A DNA stretch of 64,000 nt from Bolinopsis microptera (lineage: Eukaryota; Ctenophora; Tentaculata; Lobata; Bolinopsidae): positions 6,434,084 to 6,498,083 of the forward strand of contig NC_087072.1 in assembly GCF_026151205.1 (NCBI RefSeq). Reading direction: 5' to 3'. Below, piece by piece: positions 1 to 64,000 of this stretch. Position 1 is the first letter of the stretch, and each line of letters begins with the position of its first letter. The translations under genes and the position numbers were made by a program. The notes beneath the pieces were generated by a model. That model worked only from the letters and a program-made list of their open reading frames with translations. It searched no databases and was not told where the DNA came from.

Positions 1-1838
1 CTTTTCTGCCATTTCCTTGACCAAAATATCACAGTTTAGATTGAATTTGTTACTGGACGATGCTACGAATTGTCCATTGTTAATGGACTGACCCGGCGCA
101 CGCGGCACGCTACCTTGAAGCTTCGTGCCTCGAGCATGATAATATTCCGAGAAAAAAAGCAGCGGGCTACTTCGAAGAAATTAGACTTATATCATCCATC
201 AATGCTATGAAAACTTAAGCCTTTGATCACCAGGCAAACAAATGGTTATTCTGACATGAGCATTTAAGAAGTGCCACGAATGATTACACTCTCTCAGTGT
301 TAATTGTTATTAGTTATACCTTACCAGTGCCAGATATTTCAAGAAAAGATATCATGTAAACGTAGGAGATAATCTGAAACCGGGTTTAATTTATTTCACC
401 ATGTTACTATATACTGTAATGCACGGAATTTTTTAAAAGTAAGACAAAACACCAAACACAGCTGATTGATAAACATTTTAATCATTAGTTGAACAGTCAT
501 CATAAGCTTTATGGAACAAATTTTGATTTATGATAGCGCTCGATTTACCACCAGTTTTAAAAGCGCGCGGCACCCCAAAAATTAAATTTATTATTGTCAT
601 ATGCTCGATCTTTTTTAAATGTTAAATTCATATATTTTGTTTGTTTTTATTTTGAGAAACTAAAACGTGCATTTTTGTATCACGTCGTCATGACCCCCAT
701 TGTCGTTTCATTTCACTAAGTGTATGTATTGTGACTACAATACAGCCGTGACTACTATACGATACAGCCGCGCGCACTCGTGCGCGGTGGGTCTACAACG
801 TATGATCACAAGTGCATTGTATTTAATTGGGACTGGCGTCAGGCGTGGCAGCTAAATTTGTGATTGACTTAATTTAATTAATTTAAATTCGAAAAAATTA
901 AAAACGACACTCAAGGTTCGCAAAATTAAAAAAGGAAAAAATTGTTTTTTGGCTGTTGGCCAGATTTTTGATTTTTGTTTCATTGGACATTTTTTTGTTT
1001 CATAATGAATCATTACAAAAAGTTAAATTTGTTGTTATGTACTACATATTACTCAACACCAAACACTGAACACTAAACTTTTTGGTTCTGGTCCGGTTTG
1101 AATCAAATAGTTTTAAATTTATAATCCCGGTCTTAGCTTAATGCGTGCACCAGGCAGCATTTTTTCCAGGTTTGGTTCTATCCAGGCCTAAAACGTTTTA
1201 TCATTTGTTTCTTTCATGTTGCGACGTTTTCTATACTTAATACTGCACTGGGCGGTGCCCAGTCTGTCACTCCGCCATATAATGTATATTAAGGATGCTA
1301 TACATTTCCATCAGGCATCATATTAAATGTAGTGTTGAGTTAATGTTGGTGGGGAAATATTTATTATATACTTTTTCACATAGTGCGATGATATTTTGTA
1401 GACATGTGTGATGATGTCATATATTTTACTTTACTTAACTTTTACTTTGAGTTAGTGCAGTGCAAAATTTAACAGATGGCTGAGCCTGAGGAACAAAAAT
1501 GCTGGAACTTCACCAGCTCCATACAGTGGTAGATTGTGATTGGTTTTAAACATTAAATTTTAAACGATATTCAAACAATATATACATTCATTCAAATCAA
1601 GTGTTGCAATTGGCTTGTTCTAACCAGAGCCCTCTCGCTTGGAGTAGCGCGCGACTGCTGAACGGCAGCACAGGAAACAAGCGCGTCATGCAGTATGCAT
1701 AGACTCATGGCTATGTGAAGCAATTGGCAGAAAACAAACACAGGTAAAGGAAATGGTCATTTGCTACCGATATCGATGTTATTTGAAATATCCACAATCA
1801 AATATATACACACTTTAGGGTTCAATTTTCAAACACAT
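1..1838. other. Gene-free AT-rich flank with dispersed repeat pieces
   Basis: No convincing exon was found. Segments near 665-800, 1245-1290 and 1610-1730 recur elsewhere in the window. The first, carrying GTATCACGTCGT, the palindrome CGCGCACTCGTGCGCG and CAACGTATGA, reappears inverted at about 37620-37740. The third (CCAGAGCCCTC and TCATGGCTATGTGAA) reappears at about 38585-38660 in the same orientation. The stretch therefore looks like decayed copies of an interspersed element rather than unique gene sequence. Confidence 0.5.
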
Positions 1839-2184
1839 CTACTCCGCGCCGTCATAGGGGCAGGGATGAGGTTTTTGTATACTTCTGATAGATAGGGGTC
1901 TCGAATACTTGTTGTACAATGTACTTGTTGTACTTGTTGTCCACCTTCTTGCCTCTATGGTTACTCTGTAACCATGTAGAGCAATAAGAGTCTTCTTTCT
2001 TTTGATTGGTCGGCGGCGACTGTAAGCCTTCCTTGCGGTGGCTTTCACAACGCGTCCCCATTCTCCAACTCCTGCTGTTATATACCATACTTATATTATA
2101 TGATAGATATCGACAACAGACTCCGAGAGTCTTGAAGTTCTGTTACCACCGCCCCTGGTGCATTATGCAATGTTCCTGTAACGT

Positions 2185-2860
2185 CACTGTAGACCACTCC
2201 TCTGTCGTTGTTTTGAGTGTCCAATCCAAAACCAAATCCTAGGGTACACGAGACGTGGAAGCTGTGAGCGTGTTAGAGTCTGTTAAGTGTTAGAGTCCTA
2301 GGGTTACACGAGACGTGGTAGCCTGTGAGCGTGTTAAATCCTAAGGTTACACGAGACTTGGTAGCCTGTGAGCGTGTTAAATCCTGGGGTTACACGAGAC
2401 GTGGTAGTCTGTGAGCGTGTAGACCGCTCCTCTATCGTTGTTTTGAGTGTCCGATCCAAAACAAAATCCTAGGGTACACGAGGCGTGGTAGCCTGTGAAC
2501 GTGTAAAATCCTGGGGTTACACGAGACATGGTAGCCTGTGAGCGTGTAGACCGCTCCTCTATCGTTGTTTTGAGTGTCCGATCCAAAACCGACTCCTAGG
2601 GTACACGAGACGTGGAAGCCTGTGAGCGTGTTAGAGTCTGTTAAGTGAGTCCTAGGGTTACACGAGACGTGGTAGTTTGTGAGCGTGCTAAATCCTGGGG
2701 TTACACGAGACATGGTAGCCTGTGAACGTGTCAAATCCTGGGGTTACACGAGACATGGTAGCCTGTGAGCGTGTAGACCGCTCCTCTATCGTTGTTTTCA
2801 GTGTCCGATCCAAAACCAAATCCTGGGGTTACACGTCATGCGGGGGCCTGTGAGCGTGTT
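2185..2860. repeat. Minisatellite, about 43-bp unit with a higher-order spacer
   Basis: About eleven units built on TCCTGGGGTTACACGAGAC followed by GTGGTAGCCTGTGAGCGTGT are arranged head to tail. A second block of about 45 bp (GACCGCTCCTCTATCGTTGT, then a GTCCGATCCAAAACC-like end) recurs four times, beginning near 2191, 2421, 2549 and 2776, and divides the array into higher-order units. Copies differ by a few substitutions. The open frames across it are repeats read through and are not genes. Confidence 0.9.
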
Positions 2861-3183
2861 AGTTTCCTGTGGAAGGTGTTATTTGCCTGAGGGAAAAGCG
2901 GTTATGCTGCGGTTCTAAGGTTAGTAGAGGCTATTAGAGCCTTTCCTTGATGTAAAGATGGCTAGTCCCTTCCTTTGCATAGATTAGAAACACCCATGCA
3001 CCTCCCGTTCGAGCCACCCACCACACACCGCGTGGAGGTTCGGTGAGGTTTTTCGTGGGGTGAGCAATAAGAGTCGTTCTCAAGATTGCAAATCTTATCC
3101 TCGTTCTCACATGTCTTACCACACAACAATATGAGGTGCGCTGATTGGTTTGCTGGTTTTCTTTGGACTGACGCCCTCATTGC
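2861..3183. other. Spacer between minisatellite and Merlin element
   Basis: No gene is seen. A stretch near 3063-3115 (AATAAGAGTCGTTCTC, then a CTTATCCTCGTTCTCACATG-like part) matches an inverted copy at about 37483-37535, so it belongs to the same interspersed family as other pieces of this window. The last eight bases (CTCATTGC) are the left target duplication of the following transposon. Confidence 0.5.
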
Positions 3184-3512
3184 GGCAGTATCGAGATAGC
3201 CCGACCACGGTCCGCGGACCACGGTCCGCGGACCACTGTCTGCGGAACGTGGTCCGCGGACCACTGTCTACCAGATCATATTACTGTATTTAAATAACAG
3301 TATCCCCTGAATCAAGCAACAGGTGTTTGTGAATAGTTGATTGGTTACCAGATCATATGAATGGTATGTATGGTATCTTGGATGCAATTAGTTACGACTA
3401 GCATAATTAATTGTAGCGTAGTAAATTACTGGATCAAACTATTGATTACGATTCAAATGTGGTCTCTCGGATATAATTAGTTACGAATAATATTGATTGC
3501 TCAATGAAATAA

Positions 3513-3917
3513 ATGATTACAATTAAAATGTGGTATATAAGTCGTTCATTTTTGGTGAAGTATTATCAGTTGCCATCATCAACAACAACAACTATTCCAA
3601 TTCCTGACATGGTACTCTTCTGTCTAATGGACGAAATTAATGGACCCACCGCCTCCCTAGAGAATGCTCGAGACTTCCTATTCCAGAAAAACCTCCTAAA
3701 GAGCTCCATGTCCTGTCCTGGGTGTAATGCATCTATGTCCCTGGTTCCCTGCTCGTCCTCGAAGTCTCCAGATGGACTGATATGGCGCTGCTCCCCCTGC
3801 AAGAAGTACAAGAATATTAGAACAGACAGCATCCTCTCTGGACAGAAGCTCGCTCTCAAGACCTTCATACAACTGCTGCTGAAGGGTTCAGCGTTGTCTC
3901 TATCTATCGTGTCTTGA
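3513..3917 (+). pseudogene. Merlin/ISXO2-like transposase N-terminal zinc ribbon, truncated
   Basis: The frame runs 134 codons and lies inside the Merlin-type element. From the Met at residue 33 it reads like the start of ISXO2/IS1595-type transposases: a short helical stretch (FLFQKNLL), a zinc ribbon of the form CPGC, then about 22 residues, then CSPC (with the typical DGLIWRC just before the second pair), and a Lys/Leu helix. In this family a DDE-type catalytic domain follows, but here the frame stops 20-30 residues after the ribbon, and the next 300 bases hold no plus-strand continuation. It can be at most a DNA-binding remnant. The family call rests on the ribbon spacing and on the Merlin-like ends. 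Confidence 0.6.
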
Positions 3918-4204
3918 GGAGTTGGTGGAATGGAGTCCGGGAGTTGATGCTCAGGACAAAGCTTTGTTATCTTTTTTGTAGTAGAATGTAGGATCCCATC
4001 GAGGACTGAAGATTCTCGGTGGACATTCATAACAACGCAGTTGTTACATTTGGAGCGGACACGAGGAGCATGAGCAAAGGAGTTAGCAAGACCTCCGGCA
4101 TCAGAAGATGCTACAGGGTCATGAGCAGCGCATGATATACCAGCATGCCTCTTGTTGCAGAAAACGCAGAAGCTTGGGTTGGCTCTGGAGACGATGAGGG
4201 TGGT
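3566..4204 (-). CDS. Unidentified Cys-rich open frame inside the Merlin element
   Basis: On the minus strand an open frame without stops runs from the right subterminal repeats (about 4204) down to 3566, with the first ATG at 4030. Upstream of that Met it encodes FCVFCNKRHAGISC, a C-x2-C-x3-H-x4-C arrangement close to a zinc knuckle, and then a CNNC pair. The lower half is antisense to the transposase ribbon and may be only a shadow. The upper half (3930-4200) is not antisense to any recognised protein and could be a captured or retroelement-derived fragment. No function can be assigned. Confidence 0.3.
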   Translation of the reverse strand, partial: TTLIVSRANPSFCVFCNKRHAGISCAAHDPVASSDAGGLANSFAHAPRVRSKCNNCVVMNVHRESSVLDGILHSTTKKITKLCPEHQLPDSIPPTPQDTIDRDNAEPFSSSCMKVLRASFCPERMLSVLIFLYFLQGEQRHISPSGDFEDEQGTRDIDALHPGQDMELFRRFFWNRKSRAFSREAVGPLISSIRQKSTMSGIGIVVVVDDGN

Positions 4205-4412
4205 CCGCAGACAGTGGTCCGCAGACAGTGGTCCGCGGACAGTGGTCCGCGGACCAGTGGTCGGGCTATCTCGATACTGCCCTCATTGCAACGGGACTGT
4301 CAGCTTAAACAAAATAAAATCATTTATTTCAATCAGCCCATTCTTATTTTCTTCTTTTTTAAAAATTCGGGGGCCACTGATATTTAATTGTAAGTATAGT
4401 GTATACAATGTA

Positions 4413-4594
4413 CAGTAAAACCCCGATTTAATTCCCCCGATTTACAGCAAACCCCAATTTACTGCAGCCATTTTCTTCCCCCAAATAGGGCATACATAAT
4501 TTGCATATAATCAAAACCCTGATTTATCGCAAACCCCGATTTACAGCAGCTTTTTCCTTTCTCCCAAACTCTGCAGTGAATCGGGGTATTACTG
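4413..4594. mobile_element. pogo/Tc1-type MITE with TA duplication
   Basis: The termini are imperfect inverted repeats, CAGTAAAACCCCGATT at the left and AATCGGGGTATTACTG at the right, flanked by TA on both sides (4411-4412, 4595-4596). The interior contains several further CCCGATTTA units. It is too short to code. A CAGT start with a TA duplication fits pogo-like elements. A related end lies at about 51441-51460. Confidence 0.75.
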
Positions 4595-4804
4595 TACATG
4601 CATATATTGTGATTCAAGACGAAATGATCCCAATTTACCGGGGATATTTGCATTTTTGAAGATCCCAGTATATCAGGGCTTGGCTGATAAGAGAATCTTC
4701 ATTGGTTCTAGCTCTTTTATCCCTAAATTGTGTTCAATAATACTATTTTCAATGATTATTCAAATCAATATATTGAGCACAACCTCGTTTATTTTTGTTA
4801 GGAA

Positions 4805-7800
4805 ATGTATCAACAATTAAGCATTAGTGGTGGAATTTCAAAAGAGTCACAGAGTCTTGATATGGATCACAGTAGATATCTCATCGATTTGCTTCAGGTA
4901 TGCACCATACGTAGTTTTTTTCTCTTCATATGAGCTTTCATCCTTTTGAATTTAGAAAATTCAACAACCAATTCTTATACTGTCATAAATTCCCAGAAAG
5001 CTGAATTTAAAGCCAAGATGAGCTTATACTATCTTAAAGAAAGCGGTAAGTAATACAATAGTTAAATTTGATTTTGAGATATAACAAAACGTATCGTTTC
5101 TTTTAACATACCATTGATAATGGCTACATCAAAAGACAAATGATATGCAGTAGTTTCACCTCTTTGCAAAATGTACATTAGTTTAGCTCATTTGTAAGTT
5201 TTCAAACATACCTGACCCTAGGTGAAAACGACAAAAAGGAAGAAGAGATACTCAGTAAACAAACAAATTTTAATGATATAAACGATGCAAACGATGCAAA
5301 CGATATAAACGACCTTTACAATTCATCGCAGATGTACTGTAAAAACTTAGAAAAGCAGGTACCTTAGGGCCAATAAATTTGGTTCACAATAAATTTGGTT
5401 ACCATAATTTTGGTAACCATAATTTTAGTCAAAAATTTCGCAAATTTTTAGTCTACAACAATTTTAGTCACATTTTTCAACTTTTCGAGACCATTTTCCA
5501 TTCCATTTGGAAGAACGAAAAATTTAGTCTACCCCGTCTGAGCATTAAAGATTATCATTAAGCTGCAATGCATTACTCAGGAATTTCAATAACATCAGAT
5601 CCAGAGTTTGTGACTCTGTATCACTAAGTTCTTCAGTACACTGTTCAGTTCCTTTTTCACCCTTTTACGACTTAACCATTTTTGTCGGTACGACGTATTC
5701 TATGTCGAGATGATCCTTCAGCCGTTTCAACAGAGTATGCATTGGGATGGATCGATTAAAAATGTAACGTCCAAGAGGAGCTCTAACCCGTTAAGTGCAA
5801 TATGACTTTGGTACGGTTTTGTGCAGTAGGAATGTAAGCTTAATAACATTCATGTCATATTTGCTCTACTGAAATTTTTGTCTGCTCTAAAATCAGTCAC
5901 CGAAAAATTTAGTCTCATGAAATTTGGTTTACAACAATTTTAGTCAAAAGTTTGACTAACTTTATGGTAGACTAAATTTGTCGTTCTTTAAGGTAATTTG
6001 TTTTGATTTTTAAAATTATAAACAGTTTTTCCAATTTGTTGTTGTCTAATTTATCGTATGAGCACACATTGGAATTCGGATCTATATCTTAGAGAAACCA
6101 TGGAATTATTTTGAATACATAGATACAGTGACTAAAAATTCCCTTTTTATAAATTTATGAAAATTCCACCCATAATCTCAGTTAAATGATAAGAACGTTG
6201 AGATAAGAAAGATCCAACTTGGTTCTGAGGAGATTTCCCGTCACAATGAAGCGATGATGGAGGAAATAAACCACCTTAATAATAGACTTGAAATGTACCC
6301 AAAGACAATTAAGGATCTTAAAGCAGAAATTGAAAAACTCTCTGAAAAGGTTTGATTTAACTTCATTACTTGTAACTCAACTTCGTTTGAACAGAAACAG
6401 CGATATATATATCATTACATTATTAGTTGAATATTTAGTATTCGCGGTTGTTTCATCAAGCATGATCACGGAGTCTTGAGCCATGAGGTTGAGAATTAAA
6501 TTTCGACAAAAATACAATTTAATGTTATGTATTGATTCATTGAGCTAATTTTGCATGCAATGTACCATTGTATTCGTCTTGCATGAGATTCAGTGTATTT
6601 TCTTGTCAGCAGATAAACTCGTAATTATGACGACTCTAACTAGGTCGGTAAGCTGGAGGCACAAAAGAAGTTCATGGAACAGCAAGCGTTACAGAACGAG
6701 GCCAGGGTAAGACCCTTAATTCTTGTAACTGAGCGACAAATCTTGGCACTCAACCGTCACTTAACTGTGTAATGTCACCTGTTTAATAAATCCAGAACTT
6801 TTATCCATGCTCTCAAGTCACACTATTTAGATGTAAACGTAATATTATAATGCTAGGTAAAGTCTGTCCGGTGAGTAATAGTGATGTGCCACTCAGATCA
6901 TATTACTTTATATTAATGGCAGTGTGTACTAGGGCCCCTTTATTCTATACTACTAGAGGACACAATTAACCATAATATTGTTTTAACCATAGGGTGAGTT
7001 GCTCTATTAGTTCAGTTGAAGTGTACTCGATCTAATGATAGCTATGATCATTACTTATACAGGCTTAACAAAAGAGTTACATCAAAACTTTAACATGGCC
7101 TGGGTTAATGATCTATAACTTTCAGCTGCAACAAAGTCACTCAGTCCAACAAGACTTGCACCAGTCACACATCTATATCAACCGGCTCAAGAGATATCTT
7201 GATTCTTCCAGTGCCATGGTTAGTTAAAACTGTTATTTATTCTCGATCCACTTAAATTATAGTGATTCGTACAAATCATTGATTGTCTGCCGGTTCTGTT
7301 ACATATAACCAAGACTTCAAATCCCTTATTGTATAATATAACAGACATATGACTACAATTATTCCTTTAAAGTTGGTGGTGTACCTAATAACCTCGGAAT
7401 AAGCTTTTAATATGCATAACAATATAACACAGCTTACACCTGCTCCCCATTTACATCTGAACAGCTGTTTAATGGAGAATCTCCGCTTCATGAGCTGTCA
7501 CAAAACTGTCAGTTTGATACCAGTGTAAATGTTGATCCCATGTTTTACACTCAGGGAACTGGATCTCCCCCTCCTCCGGTCCTCCTCTTGGACAAGACAT
7601 CACAAACCACTTCAACTGGTAGCACTGATAATCAGGACCAGGTCAGGACCACCTTCAATTACATTCCTGAGGAGATTTCTCTAGATTCCTCTATAATCAC
7701 TTTAATTTCTCGCGCTTCTAATTGCATGTCGTTATTGCCGTTATATTTTGACACAAAATACTAAGTACGCTATAGCTATATTGTCTCATTTAAAAACTGA

Positions 7801-10800
7801 CAGAAACTTTATCTCCAGACTGATTAGTTCGTGTGCCTAATTAAAGTAATTACTCTAATTGCCTTCTTCCCAGGTACAATCAGCGCTGAAAGATCAATCT
7901 CAGACGATCCGGGAGCTCAGATCTGATTTGATAGGTCTGAGGAGATCTTGCTCTGAGTTTACTGCTTTAAATGGTAAATATATTTGAACTGATTATAGCC
8001 GTTTTAACGAACATACAAATTTCTTATTCGTATAAATTCATTCCTTGAATTGTAGAGTTAAGGTTGAATACTTTATAATCTAATGAATGTATTTTCTGCA
8101 GATGATCTGGACAAATTAAGGGACTTGTTTCAATCAAACAGTGGTTCAGCTGATGAATCTCTACATGAAAACGGTGTACATAAAAATGGTGTACAACAAC
8201 CTGAAGATCAAACTACGCCCATCCCTATACAGTTCTTATTGAACGTAAGTCTTTACGGTTTTGTAATGAAGTAACTCTAATATTTTGCGAATTGGTTAAA
8301 CTAGTTAAACATTTTGCTCGCTAATGTTCCAGTTACATGGTTATGAAATGAATGGATCATTAGCAAAATTAATTGTCCTGTACTTCAAATTTACAAAACT
8401 GTCATATCTTTGGGGCGGCACCAAACTTGAGCAGTTGAGATGTTGAGTTGGTTATTGGCTTAATTTTTGTTGGGTTGTTGAAGTTACTGTTACATACCAG
8501 GATACTTTCAAATATTTGTTGGTCGTTTAATTGAGTAGAGTCACAATTGATCATTGTGGACTTTACAATGATTATGTCTGGATTCACAATAAAAGACTAG
8601 ATTATTAAGTTTAGCTGCAAAATGATCAATAAATGTTAGGAATAGATATAATATCATAATAAGAAAAAAGACATCGCGACTTTTCACCCTGTATAGAAAT
8701 CGTCAAATACAATACCTATAATCTCAAAAATTGTCAAATCGACAACTTTTACTAAGTATAAATCTGAAAAATACATTCATAAAGCTCTGTCCGACTCATT
8801 CTATTCTATCCACAACAAAAATAAAAGCGTCTATTCTTTGATCATTTTCTCGAGAACAGCTGTGCTTGCCTCAAGTTCAGGGATAGACTTTAGGCACCTG
8901 TTTGTATCCAGAACCAAACGTTGGAGAAGCAGATCTTTCTCGAAGAGTTCCTTCCTGGAAGATTCCCTGATATTGATACAGTTAGCGTTCAGTTTCAGGA
9001 GCTGTTCTCTTGCAACCTGAACTTTCTTCTCCCAGGTTTTCTTCTGGAAATTTACTTTAGAAAGAATGTTGTCCAATTTGTTCATCTCAGTTTCATAGAT
9101 CTTCTTAACCTCCTCCTTTTCGTTTTTGTTGTGTTCCACCTCCTTTTCAAGTTCTTCGATCTGAAGTTTATGTACTTCAACTGGGTCACATTTCTTCTCA
9201 ATATTCACTTTCTTGGTGCAAAGTTTAGCTTCCTGGAACTGCAGTTTCTGCTTGGCACGTCTCTGGTTGTCGTAATCTTCCTCCTGTTTCTTCTTCTTCT
9301 CCTCGTGATCTAGTTTAAGATTTGCTACGTTGCTTTCTAAATTTTTGTTCTTTTCGTTAAGAGCTGCGCTTTCCTCTTTCAAGGACTCCAGATCCAGTTG
9401 TAGCTTCTCGATCTCAGCCGCAGCTACTCGTTTGTCCTCGATAGTCTTGGTTCTGGTATCCTCGGTCTCTCGGTCGATAGCTCTCTTCTGAAGTCTGAGT
9501 TCTTCATGGGTTGCTTTCAGTTGATCCAGTTCAGAAGACATGTTGGTGTTTTTAGAGTGATTTCTAAAGAGTTAAGGGGTTAGTTATGGTAGTATGTAAT
9601 CAACTCGAAGTTTAGAAAAAAATAGAAGGAAAATAAATTTGTTAACTAGACAATTTAATAATAAATGTCTAAAAGTTTCGAAAAAAGAGCACAAACAAGA
9701 AAACTGAGTTGTCCTGTTGTAAATGACTGAATCAGATATGATGTTGTTTATCCCCCACCAAAGTATTTATACTTACGATAATTAATCGATCAATTATAAG
9801 ATAAGTTGTCATTTCTTCGATTAAAACTTCTCGTCTTTCATCTGCGATAATTCTCTTAATTGAAATAGAAACATCAAATTTCAATCCCATTAATTAATAT
9901 CAATGAGCTTTATTCGAATCGGAGCCTTTACCTCATCGATTTAGTTAGTTAGTTTAATTTATTTTCTATTAAAACTGCGATAGACAGAAATGAAATTATT
10001 CACTTAATTAAAACAATTTAACAATGAGTCTATATACTTATTACATAGCGTTGTATGCAACAGGAGAGCGGAATTGGAGAATTAATTTGGAGAATTCAGA
10101 TGAAACGAACTTGAATGTATTTTCGCATAAATGAAATCGGTTAAAATGGTTTGAACAATGAATAATCCTTTGAATACCGAATAGCCATAGCCTGATACTA
10201 TCTTACCACCCGATGTGTGTTCGTTTGTGTCAAGATTTAGTTTGTGTAAGAGATATAATCATCTCACTGGATTTATAATTAATTGAATGGGACTGTTTTA
10301 AAAGGGATCTTTAATAGTGTCAGCGATCAGGTCATTTGTACATATAATTCTATCAAAAATGTGATAATTTCTATGGCGTGAGTTTTTCTATGGCAATTTC
10401 TATGGCGACTCATTCTTACCATTCATCATTAGCCATCAGTGCAGTTGACATTCGTAGTTGTTGGGTATATTTTCAACGAGTTCTTTTAACTATCACACTG
10501 CACGAGTGAACATTTAGGCCATTTCTAGCATCTATTTTTAATTCATGAATAGAAGTTAATTATCTTCTTAAATTATCATATTTGAGATATTTCACATGCC
10601 TCTGTATTAATGATATTGGTGATTGCATTAAAAAACGCCCAAAAACAGTCCGGGCAAACGATTTTAAAGCCAATTTTTTTATTTCGGCCGCCTCTCTGAA
10701 AATTGAACATCTCAACCAGCTTTTTAAAAGTGCAAAGCGTCATATATTTCGAATTGATTACTATTCACTTCCGATCACATTTTTCGTGACCAATTTTTCT

Positions 10801-13800
10801 TAGCCTTTATCGTGAATCAAATAAAATGTATAGAAAGTTCTTTGTATGTACAATGTATCATCATATGTAATGTCGTAATGGCCGTCACTTCATGGGGTGA
10901 AAACTTGAGTAGATTACATCACCATAATATATCCCTTTATATTAAAGACGCAATAAAACTATCGGACCACGACGCATGGGAATTGGGAACTTGCCACCCC
11001 ATGGCAACCCGCAACATATATAACATGTTTCTTACTTTTATGGAGCCACATTATTAGATTATTTATGGTTGAATTGAATTATTCGTTCGTGTTTTTTAAC
11101 GCATAACACTATAACATCCTTAAGATGGAATTATTGGTTCTTTCTCGTTTCGATACAGTTTTTGTTATTCTTCTTGAAGTATACTCAAATCAAAATTATT
11201 ATCAATAGTATTAGTGATTGATAGCTCATACAATATTACCCATGAGCCAAAGTGAAGCGATCTCTCCAAGATGAGGTAAAAATAACGTTGTCGGTAGATT
11301 GAAAGATTGTCGGTATACATGACATTATCATTAGTTCATGATATCAACTCCCAAATTTTCAGTCACGTGTCAGTCATATGTCACGTGGGGTGAAATAGAC
11401 TGTGCCCACGTGCACTTTACTCACGATCTGCTTAACTATGTTACACTTTACACGTTTAGACACAAAACCAGTGCTCCAATACTGAAAAATGTCACGTTAC
11501 CATCGGCAAATCGTTTCATATCCAATCTGCCATGCTTCTAATCGATTTAATGCGTCTGTTTCGATTTATTTCCAATATTGAAGAGCACCTGTCTCTGACG
11601 GAGATTGAGATTTGATTTCGTCTGCATTGATATCATGGACCGTTTAGCGAGTCCCGGCTTTTAGCAACTTTTCTGTTATTTTACTCGCGCTACCACTCAC
11701 GTTACTACTAACGCCTACTGTGACCGAGGCAATAATCAATAATTTCCATCAGATATTCCAGAATCCAGCACGTGAGAATTGTAGATTTGCGTATCGTGAC
11801 GGTGTCTATTAATTTCTGATGTAATTGTAACGGCGTACTCAATAGTCATCCCATAATTATACCTGGAAATTCTATTAAAGAGTTGACTGATTTTGTCTTG
11901 TTCCGAGGATTATTGTACCAACGTAACGCATTGTCTAGCGGATGTGATATCTCTTGCCTTGTACTGATACGCTCTAACTGTTACATTGTTTATATCTGTA
12001 ACAGAAAATCAAATCCTCTGTCCAGTGTTCACGTGATCCTCAAGTATCTCTCAGTGGTTTGTTCACAGTTTTAAAGATGTTGCTTACCAATTCTTTTATT
12101 CTCTGTCTATTTTCTGACTGTAGACTGAGACACCTAACACTTTGATCTTCTACCACAGTGTTGTTTGTCAAATAGATTGAAAACCATCCAGTTCTCATAA
12201 TCATTCAGATAACAAAGGATAATTTCCCCGGAGGTAGAAAACGACGCTCACCAACATAATACAATAATGTAATATATATTTAGAGATTTAGACGCAGAAG
12301 TTTGCCTGAATACTGATGTGCTACGAACGACTAGTCACTACAGTCGGTTGGAGAGGTGGGATCGTCTTCTTGCTTTTGTCTTTCTTGATGACAGTATAAT
12401 TAGACTAATGTCTGTGATCGCTGTGCGAGAATTTCAGTTTTGTACTTTTCCGGTTCGTGCTTTTGACCTGTACTGTTTTCTTATCAAGGATAATATATAA
12501 AGGATATCGTGAATATTCATACATGCTTCAAATATCTCACTCGAATATGCCGCAATCCTTCTCGACAACTCATGATTTCCGACTCATGATCCTTGTTATA
12601 GTTATCACAGAGCTTCGTGAGCAAGTTCATTTAACCTCATGCAATTTCGGTGAGCGTATTAACTTAATTAATTTCCTGATCTACTGTATCAAGTTTCCCG
12701 TATCTTGGTAACAGCAGCTGCTGCTGCTTTAAAGCATCATTTAACAATGAACGTGAGATATCACGCACCTTTATAATTGATTTGCCACCTGGTAACTGCA
12801 AGTCACCTTCATTCCATGAAATTAAGGTGACCTGAAGTTGCCATGAATGCCATGTTCGATGTTAAATTAATTTTCAACAATATCTTCTGTTGTTTCCACA
12901 AAGTCCACAAAAATTTGTCAAATTTATTCAATATCCTAAAACAGAAGCCGTTCAAATAGATATAACTATATAATATGCTAATAAGCCTTTTACAACGATT
13001 TGTAAAATCATTATCATTCTCATTCTTTAATAAGACGTCCTCAAAGTAAGTCAATTAGCTGAAAACTTGGACCTCATTGAACTGTTGAATCACTCGTTAG
13101 TCGTTACTCGTATAATGAACATTTGCTGATCAACAATCAGACATTTGAGACTCTCCATGTTAGTCTGCTTAGTACGTTCCTCACGAAGTAACAGGTAAGT
13201 CACAGTCTGTTACCCCCACAGTATGTTACCCCCACAGTCTGTTACCCCCATAGTCTGTTACCCCCACAGTCTGTTACCCCCACAGTATGTTACCCCCACA
13301 GTCTGTTCCCCCCTCCCCCTCACATTGGACCTACTCAAACATTGTCTCTCACTACTTATTAACACTTCTTTAAAATGTCTACAAACGTCTAATAGTAAGA
13401 GACATTGTCTAATATCCTTCAACACTAACAACTTAACAAGTATTGTTGCCACAAACTTGTCCCAATTGTTTCTACTCTTTTGTTGCCTGCTTTTTAAATT
13501 AAGAGGGTTGCCAGTCTTCACTAGTTTTCACTATAGTCTAGAAAGTTTCTGAGTTAATACTTTTAGTGCGCGATTCTCGTGGCTTCGTAACCCTAATGTC
13601 GACCATACCTGTCACAATCAATTAGGCAAATTGCAGTTCACAATCCTTGCTAACAAACGAAGTTTGTCACTAATTTCTCAGAATTAAGAAATTACAACCC
13701 TCTCTTCGTAATGTGTCGCTAAAGTTTTAATTATTGATTTAACATTAAATTCCAGCGAGCACATAAATTAGACGCCCTATGTTACCATCCTGCCCTCTGT

Positions 13801-16800
13801 TACCATCCTGCACTTTTAATATTTAATTTTATTAGTGCAGATCTTTTGTCGCCACTGTTTGCACCGATCAGTTTATTGAATTTGTTTGCTCACTTCTCAG
13901 TTTCTTCACTAGTACAGGTAACAGGACCGTGATAATATCCTTTATTCGAGACTTCTCCGTTACTCTCCACATGCGAGTCAGGGATACTAGGACGGGTTAT
14001 CTGGTAGGACTGGTGCTCGTTAGTAATCTATTGTTACAATCATGACACTTGACAGTGTATAAACTACAAAGGTATAATACGATAAACCGCACATTTTAGA
14101 TTTATGGTACCAAGAGTGCAAGATGGGAGTCGTCCTACTTTCCGAAATAGTGTACGATCTCTCCCTATAATTTGAGTATTCGCGAGTATTCGTGAATTAA
14201 TTAAAGTTACCTATACAAATTGACTGTTCTTTCTTCCCCTGAATTCTTTACTGGCTCACTAAGACATTGTTTTATCCATCTCGTGCGGTCTACGTTTAAA
14301 CATTTGATCAAACTTGAGGATTCTCACAGCTCACTAGGGATGGTTGGTCGCTGCTTAAATTTATAATATTGCTTGAAAAGGGGCCGTTTGTATTATTTCG
14401 TTTATAGACGGTTTGTGCCTGACTTGATGGACGATTCTGTTTTAATTAACTAAATGACTAAATGGCATTTGAGTAATTAAGCTTGATCTACCGACCCATT
14501 TTACTGTTAATTTGACAAATTGACCCGCTGAAAATAACTCCACACAATCTCATACTTTAAAAACGGGAATTATGGGATCTGACCATAGTTTAATATTCCT
14601 AGTTATCCCATACCGCAGGACGAGCTCAATCTGCTATAAAACGTCAAATTTTGCGGTTCATTTTAACACCAAACTCTTTGCATATTCGTCGAACATAAAC
14701 TGATCAGATGATTAGATCACGATTAAGATTTTTCAGGACTCTCAGCGTTCTCGGAGCGACATCCACCATTTTTACCTGGCCTTTGTGTTAAGTCGAGTCG
14801 TAGTAAAACTAGTTCAACTTGCTGCACCAATTAATCAGGAATTTTATTACACGTCTTAGTTTTTTATCAGTTGGTATTAATATCCTCTTTCAGAGTGGTA
14901 CTAATTTTTAAGCTTTGTAGGGATTTCAAGGTTATCTTTAATACAACTACAAGCTGTAATAAAAATTCGTTGGATATTTCTGGAAGGATAAGAAAGGGTG
15001 AGATTTGTGTGCCGCTTACAATCATTCAGCTTCTGTACTCTGTAGGGCATAAGAGCTACCCTAAAAACAGATGTCATAAACTAATGAGATTTAACGTAGA
15101 GAACGTAGTGTAATTCGCCGTCAAGTTAGTAAGAGTTTCTAATTCTTGGAATGAATCTAATCATTAGTACTAGGAGCTTCTTCATCAGATATTTTGATTC
15201 TCAGCATAGTTTAAATCATTACATAGGATTACAAGGAATGTTGTGTTGCTTACTTTGGACATTTAATTGCTGTTTATTATCTTTCGTCACGGATGCCATT
15301 AAAACTATTCATTTTGATTTACTAGACGATTTAGTATCTAGACAGCATTTTATCTTAAATACTTTTATCTTTGAAGGCGGTGAATCTAGCAAAAGATTGA
15401 AGCACGGATGTTGAAAGTTCAATTAGAATCTCCTGATTGTCGTAAAGCGTCGTCCATCAACACCTGCTTTACTGTAATTTCCGTGCCTATATATCTTGAT
15501 ACAATATATCTTCGTTGCTACAGTCTTGATTTCGTGATTCATTTTTCCAATATTTAAAATCTATTTTTTCTATTTTTCGAAAAATATTTTTCTTCGTCTG
15601 TTTTCTGGTACTTCAAATAACCTCGTTAATAAAAAATAATAATTATACCAGGTATTCAAACATGGTTTCGTACAACATGTCCGATAGTGAAACAGGCCCT
15701 AGCAGAATGACGACATCCTACATGATGCAGATGTCGGAGACATCCCCTCTACAGCCTCTTGAAACCTACATCTTCGCATCTCTCAGCATCCTATGTTTCG
15801 TCTTTGGATTGGCTGGTTCATTCTTCTCCCTGCTTTACTTCGTGAACAAGTTCAAAACAAAGAGGACCTCCAGCACCCTCCTCTTCATCCTGATAAACAT
15901 AACGGACGGGGTGATCTGCTTCCTGATAGTATTTGCGGGGGTGTCCCATATAACGGGGCCAACCCTCTTCACTAACTCCATATTCTGTGATGTTTGGGGA
16001 GTGTTGTGGTATGTTGCTGCTAGAATGTCCATATTTCTGATAGGTTTCCTCAGCATTTCCCGTACCTACATCATTAGCAGACCCTTTGCTGAGATGAAGA
16101 TATGGCGTGTGGTGGTTCCAGCTGGGGTCTACTTGGTGATCATGGTGGTTCAGCAGACCTTTGTTTTCTGGTTTGGGTCGAGGTATCATTATGACGCGGA
16201 TTTTGGGCACTGCTCCATCGATCCTATGGAAGCGTTCCACAATCTGGATGAAAAGAAGATCAACTTTCTAATGCAAGTGTTTTTCTTCATCTGTGTTCCC
16301 CTGGAGAACATCTTCCCATGGGTTTTGGTGATCATAAGCTGCGTTCTGACTATCAGATCTATCAACAAATACAACCGACAGCTGAGTAACGGTAGTAACA
16401 GTAGTAGTGGTAGTATTAATACCCAGCTAAGTTTGAGCATAAGTGCTTACTGCAGGTTTCGCAGAAAGTTCAAAAGCAACTCTCAACACTCTCAACTCTC
16501 CCAACATGACAAGAAACCAACGACTCTCCGACCAAACGAGGACACTAAGCGGACTGCTACAATAAACATCTTGATACTGACAATTGTGTACCTTACGATC
16601 AACACATTCTCTGTTGCTGTCTTCACAATGGACTTCATCGAAGTATTCTTTTATGACAAGGTTGCCATATACGACAAGATCTCCCATCGTGCTGTCAATA
16701 TAATAGTTCTACTGGCATGGGTTTACGCTGTGGCCTTGAACAGTGCCTGTAACGTACTCGTGTACTTTTGTAGACTGGGAAGCTTGCGGAGGTTCACGGT

Positions 16801-19800
16801 AGCCACGGTGACTAATTGTAGAATACCGGACTTTCAGGCTGCCACTCGACATCAAATATTTGCAGCACAAAATCGACTTCGCTCTCCAACGACTCTTAGT
16901 ATTGTTTAACAAAATATACGATTATAGTTTTTGTCATTTGATAATATTATCAAATTTTTTAAAACAACCAAATAAAACCAAAAGTATTTACTATAATCGA
17001 ATATCAAATTGTCAACAGGATTTGAAGCTCGTTACTGATATTTTAATTTGTAACGTGTATTCTTGTTTTTACAACATGATTTAGAGCTCAGTAGAAGTAC
17101 CAACTGACTGGAATAGAAATGAAGTTTTAATTTTATGTATAATTAGAAAATTAGAAAATTATAACTTATTTTATTCCTCCATTATTTCCGGCGTATAATT
17201 TCGTTCAACAATATATGCGGTTAATAAACGATCGCCCAATTATTCAACTTGGAACTGATTTCTCTATTACTCCTTGTGTAATCTTACTATATATAAAGCG
17301 AGACGATATATATATATATGTGTATATATCCGTGCCATTTTACTGACACCACGGCATCAACTTTAACGCGACTTTCCGCAAAAACCGTAAAAGATATACA
17401 ACTGAAACTTTTTTGACTGGGTCAAATGCTTTAATGGCCTTCGAATCAGCATGAAAAAATAAAAAATTTTAGTGCCCAAATAATTTTAGTGCCCAAAATT
17501 TGGACTCTCAAGTGGTGTCAAAAACGCGAATTAAATAGGTAATAATTATTTTAGTCTCTCGAGTCTTGACACCACTTTAGGGTAAGACGGGTTCCTGCTA
17601 GTGTGTATAATACGCCTACCAAACACAGCATAATTTCATTCATTTTCTTTTTCTAGCTGACCAAAATAGTCAAAACTCGAAATTCAACAAGTATGTATTT
17701 CTCTTACTTTGTATCCCAGTGCGATGCTATATGGCTCCAGTAAATAAGTTAATAAAACGTGTTGTAGGTTAAAGATCGGGGTGGCATCACCATGTGGCCT
17801 AGTTGATTACATTCATTAGTGTCCGAGTGTGAGGTAGCGCACGTTGCTATCCACAATAATTCCCACAATCAATTAAATGTATCAGACATGTTGGAAGAGT
17901 TTGATACATCGCTAGGCAACGTGGTGATTGTGAGATTTGTATTTTGTAAGAGCATGCTCATGATGAGCATGCTGAGCTTGATGATGTTTAGAGATAGTAA
18001 TGCAATTATATGACAAAGTTCCGACTTCAGCGATAGAACATCGCTGAAATATAAATTTTTAAATAATAATTTTAAATAATATACCACCTAAATCCGAATA
18101 TTTAGGTGGTTTATTATATACCACGTATATATAGACTAACATTTAACGAGATTGACAAGTGGATTCACACTTTCTTATGGGTTCATTATAAAAGGAATAT
18201 AAATTGACTGGCTAGACAAAAACTGTCGTCAAATTTAAACCCCTCATGATATCAGGTAGAACGGGTAGAAGTGTTAGGGAGAGTATTACCACCTGACTCA
18301 GACCTGACCCTGACCACGTACACTAACAACACTAACAACACTGATGTTATTGTTAATGATAACAACTTGGTCTCTACCTTCTCTCTGGACCTTGTTATTC
18401 CTATGAACGCTCCTCAACAGCAGGTAACAGTTTGTTGTCAAGCTCTCCGGTCTCCCATGTGAGAGAGAGCTGTAAACGGGAGCTGTTATCCAGGAACTAA
18501 CTCTGAAAATTTGCCCACTTTGACGTAAAATTTGACGAAATTAAACAATGAAGATATAATGCCGGTTAATTATTGTGAATAACACATTACCTTCTCCTCC
18601 TCCCCAGTTGACATGGTTTGTGACGAGGATTTGCCAGCGAATCAAGGAACAGCGCTCAGTCATGATAGTCATGTTAGGAGAAAACGACCTGACCATGTAC
18701 GGTACGCCGCAGTGCCATGGCCTATTGCGCCATCTTGTCAAATCTGTGAGTCTGGTTTTAACGACGTCTTATCTGCCAGTCTAGTTTAGTCAAATCTGTC
18801 AGTCTAGTTTTATAGCATCATGTCATCTGCAAGTTTAGCATTATCACAAGTTTATTTCAGCTGTTGTCGATGAAGAAGACAGAAGAGTTGTTAACTTTGT
18901 CCGTTGGCACTTTTGTCAATAATCAGGTTAATAAGAACTAAGAAAGCAGAAATACAATAAACTAGGTCAATTACCTAACCCATCATTCTATGACTTTCGG
19001 CGTGGCAAAGTTAGTACTGCGTTAGCAATTACGCAGATCTATATAAAAGTTAACTGTTCTATTTCAGATGTGTGATGGGTTAAGCGAATTCTCCATGCAA
19101 GATGGGAAAGTTACTGCTGTACCAATTACAGCACTAGATCTAGGAATTGAACTACTTTCTCAGGTAGATAATCATTATTGCCTAATTATAGAACATAGTA
19201 CTCAAGTTTGGTGTCAAAAAATAAATTTTCAAATAGATACACACAAATACATCAACCAATAAACTCAAACAGAAGGAAGGTTGTCCAAGTCCACAGTTCC
19301 AGTCTCTGCTGCCTGCTGAGCTTGTTTCTTCAGTAGATCTGCTCGTCTCTGTTTAGCTCTTCTGTTTTGGAACCAGGTCCTGATAGCGGTCTCCGACACT
19401 CCGATCTGTACACTGAAATCTAGGCGCTCATCTCTGTCGATTGTAGGGGACTTTTTGAACCGGATTTCCAGGCATTCCAGTTGGGCTGAGGTGAAGGAGG
19501 TACGGTTGTTAGTGATGGAAGCATGCTTGCTGTAGGGTGTATCAGCTGAAGGGGGAGAAGAGGATGAGGAGGATCTCTTGCGGGTTTTACCAAAGGTAGG
19601 TGGGTTGAGGGGATAGTGGCTGAGCAGGTCTAGCAGTTCTGTCTTGGAAATTTCCGAATCCATGAGTTTAGTTCTGTACTGTGTTTGGTCTATCCAGTGG
19701 AATGTGCTCGGTGGAGGAGGAGGGTAGGAACCGGGTTTGTGGTGAATAACAACAGAAGGAACTGGTTCTATAGTCTCGTCTACACTGTCTTGAGGGAGAG

Positions 19801-21342
19801 GAGGAGGAGAATTGTAGAGAGGAGGTGGAGTAGTCCTGGAGGGAGGTGTAATCTGTGTCTGTATTTGTGGGGGAGAATAGGTCTGTGGAGGGGATGAGTA
19901 CATCTGTGGAGGGGATGAGAAGGTCTCCTCGGATGAATATGTTGAAGGACACAGGTAGGATGGCGGAGATGTAGTCTGAATCATGTCAGGAGAGCTGTGC
20001 TGTGAAAAAGGTAAACATTTAGGAGGGCTGATAGGAGGGTAGAAGTAGTAGGGAACTGGGAGGACTGGCTGACAGGAGTATAGGTAGGAGTTCAGGAGTT
20101 GTTCCAGTGGAGTAAATGACATGGTAAAGTATTCTGTAGTTGTAGAAGTAGTGGGTAAACAAGGAAGATATTGTGATATGACTCTTAATTCTGGGTTCAG
20201 TATTTATACTACCGAAGGGATTTGATCGCTTGTGACAAGCTTGTTAGATGCCTTAGTTCCATTAGCTTGTTGGTTGGATGTGGATCGCATGTTCGTGCTG
20301 GTAAGCATGCCATGAAGGACGTGATCACTCGAAATGCATGGCAACGTGTCTCTTAGACGATCGAGATCACATCGTGTCGCATAACGATCACATCAGAGTA
20401 TAGAATTTAGTTATCGGATCATATTTTCATGACCTCGTACTGGATCACATTTTCCAGATCAGATCATTATCTTATCGTAAAAATTATCGTAGGTCACATT
20501 ACCAGTCATACAAAAAATTCTATAAATCTCAATTTGTAAACTACTGTCTGATCTGATTTATAAACATTGTAGTTTGATTTTAAAAGTATAATTATCAGAA
20601 ATGCTAAAAATTTGATAATTGCCCAGGCTGACATACCAGACGAAGTTGAGCAAGTTCTGCACCAGTTTACAATCAGAAACAGTGATGCCAGTACAGGATC
20701 AGTTTCGATATTGGAATGTGATAGCATGGATGCAGATTCTAGTGAAATACTGCATCAGTATCGGGCCTGTGGTAAAGTTTCGCCAGGAAGCCGACCTAAT
20801 GTGCTCTATGATACTGTTAATGCATACACAGGTATTAGCTTAATGACTTCCATACAGTGTATTGTTCGTTTTTGTTCATTTTCGTTAATAATTCGATCAC
20901 CGTATTGTATCTTTTAATGTTTTGCACGTTAAAACTCGAATCTTATTAATAACCGCCAACTGATGTGAGGCATTTTGCGTAACGCGCATTGCGAAAAAGG
21001 TACACAAATGTACTTATCTTGCACTCAGTGTAACATGATCTGATGCAGGTCACGTACGCGCACGCGAATTGACTAACGTAATCAAGCTTTGGTGCATGTA
21101 CTCAGTATAGTACTGCAAACGGTTTATTATGGGCCATGGGGATGAGTTTTAGAAATGAGCTTCTAATATACAAAATGTTCATTTCAGAAAAAGGTGGGGC
21201 GGTGACTGTGTTTCTAAACCTAAAACCAGATATCCAATCTACAGCAAACAGTCAGCGGCTTTTAAAATACGCATCTCAAATAACCGGAGTTGAGCCTGTT
21301 ACCCAAAACAGGAAAAGGGGGATATTCTCATTCAGGAGCTGA
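4805..21342 (+). CDS. Kinesin-like protein with coiled coils and a degenerate, P-loop-less motor
   Basis: Seventeen exons join in one open frame of 668 codons with stop: 4805-4897, 4997-5045, 5222-5358, 6182-6349, 6644-6706, 7126-7218, 7465-7641, 7874-7973, 8102-8244, 17657-17690, 17820-17938, 18256-18423, 18608-18745, 18861-18926, 19068-19163, 20627-20831, 21188-21342. All boundaries are GT-AG and the phases agree. The exon 11/12 junction is ambiguous: donor 17938 or about 17945, acceptor 18256 or 18278. The N-terminal half has heptad-rich stretches (exons 4-6, 8). The C-terminal half resembles a kinesin motor in order: GNVVIVRF near its start, then FSLDLVIP, LGENDLTMYG where the P-loop GQTGSGKTYT should be, and at the end GGAVTVFLNLKPD plus RLLKYASQITG, like the last strand and helix of motors. 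P-loop, switch I and switch II motifs are missing, so ATP hydrolysis is unlikely. A C-terminal motor after coiled coil suggests kinesin-14 ancestry (inference). Its introns contain three other genes. The ATG at 4805 sits just after an acceptor AG, so a 5' UTR intron is implied. Confidence 0.7.
5359..6181. other. Intron 3 of the kinesin-like gene, AT-rich repeats
   Basis: No exon is seen here. The intron holds several degenerate copies of a phrase like AATTTTAGTC and AATTTGGTT (5375-5480 and 5875-5985) that read as small open frames but have no coding features. They are oriented so that the two clusters are partly inverted to each other, which suggests a decayed inverted-repeat element. Confidence 0.35.
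8831..9541 (-). CDS. Single-exon coiled-coil protein nested in an intron
   Basis: An uninterrupted 236-codon frame lies antisense inside intron 9 of the kinesin-like gene. The product is almost entirely charged helix (E, K, Q, L rich, few Gly or Pro) with heptad spacing from about residue 3 to 236, so it should be a long coiled coil. There is no signal peptide, membrane segment or recognisable catalytic domain. One Pro-containing break (KKCDPVEVH, about residues 116-124) separates two coiled-coil segments, and the end (LVLDTNRCLKSIPELEASTA) could be a third short helix. The start MSSELDQL is the first ATG downstream of a TATA element at 9762-9773. No introns are apparent. Structural, filament or ciliary roles are possible but unsupported. 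Confidence 0.8.
   Translation of the reverse strand: MSSELDQLKATHEELRLQKRAIDRETEDTRTKTIEDKRVAAAEIEKLQLDLESLKEESAALNEKNKNLESNVANLKLDHEEKKKKQEEDYDNQRRAKQKLQFQEAKLCTKKVNIEKKCDPVEVHKLQIEELEKEVEHNKNEKEEVKKIYETEMNKLDNILSKVNFQKKTWEKKVQVAREQLLKLNANCINIRESSRKELFEKDLLLQRLVLDTNRCLKSIPELEASTAVLEKMIKE
9762..9773 (-). promoter_or_regulatory. TATA element of the nested coiled-coil gene
   Basis: On the minus strand this reads AGTATAAATACT, containing TATAAATA, 221 bp upstream of the start codon at 9541. The identical 12-mer precedes the other minus-strand nested gene at 20199-20210. Its identity as a promoter is inferred from consensus and position. Confidence 0.55.
9775..15661. other. Large intron and intergenic span without recognised genes
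   Basis: This is most of intron 9 of the kinesin-like gene between two nested genes. Open frames are all short, AT-driven and without domain features. The only structured element seen is the 16-bp tandem array at 13201-13313. A TATATAT run at about 15488-15495 lies some 170 bp upstream of the GPCR start and could serve as its TATA box, weakly supported. Confidence 0.5.
13201..13313. repeat. 16-bp tandem repeat
   Basis: About seven head-to-tail copies of AGTCTGTTACCCCCAC with substitutions AGTATG and CATAG are present, followed by a C-rich tail (about 13305-13320). The purine/pyrimidine bias makes the reverse strand G-rich. It lies in an intron, and no coding use is likely. Confidence 0.9.
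15662..16909 (+). CDS. Divergent rhodopsin-like (class A) GPCR, single exon
   Basis: A 415-residue frame without introns has seven hydrophobic segments at about 36-61, 72-94, 109-131, 148-171, 203-231, 300-324 and 344-368. Cys109 at the top of TM3 and Cys184 in the second extracellular loop are placed for the conserved disulphide. TM2 holds NITDG where LAxxD is usual. The DRY box is replaced by SRT (133-135). TM6 lacks CWxP (TIVYLTIN). The NPxxY site reads NVLVY (364-368). The third intracellular loop is long, Ser/Asn/Lys rich. The N-terminus has no clear signal peptide, and the alternative start is Met6. The ligand is unknown; the sequence does not show a biogenic amine or peptide signature. 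The gene lies in the same orientation inside intron 9 of the kinesin-like gene. Such intronless, motif-poor receptors are common in lineage-specific expansions. Confidence 0.88.
   Translation: MVSYNMSDSETGPSRMTTSYMMQMSETSPLQPLETYIFASLSILCFVFGLAGSFFSLLYFVNKFKTKRTSSTLLFILINITDGVICFLIVFAGVSHITGPTLFTNSIFCDVWGVLWYVAARMSIFLIGFLSISRTYIISRPFAEMKIWRVVVPAGVYLVIMVVQQTFVFWFGSRYHYDADFGHCSIDPMEAFHNLDEKKINFLMQVFFFICVPLENIFPWVLVIISCVLTIRSINKYNRQLSNGSNSSSGSINTQLSLSISAYCRFRRKFKSNSQHSQLSQHDKKPTTLRPNEDTKRTATINILILTIVYLTINTFSVAVFTMDFIEVFFYDKVAIYDKISHRAVNIIVLLAWVYAVALNSACNVLVYFCRLGSLRRFTVATVTNCRIPDFQAATRHQIFAAQNRLRSPTTLSIV
16910..17656. other. Intron remainder with microsatellite and short repeats
   Basis: No gene is seen. 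There is a TA/TG microsatellite at about 17310-17330 and a doubled phrase AATTTTAGTGCCCAAA at about 17466-17500. The words GACACCAC and GGTGTC recur in both orientations between 17345 and 17580, as in the remains of a small inverted-repeat element. Confidence 0.4.
17951..18120. repeat. Cluster of three intronic hairpins
   Basis: Three inverted repeats follow exon 11 of the kinesin-like gene within 170 bp: AGCATGCTCAT with its complement ATGAGCATGCT one base away (about 17951-17974), TTCAGCGAT with ATCGCTGAA (about 18027-18049), and ACCACCTAAAT with ATTTAGGTGGT extended by AT-rich flanks (about 18076-18120). All are perfect or nearly so in the core. The function is unknown. Confidence 0.7.
19265..20122 (-). 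CDS. Q50 paired-like homeodomain transcription factor, single exon
   Basis: The frame of 285 codons lies antisense in intron 15 of the kinesin-like gene. Residues 1-150 are Pro/Ser/Tyr/Gln rich, with runs of PPP and repeated SSPPQ/YSPPQ blocks, like a transactivation region. Residues 203-262 form a full-length 60-residue homeodomain: Arg207 (position 5), Phe210, Trp250 (position 48), Phe251, Gln252 (position 50), Asn253 (51) and Arg255 (53), in the motif TWFQNRRAKQRR. Gln50 and helix 3 suggest a PRD-like member, but helices 1 and 2 are divergent (ECLEIRFKKSPTIDRDERLDF), so no orthology group is claimed. A basic and serine-rich stretch (180-190) precedes the domain. There is no paired box. The absence of an intron in the homeobox is unusual for PRD-class genes and may reflect retrocopy origin. 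The nearest TATA element is at 20199-20210. Confidence 0.9.
   Translation of the reverse strand: MSFTPLEQLLNSYLYSCQPVLPVPYYFYPPISPPKCLPFSQHSSPDMIQTTSPPSYLCPSTYSSEETFSSPPQMYSSPPQTYSPPQIQTQITPPSRTTPPPLYNSPPPLPQDSVDETIEPVPSVVIHHKPGSYPPPPPSTFHWIDQTQYRTKLMDSEISKTELLDLLSHYPLNPPTFGKTRKRSSSSSSPPSADTPYSKHASITNNRTSFTSAQLECLEIRFKKSPTIDRDERLDFSVQIGVSETAIRTWFQNRRAKQRRADLLKKQAQQAAETGTVDLDNLPSV
20199..20210 (-). promoter_or_regulatory. TATA element of the nested homeobox gene
   Basis: AGTATAAATACT on the minus strand lies 77 bp upstream of the start codon. It is the same 12-mer as at 9762-9773. A promoter role is inferred from position and consensus. Confidence 0.6.
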
Positions 21343-24300
21343 CACGTGTTTTTTCATTAAGTGTTCTCCAGATCAAAGATTTGGACTTTCATTTGTTTAA
21401 TCCTGGAACTTAGTTTCTAATTTATTTGTTTAAATTATTTATCTGAAGACTGTAACATAGGTCTGTGCCCTGTGGACTGTGGTCACGTGCTTGTTTTCAT
21501 AATTTTGTTAATTCAATTTCTTTCTGTATCGGTTTTTGTAGCATCGGTATAATGGTTTCTTTTCTATGTTAAGGGTTGATGTTTGTGATTGATTAATTAT
21601 TTGTTAATGTTATCAAATTCCAGAAAACTTTTTTCCTTTATACATCACCAAGAATTATCATCTAACAGGAAACAAACGCATTCTATGAGCAACAACAAAA
21701 ACATTAGGAAAATATCACAAGTAACATGTTGCATTATAGCCGGGGAAAAAATTGTTCAGTACAAGTTAAATTGAGCATTTGCATGAACACTCTTCAGCAC
21801 TTCTTATTCCAAATAAAGCCGATCACATGGGTAATTCACATTGGAACTCACACCACTTATTTTCAGTTTGAACAGGGAGTCAAAATTAGGACCTGAACAC
21901 AAAATCATTAAAATCAAGCAATCATAACAATCTGATTCAGACGAAAAATGAAAAACATGAACAAGAATAACTTCGGATGAAAGCCGCAATAACAAAGTTT
22001 AACCTGAGCGATTGAGCCTGATTTGCTATTTATTGGATAGCCAAATCTTTTAAGGGATATTGTGTAATTGTGCTCTACTTTAGATTATAACTTCACTCAT
22101 ATAGAAACATTGGGATCACCAAGGTAACATAAATCATGGCCTCTTGCCTCAAGAACATTTCCACTAGAGTTTTTCCACCAATATTACTTAATAGTTCGAC
22201 AGTCCGCTTTAGCATTTAGGAATACAGTCGATATTCGATATAATACTAAATATTGCAATAAAGTCTAAAATCACCATCTATAGTTTATATTGAACTGGTT
22301 TTTAGCTGCAACTCATGGAAAGCATTTTCGTTGCTTCTAGGCATTAATAGGCCAAACAATAGGACAAAATAACTGAAAAAGTCTGATCGCATGCAATTGT
22401 AATATTCTTTAATTATTTGGGCCTTTCGCTTGCTTTAGTTCTTTAAAGAAAGGTGTTAATTAAGTCTCAAGGTGGACGAATTCGGTACATCATATACCTC
22501 TGTTTTCAACATGTTTTAATGCAAACGAAAAACCCTTCGGATACCTTTAAATAGCACTATCATTATGATTAATAATTGATTAATATGATAGCAAAATATT
22601 TTGGTATGGTACTTTATACATAAAAAGATAAATAATAGATAATTAAGATTCTGGTGGCTGGAAGTCACAGTCCAAAGTATTGATCTCAACTGGAAACATC
22701 TGTTTTTAAAGGTCTTTTCAATAAATGTTTGCAGGAATGTAGCGTTAACAGGAATGTAGCGTTAACAGGAACATCGTAGAGACGTAGAGTAACAGAGTTT
22801 AAGGGCATCCTCAAAGGCTGTAAACATCACACGACCTGATAGGAAGAAAGATAATTAGAATTGCTTGATACAAAAATGATTTTTCTACCATAAGCTCTAT
22901 TTTATTGAAAACAAGAATTGCGCCCGTTGTTTCGTTTTGGCGGACGCTAGATTTCCGTTCACTATAACTATAAATATAAGCTCCAATCAGCTCACTTCAT
23001 AATAATAATATTGATACACATCAGTACACAAAACTACGCATGCCACGTACAAATTGGGCTTATAACCTAATACTATACATTGCATAATATACATTAAAAT
23101 ACACTCGCGCCGCGCATTCATTGACAGGCTAGCTTTATACATCACATCTCCGCAAGCAATACTCGCGCGCTGCACTGCGCGCCAGTTGTCATGGTAACGG
23201 ACGGAAGTAAGGACAGATGACAACATATTCAGACCCACCTAGCTACTGCTATCTCCAAAATCCACGTTTTTCTGCAAAAACGTCCATTCGTAACCTTTCA
23301 CTATTGCCTTTTTACAAAAGGGTGAACGGAAAAAATGTAAGATAGTAAGCTTTTTAACTTAGGCTTCTTTTTTGGACTAGATCCAAAAAATTGCGTACGG
23401 TCGGTCAAACAATATTGCGCGCTAGCTGGTTACCAGATTTTATGCGCGCGCGATTCAGATAACCGCGCGAAGTACATTTGGCTTACACAAGAGAATCATA
23501 ATTAGGCGGTAGCGCCCGCCGTCCATAATAAGCGCTCCTGCCGCTTTTTCCTCTATAAATAACTCTAAATGTAGATTTCAAAACAACACAAATTGTCATG
23601 CTGCTACCAGATATGGATAACATATTAACATATCTGAATCATTGCACTCTAAGGCTTCTATGTTCTGGTAGGTTCTGTCAAACAACAGAACAGATTGTGT
23701 GAGCCAGTCGCACCAACAGTTGCTCGGCAGTTGGTGTCCAATTAGATCCGACTTATAGTGCAGGAATTAGAGGGGTAATATATAAGGGTAATAAGGGTAA
23801 TGTTTCCTCGTATTGACATGCAGCTCTCTCCCTCTCGCGTAACGGTAACCAGTAAAACAGGTATATTCCAGTTAAAAGTTGTAGAACTTTACGTTAAATA
23901 AAACCTACACCGTTATTCGATATCGCTGCTTCCCATATCAGTTCCACTGTAGTACATATCATCATCATCTGACATAGTAGTATCACCGTACCTGAGGTAT
24001 TATGACGTCACCAGTTAAATCACACTAGTGAGATAGATCACAAACTGACGGTATAATATATTGAGTTTAGTTACAACATAGAATTTAATGTTCAGTAAGA
24101 TGATCTCATATGTAGACTATAGTTTACTCAGTGCGCTTAAGGGCGTTATTATACACGCTATATTACACGTTATTATATACGGTGTTGTGTGCCAAGTGTG
24201 TAACGTGCAACAGAACTGATGATAGTTTGACAGTCAAACTAAAAAACGTTAGCCTGTCAATGTTTATCATGTTTACTATCAACAGTGAATACTTGGCAGC

Positions 24301-24479
24301 AATGCAGCCACATGCAGTGCATGTATTCAGTGATTATTCAAGTTCTTAGTGTTATTGTTTTGAAAGCTTCAGTAATGTGAATATTCTGAATTGTTTGAAA
24401 GTATTATGGAACGAATTCTGGCAGTAAATTAGAATGTGCCTGCAATGCGTGACAAAAGCAGACAGCATATATTTAAAGT
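21343..24479. other. Intergenic region between kinesin-like gene and MAF1, with a CpG-rich patch
   Basis: The two genes converge on this 3.1-kb spacer. A polyadenylation-type AATAAA for the upstream gene is at about 21812. A 17-bp phrase (CAGGAATGTAGCGTTAA) is doubled at 22732-22765. From about 22920 to 23560 the sequence becomes CpG-rich (many GCGCGC words) against AT-rich surroundings and includes GTTGTCATGGTAAC at 23185-23198, similar to an RFX X-box. No exon was recognised. Confidence 0.45.
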
Positions 24480-27400
24480 TTAAACGTACGGATGAGCTTG
24501 GCAACTGAAAAATAGAATTCTCTTCATTTTCTTGTTGTAGAAGAAAAAGTTGAAGTACCATAGACAATCTCCGTAAGGATCAGAATCTAGATCCGAATTG
24601 TAACTGAAGAATTGAGATTTGAGTTATAACTGAAGAATTGCTACTTGAAATGGCAGGAACATCGAGACAGTTTTTGTCACGAGTCAAAACACATCGTTAT
24701 GTACAAGCTATCGCTTTTAAAAATACAAAAGAATTTTGCATAAGAATATGTAAATAAAATTAGACAAAATGTTACCTGTAGAAAGAGCATTCCTGAAGAC
24801 CGATCTCTTTGTCAATCGTATTCCATAAATGTTCCTTAATGTCACAAAAACTGTCACCTGAAATATACAAAGAAAATTAGATTACCATTTTAAAACATAA
24901 ATAGAACCGAGGCTGCATGTTGCTGGAGCCTGGACACAGTGCATAAGAACCTTAAATTATATTAAAACCTTATCAGACAGTAGTGGGCCTGGGGAGGGGG
25001 GCGTCAACACTAGTTTCGCCTTGATAACTTTACAGAAGTTTTGGAATAATGATGTTTTTGAGTTAACGGAATTTTGCGGAGGAAAAATCCCTATCGTTTT
25101 AATCATATTTATGACAAACTAACTGCTGAATTATTCCTACTTTTTTGCCAAATCGGACATTTTTGGAGGAGACTGGAGAGGCCCCCCCCCCCCCTTTCCA
25201 GTATGTTTGGTGGGTGGGACATAATAAGCAGTTGGTACACACTACATGGGCTAATTAGAATTATAGAACAGTGGTGTAGGGTTACCAATTGTACCATGCT
25301 AAAACTCTGCACTATATAGTGTGGATGTACATGTTAAACCAGTAGAGGAGTGTTGCTTACCACCTGTCAAGTGTGTAACTATATATTATAAGGTCTTTAC
25401 ATTACCAAGTAGTTTCCGCTTACACACCTTTTTCAGTGATGGGCACCATCTCAAGGCAATATTTTGAGAAGAGCCGCCGCACCTACGTCCTACAATCTTC
25501 ATCATAAAGTTTGGTTTTATATGGAGCCTCCACAAATCGGATCGGAGAACGAATGTATTATTATTATTTACAGCGATATTTAGACGAATAACTAAGGCTA
25601 TTGACTTGTCGTGCATGTAAGTTAATAAGTTATTAACTTGGTACACACTTAATTAATACTGCGTTTAAAAGATTGATACTTTGGGTGACGGATTAATTCC
25701 TTGAGGTCGGTAAAAAGGCAAAAAATAAGGTCAAGTCCGGTCCATCATTTATTTGCAAAAGGATACGGCACCGGGAATTCCCAGGCGGTCACCCATCCAA
25801 GTACTAACCCGGCCTGCAGTTGCTTAACTTCCCAGATCGAACGAGATGGGGTGTATTCAACCGAGTATGGCCGTATCCAACATTATTGAAATTTAGACAT
25901 TTATATTTATTGCAAAAGCTTTGTTCGGTTGATAAGTTGAAATACGCGGGGAATCAGCATGAAATAAGTTGACTTATTCGTAGGTTTGCAGAAAAAAGCA
26001 ATTATATTTTTCCTAAAACATTGAGTCGTGACTGGTCGTGAGTACCAGAAATATTCTCCGATGACAACTTGTCTAGATTTCGAGACTATCATCTTGTGTG
26101 TAGTTGATTTAGGGTTTCAACTAATTTCATATGATTCTCCTTGGGAAAATAAATACTAAATATTTCATTGAATTATTTGTAAGATCTGGATATGTTCAGC
26201 TGTGTAAATATTTAATTTTATTCTATTCTTTTTCATTCTGTTCTATTGTGGGAGTAAGCTCACAGTTAAATTATAATTTACTTATAATTTACTTATAATT
26301 TACCTATAATTTACTCTCACAATATAATAGAATGGTAACTTCATTATAAATAATGGAGTGACAAAATCAAATTACCGGGGGCCGGGACCTTGGATATTTC
26401 TCTACAAATCAATGTTATCAGTGCAGTTCTAATATGATTTGTAAATTTTCTTTTAACTACTCGACTCTATCATTTACAACATTGATAATGGCGACTAGCG
26501 AGCTTAGACTATATCCAACTATAACTTAAAACAGTTGTTAACATGATTATAAAGCTATTTATAATCGCGATTAACTGTTAACACTATAAGTTAGTTACTT
26601 TTAAAACACTGTTACAAAATATCTCAACACATTTATTGGCGTGTTGCCTAAAAACTGCAGTCCAAAAATCACATACGATAACAGATTCGATTAGCATCCT
26701 GCATAAACAGTAAACACATTACATATTGTAACCTGATACTGCAGTGAACTGTACTATGTGCCCGGGCTTACCTAGCGATGTGTAGAAGATGTTGTGGATG
26801 TCCTGAGTTACTGTGTTCAGATTGGGCATTCTACAAAACTCCTCTGATTTGGTATTACTGAAGTGATAAGGTGTTAGAAGTTTTTATCCATAAATTATAA
26901 AACTAAATCAACGATATAATTTTGGTCAGAAGTGTAATAGTCACCTGCGGAGATCTTAGCAAGTTCAATACCAGATAAATTTATAATAAGCTTCCCGGGG
27001 GTTTCTAGTATTAGATTTAAGATATTGATAAAAGATAGATTGCATGTTGAAAATTGAAGCGAGTGTAAGAACTAAGAAGCTATGTATGAAAGCTATGTAT
27101 GAAATGTGAGTATATTGATTAAGTATATTGCAAGAGCACACACACACACAGTACACACACACACATTGTCTTTATCCTTTGTCATTTGTCAGTAGCAACA
27201 CATTAGAAATAGTAGGGACTAGGGAGTGGTACCTAATTCTATAATGACAACGTTTCTTTCATGTCAGATAATTGTTTATATTTAAATCTGAAAGAGAATA
27301 GGAAGAAAAGTTGTTGCTCTCATTATTGTTTTATTTGTTTGAGATAGGCTACCGATTTTCTATGCAAGCTCATCGAAACAGCCTGGAATGTATAAAATTG

Positions 27401-28206
27401 TTTGTATAAAATATGATAAATAACCTGAAATCGTAGTCAGGACGGAAAACTAGCGTTGAGTGTAGAAACGAGGCAGTGGAAGGTTCTGGTAGAACACGCG
27501 TCTTGTTCCTGTCCTGTTCCTGTTACTGTGGGACTGTGGTAGCCGTAACCAAGGTTAGGAGGGGATAGGGCTTGCAATCCTGTTGTTGGGAATATCATGT
27601 CAGATTTTTAAGAGAATGAGAGTAGTTTAGAAAATTAATACAGAAAATGAAATGACAGATATCTAAAAGTCGATGGAGCAAAGAGTGAACTATGGGATCT
27701 ATCTAAAATCGTTATTTAATGGAGTTTATTAATAAGATAATCTTGCTGTTTGTTTTTTCACAAGTTGCTAATAATATGAATAATGATAATTAGACAAACC
27801 AGTGTCTTCTGAGGCATTTGTGATGTGTCTTAGCAATTTTTTGTCATCTCCTGTCATTTTACAGCTGTAACTTTCTAATCTGTAACAGAGTAGGAGTTAT
27901 AATCTGGAATAAAATGCATAAAAAAGGAATACTGAGGGAATAAAAGAATACCTGAAATTTTCTGATGCACGGTTAATATAATGTTTTTCACACGATAATT
28001 TCCTAAATACCTTTTAAACTACATACAAAATTCAGCTTGGATAAAATGAGATCGATATACAACGCAAATTCTTTGAATTATTTTATGTTGACAGCTGAAT
28101 AAAATTACACTTACTTTAAATGCAGTCTGCAACTTCCAGTGGTGAGGCTCAAAGTGTGAATAAGTTCAGATAGGCAATCCAGATGGGCATTTTCCAAGAG
28201 TTTCAT
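24480..28206 (-). CDS. MAF1: MAF1, negative regulator of RNA polymerase III
   Basis: Six minus-strand exons give a MAF1 protein: 28115-28206, 27800-27864, 27425-27579, 26772-26857, 24776-24857 and 24480-24603. It begins [10 protein letters not shown] and contains [86 protein letters not shown]. These are the MAF1 A, B and C boxes in order. It ends soon after box C and lacks the acidic tail seen in vertebrates. All splice sites are GT-AG with matching phases, except that exon 3 carries one extra base (within 27441-27449), which shifts ASF into a stop before RPDYDF. Removing one base restores 200 codons. This may be an assembly or allelic error. MAF1 binds Pol III and represses tRNA and 5S synthesis. 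Intron 4 contains a 5S gene in the same orientation. Confidence 0.9.
25760..25880 (-). rRNA. 5S ribosomal RNA gene inside intron 4 of MAF1
   Basis: The minus strand matches 5S rRNA throughout, without gaps, from GGATACGGCCATAC to GGTGCCGTATCC (about 118-120 nt). Helix I ends are perfectly complementary (GGATACGGC with GCCGTATCC) and helix II pairs (CGGUUG with CAACUG). The internal Pol III promoter is intact: box A AGTTAAGCAAC, the intermediate element, and box C TTAGTACTTGGATGGGTGAC. A TTTT terminator follows directly (25757-25760 on the plus strand as AAAA). It is a single copy here, not a tandem array. Sequence integrity suggests it can be functional. Confidence 0.93.
26268..26316. repeat. 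11-bp tandem repeat
   Basis: Four to five head-to-tail copies of TTATAATTTAC lie in a MAF1 intron, flanked by inverted words TTCTATTGTG and CTCACAATATAATAGAA that could fold around it. Confidence 0.8.
27138..27167. repeat. CA microsatellite
   Basis: Two runs of (CA)n separated by GTA lie in a MAF1 intron. Confidence 0.9.
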
Positions 28207-29790
28207 CGTTTTATATATAAGGAAATAACTGAGACAACCCAGCAATTTAGCAACTTAAAATCTGCTGCAAACTCATTATTAATGATAAATGTTTTTTACT
28301 GTATGTTCTTTCTGATGTTCTTAAATATTTACTGGCTGAACTCAGCATGGAATTAATGAGTGTAACTCTTCTTCTCTGGTCTGAACTGCGTCCTTGCAAG
28401 CTAAAGTGATATCATGGTTAATACAAGAATTCAACACTGATTCTAAATTATAGGTAATCATAAAACATAGTACACATACGGAGCATTTGATTTCTCTTGG
28501 AGAATTTCTCTTTAGACTCTTAACTTGCGAACAAATTGAAGCAGCAAACTTTAGGCTAGAAACTTTATTGAATTGAAATAATCATTCCACGTAACAACGT
28601 CTTCTTCAGTTCTGTAATAAAATTGTTAAACATGTGTAAAAATTAACGACGGAAAGAAATTTAAAATAACATTAAAACAAAAAACAGAGAAATAAAATTT
28701 ACGAAATATGACCCAAAAATGTAATTGCAAAAAATGTCAAAAAGAACAAAAAATACGACAAGAAGAAATGTAAGCTAATACAACTAAATACTGTACTACT
28801 CATGATACTAAACTAATTAGTAAACGTAAACTGGTTGTTCAGAATTCACAGTTCATGTGTAAAAACTAATGATAAAATCAGCACTTAAGCAACGATAACT
28901 CGGTTGTCATGGTTACTATCCAAGATAGTCCTATCAATACATTATTTACTAGTTAAACATCGACTAAATATTTGTACAAATAACTCAACTCAGAACGATC
29001 ATTCATTTCAGGACTTAATCTCAATATATACATCGCTTCTACAATCTTTCTACGAACAGTTTTACTCTGTAAATCAAGTAACTTAAAAGATAAAACTGGG
29101 GTTCGGTTAGGATGTAGAGATGCGTAGTGCTATCCAAGAGTCTAAAGAGAAATTCTCCAAGAGAAATCAAGTTCAAATGCGACTCATAAATATAGCCCCC
29201 TTGAACTACATACGGAGCAGGGAATCATAAAATTCCCTATTATTCAAAAGTTTGGAATAATTTAAATTGAACCCTTACAATGCTATGGCAATACCACATG
29301 CTGTTAAGACACATTATAACAATTTAAAGAAAAATTTTAGCACTACTCTGTGCATTCATACTAACGTTGTTGTAAACCTGTGCAGTCGGGATGAGTGTCC
29401 ATAGAATATTACATACATTTATAATATGATAATCATCTATCAAACAATATCAATAAACTTAAGTCAGCAGTGGCGTTACATACTGAAGTGCCGCCCTCCC
29501 AAAAAGGAGCCCCACTTGGAATGCTTGGTGTATGAAAACATAGTTAAGTGTAGTAACAAGTTATTTTACAGTACACACAACAGTAATACCCCAGAGTATG
29601 AGAGCACCCGGGTGCACCCCTGCAGATCTCGTCGATTTCAGGTGCCGACAGGACCTTAAAAATTAAAAGCAAACTTAAATTTTTCCCCTAAAATCAAGCG
29701 CTTTCTGCGCAAAAAATTGACCTCAACAGAAAAAATTAAACATGGCTTCAAATCCAAATTAGAACCAGAGATTTTTCACTTCCTCTCGAT
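28207..29790. other. Intergenic region with a long-spaced inverted repeat
   Basis: There is no gene. About 40 bp at 28490-28525 (ATTTCTCTTGGAGAATTTCT and flanks) are inverted at 29140-29180 (GAGAAATTCTCCAAGAGAAA), about 650 bp apart. The word ACATACGGAGCA occurs near both ends (28475 and 29210). This may be a decayed foldback element. The stretch 29490-29660 is GC-richer and could be the 5' flank of the following LINE. Confidence 0.45.
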
Positions 29791-29792
29791 AA

Positions 29793-30794
29793 ACTCAATT
29801 TTCAACTCAATATAAAGTCTCAAAGGGGGAAATTACTCAGGTCAGGATTGTAGGCAATGATTATGCCAAACCATACATTTTTGTAAATTCATTAAACTTT
29901 CAATCGAGTTTCCACGATGTTTTGACTAGTGCTACTGTTCTTTCTAGTTATGTTTGGTTGTGTAAATCATGCATGGAATCAAGCATTCCTATTAAACCAC
30001 GAAAATCGAAGAGCCGGCATGATAGTACTGTGAACAAATCAGATGATAATACTGTGAACAAATCAGATTCCGAATCTCAGCAACCCAAGCAGGATTTGAT
30101 TGCGTCACAAATGTCTTCATCCGAGGAAATCACAGAACACTCCACTTCTCAATCTAGTGTAGCAATTGACGATTCAGAGCTTCACGAGAAATCATCTGCT
30201 GCTGCGCAGGAGAGAATTTGTGAGAAGTACAAGCGTGGAAAGTGTCCTCATGGTCTCAAGGGGAAGAAGAAACATAATGGTCAGATTTGTGAGTTTGAAC
30301 ACCCGAAGTATTGTAACAGATTCTGTCAATACGGAAATCAGCACAAGTTTGGTTGCAGTAAAGGTCCAGACTGCAAGTTTCTTCACCCTGTGTTGTGCAA
30401 GTTTTCAGTTAAGAATAAACTTTGCACGAAGTCTGACTGCACTTTTATTCATTTGAAGGGTACCCGCCGTCAGACAAGCAACTCTGCTGTTGGACACAAG
30501 AAGGGAAAAGCAGAGAATAAGAAATCCATGCCATCAAAAGGTGTAACGGCGGCGAATCAGGATTTTTTAGAGTTACGGAGACTGTTGGAAACGATGCAAA
30601 CCAGGATCGGACTCCTATCAGAAATAGTCGACCACCGGTCCAGCCTCCCTCAAACTCAAATGCCCTACCACTACCCCAGACCACCTCCACCTCTTCAGCC
30701 AGGAACAGCGCTCCCACTATACCACTACCAGTACCCGCAGTTCCTACCGCCTCAGAGGACACACGTGCCCCTTATTCCTCATGCCTCGTCTTAA
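29793..30794 (+). CDS. LINE ORF1, PHD remnant plus CCCH zinc fingers (5' incomplete)
   Basis: The frame is open from 29793 (after TAA at 29790) to the stop at 30794. It has no good ATG at its start, and its N-terminus ends in VWLCKSCMES, like the last Cys pair of a PHD finger, so the beginning is missing. After a Ser/Thr/Asp-rich linker come three Cys/His clusters of CCCH form (CEKYKRGKCPHG..CEFEHPKYC, CQYGNQHKFGCSKGPDCKFLH, CKFSVKNKLCTKSDCTFIH), then a short helix (FLELRRLLETMQTRIGLLSEIV) suited to oligomerisation, then a Pro/Tyr-rich tail. Such ORF1 proteins bind the LINE RNA. The last 90 codons overlap an open -1 frame leading into ORF2. Confidence 0.75.
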   Translation, partial: TQFSTQYKVSKGEITQVRIVGNDYAKPYIFVNSLNFQSSFHDVLTSATVLSSYVWLCKSCMESSIPIKPRKSKSRHDSTVNKSDDNTVNKSDSESQQPKQDLIASQMSSSEEITEHSTSQSSVAIDDSELHEKSSAAAQERICEKYKRGKCPHGLKGKKKHNGQICEFEHPKYCNRFCQYGNQHKFGCSKGPDCKFLHPVLCKFSVKNKLCTKSDCTFIHLKGTRRQTSNSAVGHKKGKAENKKSMPSKGVTAANQDFLELRRLLETMQTRIGLLSEIVDHRSSLPQTQMPYHYPRPPPPLQPGTALPLYHYQYPQFLPPQRTHVPLIPHASS

Positions 30795-30805
30795 ATGTCC
30801 AGTCC

Positions 30806-33800
30806 ATGAATCCTAGTGCATCAAGTACGAGTAGATGGAAAGTGCCAGAAATCTCAGATCTTATTCAGGATGAGAAATCCAGAAACCACTCGTTACCGTT
30901 TATAGCACTTACGGAAACGTGGCTCAAGTCCTATATGTCAGACGCACAACTGCAAATACCAGGCTATTCGGTATCTCGCAGCGACCGTGATGCAAGGGTG
31001 GGAGGGGGTGTTCTACTCTACTCTCATGTCAACTTACCGGTCAGTGAGTGTAACACGTTTGATGACGGCACGTGTGAGGGACTTTTCTGTAGTTTCAGCA
31101 CTATAAAGACATGTGTTGCTGTGGCTTATCGTCCGCCTAATGCATCCTTGTCAAGCTTTAAAGCACTCCTCAGTTTTTTCTCCGTATGTATCAGTAGTAT
31201 TAATGACGACAGCTACGATATAATGATGACCGGAGACTTTAACTTACCCTCAATTGACTGGCAGACAAATTGTGTTCAATCTGGAGGCACGCAAGAAATT
31301 CAGCAGTCAGCACAGCATTTCTTAACTTTCATGTCTGATCATCTGCTGAGTCAGTACGTAATGTGTCCAACGAGAGGAAACAATGTTTTGGACCTGTTTA
31401 TTACTAACAACAACCGAGTTGTTACAAATGTTGAATGCAAAACCACAACAATGTCAGACCATCACGTGGTAGATGTTATGCTAGCATATAATCCACTTGA
31501 ACAGGAGAAATCAGCAGTGCCGAAGTTTGATGAAAACTCGTACAGATGCCTTGATTTTCTCCAAGCAGACTTCAGCTCGCTCAGAGACGAGATAGAAGAC
31601 ACTAACTGGTCTCAACTTCGTTCTTCATGCTCTTTTGAAGACTTCCCAGCCTTGTTTACTGAGACCCTCTTTCAGATATGCTCGTCTCATATTCCCCGCA
31701 AGGCTAAACCTTCTGGGCGCCCAAAACATACCAATGCTTTGCGGCGTAAAAGGAACCGACTCCAGGCAAGGCTGAATGCCTTAGTCAACAATGGTGCACC
31801 TGACGATCACATCAGAAATGTTAGGAACAAGGTTGCACTCCTACAGTATGATATTCGATGTGCCCATACCAAGAGACTTGATGAAAAGGAATCCAGGGCA
31901 GTAGAAAAGATCAAAACAAATCCCAAGTTCTTTTTCAGTTATGCTAAGTCTCTGTCGAAGATCAAATCCAGTATTAACATGCTCTTTGATAGCAACCAGG
32001 AGATAACCACAGACCCCAAGAAAATGGCCGATCTGCTGCAGGAACAGTTCAGCTCTGTGTTTAGCGATCCGACCTCTCCTGATGTTAAGGATCCGGTTTT
32101 CTCCCCTCCCTCTATCCAGCACCCACAAGAACTAGAGGACTTTAGAATTAGTGACGAAGATATCATTTCAGCTATAAAAAGTATCTCTACAGATTCTGCT
32201 TGTGGACCGGACGGAATACCTACAACTCTCTTGAAAAACTGTGCTAAGGAGTTGTGTTCTCCTATACGTATTATTTGGGAGGAATCATTTGAAAACGGTA
32301 CAGTGCCATCGTTCTACAAAGACACCTACATTACACCACTATTTAAAAAGGGTGACAGGGCCAAGGCAGTCAACTACAGACCAGTTGCTCTCACTTCGCA
32401 CATCATCAAAGTGTATGAACGTATCCTCCGTGGTGTTATGGTTGACTTTATTGAGAAAAATCAGTTACTCTGCAACAACCAGCACGGGTTCCGCTCAGGA
32501 AGAAGCTGCCTTACCCAGCTGTTAAGTCACGTAGACGATATAGTTCAAGGTCTTACTAGAAATGCAGACACTGACGCTATATATCTGGATTTTGCCAAAG
32601 CCTTTGATAAGGTCGATCATCGGTTACTGCTTCTGAAAATGAAGAGATTGGGGTTTCATGAGAAGGTGGTAAACTGGATCCGATCCTTCCTGACTGAAAG
32701 GAAGCAATGTGTTGTGTTAAATGGTGTATCATCGTTTGCTGCCGCAATCCTCAGTGGAGTTCCACAAGGCACCGTTCTTGGGCCACTGTTATTCATTCTG
32801 TTCATAAATGATATGAAGCTATGTGTTAAAGGGTCTGTCATCAGATTCTTTGCTGATGACACTAGGATTCTTAAGCATATCTACAGTTTGGCCGACAAAG
32901 ATGTCCTGCAGGATGATCTCAACTCTGTTGTTAATTGGGCTAAGTGCAACAACATGGCCCTTCATGAGGATAAGTTCGAGCTTCTTGTTCACAAGCATTG
33001 TCCAAAGAATTCCTTGTTTGATCATCCATTCGCCATCCAAGCGCAAACATATGAAGTGTCTAACGGAAACATGCTGTACCCCACTCAAACGGTGAAAGAT
33101 CTAGGAGTGACAGTTTCCGCTGATTTGTCCTGGACCCCACACGTCAACAGGATAGCTGAACGCGCAGGAAAAGTTGCTTCTTGGGTGCTAAGTGCGTTCA
33201 AAACGAGAGACAAAGCCACCATGATGACTCTGTACAAGTCTCTCGTTAGAAGCCATCTGGAGTATTGCTGTCCTCTGTGGAATTGCTCTAAGAACAAGGA
33301 CATCCAACAGCTAGAAGGGATTCAGCGTACGTTTACATTGAAAATAGATGGCACCCAGCACCTCAACTACTGGCAGAGATTAAAGGCCCTAGATCTGATG
33401 TCATTGCAAAGAAGAAGAGAACGGTATTTAATCATCAACATGTGGAAAGTTCTGCATTGCAAGTGCCCTAATGATATTGGTATCCAGTTCTCGGTGACTC
33501 TCAGACATGGTCAAAAAGCAGTTGTGCCTAGTATAGCTAAGTCCAGCAGTCAACGTAATCAAGCACTACATGACAACTCATTTGCAGTCACTGGACCTCG
33601 ATTATGGAATGTAATCCCGACACATATGCACACCATCGAGGATCCTATGCAATTCAAAGCGGCTTTAACGAACTTTGTGAAGTCATTTCCGGACGAGCCT
33701 CCAGCTCCAGGATACAGCCGTCGGAATGGAAACTCCTTGCTTGATTGGAGTGGTGATAAAACAGTTTCTACACTGTCCGGGGGGTCGACTTTTTCGATGG

Positions 33801-33808
33801 CCCGATAG
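30806..33808 (+). CDS. LINE ORF2: APE endonuclease and reverse transcriptase
   Basis: The 1000-residue frame is uninterrupted. The endonuclease has Glu37 (ALTETWL), YRPP (108-111), GDFNLPSIDW (143-152) and SDHH (217-220). The reverse transcriptase has YLDFAKAFDKVDH (Asp595), SGVPQGTVLGP and FADD (Asp684/Asp685), followed by the thumb and a C-terminal RLWNVIP block typical of CR1-like elements. It nicks target DNA and copies the element RNA at the nick. The ATG at 30806 comes after LNVQS, which belongs to the conserved endonuclease start, so true translation probably begins upstream. The same frame is open back to 30521 across the end of ORF1, so re-initiation or frameshifting is likely. Confidence 0.9.
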   Translation: MNPSASSTSRWKVPEISDLIQDEKSRNHSLPFIALTETWLKSYMSDAQLQIPGYSVSRSDRDARVGGGVLLYSHVNLPVSECNTFDDGTCEGLFCSFSTIKTCVAVAYRPPNASLSSFKALLSFFSVCISSINDDSYDIMMTGDFNLPSIDWQTNCVQSGGTQEIQQSAQHFLTFMSDHLLSQYVMCPTRGNNVLDLFITNNNRVVTNVECKTTTMSDHHVVDVMLAYNPLEQEKSAVPKFDENSYRCLDFLQADFSSLRDEIEDTNWSQLRSSCSFEDFPALFTETLFQICSSHIPRKAKPSGRPKHTNALRRKRNRLQARLNALVNNGAPDDHIRNVRNKVALLQYDIRCAHTKRLDEKESRAVEKIKTNPKFFFSYAKSLSKIKSSINMLFDSNQEITTDPKKMADLLQEQFSSVFSDPTSPDVKDPVFSPPSIQHPQELEDFRISDEDIISAIKSISTDSACGPDGIPTTLLKNCAKELCSPIRIIWEESFENGTVPSFYKDTYITPLFKKGDRAKAVNYRPVALTSHIIKVYERILRGVMVDFIEKNQLLCNNQHGFRSGRSCLTQLLSHVDDIVQGLTRNADTDAIYLDFAKAFDKVDHRLLLLKMKRLGFHEKVVNWIRSFLTERKQCVVLNGVSSFAAAILSGVPQGTVLGPLLFILFINDMKLCVKGSVIRFFADDTRILKHIYSLADKDVLQDDLNSVVNWAKCNNMALHEDKFELLVHKHCPKNSLFDHPFAIQAQTYEVSNGNMLYPTQTVKDLGVTVSADLSWTPHVNRIAERAGKVASWVLSAFKTRDKATMMTLYKSLVRSHLEYCCPLWNCSKNKDIQQLEGIQRTFTLKIDGTQHLNYWQRLKALDLMSLQRRRERYLIINMWKVLHCKCPNDIGIQFSVTLRHGQKAVVPSIAKSSSQRNQALHDNSFAVTGPRLWNVIPTHMHTIEDPMQFKAALTNFVKSFPDEPPAPGYSRRNGNSLLDWSGDKTVSTLSGGSTFSMAR

Positions 33809-33883
33809 AGGATTCTATGAAACCCTACAAAGTAACAAAGTAACAAAGTAAGTAGCCTAAAACACCCTATTTCGCAAAATTTT

Positions 33884-34013
33884 TCCGGGGGGCTGCGCCA
33901 CCCTAGCCCCCGCCAATGGGGTCCGCCCCTGGACCCCACTGGGGGCTGCGCCCCCCAGACCCCTGCCACAGCTTGCAGCTTCGCTTGCCGACAGCCCCCC
34001 TCCCCCCCCCCCA
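33884..34013. repeat. GC-rich direct/inverted C-run module
   Basis: A short GC-rich island lies in AT-rich sequence: GGGGGGCTGCGCCACCC, GGGGTCCGCCCCTGGACCCC, GGGGGCTGCGCCCCCCAG, ending in a C run. GCTGCGCC occurs twice and several CCCC/GGGG pairs can fold. It starts about 35 bp past the LINE 3' end. It has the look of a repeat-family fragment, not of a CpG promoter. Confidence 0.6.
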
Positions 34014-34290
34014 AAGAAAAATCCTGGCTACGTGCCTGAGCAAAATATAGGTCAATATGTAGTTTAGGTTTACCTGGCCCGTAGGTTACGAATGTGCCCG
34101 AGGAGAAAAAAAAGCAAACTTAAGAAGATTTCTCGGGAACTTAAAAGTTCACCTCAAAACGAAATCTGCACCTACAACATAACATTATAAATAATGCCTC
34201 TCTGGGCATCTCAAAAAGAAATTCATAGAAAATGAACACTTTACGATTGAAACCATATAATTACAAACTTTTAAAAAATTTAACTAAATA

Positions 34291-35712
34291 CAGGGTGGCC
34301 CATAAGTGACTACCCACACGCAACCTCTTAATAACTCACGTAATTCGTCTCCAAATTGCACCGAAATTTCAGAGATTATAGATATGGGTCAAACTTAGAT
34401 TTCCTGAAAGTTTCGTAAGCCACGCCCAATTACAGTGGGCGTGGCGTGACACTCCCTCTTTTTCACTATTGTCTTCATAAAATAAGAACGCTTTAAGCTA
34501 AGAACTCCAAATTTTTTGCACACATTTGGCTTGATAATTTAAAACCTTTCCCAAAGTTTCAAGTTCATTGTTCAAAATTTGGTTGAGTTATGACCATTTC
34601 AAAATTCATCGGATACGTGATCCGAGCACTCAGTCAGTGATCTCTGCACTCAATCAGTGATCTCGTCACCCAATCTGTTCAAGAGTAAGGCGTTAGCGTG
34701 TATTAATGAGGTTCATTAGGCTTTACCAAACATACTGAGGAGATGACGACCTGATCATGATTAATTGGATACCGATAATGACTTTGCTAGACAGATGGCG
34801 CAACAGATCGTGACCTTTTCAGGAAAATCAGGAATCACGGTCTAAAAGTTGGTGTTTCTTTGTGATCCGATAGGCCCGGTTAGAAAGATCTCGCTTTAGG
34901 ATTCGTTGAAGGGATGTTCTGCTGAGGTCTAAGACAGGAGCTCGTTTTCGGGTGCCAATTTTAGGTGTATCCATCACGTCACCAATAACCATGGTGATGT
35001 TTTCTTCGGTCCTCGCAGTTCGTCTTCTGCCGACTCTTCGCTGATCGTTTGCAGAAAAAGTGAACTTAATCTTGTGATGCATATCAAAGCAGCTTTTCCG
35101 GCAAGGGGATGGTCGGTTGAATTTCATTTGAAATTGTCGTTTAAGCTGAGGGCAGAACTCCCCATTCTCTTTCTTCAGGTAGACAAACAATCGTTGTTCC
35201 GCAGTATAGGGAGGATAGTGAACCATTTTCGATGATTCAATGGATAGTTCATTCCTTTTTATCGATTGTAAGGAACGAACCTGTGACTAGCAGGGCTAAC
35301 AAGCCCTGCAACCAATCAAGCGGTGCATGTGAGCCAAACAGGCCATTAACCAAGTGCAGAGATCACTGACCGAGTGCTCGGATCACGTATCCGATGAATT
35401 TTGAGATGGTCATAACTCAGCTAAATTTTGAACAATGAACTTGAAACTTTGGGAAAGGTTTTAAATTATCAAGCCAAATGTGTGCAAAAAATTTGGAGTT
35501 CTTAGCTTAAAGCGTTCTTATTTTATGAAGACAATAGTGAAAAAGAGGGAGTGTCACGCCACGCCCACTGTAATTGGGCGTGGTTTACGAAACTTTCAGG
35601 AAATCTAAGTTTGACCTATATCTATAATCTCTGAAATTTTTGTGTAATTTGAAGACGAATAACGTGAGTTATTAAAAGGTTGCGTGTGGGTAGTCACTTT
35701 TGGGCCACCCTG
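34291..35712 (-). mobile_element. mariner/IS630-type element with very long inverted repeats
   Basis: The ends are CAGGGTGGCCCA (34291) and TGGGCCACCCTG (ending 35712), flanked by TA on both sides, the mariner-family target. The two terminal inverted repeats extend about 340-400 bp each (34291 to about 34690 and about 35345 to 35712) and are roughly 95% alike. The interior holds only the DNA-binding part of a transposase. It is inserted at the 3' end of an older LINE fragment. Confidence 0.88.
34828..35226 (-). pseudogene. mariner-like transposase, DNA-binding part only
   Basis: A 132-residue frame starts MVHYPPYTAEQRLFVYL, an N-terminal helix-turn-helix like that of mariner-related transposases (the DUF4817 type). 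A GRRRTARTEEN linker follows, with a second helix-turn-helix (RAPVLDLSRTSLQRILKRDL). The frame then stops. The DDE catalytic domain that should continue for about 200 residues is absent from the 140 bp left before the inverted repeat. The element cannot move by itself, but the protein, if expressed, could still bind its ends. Confidence 0.75.
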
Positions 35713-36519
35713 TACCTTTGATATTAACCTTCTTCCTCTTAGCTACCAATGGATTCTCTTTCATATAACTTACATAACTATTCCTATTAGACACAGACAC
35801 ATCTATCCTATCAAAGATGTCATATGAAAGTTCCCAGTGATGACCAAGCTTATTAGCTCGATAACCATGAAGCCGAAAGGCATCTAATCCCCTCTTGAAA
35901 CCAGTAACCGACTCACTAGCTTTCACAAGTGGTGGTAGACTGTTCCAATAGCGCAAGACCCTTTGGGCAAAGAAATCAGTCTCATTTGTGGTGAATCTAT
36001 GAGTCTTTGATCTAGCAGCAACGGTCCTACCAGAACGACCAAATAAATCGGAACCATAACCCACAAAGCCTTCCTGGATCTTGAACATCTCAATGAGATC
36101 TCCACGAACCCTGCGTTCAAGCAGGGTTGTGAGGTTCAGCTTATCCAGTCTCTCTCTGTAAGTCATGAGTCCCAATCCATCAATCATACGGGTGAACGAT
36201 CTTTGAACACCTTCAATTCAAGAATCAGTGACCAGTTTCCATGCCTAGCCATTGGAGCCCATGCCTGTGAACAATACTCTATATGAGGCTTTACTAAAGA
36301 CTTATACAAGCCCAGCATAACGCTTGTTTCCCTCGATATAATATTTCTTGTAAGCCAGGCACTGGTACTATTAGCTTTAGCAATGCACTTTCTCACATGA
36401 CCCTCAAAGTTGAAACTGGTGTTAAAGACAACTCCAAGGTCCTTCTCGCTTACAACACATCTCAAAGGCACACCACCAAACAAGTACTGATTCTTAGGAT
36501 TACAAGAACCAATTTGCAC
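35713..36519 (-). pseudogene. LINE reverse transcriptase C-terminal fragment
   Basis: Minus-strand frames at 36519-36184 and 36187-35715 together read as the C-terminal part of a CR1-like reverse transcriptase: EKDLGVVFNTSFNFEGHV, LYKSLVKPHIEYCSQAWAP, then GLGLMTYRERLDKLNLTTLLERRVRGDLIEMFKI and YWNSLPPLV. An indel near 36205-36212 breaks the frame between the two pieces. The upstream RT core is missing (5' truncation at about 36520). The mariner element interrupts its 3' end at 35713. It belongs to a family different from the LINEs at 30806 and 40964. Confidence 0.85.
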
Positions 36520-36840
36520 CTATGTATGAGAGAAAAAAAAGCATCGGTAAATCGAGGGTTGGCCGTAAATTAAGGTTTTGGTTGTTTACTTTAGGTACGT
36601 TGAGCCCTATTCGGGAAAAGAAAATGACTATTTCCTAGACTAGGTGACACTCGGATTCGAACCCTGAACCGTCAATAATACAGACCGTCAAATTTTTAGA
36701 AGCTATCCTTTAATTGAATAAAAAGTCGTTGTTTCACCTATTGAAGACAAATAATCCTTCTCATTGATATATACACCTTTAACCACTTGGATAAACAGTT
36801 GTTTGAATTTAAGTTTTTCAAATGTGTCCTTCAACCTGAT
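36520..36840. other. Spacer, no gene
   Basis: No exon, repeat structure or RNA gene could be supported. The word GGTTCGAATCC on the minus strand at about 36653-36663 resembles a tRNA T-loop, but no cloverleaf forms around it. Confidence 0.4.
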
Positions 36841-36859
36841 CCCTGAGGAGAATAGCTAC

Positions 36860-37147
36860 GAGAGATAGACAACATTAGAGACACAATGGCCAACATCCTG
36901 CGTGAGGTATGACAATTGAACCCCAGCTGCTGAAAGTAAACGAGGGTAACTGTCTCAACGCCAAGACCATAACAGGCGACCAAGCTCGGCTTGACGTATC
37001 TGCTAGAGGAGTTTGGACTCCATTTGATATAAAAACTTTACTTGAGATTAGGGTATCACACCCAATTGTTTATCAAACAGGACAAAGACTTTTCAAGAAG
37101 TTTACGAAATGAATGACAACGAGATTAGATTAGATTAGATTAGATTA
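36860..37147 (+). pseudogene. 3' remnant of a retroelement with a (GATTA)n tail
   Basis: A short frame (to the stop at 37112) contains QARLDVSARGVWTPFDIKTLLEIRVSHP, which resembles the C-terminal domain found after reverse transcriptase in several cnidarian-type retroelements, where RLDVxARGxW and FFDVRVxxP are recurrent. It ends in a premature stop and is followed by a GATTA pentamer array (about 37125-37147), a plausible 3' tail. Everything upstream is missing. Confidence 0.5.
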
Positions 37148-37149
37148 AG

Positions 37150-38720
37150 AATAATGACATAAACATCATCACCAGTTTTAAATATTCTTCCTGATTTCCT
37201 CATTATCAGAACTGTGAACATTTCACAGCCTTCGTCATTAAAAAACAAACAAATTCTATAACTAACATAATTGTCATAATTTATTTACATATAAAAAAGT
37301 TTAAAAAGAGAAGAAGTATGGGTACTTAGAGAAAGTGTTGAAAGTGGAGTAGGCTACCTTCACCCCGGCTGTATTCCTCACATCTGGGGAAATATCTAAA
37401 GGGTGTAAGCAGGTTGTCAACAGAGTAACAGACCAAAGACCTCATAGCAAGAAAAAGGAAAGAAATACTACGACGTAGTAAGGCATGTGAGAACGAGGAC
37501 AAGATTTACAATGTTAAGCACAACTCTTATTACTGGGCCGCGCTCAGCCTGTCATTCCGCCAAATCTTTATTTATCTATTATGTTAATGAACATAATAGC
37601 CTGGGGTCCTCAGGTAAAACTCTTATTGCTCCTGTCATACGTTGTATGACCCGCCGCGCACGAGTGCGCGGCTCCCCTGTATCGTAAGAACGATAAAGGG
37701 GTGGAACGACCGTGGGGGTCACGACGTGATACAATATTGCTTTACGAGGGTACAAAGGAAAAAGGTGAACACTCAACATCAATTCAGCAATGGTGATTAT
37801 TTATGAAATTAAAAACTACCAAACTTTGATAGAATGTTTGACCAAATAATGCGATGTTCTATCAACAATTAAATAAAAATGAAAATAATTATTGTTTATC
37901 CAGCTTAATATTTGGTTTAAAGTCCTTTGTAGCGCGATACGCAACTAGGCTACGCCACGCATTTAGAATAAGGATCCGGCAGAATGACAAGTTGACTGGC
38001 TGAGCGCCGCCGCGCCCAGTAAGATGCAAATTATTTCACAGTCGCAACCTTCGAAATTATTTTAAAAGGGCCCCCGACAGTTGAAACCAAGTTGGATCGA
38101 TGCATCTTTGGACGCTGATTCCAAATCACCCCTCATAAAATAAAGTTAAAACCCTCACCTGGCGAGATAGTCATGGCGAAGATTTGTTTCGATCACGTGA
38201 TACGACTGTATAAGGAAGACAGTATAATTTTTCGTTAGGGTTAATGGTTAGTTTTAGCAAATGCTTTTGTGAGGAGATAATGGGCTCGACGGCAAGTGCT
38301 ACGAAGTTGCGCGCGCCGGGCCAGATCATTAACAATGGTCAAAGTTAGGATTGAATTAAAATTTCAGATTGTAGGGTTAATTAATTTTCGAATAATCATT
38401 CAGGACGTACCTCTGTGTGAACGTGTTAAAAAATTTACGTGACGGTTGGAGGACTTTTTCCTTTTGCGCGCTGCACAAACTATCGTTTTTACTTCGCATT
38501 GACGAGATCGTTGCTTTTTTACTCGCAGGGCAACGATCTGGAAGGGTTGACATCGTCCATCAAACGTGACAGTTAAGTGTTGCTCTAGCCAGAGCCCTCT
38601 TGCTTGTATTGCAGTAGTGCGCGTCACGCAGTACGCGTATACACATGGCTATGTGAAAGTCAAGTGTAGAGCTAGCGATTTATCAAATCATCCATTAAGA
38701 AAATAATGGTTTTGGGCAGT
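37150..38720. other. Gene-free region with dispersed-repeat copies
   Basis: Sequences at 37483-37535 and 37620-37740 are inverted copies of segments near 3063-3115 and 665-800. The stretch 38585-38660 is a direct copy of 1610-1730. The palindrome GCGCACGAGTGCGC lies at about 37656-37670. CpG-rich words (GCGCCGCCGCGCCC at 38006) occur in the middle. These are pieces of an interspersed family rather than a gene. Confidence 0.5.
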
Positions 38721-39592
38721 TTCACTATAAGTTACATATAAACATGTCCAAGTGCTGCTACATACACTTCAAACCCAACATGGCAGGTTCTAAGTCAGAG
38801 ATTTTATCACACCCTGAACCTGTACTAACTGTAGACAACTATCCAATCAAAAAGGTTTCATCCGCAAAATTTCTGGGTGTTATAATTGACGAGAACCTAT
38901 CATGGGAAGATCACATTAAAGCTCTTAAGCGAACCCTAAATCATTCCACATCCACTTTATGTAGACTTCGCTGCTCCCTTCCAGAATTTCTACATCAACA
39001 ATTATATTATGCTCTGTTCGAATCACATCTTTCCTACTGTATATCTGTATGGGGTGGGGCAGCTAAGCAACGTATAAGCTCAATATTTACTGCTCAGAAG
39101 TACTGTCTCAGAGTACTATTTGGTGATAGGCTGGCGTACCTTGATAAGTTTAAGACTTGTGCACGTACTAGGCCTATAGGACACCAGAAACTTGACCAAA
39201 AATTTTTCATAAAAGAACACACCAAACCGATATTCAAGCATAATAATATTCTAGCTATACAAAATCTCTATACATACCACAGTTACCTCGAGCTCTACAA
39301 GATAATGAAATTCCGTGCTCCAATATCCCTATATGAGGGTTACACATGTTCGTCGAGGAAACCCTGCCTTCTTATCTGTCAGGTAGACCCACCTGACAAC
39401 CACAACACTAGGTCAACCAAAATTTTTAACATTTTAACCCCAAAGTTCAGAATGACTGACTTTACTACTAGTGTAATGTGCTTGCGAGGAAAACTTAAAA
39501 GTGCGCTATTAGCCAATCAGCATAACCACGCCCTGCTTGATTGGACCGTGAAAGATTTTGACTGCACAAATATTATTTTCCAAACATTATAA
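38721..39592 (+). pseudogene. 5'-truncated LINE reverse transcriptase fragment
   Basis: The frame reads KLHINMSKCCYIHFKP, KFLGVIIDENLSWEDHIK, LYYALFESHLSYCISVWGGAAK, then QKYCLRVLFGDR and HNTRSTKIFN, ending at the stop 39592. It corresponds to the RT thumb and C-terminal region of the same LINE family as the minus-strand element at 40964-46621 (for example CCYIHFKP, KFLGVIIDxxLxWxxHI, CARTR). It has no RT core and no internal stop. This is a dead-on-arrival copy truncated at its 5' end. Confidence 0.88.
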
Positions 39593-40963
39593 CTGGCTGT
39601 TCCCACACATCTCAATTAAATTCCTCTAGGCTACTGTTTTCCAAGTCTTGTCCTGTGAGTAAAGAATGTGTGAGAAGGTATTAATAAAATAAATTTATAT
39701 TTTTTGAATTTTTAAATCTAATCTGAGAATGAAGTATAAAGAAATTTTTAATTAGCACTGTATAGTTTAAGATATTTATAGCTTATTATAGAGAAACAAA
39801 TTTTAGAGAAACAAATTTGAATTTTGATCTTTATTACAGATTAAACATATCATATATAACCATAAAAGCCGCGCGTCGGCTGATTGCTTCAACTTGGATT
39901 GGTAGTAATTTCAGTTTACAGAAGCTGAAGGACGGCAGCTCAAAAGCCCCAGTGAACCATCGGAAAGATCAAGGACTCGAGTGCCAATAGTGGCTTTTTC
40001 GAACCCATTTTCGCCGATTTGCTGTGGCCCAGATGAGCCGCGCCCTGCTGCTTAACGGCACATGGTGGTTTTTGTTTAAATACTTATTTAAATTTAAGCG
40101 ATAATTCATTTGGTGGTTTACAGTTTTTGAATCATGTTCATCATTTATTTTTCGTTCAATTATCACGTTTTTACAATTCAGTCATACCATGCATAGTCAA
40201 CATTGTTGAGGCAACCAGCTTCCGCAGTTCAATAATTGGAGACCGAAAAATATAAATTGATCGAAATTTACAATTCATCGTTATCAAATATAGTCAATAA
40301 TATTCTTGATTCCATTTAGTACATAATAAGTTGGTTTTATTCTCTTGCAACACTACTGCACAACAAAAACTGCGCCTGTCCACCAGCAACAGCGCAGTCA
40401 TAGGTGTGCAGCCAAAGCTAGGCCACACACCCATGGCCGCGCCGGTTAAACAACTCTATATTCAATCGTTATATTAGGAAATTTTAGTTAATTCTTTGAT
40501 CACTCTTCAGTGCAGGTGGGCAGGCGCCCCGCATAGTTGGCTTTCCAAATTTACAGTCTCAAGAAAGCCGATACGGTAATCGAGTCCCGGAGCAGAACAC
40601 ACATTTAGAAAATTGAAAAATTAAAATTAAAATTAAAATAACAAATTAGAAATTAAAAATTAAAAATTACATGACTACGAGAGTCCAGACAGGCGACAAA
40701 CACACAAACCGGACGAAGAGAGGACCCACTGCTGAATTCGACATATAATGAATTGTTGAAAACATAATGATTCCTACACTAATATGATCTTGAGGCATGC
40801 CCTGCATGTACTGTGCGAGTACATTGTAAATAATATCTGATAAGATGGGCCAAAAATAGCGGCACAGCGCGCAAAATGCGCGGCGTGACCGCCGAAATTT
40901 TATACTTTAGACATTAACATTTCAATCGGCTTTAGCGCTCAGCATATCTTCATTGAGTAGACA
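39593..40963. other. Intergenic and LINE 3' flank, low complexity
   Basis: No gene was found. A low-complexity AATTAAA-type run lies at about 40612-40668. The last 100 bases or so are probably the 3' untranslated end of the minus-strand LINE that follows. Confidence 0.45.
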
Positions 40964-42581
40964 TTAGAATTTCAGTTCGTTGGGATCGAAGTTCAGTTCA
41001 CACCAATCTATTTCGTCGTACCTGGACTGCATGCCGAGTAACTCCTTTTTTATTGTGGATTTCACAAGGTTCGTTGATGTAGAGAAGTTGATATTGCTAG
41101 CAGTGTTTCTACAATCGTTCCACATTTTTGTCGATTGATATATGAAGGAGGTGGATGGGGTTGGAGTGATGAATCGATCAGCACGTCTTGATGATCTGTT
41201 AAATAGATTTAGGAGTGGGACTGGGGATTCTAATTTATTGATTTTGAACATTTCCAATAAACATGTGTGTTTGAACAAACTGTGTATGGTTAGTAAACCA
41301 TTTTTCTTAAATAGCGGTTTTGTGTGCTGTTTTTCATAGAAGTCGCTTCCTAATTTTTGCTTGTCTTTACTTCGTGTTCTAGCACAAGTTCTAAACTTTT
41401 CTAAGTACGCCTCTCGGTTACCAAATAGTATTCTAACACATTTCTTCTGAGTGATAAATATTGGTTCAAGCCTGTTGTTACTAAGGCCACCCCATACTGA
41501 TATCCCAAATCGCAAGTGTGATTCAAATAGTGTGTAGTACAGTTCTTTGTAGAGTTTTTCTGGAATAATGTGCCGTATTCTACAAATTTTCCCACTTTCA
41601 CATTTCAGCTTTGTGTTGAGCGACCGTATATGAGCATCCCATTTAAGCTGATCATCAATAATAACACCAAGAAACTTCACCTTTTTGACTTGCTTTATTA
41701 CTACATTGTTTAGAGTAAGTACGTGTTCTTCTTCATTATGTTCTACCTTGCTTTTTCTATTCGTTGGTTTAAAGTGAATGTAACAGCATTTCTTAATGTT
41801 AATATGCAGGAGATTACATTTCATATACAGTTGTACCAGTTTGAGAATTTGGTTTGCTCGTTCATATAACTTTATCTTACATTCATCCGCGACAAATATA
41901 TTTGTATTGTCAGCAAATAGAATGAACTTGCCTAGTTCAGTTGCCCTATATAGGTCGTTGATATAAATAATAAATAGTAACGGACCAAGACAAGATCCCT
42001 GGGGTACTCCAAAGAGAACTGGAAGCTTGTCAGACTCTTCTCCTAGGACCGAGACGTATTGATATCTATTAGAGAGATAACTAGCAATGAGTTTGTTGGC
42101 ATTGCCTCGAATTCCGTAATTATCTAGCTTACTCAGTAATTTGTCAGCTGAGATGGTATCGAATGCTTTGCTTAGATCAATGAATATTCCGAGCACGTGC
42201 TGCTTTTTATTAAGGCATGATTCTATATAATTCACTGAGAAATTCAGGGCATGACTAGTAGAGTGATTTTTACGGAATCCATACTGATTTTCATAGATCA
42301 TATTTTGTGACTGGAAAAAGCTGTATAGCCTACTATATATAATTTTCTCGAATAACTTACCAAATACGGCTAAGGTAGAGACTGGTCTATAGTTTTCAAG
42401 TAATTCTTCATTTTCTTTCTTGTATATGGGACTGATCCTGCCAATCTTTAAATCGTCCGGGAATATTCCCTCCTTCAAACATTCATTGTATAGTACAGAT
42501 AATAGGGGGGCGATAATTCTGGATGACGCTTTTACAACATGTATTGGGATATCAGACGATTTGCCATTTTTCAATTCTGAT
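40964..42581 (-). pseudogene. LINE ORF2, reverse transcriptase half
   Basis: From the hAT junction the frame continues ELKNGKSSDIPIHVVK into the RT: LKIGRISPIYKK, NYRPVSTL, YGFRKNHST, FIDLSKAFDT (Asp133 of the downstream frame), GVPQGSCLGPLLF and FADNTNIF, then thumb and tail to the stop at 40964. The catalytic FADD box reads FADN at residues 220-223, a single G-to-A change that removes the second metal-binding Asp. The reading frame is otherwise open for 536 codons. Confidence 0.9.
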
Positions 42582-43754
42582 TAGGGTTTGCAATCGATAA
42601 TATCGGCGATAAAATTATAGGCGATAATTCGAAGTAAAATCGTTATCGGTTATCGGCGATAATTTCTGACCGATAAACCGATAATTTCAGAAATTTCTTT
42701 TCAAAAATAATTTCGGAATTTTCGAGACTTTACAGCTAACTCGCAGATTCTTACCTCCCATTTTCACTAGATTGATCATAAGATATGTGTGAAACTGATC
42801 AAAACATCTGAATTTGCTACTTAAGTACTTAAATCAGCAAGATTTGCAATGTTATCTTATCACTGTTGATTGGTGAAACAAGGTATGTACTATGTAAAAG
42901 TATTCATATTTCATGGGATAGTTGCATATTTGAATTCAACGGAGTTACAACCGTATAAGGTAATAATTTGAACCCGACACAGTACACACCATAACAAAAC
43001 AATACACTCCTGCACACTCCACACTCCACGCCCCTCCCCTGAGAAATGCCGATGATTAACTTGCCTGGGTCGCTCATTTGCTTAAATCGTTGATTGATTA
43101 CGTTACACGTATCAGTTGTTATCTGTTTTCTGTTGTGTCTCGGAAAACTAGTTAATCTTGATATGTCAACCAACGAGATCTGGAAACATTTCACAAAAGA
43201 GGGGGACAACGTGGCCTGCATGCAATGTGACAAGTCTTTTCTCAGCACAACAGCCAAAAGGTCTTACACTAGTCTTTGGTACCACTTGAGAGTTAAACAC
43301 GGTATAGAAAACGCAGCTGCTAATAATGATAAATCTTCGGCATCCCCCAAAGTCAAGCGACCAAAAAATCAGTCCCTAATAGTATCTTACATCGAAAAGA
43401 AAACTCAAGCCGAAATGTATAGCTGTTTAGCGGCTGTGGAGTTCCACTTTGTGTAAGATTGTTATTGTCACTGACTGTTCACTGTAAAGTATATCGGATC
43501 TTCACTTTCAATTAATTGACTATTTTGAAATTACGCGTTTACAATTTGTGTACGATATCTCGGGAATTCATGACACTCAATCACGGAAGTTATAAATCAT
43601 GAACGTATGATTAATTAAGCCACTGAATCGATGGAAAATAAGCTGATTGTTCTGACCAAATTTTATCGCCGATAATTATCGTTATCGCCGATAATTGAAA
43701 AATTATTATCGGTTATCGGCGATAAAAAATGTTGGACCGATAATGCAAACCCTA
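42582..43754 (+). mobile_element. hAT-family transposon, non-autonomous, with BED finger remnant
   Basis: The termini are TAGGGTTTGCA and TGCAAACCCTA, flanked by the exact 8-bp duplication ATTCTGAT (42574-42581 and 43755-43762). The subterminal regions are packed with ATCGGCGATAA/TTATCGCCGAT motifs in both orientations, probable transposase binding sites. The 8-bp duplication and the BED finger are hAT hallmarks. The catalytic region is missing (1.17 kb in total). Confidence 0.92.
43163..43456 (+). pseudogene. BED-type zinc finger of a hAT transposase
   Basis: From Met at 43163 the product starts MSTNEIWKHFTKEGDNVACMQCDKSF and continues TSLWYHLRVKHG: aromatic lead, C-x2-C, then H-x4-H, a BED finger that binds transposon ends. 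Sequence after the finger is basic and ends at 43456, about 97 residues in. The RNase H-like DDE domain and the hATC dimerisation region are absent. The frame extends upstream to 43094, but that part looks non-coding. Confidence 0.8.
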
Positions 43755-43762
43755 ATTCTGAT

Positions 43763-45502
43763 ATTATTTTACATACTTCATCGATTGTACAATCATGCAT
43801 GTAAATACTGGTCGTGTTGGATTTTGGTAGGTAGTCATAGATACTGGGGATGCCATTAATTAATAGTTCGCCGATTTCATTGTATGCCTCGTTAAGATTA
43901 GAAGCTAGGGAGACAAAGTACTTATTAAACTCATTAGCTATTACCCTACGATTAGTAATTTTTTCATTATTGATAGTAAATAGAGGTTTGGTTTGTCGTT
44001 TTCGTTTACCCCGTATTTGGTTAATTAATTCCCACGTCTTTTTACTGTTTCCGTGCAACTCTGCAAATTTTCCACCATAGAACTTAGATTGAGCATTGCG
44101 GCGATCTTTTTTGACCTTCCGCCTGCAGTCACTGTATTTTTTATACTTGTCACGTTTTGAGCAACATATTGGGCATTGGCATGTCCCCCCTTTATTTTCA
44201 ATTTCCCCAAATTTACATTTAACTTTTCTGACCTTTACCCATTTATCGTAAAGTTCGTGCTGATATGAAATTTTGCCCACAAGGTCTGGTGTAATCCATG
44301 GGTTGTTCAGTGCTGTTCTTTTAGAGCATTTAGGGGTTTCTAACTTACAAGTTCTATCTATACAGTCCTTAAATATGTCGTGAAATGTTGTAAAATTGTC
44401 GATAACATTATTATTGAGATCATGTTCCAGAGTCTGTAAAAAAGCTTTTACATTCGGTTTGTTGTAATCATAATACTGTTTGTATTTCAGGTCAATTCTG
44501 CTAGAGTCCAAGTTTCTATCAAAGATTTGGAAGATGGGTGAGTGGTGTGATATACGGTCAGTCAGTATTCCAGAAGCTACTATACTCTCTACGTCGTTAG
44601 TTATTATGTTATCAATACAGGATGCTTTGCAGCCTGGTTTCTCATGTGTTGCTAACGAAATTAGGGGGAAAAATCCTTTACTTAATAGTATTTCTTCATA
44701 GCGTTGTACGATTGTGCTATTCTTATCGTGTAAATCAATGTTAAAATCACCCGCTAGGTAACTACACTTGGGGAGACTGTCAAGGATGTCAGAGAGTTCA
44801 GATAGTGCAACATTGACATTACCACTTGGAGGACGGTACATTACACCAACTGTTACTGGGGAAGTTGTACTACTTACGGCCACAAAAAGAGTTTCTAAAT
44901 GTTCAGTGATATGGGATACATTGCCGTTTACTCTGGCACTAAGAGTGTCACAAACATAGAGAGCCACTCCAGTGCCCTTTTTTTATCTGGTATTGTGTTT
45001 TGGTAGAAACTGTTGTATCCAGTTAATTGATACAAACTGCTGGATTCAGGACCTTCATTTGTTTCCGCTAAGGCTATGATCGAGAATTTCTTGGTGAGCC
45101 TATGGGATTCAATAGCGAAAGTGTCGAAATTTGACTTATTGCCGTCGATGTTTTGGAAGAGAAGCGATGAAAATTCATTCATTTGATTATCTAGTGCTTT
45201 GTTGAATTCCTTGACATTGTACGATACGCAGTTATTTAGTATTTGATCTACTTTTATGATAGTGTCATCCACTTCACTACTTTCAATATCACTTAAATTA
45301 GTGCATGCAAGTCGAAATGGATTGTAACGAATAACTGCTAAATGTACGCACTTGGGACAGTAAAAATCGTCAGATAATGTGTCATTGTTAATGGATTTGG
45401 TATAGCACTTATGGTGCATTGGGCAGTCGCATTCACAGCATTCAACAATGAATTGTCCTACGTTAATGAACTTCGCACAGACTAGGCATACCTCTTTACT
45501 CA
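43763..45502 (-). pseudogene. LINE ORF2, PHD-like finger and endonuclease half
   Basis: Two minus-strand frames make up this part. The first (about 45502-44985) has a Cys/His finger, CLVCAKF, CCECDCPMHHKCY, YCPKC, then the endonuclease start LFQNIDGNKSNFD and IIALAETNEG. The second (44970-43763) continues VALYVCDTL, VGVMYRPPSG, AGDFNIDLHD, SCIDNII and ISHHSPI, then a long linker with a CPICCSKRDKYKK knuckle and the sequence leading to the RT. The frames are offset at a run of seven A residues on the minus strand (44980-44986). One more base would join them, so this is a homopolymer deletion or a sequencing error. It joins the RT half across the hAT insertion. Confidence 0.85.
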
Positions 45503-45508
45503 GGGGAG

Positions 45509-46621
45509 TCAGAATGGCTGGTAACCATCCTGGTGTCGAGACTCAGCAGCAGTAGTAGAACCCGTCCCACTCAACACGTTCCAAAATGAGCGTCCATCAA
45601 CCTCGTCTGTTCTCCTTTTCCTTCTATCAACTCCTCCATTCATTCTAAGAAGCACTGTGTTACGAATCAAAGTGCCTAGTTTAGCTGTACCCCTCCAGTT
45701 AAGGTGGAGATAATCTGGTCGCTGGTCTCGGCCGATGTTTCTGGAGAACTGTTGGCTAAGAAGCCCAGCATCATCACAGAACCCACCGAACCCATCGACG
45801 TAAGTCACACCAAAATTTGAAGGGATCAGCTCTGTCAGAATAAGGCGGTTAAAGCAAACAACTTTTCTATTCAGTTCAGCAAGCTTTGTAGGCAGGGCTG
45901 GACAAACATATACATGTGCCTTAGGGTTAATAGCATGAATTTTCTCAATCTTTTTAATAAAGGGAATAAATACATTTCGTTTAATATCAGCTGTATTCTT
46001 GATCTCAGGTTTTTTAAGATCATTAATCGCACACATCAAAACAACGTTACGATAACCACATGTGACATATGGGTCAATCTGGTCAACCACTGGTGCAAAA
46101 TATTGCCTCCCAGGGAACCATTGTCCAAACGATTTCCTGGCATCTGACCCAAACTTAAGCCCCCCTGTATGACTGTCTCCTATGATGCACGTAGAGTTCT
46201 TGTTCCTGAAGCTAACTGAACGAAAAGTTAGGCTGTATCTGACCCCACCAGTTATTGCCCCATCCATGATACAGTGGCTGTAATACTCTTGGCTACTTCG
46301 TGTCATGCGATACATGGATCTTGGAACACATGGGTGGTCAAGGACTATATCATCCGTCTTCTTGTCAAAGAATTTTATGTTGCACTGGCCTCCGATGGAC
46401 ACAGTGAAAATTTCGGATTCGGGGTGGATGGTGGCTTCATCATCCGAATGTTTTGGTAGGGAGCCATCCTCTTTGAAGCGGTTGATCAGCAGACTATTGA
46501 TCTTCGGTTTCTCACCACTACAGAATGCCCCATTGATTTTGTCCATCAGTTTGGAGAAGCTAACCATTGATACAAAGGCCATAATCTTTCGCAAGCTCTT
46601 TAATATACACCTTGAAGCCAC
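45509..46621 (-). CDS. LINE ORF1: AlkB-like 2OG-Fe(II) dioxygenase fused to SGNH hydrolase
   Basis: The 370-residue frame is intact. Residues about 41-138 match the AlkB fold signature: INSLLINRF, HSDDE with H58-x-D60 (iron ligands), IFTVSIGG, Y114-S-H116 as third ligand, and R128-Y-S-L-T-F-R134, the family's RxNxTxR 2-oxoglutarate site with Ser for Asn. Residues about 143-325 match SGNH/GDSL hydrolases: IIGDSH (Ser150), CAIND (Asn200) and DYLH (Asp303, His306). The frame ends 7 bp upstream of the ORF2 finger coding region, in another frame. Esterase-type ORF1 proteins are known in CR1-clade LINEs. AlkB proteins remove alkyl groups from nucleic acids, including RNA of some plant viruses. An AlkB-SGNH ORF1 is not one I recognise. 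The start is uncertain: the first codon here is GTG, and Met14 is the first ATG. Confidence 0.8.
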   Translation of the reverse strand: MASRCILKSLRKIMAFVSMVSFSKLMDKINGAFCSGEKPKINSLLINRFKEDGSLPKHSDDEATIHPESEIFTVSIGGQCNIKFFDKKTDDIVLDHPCVPRSMYRMTRSSQEYYSHCIMDGAITGGVRYSLTFRSVSFRNKNSTCIIGDSHTGGLKFGSDARKSFGQWFPGRQYFAPVVDQIDPYVTCGYRNVVLMCAINDLKKPEIKNTADIKRNVFIPFIKKIEKIHAINPKAHVYVCPALPTKLAELNRKVVCFNRLILTELIPSNFGVTYVDGFGGFCDDAGLLSQQFSRNIGRDQRPDYLHLNWRGTAKLGTLIRNTVLLRMNGGVDRRKRRTDEVDGRSFWNVLSGTGSTTAAESRHQDGYQPF

Positions 46622-46742
46622 ATTTTATATCCTTGAACCACACAATATAAACTAAAGCATGTTTTAGTGTAGACTTTTTGTCACAACAAGACTGCAACCT
46701 ATAGTAACAACTATAAACAGAACCCCTAATGTCTACTAACAA

Positions 46743-47275
46743 ATTTCTTCTAGTCCTAAAATGAGCCCTGTCTCTAAAAACCTAACTGAACTAGCGTTTC
46801 GGTGTGTGCAAAAGCTTTCAGGCACGCGCATTCCTTGCCCCGTTAGTTACCTGTCCTTCCAAAACCAAACTAGCAGTCAAGGACAAAAAGTCATACACCA
46901 AATGGGCATTATATTTTATGAATTGTTACATCTTTTTAGTCTGTAAAATGTGCTAAAATTAAATTTCTTGTTTCATTGAATTTCTTGTTTCATTGACTTG
47001 ATTCATGCCCCAGTTTTTGTTTGGATAATGTCATTCTTTTTGTATGTCTGGAATGGACCAATTATACTTCAGAATAATGGCATTTCGAAATTTGTGTTTG
47101 TTCAGAATATATAAGCAATAAACCCAAGCTGTTTTAGTGGCAAGGCTGTCAACCACGATGATGCTCTTTTCTTGTGTTTCTTCAAGACGTTGTTTGGTCA
47201 AAAAATCAGATGTCTCTATAACCTCCTTAAGCTGCTCATGAAACCTGTTTTCTTTGCCATTTCGAAATCATGTTT
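46743..47275. other. Spacer upstream of a duplication
   Basis: No gene could be supported. There is a short duplicated phrase (AATTTCTTGTTTCATTGA, twice at 46961-46995). Small open frames have no recognisable features. Confidence 0.4.
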
Positions 47276-48019
47276 AGTTGTGGACACAACAAGAAAATTG
47301 AGAATAATCTTGTGCGAGGGTAGGCACCCAGATGTCGTTTCTAACCCAAATAAACTTTAAGGAGGCTTCTCATCAGTAGCCGCACCTCCTTACTCAGTTT
47401 CTGAACTGGAATTCTATGGGCTTCCAGACGGCCAGACCGAGTATTACCATCCCATCCTTCTAGAGTTCATCACAAGTAGCACCCACCTTGAAGATCTTTG
47501 ACACCCAGACACACCCCATTGGCGAACAAACTTTGGATATAATCTTACATGCTCCCGAAGGAATCCCTGGTTTATGGTCTTTCTCATCGTCACCAGCACT
47601 TTCACTAGGTCACCAGCTCTTTCACTGAAGTCATCAGCCCTTTCACTGAAGTCATCAGATGTGACTCTGATCAACGGTATAGTTGTGGACACAACAAGAA
47701 AATTGAGAATAATCTTGTGCGAGGGTAGGGACCCAGATGTCGTTTCTAACCCAAATAAACTTTAAGGAGGCTTCTCATCAGTAGCCGCACCTCCTTACTC
47801 GGTTTCTGAACTGGAATTCTATGGGCTTCCAGACGGCCAGACCGAGTATTACCATCCCATCCTTCTAGAGTTCATCACAAGTAGCACCCACCTTGAAGAT
47901 CTTTGACACCCAGACACACCCCATTGGCGAACAAACTTTGGATATAATCTTACATGCTCCCGAAGGAATCCCTGGTTTATGGTCTTTCTCATCGTCACCA
48001 GCACTTTCACTAGGTCACC
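47276..48019. repeat. Recent 339-bp tandem duplication, period 405 bp
   Basis: The segment 47276-47614 recurs at 47681-48019 with only about two differences (CACC/GACC and CTCAG/CTCGG). The 66-bp separator carries a 21-bp micro-repeat (CCTTTCACTGAAGTCATCAG) next to the shared end. A minus-strand open frame across it (48268-47849, about 139 codons) ends in a stretch like a decayed transposon or LINE tail but cannot be identified. Confidence 0.85.
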
Positions 48020-48501
48020 TAGTTTTTGCGAGGAGGCCTTGGCAGATTTCCAGGTATTCACGAATTCTTCCCTCATATTATGACTGATTTGGATGGAGAG
48101 TTTAGATTTTGAGGAAGATGAGTGGGGGAAGTTGTATTTGATTAGAAGCTTTGAGATGCTGGTATACCAAGGAAGGCCCAGCATGATCTGTTCGTGAAAT
48201 ATAGCTATGATCTCTCTTTCAAGTGGTGAAATTTCAGGATTTAGATGATCATTTATTGCAGCATCCAAGGGCTTGAAATTTTCACTCTTTCCATTTATCG
48301 TTCTTTGTAAATATGTGCACCACCTGCAGATGTCTTTTCTGTAAGCAGTAAGAGCTTAGAGCAAGCTCGAGTTCTTCTTCAACATCTTTCACCCATGACT
48401 TTAATTTGCATCAAATCAATGAGCTTAAAGTTAAGTCTGTTTTGGCTCAAATTTTTACAGAAGACCTAATAGTCCGATTAATAGCATGCATCTTTTAGGG
48501 A
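48020..48501. other. Upstream region of LicD-like copy 1
   Basis: It holds the 5' part of an unidentified minus-strand open frame (to 48268) and the presumed promoter of copy 1. No TATA box or conserved motif shared with copies 2 and 3 was recognised. Confidence 0.35.
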
Positions 48502-51053
48502 ATGAACTTCCTTTATCCCCAAGGCATAGACTTTACCAACTTTAAAGTAAAGAATGTGGTATATTGGAGGATTCTTACAAATCGTGTATGGAAAGTGTTC
48601 TGTCTATTTGCATTCTGCTTTGGCATCTTTGTTTGGATCAATCTAAGGTAAACAGCTTGTTTTATAACGGCAAATATTAATTATTTGTTTCATTGTCAAT
48701 TAAACTGATTTGCTGTGTTCAAGCCTACTCATAATGCCTTAAGATTTCTAGAATTATTTGTCTACCATCTTGCTCTTTTGTCCTGCATTGAAGGTTTGTG
48801 TTACATTTCAGGTGGAGTAGTTGGTACGGAACAGAACTAGAACCAAGATGTCAAGTGCCTGAAGAAGAGTTGGAAGATATGAGAATGATTGGACGTGAGA
48901 CTAAAGATATTCTTGATAAGCATAGTAAGTGGTTTGTATTTATTCTGATTTTCATATATGTTTAATATGTAAATGTGCAATAAATGGGGTAAAATTTTTA
49001 AATTACAGCCATTTAAAATCCCAACAATCTCTTTGCATCATCTCCTGTAGTTAGAGAGACCAAAATGTTTCAGTAACCAGTGATACTAAATTTTTATGAT
49101 TTTATCTTCAGCTACCAATGAATTCACAGGGTGAAATGTGCCTAAAGAACCATTTTTGTCAAGATTTTATTCATTGCTATTTCAGATATGACGTATGTGT
49201 TAGGATTTGGATCATTATGGGGGGCTCTCAGAATTGGAGATATCCTACCTTGGGATATTGATATTGATATTCGTAAGTTTAACTTAAACTATGTTCAACA
49301 ATTTCTCGAGTTTTTTGAGTTTATCAATCAAATTGTTAATTGAACAATTCTTCCTGCAGTTGTGATATTGGATAGACATTCAGATATTAGAGGAACAATT
49401 GATGGTTTAATAGTTGAGATGAAAGAACAGGGTATGGATGTTTATTACCGTGACTGGGTTGGTATTATTCAGGGTTACTCCCCTGTCTACAAATCACAGG
49501 TATGAACAATTCATGATAAGTTTATCAATCCTCTTATTTTTGAAGCACTGTTGTGTTAATTGACTTGTCATAAGTTTTTAATCTACCAAGCATTACATAG
49601 ACTTCCCATATTATAATAGTTGAGTCAGTTTTAGTCTTTGATATTGACTTCACTTTTTTCTGAATTCCTGTACCATTCTTACATAATAATACCATAATAA
49701 TCATACAAATCCAGTACCCCGAGAGTTTAGCACGCTGTTAACTAACACACCTCGTTATTACTGAAAGGTTCATGAATGGGTTAGGAGGGTATTGCATTCT
49801 GCACATGCATGTATGCATATCCACATTGTATTATTTGATCATTATTTCAACATACATTTAAAATTGGAGGACAGGGGAAGAAAAGCGTCGATATTTTAGA
49901 TACACTGGAACTTACTAAGAAAGATAACAAACTTTGTTAACCCATCTGCTGACTTACAAAAAGTAATGTTTCCGGGCTGCCAAACCTTCATCTTAATATT
50001 AGCAATGTTTGCATGATGCATTGAATATCTGTAATGCATTTCTTACGATTTTGTACCTGTAAAGTTAATCTTTTAATTGATGAAACTTGTGTCCTGTGTC
50101 TGTCAAAATAAAGTTCAGATATCACATTAATTTTATTGTTCTCTTTTATGTGGACCTCTGTTTACAACAAAAATGCAAATACAATGATGTGTCGGGATTA
50201 AACATGAAGTAATTCATGTCTCTCGGACACCGATCAGTATATGTATGAGTATCTTAAGAGTTTTCGGACGTTATCTGTATTTGAAAGACATTTATATTAT
50301 ATACATACATTATTATTTGACTGTTTCACACTTTTCACATTTCATCATTTTATTACTAGGTGGAGGTGATGTTATTGAGACTTTGGGCGGCCAAAATACT
50401 CCTGTTCTGAAAGTTGTCCTCTGTACTTGTTTCACTGACCCACGCTTTTTAGCATTTATACTTTTCGGCCCATTTTGTTCGATATGCTGTACATTTTTAT
50501 ACTTGCTATTTTGTAAAAGTTTCAAATCAAATCAAACTGTAATCCGACATCCCTTGAATGCTGACAATCGACCCTCTTTCCTCTTCAGCTTGACGTGTCA
50601 TTTTGGTGTGACTACTATGGCATGGGAATAATGCACAGATGTTCGGGGTGGGAGTCTTGGTTTTTCTTTATTCACCACAGATACAATTTTGCCTTTCCAG
50701 CAAGACTTGTAAAAACACCTCTTCCCACCCTTAATTTCGTAAAAAGGTAATATATAAGGTTTATCAAAAGTAGTGGTTCACGAATAAATACAAAACTGTA
50801 GATTCATATAGAATAAGCTGCTTCTTTATTTCTGAATAGTGGTTCTTACATACCATTGTTACCATTCCTGAACCACACCCGCAACCTAGTTTTCAAACTA
50901 ATCGCTTCAAAATTAAACGTTTTTTAAAGCCTTTAAAATCACAGTCAATAACCTCATCTCAGAAATTGGACTGTTCCCAGAGAAGGAATAGAACTGCAGA
51001 AATACCACTATCCAAAAGATTGGTGGAAAGTGGCTAAACCAAGGGGATGTTAG
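48502..51053 (+). CDS. LicD/fukutin-family transferase, copy 1
   Basis: Six exons: 48502-48647, 48812-48924, 49186-49272, 49360-49499, 50589-50746, 50963-51053; 735 nt with stop, 244 aa. The N-terminus is cytosolic-type, followed by a single membrane anchor (about residues 32-46, VFCLFAFCFGIFVWI), so it is a Golgi/ER type II membrane protein. The catalytic part shows the LicD signature: LGFGSLWGALRIGDILPWDIDIDI, with a DxDxD metal site at Asp110, 112 and 114. Downstream conserved blocks include GMDVYYRDWVGIIQGYSPVY, FWCDYYG, RCSGWE, FPARLVKTPLPTL and YPKDWWKVAKPRGC. The family transfers phosphorylated alditol or choline groups from CDP donors; fukutin and FKRP add ribitol phosphate to glycans. 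The substrate here is unknown. Introns are GT-AG. The last exon shares an 81-bp identical stretch with copy 3. Confidence 0.92.
49500..50588. other. Intron 4 of LicD-like copy 1
   Basis: A 1.09-kb intron without recognised genes. A small plus-strand frame (50245-50631) overlaps the start of exon 5 and reads hydrophobic stretches near 50440-50530. It has no domain support and is interpreted as chance or as a decayed repeat. Confidence 0.4.
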
Positions 51054-52525
51054 GACCAAATTTAGCGATTTATTTGTTATGTGACCCGGAGTTCCATTTA
51101 GTTCTACAAATATATTTGTATAATTTTTGTGTTTTGTATTGGCCCTCCCATGATAGGCATACTTTTTAGTGTTGTATATCGTATCCAGTAGTTTTTGCAA
51201 TATCTTAGCTTGAGTTAGCTCTACCAACATTGTTAGACCGATGTTCTGATTTGATATTGCAATCTGCATGCTACCAGCTGGGATTGGGATTTTATTATAA
51301 ATCAGCTGAGCTGATTTATAATGAAATCCCAATTTACCGTGCCCCGATATATCATGAACTCGGAATTACCAGGAAGTTATACTAGTTTAAATCATAACTC
51401 CGGATTTTTAATTTTTCGAAGAAGTTTGGCTGTACAATTCTGGTAAATCGGGGTATCACTGTATTAAAACAATCATTGTCGCCGACTAGATTACTTATTT
51501 AACTTTATTCAAGAAAGTTGCTTGTAAACTTATATTTGTTGTCTTGGGTATTTAATATATATATACATTTCTGTTTTGTATTAGATTATTAAACCGATCG
51601 AGATATATATTATATAATATACTCATTGTTTATCAAGTCATGACTGTTTTAATTTGATATCAATGTAGTAATATGTACATTGTGTACTTGAGTGTAGATT
51701 CAAAATGGGTTGATTAGATATATATATATATCCAATATCCATGGCCATGTATGTTGTGCAGAAAGTAAATTTATCAACTCAACGTCTATGGTGACGACTA
51801 TTTACCAAGAAACTATCACAACCCTTATCATAGACAGAATTCTAACCCAAACACGTATCTTAGTTTCCTGGCGATCAATATTTATAAATAAGTAATAAAT
51901 AGATTATAGAATCCACTTAACATCAATTATATAAACTTTTAGTTTCGCTACATGAGTTTATCATAGTTATAAGAGTTAATATTATCATTTAAAGTGTAAG
52001 TTGACATTCTGTTTAAAGTTTTATAAATAAATATACTTTAACGAGATTTCTTAGCGTTATCAATTTACAGTAAGGGGACACAGCAGTTCTAAGACCGATT
52101 AGTGCATTTTTGTTTGATAAGTAGTTCTAGTCACTGCTTATCAGCTTTACTAAAGTGTTTAGTTTGTTTCATACTATACTATAATTTTCCGAGTGGAGTT
52201 GTACCGTTGCTACGAATTTTGACTGATTAAATGTTGCCTTTGTTACAATTTTTACGTTTGAGTTAATAAACTATGATGATTATTATATATGAATTTTACT
52301 TGATAGAGTGCTTAACTTAATGTTAAATGTTTTTACAGGCTCTAATGAGTAATGATGTAGTTTTACGAAGATTTCAAGCCTTACGTTGTGTGTTTCCCTT
52401 CGTATTCAAAAGCATTATATTGTAAACAGTATTTCGAAATAGCTATGATAGATAGTTCTCAAATTATCCGTTCAGAATTATTGTTGAGGATGATGAGTAG
52501 TTGATAACTCACAATTTTTGAAGCT
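51054..52525. other. Intergenic between LicD copies 1 and 2, with pogo-type MITE end
   Basis: AT-rich. The stretch 51311-51470 contains words like ATTTACCGTGCCCCGA and ends TAAATCGGGGTATCACTGTA, the same end as the MITE at 4413-4594, so a related, partly decayed element lies here. Several TA-rich tracts (51600-51620, 51715-51735) are present. No gene was found. Confidence 0.5.
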
Positions 52526-55175
52526 ATGGACTTTCTTTATCCCAAAGACATATCGACCAAAAACTTTACAACGAAGAATAAGTTATACTGGAAGATTCTT
52601 ACAGATCGTATATGGAAAGTGCTTTTTATGCTGGCCTTCTGTTTTGGATTCTATTGCTGGATAAATATAAGGTAAACTTTACCTTGATATTTCATTTGCA
52701 TACATTTTGTTTCCTTAACTCCGAAGGAAAAGAATGACTTTTTAAATTGAACCTCCACCCGGTGTTTTAATTATTTGCCCCGTTAAATTAAAATTCGTTA
52801 TATTGCAGATGGAGTACTTGGTATGGGACTCAATTAGAACCTAGATGTCAAGTTCCTGAAGAGGAGTTAGAAGATATGAGACTGATTGGACGTCAAACAA
52901 AAGATATCCTTGATAAGCATAGTTAGTTTGAATGATTGTACAATAATATCGATATGGAACATGAACCTAATTCATTTTTGCCGAATGTGATCACTTTTGA
53001 TTTCTGTGTTCACTGTTCATGACGTTATTATATTTCAGATATGACGTATGCATTAGGATTTGGTTCATTATGGGGAGCTCTAAGACATGGTGACATTTTA
53101 CCGTGGGATATTGATATTGATCTTAGTAAGTAAAAGTTTTCTTTAAGTGACCGTTCTTTGAATATGTTAATTCTTACTCCCTACATAAAACAGTGTATCT
53201 GTGTAGTGTGTAATAAGTCAATCGCTCATTGATCTAATGTTCAATCCATAAAACTTCAACAAATTTTTAAAATTTCAGGTTAAAGCTTTTACGAGTTACA
53301 ATGATGCGATATATATGCAGTCGATTTAATTAATTAGTTCATGATACAGATTGGTCTACAATTTAAATCAGTCTTTTAAAACCCTTTCTAATGCAGTTGT
53401 TGTATTGGATAGAAATTCTGACATCAAAGGAACGATTGATTGGCTAAAGAAGGAGATGGAAGCTCAGGGTATGGAAGTGTATTACCGAGATTGGATCGGT
53501 ATTATCCAGGGTTATTCTCCCGTCTACAAATCACAGGTACGATCAAAGCTAGACTATGAAAGGGTGTAGCATATGTCTTGAAATTGAAGCAAATATGATA
53601 ATCATCGTATCGTTAGAATTTAGATTCAATGCTATTGATACTATAAAATTACATTGATATATTACTCGCACATTGGGCTGAGGACCCCAGGCCCAAGTCA
53701 CAGTGCAATTGAAATTCCTATAATTGTCCTGGAAAGTGAAATGAAATTCACAGGCATTCGCTTCTTGACCATATAACATCCTCTGACAGTTAAACAATTT
53801 ACCTTAATGTAACTATATTGTCTAAATATAAATTGATAAAAAGTATAATTAATAAAATATGTTAAATAAAGTGTGTGTGTTTATAATTATGATTTATGGT
53901 ACATTGTTATTTATTATATTTATATTTTAGGCTGTAACCTTATTAGTTCAATGGAATAAACCTAGCATGCCTTGGTTGCAGCATCGCTTCACTTATAGGT
54001 GCATTTAGGGCCCGATGTAATTGCTATGATCAGTTTACTGGTCAACTGGTGTTTCGGTGTCCCTTATTTTGTTTACACTCGGTCACTTGTCAAGGCATGT
54101 AAGGTCATTCGGCGATATTTTCTTTGAAATAAAATGATGTATTTGTGTAACAATTTGAAAGTTTATTGATAAAAAAAAAAAAAATAACCAGCGCTACAAT
54201 TCTTCTGATGACAATTCTTGAACTAACTTTTCTTTGTTTCCTTAGCTTGATGTGACGTTTTGGTGTGACTACTACGGCACCGGGACAATGTTCAGGTGTT
54301 CGGGGTGGGAACAGTTCATCTTCTTTGTTAATTACAGATATCATTACATCTTCCCAGCCAGACTTGTAAAGCCACCTCTTCCCACCCTTAATTTTATTAA
54401 TAGGTCAGTGGCGGAATGTGGCAGATTGCTTTTGGTTTTAATGCATTAGTACCAAGGTTTTTAGTTTGGGAATAACGTTAATATACTGGTTACTTAAAGA
54501 ACACAAGTTTGTCTATTCTAACCTTGGTTTTGCTCAAATAAAGTTATCAACCATACAGATGAGGATGAGTTGAGTGTATTATTTAGAGCGATTTCCATCA
54601 ATAAGTTAACTGTTAAAGTCTTTAGCAACGAATATACAAAGGACAAATGAAACAACCAACATGTAATTAACAAACGGCCGCTTCGGCAACAATTAGCACT
54701 CAACAAGGTACAACTGAGCTTAGAATTACACTGACCCTTTTTCTAGTAGGCTATTGTATTGACAAAGCTAAACACCAAGCTAGGAAACTGATACCTAGCT
54801 TTCCTTCAAATCTCATGAGATGAAGCTTTGTGTGAAAGCTTTGTTTATACAGTGCTTACTGTAGAATTGGAGGCTGGTGTTTATCTTGTTAGAAGCCGAG
54901 TGTCGATACTTGCCAAAACGTTGGTTATTATTTTACTCGTCTCATTTTCCTTCTTATTTTCGTATGCTAGTTGCTTGTTGAGAGACGTAAAGTTAGACAT
55001 GAAAGTTGCTCCAAATGGTTTAACTTTACATCTCGAAAACAGTTTGTTGACTTGTTATTTGTTTTTTAGTTTATTTCATTACAGGTCGTGGCCAGTGCCG
55101 AGAAATGGTATAGAAATACAGAAAATACACTATCCGAATGATTGGTGGAAGGTGGCTAAACCAAAGGGCTGTTAG
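52526..55175 (+). CDS. LicD/fukutin-family transferase, copy 2
   Basis: Six exons: 52526-52671, 52809-52921, 53039-53125, 53397-53536, 54246-54403, 55085-55175. Exon lengths are 146, 113, 87, 140, 158 and 91 nt, identical to copies 1 and 3; 244 aa. N-terminal MDFLYPKDISTKNF is followed by one membrane anchor (FMLAFCFGFYCWI). The LicD core is YALGFGSLWGALRHGDILPWDIDIDL with Asp110, 112 and 114. GMEVYYRDWIGIIQGYSPVY, FWCDYYGTGTMFRCSGWE and NDWWKVAKPKGC follow. The donor of intron 2 is GTTAGT. No disabling mutation was seen. The last exon is clearly diverged from copies 1 and 3. Confidence 0.92.
53537..54245. other. Intron 4 of LicD-like copy 2
   Basis: No exon is required here. A poly(A) run is at about 54171-54184. 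Nothing else was recognised. Confidence 0.4.
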
Positions 55176-55818
55176 GACCAAGTTTATGTTGTAAAGTTGT
55201 AATTTGTTGCTTACTCATCATCCCTGAACATGCTTAATATGATCCTGATTCACGAGCTCCATTCACCACCTTTATCATGCCTTATCAGATAGTATCTTAA
55301 GTGAATATTACTTGCATTATTAGGAATGAAGTACCTGTGGCGCTTTTAGGTTTTAGCCAAACGAATATCATTGCAATGGTTGCTTTTTACGTGTAAATTT
55401 TAAATTATCAATATTTTATCATCTTCTTTTGTTTTTTCATGTATGGCTATTGGCTGTGTATAATTTGATTCTGTTCTATTCTACGAACAATTTATTTTTG
55501 TATCTTAATAACTACTGTTATGTTTTTAGAAGAAAATGTTAATTATTTTAATTATTTTTGCATGAAAGATTTTGTTGTATCTTAATCATTTTTTGTATCT
55601 TAATCATTTTAATTTTTTGATTATTTTAATGCTTTTTAATCTTTTGATTCTTATTTCTTAATCTTTTATTTTTCTAACTCTGAAGAAAGACTTTCAAAAA
55701 GCAGACAGAACCTTGATAATCTGAATTTTATGTCCTGATAATATGACATTCATATCTTTTTGTTCTTCTTAGATTAAGTATTGGAGCTTTTTATCTTATA
55801 AATTTATTCATCTCAATT
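55176..55818. other. 3' flank of LicD-like copy 2
   Basis: T-rich, with degenerate repeats of TTTTTGTATCTTAATCATT at about 55560-55640. No gene was found. Confidence 0.4.
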
Positions 55819-55968
55819 AGGGGTCGTTCGCATATTACGTAATCACTTTTTGAACAATTTGTACCCCCCCTCCGTTATCTATTTTACACATAGCTATTGA
55901 TTACTAGCTTAATCATTTGGAAACCCCCTCCCCCCACGGCTGATTACGTAATATGTGAACGACCCCTT
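55819..55968. mobile_element. 150-bp palindromic MITE
   Basis: Ends AGGGGTCGTTCGCATATTAC and GTAATATGTGAACGACCCCT are inverted copies that continue into CGTAATCA and TGATTACG. The interior has C-rich stretches. The size and fold-back ends fit a MITE. Elements with GGGGTCGTTCACATATTACG ends are familiar from other invertebrates. The target duplication was not resolved. Confidence 0.75.
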
Positions 55969-56179
55969 GTGCTGCGCAGTTAATCTCGATATAATCAATA
56001 ATAATAATAAAACATAATAAATTGCAAACTGTAAACAAATTGTTTTTGATTGCTGAGTTTTTAATGAGAAAAATGGCATAATATGTGCAATTGGTTCAGA
56101 ATTTTTGTTATTATATTCACTGTGTTTTTTATTTAAAGTTAAGCGAAGTTATTGTAGCCGATAATTCTCTTTGGGGAAA

Positions 56180-57009
56180 TTGGTCGTTTAGCTCCGGACA
56201 GTCTATGCAACGTCTATGCAACGTCCGTGCAACAACAAAAGAACCGTCTATGCAACGTCTATGCAACGTCCCTGCACAATGAACACTCTATGCACACTCC
56301 CTGCACGGTCAGTCTATGCAACGTCTATGCAACGTCTATGCAACGTCCCTGCACAGTACCATATGAACACCGGCTACTAGCCGGCTACTAGCCGGCTAGT
56401 AGCCACTTTTGTAATAACAGCTCCTCAACTTCACATTAACAACCGGCTACTAACCGGCACTTGAAAAGTGGTCACTAGCCGGCTACTAACCGGCTACTAG
56501 CCGGCTAGTGACCACAAAGTGGCTACTAACCGGCTACTAAGCGGTCACTAGCCGGCTATTAGCCGAGCTCTAAAGCAGACCTATTAGTAGCCGGTTCTAA
56601 ACCGGCTAGTGACCGGTTAGTAGCCGGTTAGTAGCCACTTGGTGGTTACTAGCCGGTTAGTAGCCGGTTAGTAGCCGGTTAGTAGCCGGCTAGTGACCGC
56701 TTTCTAAGTGCCGGCTAGTAGCCGGTTTGGAACCGGCTACTAGTAGGTCTGCTTTAGAGCTCGGCTACTAGCCGGCTAGTAGCCGGCTAGTAGCCGGCTA
56801 GTAGCCGGTGTTCATATGGTACTGTGCAGGGACGTTGCATAGACGTTGCATAGACGTTGCATAGACGTTGCATAGACTGACCGTGCAGGGAGTGTGCATA
56901 GAGTGTTCATTGTGCAGGGACGTTGCATAGACGTTGCATAGACGGTTCTTTTGTTGTTGCATGGACGTTGCATAGACGTTGCATAGACTGTCCGGAGCTA
57001 AACGACCAA
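56180..57009. repeat. Giant foldback built from short repeats
   Basis: An approximately 830-bp near-palindrome. The outer arms begin TGGTCGTTTAGCTCCGGACA and are made of ACGTCTATGCA-type units (GTCTATGCAACGTCTATGCA, CGTCCCTGCACA) out to about 56350; the inner arms are arrays of the 7- to 11-bp words AGCCGGCTACT, AACCGGCTA and GTAGCCGGTT to a centre near 56635-56645. The right arm (about 56645-57009) mirrors the left in reverse order. No coding potential. A cruciform- or hairpin-forming foldback transposon is the likeliest identity. Confidence 0.9.
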
Positions 57010-57612
57010 GTTGCCGTCACCAATAACATATGCATTTTGTAGATAATGTATCATGTTGTATATTAATACGAAAAAGATATTTGAGACGAAACTATGCTGT
57101 AATGCTGTGGTACAGTCCTATGTTATCAGGACACTTTCTTTGAAAGGGGGTCAATGCACTCAGAACATGTTGGAATGTTGTGCTGGAAAACTCGAAGCAG
57201 CATGATAGGAACACTTCGTTATCTGAAGAAAAGATTATAGCGCTCTTGAAATATGGGTAAATAGCACCTTAGCACGTTTTAAGAGGCAGTTTCTGTGTTA
57301 TCATATCAAAATTCAAATGTTATCCGTTATCGGAACGACATTGTGGTGGTTTTGTTGTCGTATTACGTTGGGTGAGTGTTTTACATATCAATCGGCTGTA
57401 TCTTCAACTTCGGTTGGGATGGATATTTTTTAATACGATAAAAATTGCCCACTAACAAATACTGTTAACTTCCAGCTATCAGTTTGTTCTCTTGTACTAC
57501 ATAATAATGTTGTGATCTAGAACAGTTGATTTCACGCTGATAAGAATTTTGTATTGATTTATATATTTGTATTGTGATTAATTTACTGATTAATACTGAT
57601 TTCTTCTAGACG
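57010..57612. other. Upstream region of LicD-like copy 3
   Basis: No gene or repeat was recognised. It probably holds the promoter and 5' UTR of copy 3. Confidence 0.35.
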
Positions 57613-60260
57613 ATGAACCTTATTTTCCCCAACGACATATCGTACACAGAATTTAAAGCAAAAAATCGTGTATACTGGAGGATTCTGACGGATAGATTTT
57701 GGAAATGGTTATTTATAGCAGGATTCATCTTTGGACTGTACATTTGGATTAATCTAAGGTTTGAAAACAACTACAGTACAAAACAAGTTTTTGCAATAAG
57801 ATTGTTATGCAATGAAAAAGTGTCTGTTTCCAAGTACCAGTTAGAAACTTACAAGTACCTGCCATTTGCAATAGCAGCTACTCAATCGAACTCTTTATTA
57901 ATGTGGTGATGTTTGAATTCAGGTGGAGTAGTTGGTATGGAACAGAACTAGAACCTAGATGTCAAGTTCCTGCAGATGAGTTGGAAGATATGAGAACAAT
58001 TGGACGTCAAACGAAAGATATCCTTGATAAACATAGTGAGTTTTGAATGGCATTTTCTAATCGTTAGCGGTTAGTCGTGTCCTGATAACTTGTTATCGTG
58101 GTTAAGGGGGCAGGGGGGGTCTTCATGGAAATTTTCTCAAAATCGACTTTTTAGTTGTTTCTGATAGATGGGAGTGATATCTATCAGATGCTTTTAATCC
58201 GATAGAAAAATATTGCTCCTAGCAGAAATTATTGCCGGTAGAAGGTCAGCGCTTGTGTGTAATTGTATTGCGCGAGCGATTTTTGATCGCGTGCCCTAAA
58301 AATCGAGTCTAAAAATCTATCTCCTCCTACATTTTTTGAGTAATCACCCTCAAACTTTCAGGATATGTTCTGAGGATCATTTAGAAGGGATTGTCCAGGC
58401 AAAATTTTGAGAGGCCTTTAAACATTTTTAATTCGATTTTTAAAATCTTGGACCTCGAAAAATCGTCAAAAAACCAGGTCCAAGATTTTCAAAATCGAAT
58501 AAAAAATGTTTAAAGGTCTATCTCAAAATTTTGCCTGGACAATCTCTTCTAAATGATCCCTAGAACATATCCTGAAAGTTTGGCCCCCCAAGTTTGAGGG
58601 TGATTGCTCAAAAAATGTAGGAGGAGATTTTTAGACTCGATTTTCAGGGCACGCGATCAAAAATCGCTTGCGTAATACAATTACACACAAGCGCTGACCT
58701 TCTACCGGCGATTATTTCTGCTATGAGCAATATTTTTCTATCGGATTCTATTTAATTTAAAAGCATCTGATAGATATCACTCCCATCTATCAGAAACAAC
58801 TAAAAAGTCGATTTTGAGAAAATTTCCATGAAGACCCCCCCCCTGCCCCCTTAACCTTGACCTCCCAACAAAATCGTTTCAAACCTCTGTCTAGTTTCTA
58901 GTGTCTGGTGAGTGTACGCATGACTGCAGTACTGTGATGTTGTCAATGTTTTGCTTGATGTATTAAAAGTAATAGTATGCATTATTTCAGATATGACGTA
59001 TGTGTTAGGCTTTGGGTCATTATGGGGAGCCCTAAGAACTGGTGACATTTTACCTTGGGACATTGATATCGATCTTTGTAAGTAACCCTAACCCAGTTTT
59101 ACTGTCATCCTGCAAAAATCGAATGCAGGGATATGATTTGCTCGTCCAATAAGGGGCAAACATACTTTTAGAATTTTGAAATACGAATATTAAAATACGG
59201 ATATTAAAATACGAATATTAAACTACGAATATTAAAATACGAATATGATAATACAATAAATAATGTAATGTAGTTTGTTCTCAAAGCTTTCACCGCTTGA
59301 ATGATTTTTTTGAAAGCAGCATTTGAGTAATATTTACATTATAAGCAATTTGGAATGTTATAAAATACTTTATTTCATTTCATATTATATTTTGTTGGGA
59401 TTGGTTTAATTCTGAAACACTTCTTTCGGCAGTTGTGATACTGGATAGAAATTCGGATATAATGGGAAGTATTGAATTTCTAATGGGAGACATGAAAGAA
59501 CAGGGTATGGATGTTTATTACCGTGGCTGGGGTGGTATTATTCAGGGCTACTCCCCTGTCTATCATTCACAGGTAGGGCACAAATGTTTATAACTTTCTG
59601 ACAAAAACGTACCAGAATCCAGATTGTATAAACTTAAATGTTCACGTGACATTGAATTAATATTGCATTGGACGTTATTAAGTCTTTAAAATAAACTTCA
59701 ATAGAAAATACTGGAGAGGGGAAGAACATGTTGTTTATCACTTATCAGCTCTTTTCAGATTGATCTGTCATTCTGGTGTGACTACTACGGTTCGGGTACG
59801 ATGCACAGATGTTCAGGGTGGGAGACATACATCTTTTGGGCGAATCACAGATCAAAATACATTTTCCCAGCGAGACTTGTAAAGACTCCTCTTCCTACCA
59901 TGGAGTTTATAAATAGGTAATCCGTGGTTAATTCTGCTGATGTCAATTGAGCTATATTATTTAAATATTGGGCACGATAATTAGTAATTATGCTCACTAA
60001 TGCATTTTATGATATACATTTTTGAACTAGTACTATACCTATATTTTTGAGCTATTTTGAGCTACTATTAGCGTTTTAAAACTGACCATTATGGAGGCAT
60101 AACATTCCTAAGATTGTTTAAACGCCAGGAAATTATTCAAAACAATAATATCATAGTACTCTTCCACAGGACTTGGACTGTTCCCAGAGAAGGAATAGAA
60201 CTGCAGAAATACCACTATCCAAAAGATTGGTGGAAAGTGGCTAAACCAAGGGGTTGTTAG
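57613..60260 (+). CDS. LicD/fukutin-family transferase, copy 3
   Basis: Six exons: 57613-57758, 57923-58035, 58991-59077, 59433-59572, 59759-59916, 60170-60260; lengths 146, 113, 87, 140, 158 and 91 nt; 244 aa. The start is MNLIFPNDISYTEF, with a membrane anchor in LFIAGFIFGLYIWI. The LicD core is YVLGFGSLWGALRTGDILPWDIDIDL with Asp110, 112 and 114. It has GMDVYYRGWGGIIQGYSPVY, where copies 1 and 2 have RDW (Asp changed to Gly), then FWCDYYG, RCSGWE and PKDWWKVAKPRGC. Intron 2 carries a 0.75-kb foldback transposon. The RDW-to-RGW change lies outside the metal site, so its effect is unclear. Confidence 0.92.
58102..58854. mobile_element. TTAA-flanked foldback element in intron 2 of copy 3
   Basis: Inverted ends GGGGGCAGGGGGGGTCTTCA (left) and TGAAGACCCCCCCCTGCCCC (right) lie next to TTAA on both sides. 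The arms are about 370 bp each and about 90% alike, including GATAGATGGGAGTGATATCT, ATTGCGCGAGCGATTTTTGA and CCTGGACAATC. They meet at a short loop near 58465-58475. A TTAA target fits piggyBac-like mobilisation, but no transposase is present. Confidence 0.85.
59181..59250. repeat. 14-bp tandem repeat
   Basis: Five copies of ATACGAATATTAAA with single substitutions lie in intron 3 of LicD-like copy 3. Confidence 0.9.
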
Positions 60261-61516
60261 GTTTATATTTAAGTAGGCAATTTTTGGTGGTGTTTAACAA
60301 AACATTCTGTTCTTTTTATGTTTTCAAACTAAAACTTTGATAAAAAATTTGTAGAAACTCGTTGTTTATAAATTCATACTCAAATCGTTATAGTGTTTAA
60401 GTATTTTGATAGTTTTGTTTTGTTTATAGACATGTTCATTGGAAGTTGAGGATATTGGTATTGTTAGTTACCCTATTAAAAGGTCTGGTGTAGTTAATAG
60501 TTATCTTTGTCACATTAATAAACCCTTGTTGGTTATGATAATCGTCTCATCCTGTAGGAAAACCTAAAATTAAATACGACAGGCACAAAAATCTTTACTA
60601 TAAACATGTACTGTGACGAAATAAATATGGACCTGCCGTTTTTGACCATATTTTCGAGTCTCCAGTTGATAGGATGGGTACATATGACAATAACCTAAAT
60701 GTTCTACGACTTTTATTCGTCAAGTGGTACTCCCAATTTAATTCCGTCACACATTTAAGAAAATATATGAGGAATGTTTAAAACACAGTAGGCACAAACA
60801 AGTAAATACTAAATCGTAATCAATGTCTTAAAATTTGTCAATATATTATTTTTGCAGAAACATTCTCATTTTTGAAAAGAGTAGCTTGTAATTTAGTGAA
60901 ATTTTGTATAATTATAACCATTTATAGGAATTTTTTGAAATATCTATGCTATTCTATAACATAATATTATGTAAGTCTTACCTAAAATATTGTCAAAGCG
61001 GTGTTTAGGAATTAAATAAAATGTGGACAATAATTTAAGTAACTAATGTTTTTAAATCCTAATCGTATTGTATTTAATAACAGTATTTCTATGTTTACCA
61101 ATTGGGTGGTATTTGTTTATAAACATTTGTTTATAAACAAATAAATGTATAATTCTAGTGAGTATAGAAAGTTTTTCTATGTATATTGTGCAATGTGCAC
61201 ATTTTTGTTTTCGCTGTGGTGGTGTGGGTTATGTTTGTATTTAAGAGTATTTCAAAATACTGTTTTTTTACTGTTAGGTTTTTAAATAATATATATATTA
61301 TAGTACATGAAATATATAGTACATGAAATGTTTTAATTAACTTAATTTAAATATAATATAGATACTTGTTAGACCTACAATCTACATGGTATTGTAAACT
61401 AGAGTAGATTAGTTGATAGAAATGGTTGTAAATGTCTAATACAAATTATAAAGTTCTGTATTCCACAATATATAACCTAAAAATGTTGTGTCTTTTCATT
61501 ACTCTATTTCAGTACA
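60261..61516. other. AT-rich intergenic
   Basis: No gene. AT-rich with small direct repeats (AAACATTTGTTTATAA at about 61120-61140, ATAGTACATGAAATAT at about 61300-61330). Confidence 0.4.
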
Positions 61517-61865
61517 CAGTATTCTCCCTCTATAACGCGGTTTTCGCATTTAAAAAACTTGGTCTACAGGGGGACTGCGTTATAAAGGGGATAATTTATT
61601 TTCGCGCTAAAATTAGCTCTGACGCCACGTCAGACTGACGAGTGACGTGCGCCAATTGGCACGTAGGTGGAAGCTATTATGCATTTTAGAGATAAGAGAC
61701 AACATTGATAAATCAGATGATCTAAGATAATATCATGTGAACGAAATTGCAGGATGTTATTATTATTTCGTTCCAACAAATAAGGATGAAAAACTTTACC
61801 GGAAAAAATCACGTTTTACAGAGGGACTGCGTTATACAGAGGCGCGTTGTAGAGGGGGAATACTG
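61517..61865. mobile_element. pogo-like MITE
   Basis: The left end CAGTATTCTCCCTCTATAAC(GCG) and right end (CGC)GTTGTAGAGGGGGAATACTG are inverted copies. Internal GGGACTGCGTTATA occurs near both ends (about 61571 and 61823). No coding content. CAGTATTC...AACGC ends are reminiscent of pogo/Tigger elements. A TA duplication was not clearly seen. Confidence 0.75.
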
Positions 61866-62060
61866 CCGAACATAATATGATCATTGATCATCGCCTTAAA
61901 TTATAGTTTTGCACTTACTGAATAATCCTGAATTTTTCCATATTCTCTACTAATTGGAATAATTAGTTTAAATGTCTTATAATGACCATCAAACTGATTT
62001 ACTAAACTCATCAGTCATCACACCAAACTGTATATTAATTTGAATCACAAATTCAGCCTG

Positions 62061-63794
62061 ATGGGTCAAGGAACATCAGCTTATGATCAGTCGGAACTGG
62101 CCGAGTTTCAAGATCTGACGTATTTCACAAAACGTGAAGTGTTGCAGTAAGTTATTGTTATAGTTTTACGCTAGAACAGTTAAATTTATTTCTCATCTAT
62201 TCAGCTTCGTGCGATGAATCTCGACAAAATAGTACTATTAGAATTCTTTTTGACCAACTTATCAAAGTGATATTTGATTTGAAAAGTTATTTCTAGTTTC
62301 TAATTTAATTGACAAGGAAAGGCTGCAAATTATCAAGCTTAAGCTTTTCAGTGTTCATAAAAGATTCGGGGAGCTTGCCCCTGAAAAGATGAAGCTACAT
62401 GGCAGGAATCCTACCTTAGCTAAAGAAGATATCTTAGCACTTCCTGAACTCGCAGTAAATATTTTGTTTCTTTCAAAATCAACTTGTACGGTATAATCTT
62501 ATGATATACTGGAGGACTGATAAGTAAACGCTAGAGCAGGTTATTTGCTGGTTCACCTGGTTGGAATGCTATGACATGAGAGGGGATGGTTCAAATAATA
62601 TGACGTCATCATTTTAAGGGGAGGAAGTAATAATATGCTCTCTGTAGTCTGCTACCATGACTTACCTAACAACTTCCTACTTCAGGCTAATCCCTTCAAA
62701 GAACGTATACTAGAGGTGTTCTCAGACACAGGTGACGGACACATGAACTTTGAGCAGTTCCTGGACATGATGAGTCAGTTAAGCAGCAAGGTTAGTATTC
62801 CTTTACCTCATTGTTTAAAGGTTAGTATTCCTTTACCTCATTGTTTAAAGGTTAGTATTCCTTTACCTCATTGTTTAAAGGTTAGTATTCCTTTACCTCA
62901 TTGTTTAAAGGTTAGTATTCCTTTACCTCATTGTTTAAAGTCCTGCTTCTTTGTGTGTAAATCAGATGACAGGCCCGTTATAATCTCGTATCTACAGACG
63001 TAAGATAGACTGTGTGTGTCGTGAGGCTGTTAGTGCTTTAGTGTTGACTATCAACTATCTTACATTTAAATGATAGCTGATATTTCTTACTATCATCATT
63101 CATCAGCAGATAGAACACAGTATTAGTAGTAGTACTGTCTGAAATATAAGTATTATTTAATAAAATCTAGTGTTTTGAGTTTTGTCGTATCAAACCATTG
63201 TTCGGATATAGTAGTCACTCAATATGAGCCGGTAGAAATGGTAGATTTCAAGATAAAGAAAGCTGCACAAATCAACACATATATCAATGTATGAATGTAC
63301 AATGTATATTGTACATTGTCTAGTTTGCTTTATACATTTTGGGTTGCACCACTTGAAATGCGAACTGTTTATTCAGACAAAGCTACTACAGTGAAGTAAT
63401 TATATATTTTAATCCTGATAATATGTCCTTTAGATTACTCTGGTTTGATCTATTTGCATTTATATCTTCGGAATATTGTAGCTTTCAATACTCCAATACG
63501 TCCATTGCACCAACTTACCTTTTTGAGTTTTTGATAGGAATGTGCTCCTTGAGTGTTCTCAATGCACGTGGTCATTATATAATGGCTAGATAATGTGTAC
63601 GAGCATTGTTAACTGTACTACTGTAAAATAGGCTTTATATTGTCTCTCTCTATTGAGGTATGGTGTGTACACGGTTATTGTTGTGGTCAAGTGACGCGTG
63701 AGTCTCATTAATGTGGGGTTAACTCTTGTCACTAATAGTGTAATGTTTCAGGCTCCCTTGGAAACAAAGATAGACTTCGCTTTCAAGATATACG
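62061..63794 (+). CDS. CIB-family (calcium and integrin binding) EF-hand protein, 5' part
   Basis: Four exons are visible: 62061-62146, 62352-62454, 62686-62790, 63752-63794; the gene continues beyond the window. The product starts MGQGTSAYDQSELAEFQDLTYFTKREVL, with an N-terminal Gly for myristoylation. It then reads VHKRFGELAPEKM, ALPELANPFKERILEVFS, GDGHMNFEQFLDMMSQLSSK and APLETKIDFAFKIY. These are the CIB1-4 landmarks (LTKxEIL, LPELxxNPFKxRI, FExFLDxxS, xKxxYAFxIY), in order. Exons 3 and 4 hold the degenerate first EF-hand region and the start of the second. Members bind Ca2+ or Mg2+ and dock on membrane partners such as integrin tails or TMC channels. The last donor shown (63794) is GTAAGT. 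Exon 3 is followed by five tandem copies of a 30-bp unit that repeats the donor. Confidence 0.9.
62791..62940 (+). repeat. Five perfect 30-bp repeats, each carrying a splice donor
   Basis: Identical units begin GTTAGTATTCC and end TTGTTTAAAG, so every junction recreates AAG|GTTAGT, the same context as the exon 3 donor. Thirty bases is a multiple of three, and the frame stays open through all five (VSIPLPHCLK per unit). Beyond the fifth copy (TCCTGC) there is no donor. Alternative use of donors 1-5 would add 0, 10, 20, 30 or 40 residues in frame to the CIB protein. Confidence 0.92.
62941..63751. other. Intron 3 of the CIB-family gene
   Basis: No further exon was recognised. AT-rich with a short inverted pair, ATGTACAATGTATATTGTAC (about 63294-63313). 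Confidence 0.4.
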
Positions 63795-64000
63795 GTAAGT
63801 CTTTGCTAGGGGAATGTACAGAGTACATTACAGTTATACATTTAAAGCAAGCATTCAGGAAATGTAGCAACATGTTGCAGACTGCACATTGTGGAGTCAA
63901 GACAGTGGTTACTGTGTTTACACACATAACAGTTCAACTTATTTTAATATTTTGAAACAGTGTGTGTTTACATCAACCTACATAAAATACAAAAGTAACA

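Follow-up and report, generated by a model that had tools for sequence, protein, structure and literature searches.

Paired AlkB dioxygenase-like and SGNH hydrolase-like domains in LINEs and Helitrons of the ctenophore Bolinopsis microptera

We have found in the genome of Bolinopsis microptera a family of transposable elements in which the first open reading frame joins an AlkB-type dioxygenase domain to an SGNH hydrolase domain. The element is a LINE of CR1/L2-like architecture, its reverse transcriptase (RT) having been compared among elements of the same genome only, and it is almost certainly an AlkB-SGNH LINE. Its ORF1 protein is predicted to start with a PHD finger and a coiled coil, after which come an AlkB dioxygenase of ALKBH3/2-like type and an SGNH hydrolase. 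The architecture and the predicted folds are established, as are the near-identity of copies, the conservation of the catalytic residues and purifying selection, and the same pair of domains occurs in other LINE families and in Helitrons.

The copy in the window and its full-length relatives

The window is a stretch of 64,000 nucleotides, and the parts of the copy that it contains are collected in Table 1. A first-pass annotation of this DNA had described a 370-aa frame that we find present on the minus strand (46621..45509), with every residue it had numbered: H58-S-D60, H116 and R128-Y-S-L-T-F-R134 of the AlkB part, and S150 in GDSH, N200 and D303..H306 of the SGNH part. As it had also proposed, ORF2 follows downstream on the same strand, with an endonuclease region (PF14529) and then a reverse transcriptase (RVT_1). 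The frame had been called intact, and this it is not. Element DNA starts only at 46561, so that flanking DNA supplies the start codon and roughly 20 residues at the beginning of the frame, and the AlkB domain is without its N-terminal part.

Table 1. Features of the AlkB-SGNH LINE copy, in positions of the window
Feature	Position	Strand	Basis
AlkB-SGNH LINE copy, subfamily A, 5'-truncated, with nested 1.17-kb insertion	39804..46561	-	blastn against L031
370-aa open frame: element part 45509-46561, flanking part 46562-46621	45509..46621	-	comparison with L031
AlkB (2OG-Fe(II) dioxygenase) domain, C-terminal two thirds	46214..46564	-	Pfam PF13532, E 4.4e-9
AlkB residues: HxD 46450-46442, His 46276-46274, R..R 46240-46220		-	tblastn residue map to L031
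SGNH hydrolase domain: Ser 46174-46172, Asn 46024-46022, Asp 45715-45713, His 45706-45704	45638..46213	-	
ORF2 start: PHD-like zinc finger and endonuclease start; overlaps ORF1 end	44928..45542	-	open frame
ORF2, second frame: endonuclease (EEP) region	43663..44982	-	PF14529, E 6.8e-4, below cut-off
hAT-like insertion in ORF2	42582..43754	+ (strand of BED-finger-like frame; orientation unsettled)	letters, open frame
ORF2 continued: reverse transcriptase	40964..42580	-	RVT_1, E 2e-35
3' UTR and 3' end	39804..40963	-	sequence letters

The window copy is 99.8% identical to the full-length copy L031 over 2,809 bases and 99.9% over 2,778 bases (blastn). Near 44.95 kb its ORF2 breaks into two frames that overlap, the alignment to L031 being one base different over 2,809, and the 1.17-kb insertion interrupts it further. 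This has 11-bp terminal inverted repeats TAGGGTTTGCA and an 8-bp target duplication ATTCTGAT; we take it to be hAT-like, and by eye we liken its plus-strand frame to a BED zinc finger. We regard this 5'-truncated copy as young but dead. A short tandem repeat of about AAATTTGTTTCTCTA closes the element at its 3' end; it is present twice here and once in L031, and no poly(A) was seen there in the letters of either copy.

Some neighbouring features of the window may be recorded. The frame at 38744-39592 (+), next to the element's 3' end, looks by eye like the C-terminal portion of an ORF2 from an AlkB-LINE, in the opposite orientation, and has no Pfam match. At about 47340-47910 a stretch of some 400 bases is duplicated in tandem, with the same frames recurring 405 bases apart. 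Probable host genes, again by eye, are a GPCR-like gene (15662-16909, +) and one for a homeobox protein (19265-20122, -).

A search for copies in the genome from which the window comes (264.65 Mb, 232 contigs) gave 888 candidates and 111 scored matches. These are stop-free within the match in 106 cases, and fall into groups of about 99, 77, 58, 57, 53, 52 and 50% identity. The complete element was studied in six full-length copies (L031-L036), together with the ORF1 of L019. In all seven ORF1 is 672-742 aa long from its first Met and is arranged as PHD finger, helical stretch, AlkB and SGNH. The eight Cys/His ligands of the PHD finger are invariant in the seven rows, and Pfam recognizes PHD in four of six, under cut-off. 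The ORF2 frame runs to 1,121-1,184 aa where unbroken (L031, L033-L036), and in the two ORF2s searched with Pfam (L031 and L036) the order is PHD-like finger, EEP endonuclease and RT, with PHD in L031 at E 0.0026, below cut-off. A LINE of the L068 family is nested in the ORF2 of L032 and interrupts it. ORF1 and ORF2 lie side by side in the same order in each of the six full-length copies. This is the CR1/L2-type layout, with ORF1, then ORF2 carrying an EEP endonuclease and RT, and a repeat tail.

The AlkB and SGNH domains

That AlkB and SGNH folds are combined in one LINE ORF1, as the first-pass annotation had it, is borne out by Pfam and by predicted-fold comparison. The profile 2OG-FeII_Oxy_2 (PF13532) scores 37.3 bits in the window frame, over the cut-off of 31.2, and 43.2-60.1 bits in the six full-length ORF1s, all of which pass it. 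The match covers positions 90-194 of the 194 in the profile for the window and 43-194 for a full-length copy. The predicted structure of the domain is a double-stranded beta-helix, and so the 2OG-Fe(II) fold on which the earlier reading depended is found by profile and fold alike. Lipase_GDSL_2 (PF13472) gives 21.2 bits in the window frame (E 4.6e-4), below its curated cut-off of 32.9. None of the LINE ORF1s exceeds this cut-off; those ORF1s or pieces with a match lie at 15.8-27.7 bits, and L035, L050 and L063 searched whole give none. The SGNH Ser, Asn and Asp..His occur in the right order, and the predicted structure has the SGNH fold. Among Helitron frames PF13472 is over cut-off in L066 (37.8) and L060 (34.7), and under it in L041 (31.1) and L058 (28.1). 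Chance similarity was considered for the AlkB and SGNH matches and rejected, on the Pfam matches of the full-length ORF1s and the fold comparison.

The residues of the window frame map to H430, D432, H488, R500, R506, S522, N572, D675 and H678 of L031. Conservation under purifying selection in other copies had been proposed as a check, and the catalytic residues are indeed kept across copies and subfamilies. With 43 loci matched, N419, H430, D432, H488, R500 and R506 show no variation in the 38-42 loci covering each, and the SGNH S522 is kept in 37 of the 38 that cover it. Since many of these loci are near-identical, two alignments of 7 rows (A1) and 12 rows (A2) provide more independent evidence. 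The Fe ligands HxD..H and the arginines R..R are invariant in both, the most distant rows of A2 being 21-24% identical to its first row.

The AlkB domain of the elements is under purifying selection. Pairwise Nei-Gojobori dN/dS on this domain is 0.16 between subfamilies A and B and 0.15 between C and D, the remaining 19 of 21 subfamily pairs being saturated. Values are 0.039-0.054 for divergent pairs within an 843-aa family described below, 0.13 for L043-L061, and 0.13-0.31 for those Helitron pairs that differ by more than two changes. Pairs with low counts are little informative, for example L053-L062 with 5 changes and a dN/dS of 0.19.

Which AlkB does the domain resemble? By sequence profile ALKBH3 (4.5e-22) is closest, then ALKBH2 (1.3e-18), with ALKBH5 at 1.6e-3. 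In the fold comparison ALKBH3, 2 and 6 are tied with ALKBH5 about two Z units lower, and Foldseek places ALKBH6 first for the model of the whole ORF1. It is the sequence profile that favours an ALKBH3/2-like domain, at ~20% identity, the fold comparison separating the candidates poorly. Human ALKBH3 and ALKBH2 give the best matches by profile and are among the best by fold; they differ in being host repair enzymes of ~20% identity to the element domain. There is a further difference in the RxNxTxR motif, where the element domains have S whereas ALKBH2 and the three host-like AlkBs of this genome have N. The profile comparison did not find an ALKBH5-like sequence of the kind seen in the orchid-type m6A demethylase. 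The much closer profile match to ALKBH3 and ALKBH2 than to ALKBH5 favours m1A/m3C over m6A as substrates. Members of the AlkB family act also on proteins or tRNA.

The domain pair in other LINEs and in Helitrons

How widespread is the pair in this genome? PF13532 gave 587 candidates, of which 150 were scored, and all the matches listed are over cut-off. Thirty AlkB loci (L037-L066) were sampled, leaving out L059, which is without a readable frame. Three of the 30 are host-like AlkB genes, L037 being nearest to ALKBH2 (3.9e-60) and L038 and L039 to ALKBH3 (2.5e-39 and 1.6e-27). The other 26 form four groups by length, motif and sequence, of 12, 6, 7 and 1 loci, with Pfam run on representatives; some frames end before the SGNH part, such as L046, L061, L062 and L065. 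The PF13532 matches listed also include further frames, roughly 676, 707 and 778 aa long.

In L050 a PHD-AlkB-SGNH frame has the start of an ORF2 behind it, its SGNH domain being recognized by PF00657 (0.0027) and by GDS, GTND and D..H motifs. An AlkB-SGNH ORF1 accompanied by EN and RT is found in L067 (593 aa; RT 2.1e-29) and L068 (551 aa; RT 6.3e-36). L042, L043 and L074 represent an AlkB-SGNH family of 611/644 aa, of which an ORF2 piece (L047 with L072) is 42% identical to the ORF2 of L068. A distant branch has an 843-aa AlkB-helical-SGNH frame with EN and RT 2.4e-28 (L057 with L070); its SGNH is matched at E 9.6e-4 in a C-terminal piece and 0.0078 in L056 whole, with no match in L063 whole. 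The window itself holds a second LINE at 29922-33808 (+), different from the AlkB-SGNH LINE and with an open 1,000-aa ORF2 (EN and RT). Pfam found no AlkB in its ORF1 (29922-30794), and weak matches to CCCH-type fingers instead. Thus AlkB is not required by the LINEs of this host generally. One other candidate, a 1,474-aa frame (L073; G000:C11:15168861, region 15168800-15172900), was considered as a gypsy-SGNH gene and rejected by eye. It appears to have arisen by an insertion accident, a gypsy-like pol frame reading on in phase into the SGNH domain of a truncated LINE copy.

The pair is also found in Helitrons. The AlkB match L058 (G000:C10:16875843; AlkB 1.9e-21, SGNH 3.4e-6) lies in an open frame of 3,388 aa that contains, in frame, L071 with Helitron_like_N (PF14214, 1e-22) and PIF1 (PF05970, 6.7e-22). 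A single polyprotein therefore carries SGNH, AlkB, Helitron_like_N and the PIF1 helicase, in that order, and belongs to a Helitron. Further SGNH-AlkB Helitron frames are L060 (open frame 3,321 aa), L066 and L041. The order of the two domains is the reverse of that in the LINEs.

In an AlkB tree of 21 readable domains, subfamilies A-G and L050 are grouped (95/96), and the 843-aa family joins the three host-like AlkBs (96/94). Joins of this kind carry a long-branch warning, in the RT tree as well, and for this reason we draw no count of AlkB captures from the AlkB tree. The reversed domain order is the better sign of separate assembly. Between subfamilies A and B (L031 and L019), identity in ORF1 is 98-100% up to nt 840, 88-96% from there to nt 1560, and 65-76% beyond that point, which lies just past AlkB. 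We read the ORF1 of these subfamilies, from the steps in identity, as a probable mosaic, which would fit the modular evolution of ORF1 that PMC4120745 describes in the Jockey superfamily.

An AlkB carried by a TE has been described before. Ty3/Gypsy elements of the orchid Phalaenopsis carry an AlkB ORF, with m6A demethylase activity shown in vitro (PMC9289625), the sole report found in the literature searched. They share with the present elements a TE-encoded AlkB with HxD..H..R..R and a proposed action on TE RNA. However, these are plant LTR elements with an ALKBH5-like domain in a separate ORF, and SGNH is unmentioned in the accessible parts of that paper, whereas here an apparently ALKBH3/2-like AlkB is coupled to SGNH in animal LINE ORF1s and Helitrons. 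SGNH and PHD in LINE ORF1 are likewise already known. The Type IV (esterase) and PHD-bearing ORF1 types of CR1/L2 LINEs share SGNH/esterase, PHD and coiled coil with our element, as well as the endonuclease and RT of ORF2 (PMC4120745, PMC3905857). According to the available portions of these papers retrotransposon esterases are known from chordates, cnidarians and sponges, the esterase type of ORF1 being reported by PMC4120745 from two groups of vertebrates only; neither of the two main texts contains 'alkb' or 'oxygenase'. Plant positive-strand RNA viruses have AlkB in the replication protein, a ssRNA stage and the same HxD, H and RxxxxxR residues (PMC544882). They differ in that AlkB is part of virus replicases, with SGNH unmentioned in the text accessible. 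Fold matches of the element in a viral structure library include several plant-virus replicases, and scans of viral contigs with A1, the Helitron N-terminal part of L066 and the L067 ORF1 gave no relatives. Among the matches listed in searches of an open-access (PMC) library there was no report of AlkB in LINE ORF1, of AlkB in Helitrons, or of recurrent AlkB-SGNH pairing.

A possible role for the AlkB domain

We suggest that ORF1p would coat the element RNA, and that its AlkB domain, with Fe(II) and 2-oxoglutarate, would strip off the N-methyl groups that sit on the Watson-Crick face of bases (m1A, m3C), either in the RNA template, which is single-stranded, or in single-stranded DNA. A template cleared in this way would let the element's own reverse transcriptase copy it to full length. 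Excision repair is impossible for single-stranded intermediates because they have no intact partner strand, and the presence of AlkB in positive-strand RNA viruses, in LINEs with their ssRNA and in Helitrons with their ssDNA might have a single shared reason. For the SGNH domain the probable task is to bind membranes or lipids, or to act on them, while RNPs are assembled, a role already suggested for the ZfL2-1 esterase (PMC3905857). Judged from its family, the AlkB domain is likely to be catalytic and to act on the element's own nucleic acid. That clearing m1A/m3C from the template is its main role is a choice that follows from the profile being closest to ALKBH3/2 and from RT-blocking as a common problem of ssRNA templates, and we regard it as evenly poised. 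A bench analogue, to go by the available text, is the use of AlkB as a reagent ahead of small-RNA sequencing (PMC12768352). Taken as a whole this is the best explanation we can offer, and it has about an even chance of being right. A broader reading can be put forward only tentatively. AlkB and SGNH may constitute a shared 'single-strand care' module, repeatedly acquired or exchanged by several LINE families and Helitrons of one animal lineage, in which AlkB would clear methyl lesions from ssRNA or ssDNA and SGNH would handle membrane or lipid contact.

AlkB might instead be an epitranscriptomic counter-defence, erasing m6A (or m1A) laid by the host on element RNA and thereby averting sequestration or decay, as proposed for the plant elements. 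The presence of m6A writer and reader families in the genome (7 matches to MT-A70 and 5 to YTH) keeps this alive, but ALKBH5 is a poor profile match beside ALKBH3, and taken alone it leaves unexplained the Helitrons, with their DNA intermediate, unless their mRNA is the target; we think it rather unlikely. PHD-type fingers in ORF1 and at the ORF2 start of the window's family, together with ALKBH2 as the second best profile, would suit an enzyme guided by PHD to chromatin or DNA at the target site, acting for example on 6mA or alkylated DNA and easing integration or lifting silencing. However, the 551-aa, 593-aa and 644-aa families have AlkB-SGNH without a Pfam PHD match in ORF1 (E 0.05), and such a role seems improbable.

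LINE ORF1 proteins are mainly RNA-binding, and Pfam gave no RRM or CCHC in the ORF1s searched, both of which speak for a degenerate, non-catalytic AlkB fold kept solely as an RNA-binding platform. Against this, the residues for Fe(II) and 2-oxoglutarate do not vary, either in the 12 rows of A2, of which the most distant are 21-24% identical to the first, or in the 39-42 loci that cover them, and we consider it very improbable. In-frame accidents do occur, as the 1,474-aa frame demonstrates. Yet a host AlkB gene beside an unrelated LINE, the danger foreseen in the first-pass annotation, or a chance fusion, is refuted by the 106 of 111 matches that are stop-free in several subfamilies, by the constant order of ORF1 and ORF2 in the six full-length copies, and by the location of the host's own ALKBH2- and ALKBH3-like genes at other loci.

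Why LINE ORF1 proteins carry enzymes is an open question, and no settled role has been assigned to the SGNH esterase of ORF1. In these young multi-copy elements another enzyme, of clear chemistry and under selection, stands beside SGNH, and the same pair is present in Helitrons. This opens a direct test of whether base methylation limits the copying of retrotransposon templates, and whether elements bring an eraser of their own. The range of TE-borne enzymes of demethylase type would grow from one plant LTR lineage to take in animals and two more classes of element. If true, the single-strand care module would be a new class of accessory function for retrotransposons and Helitrons in animals, from which to our knowledge no such function has been known.
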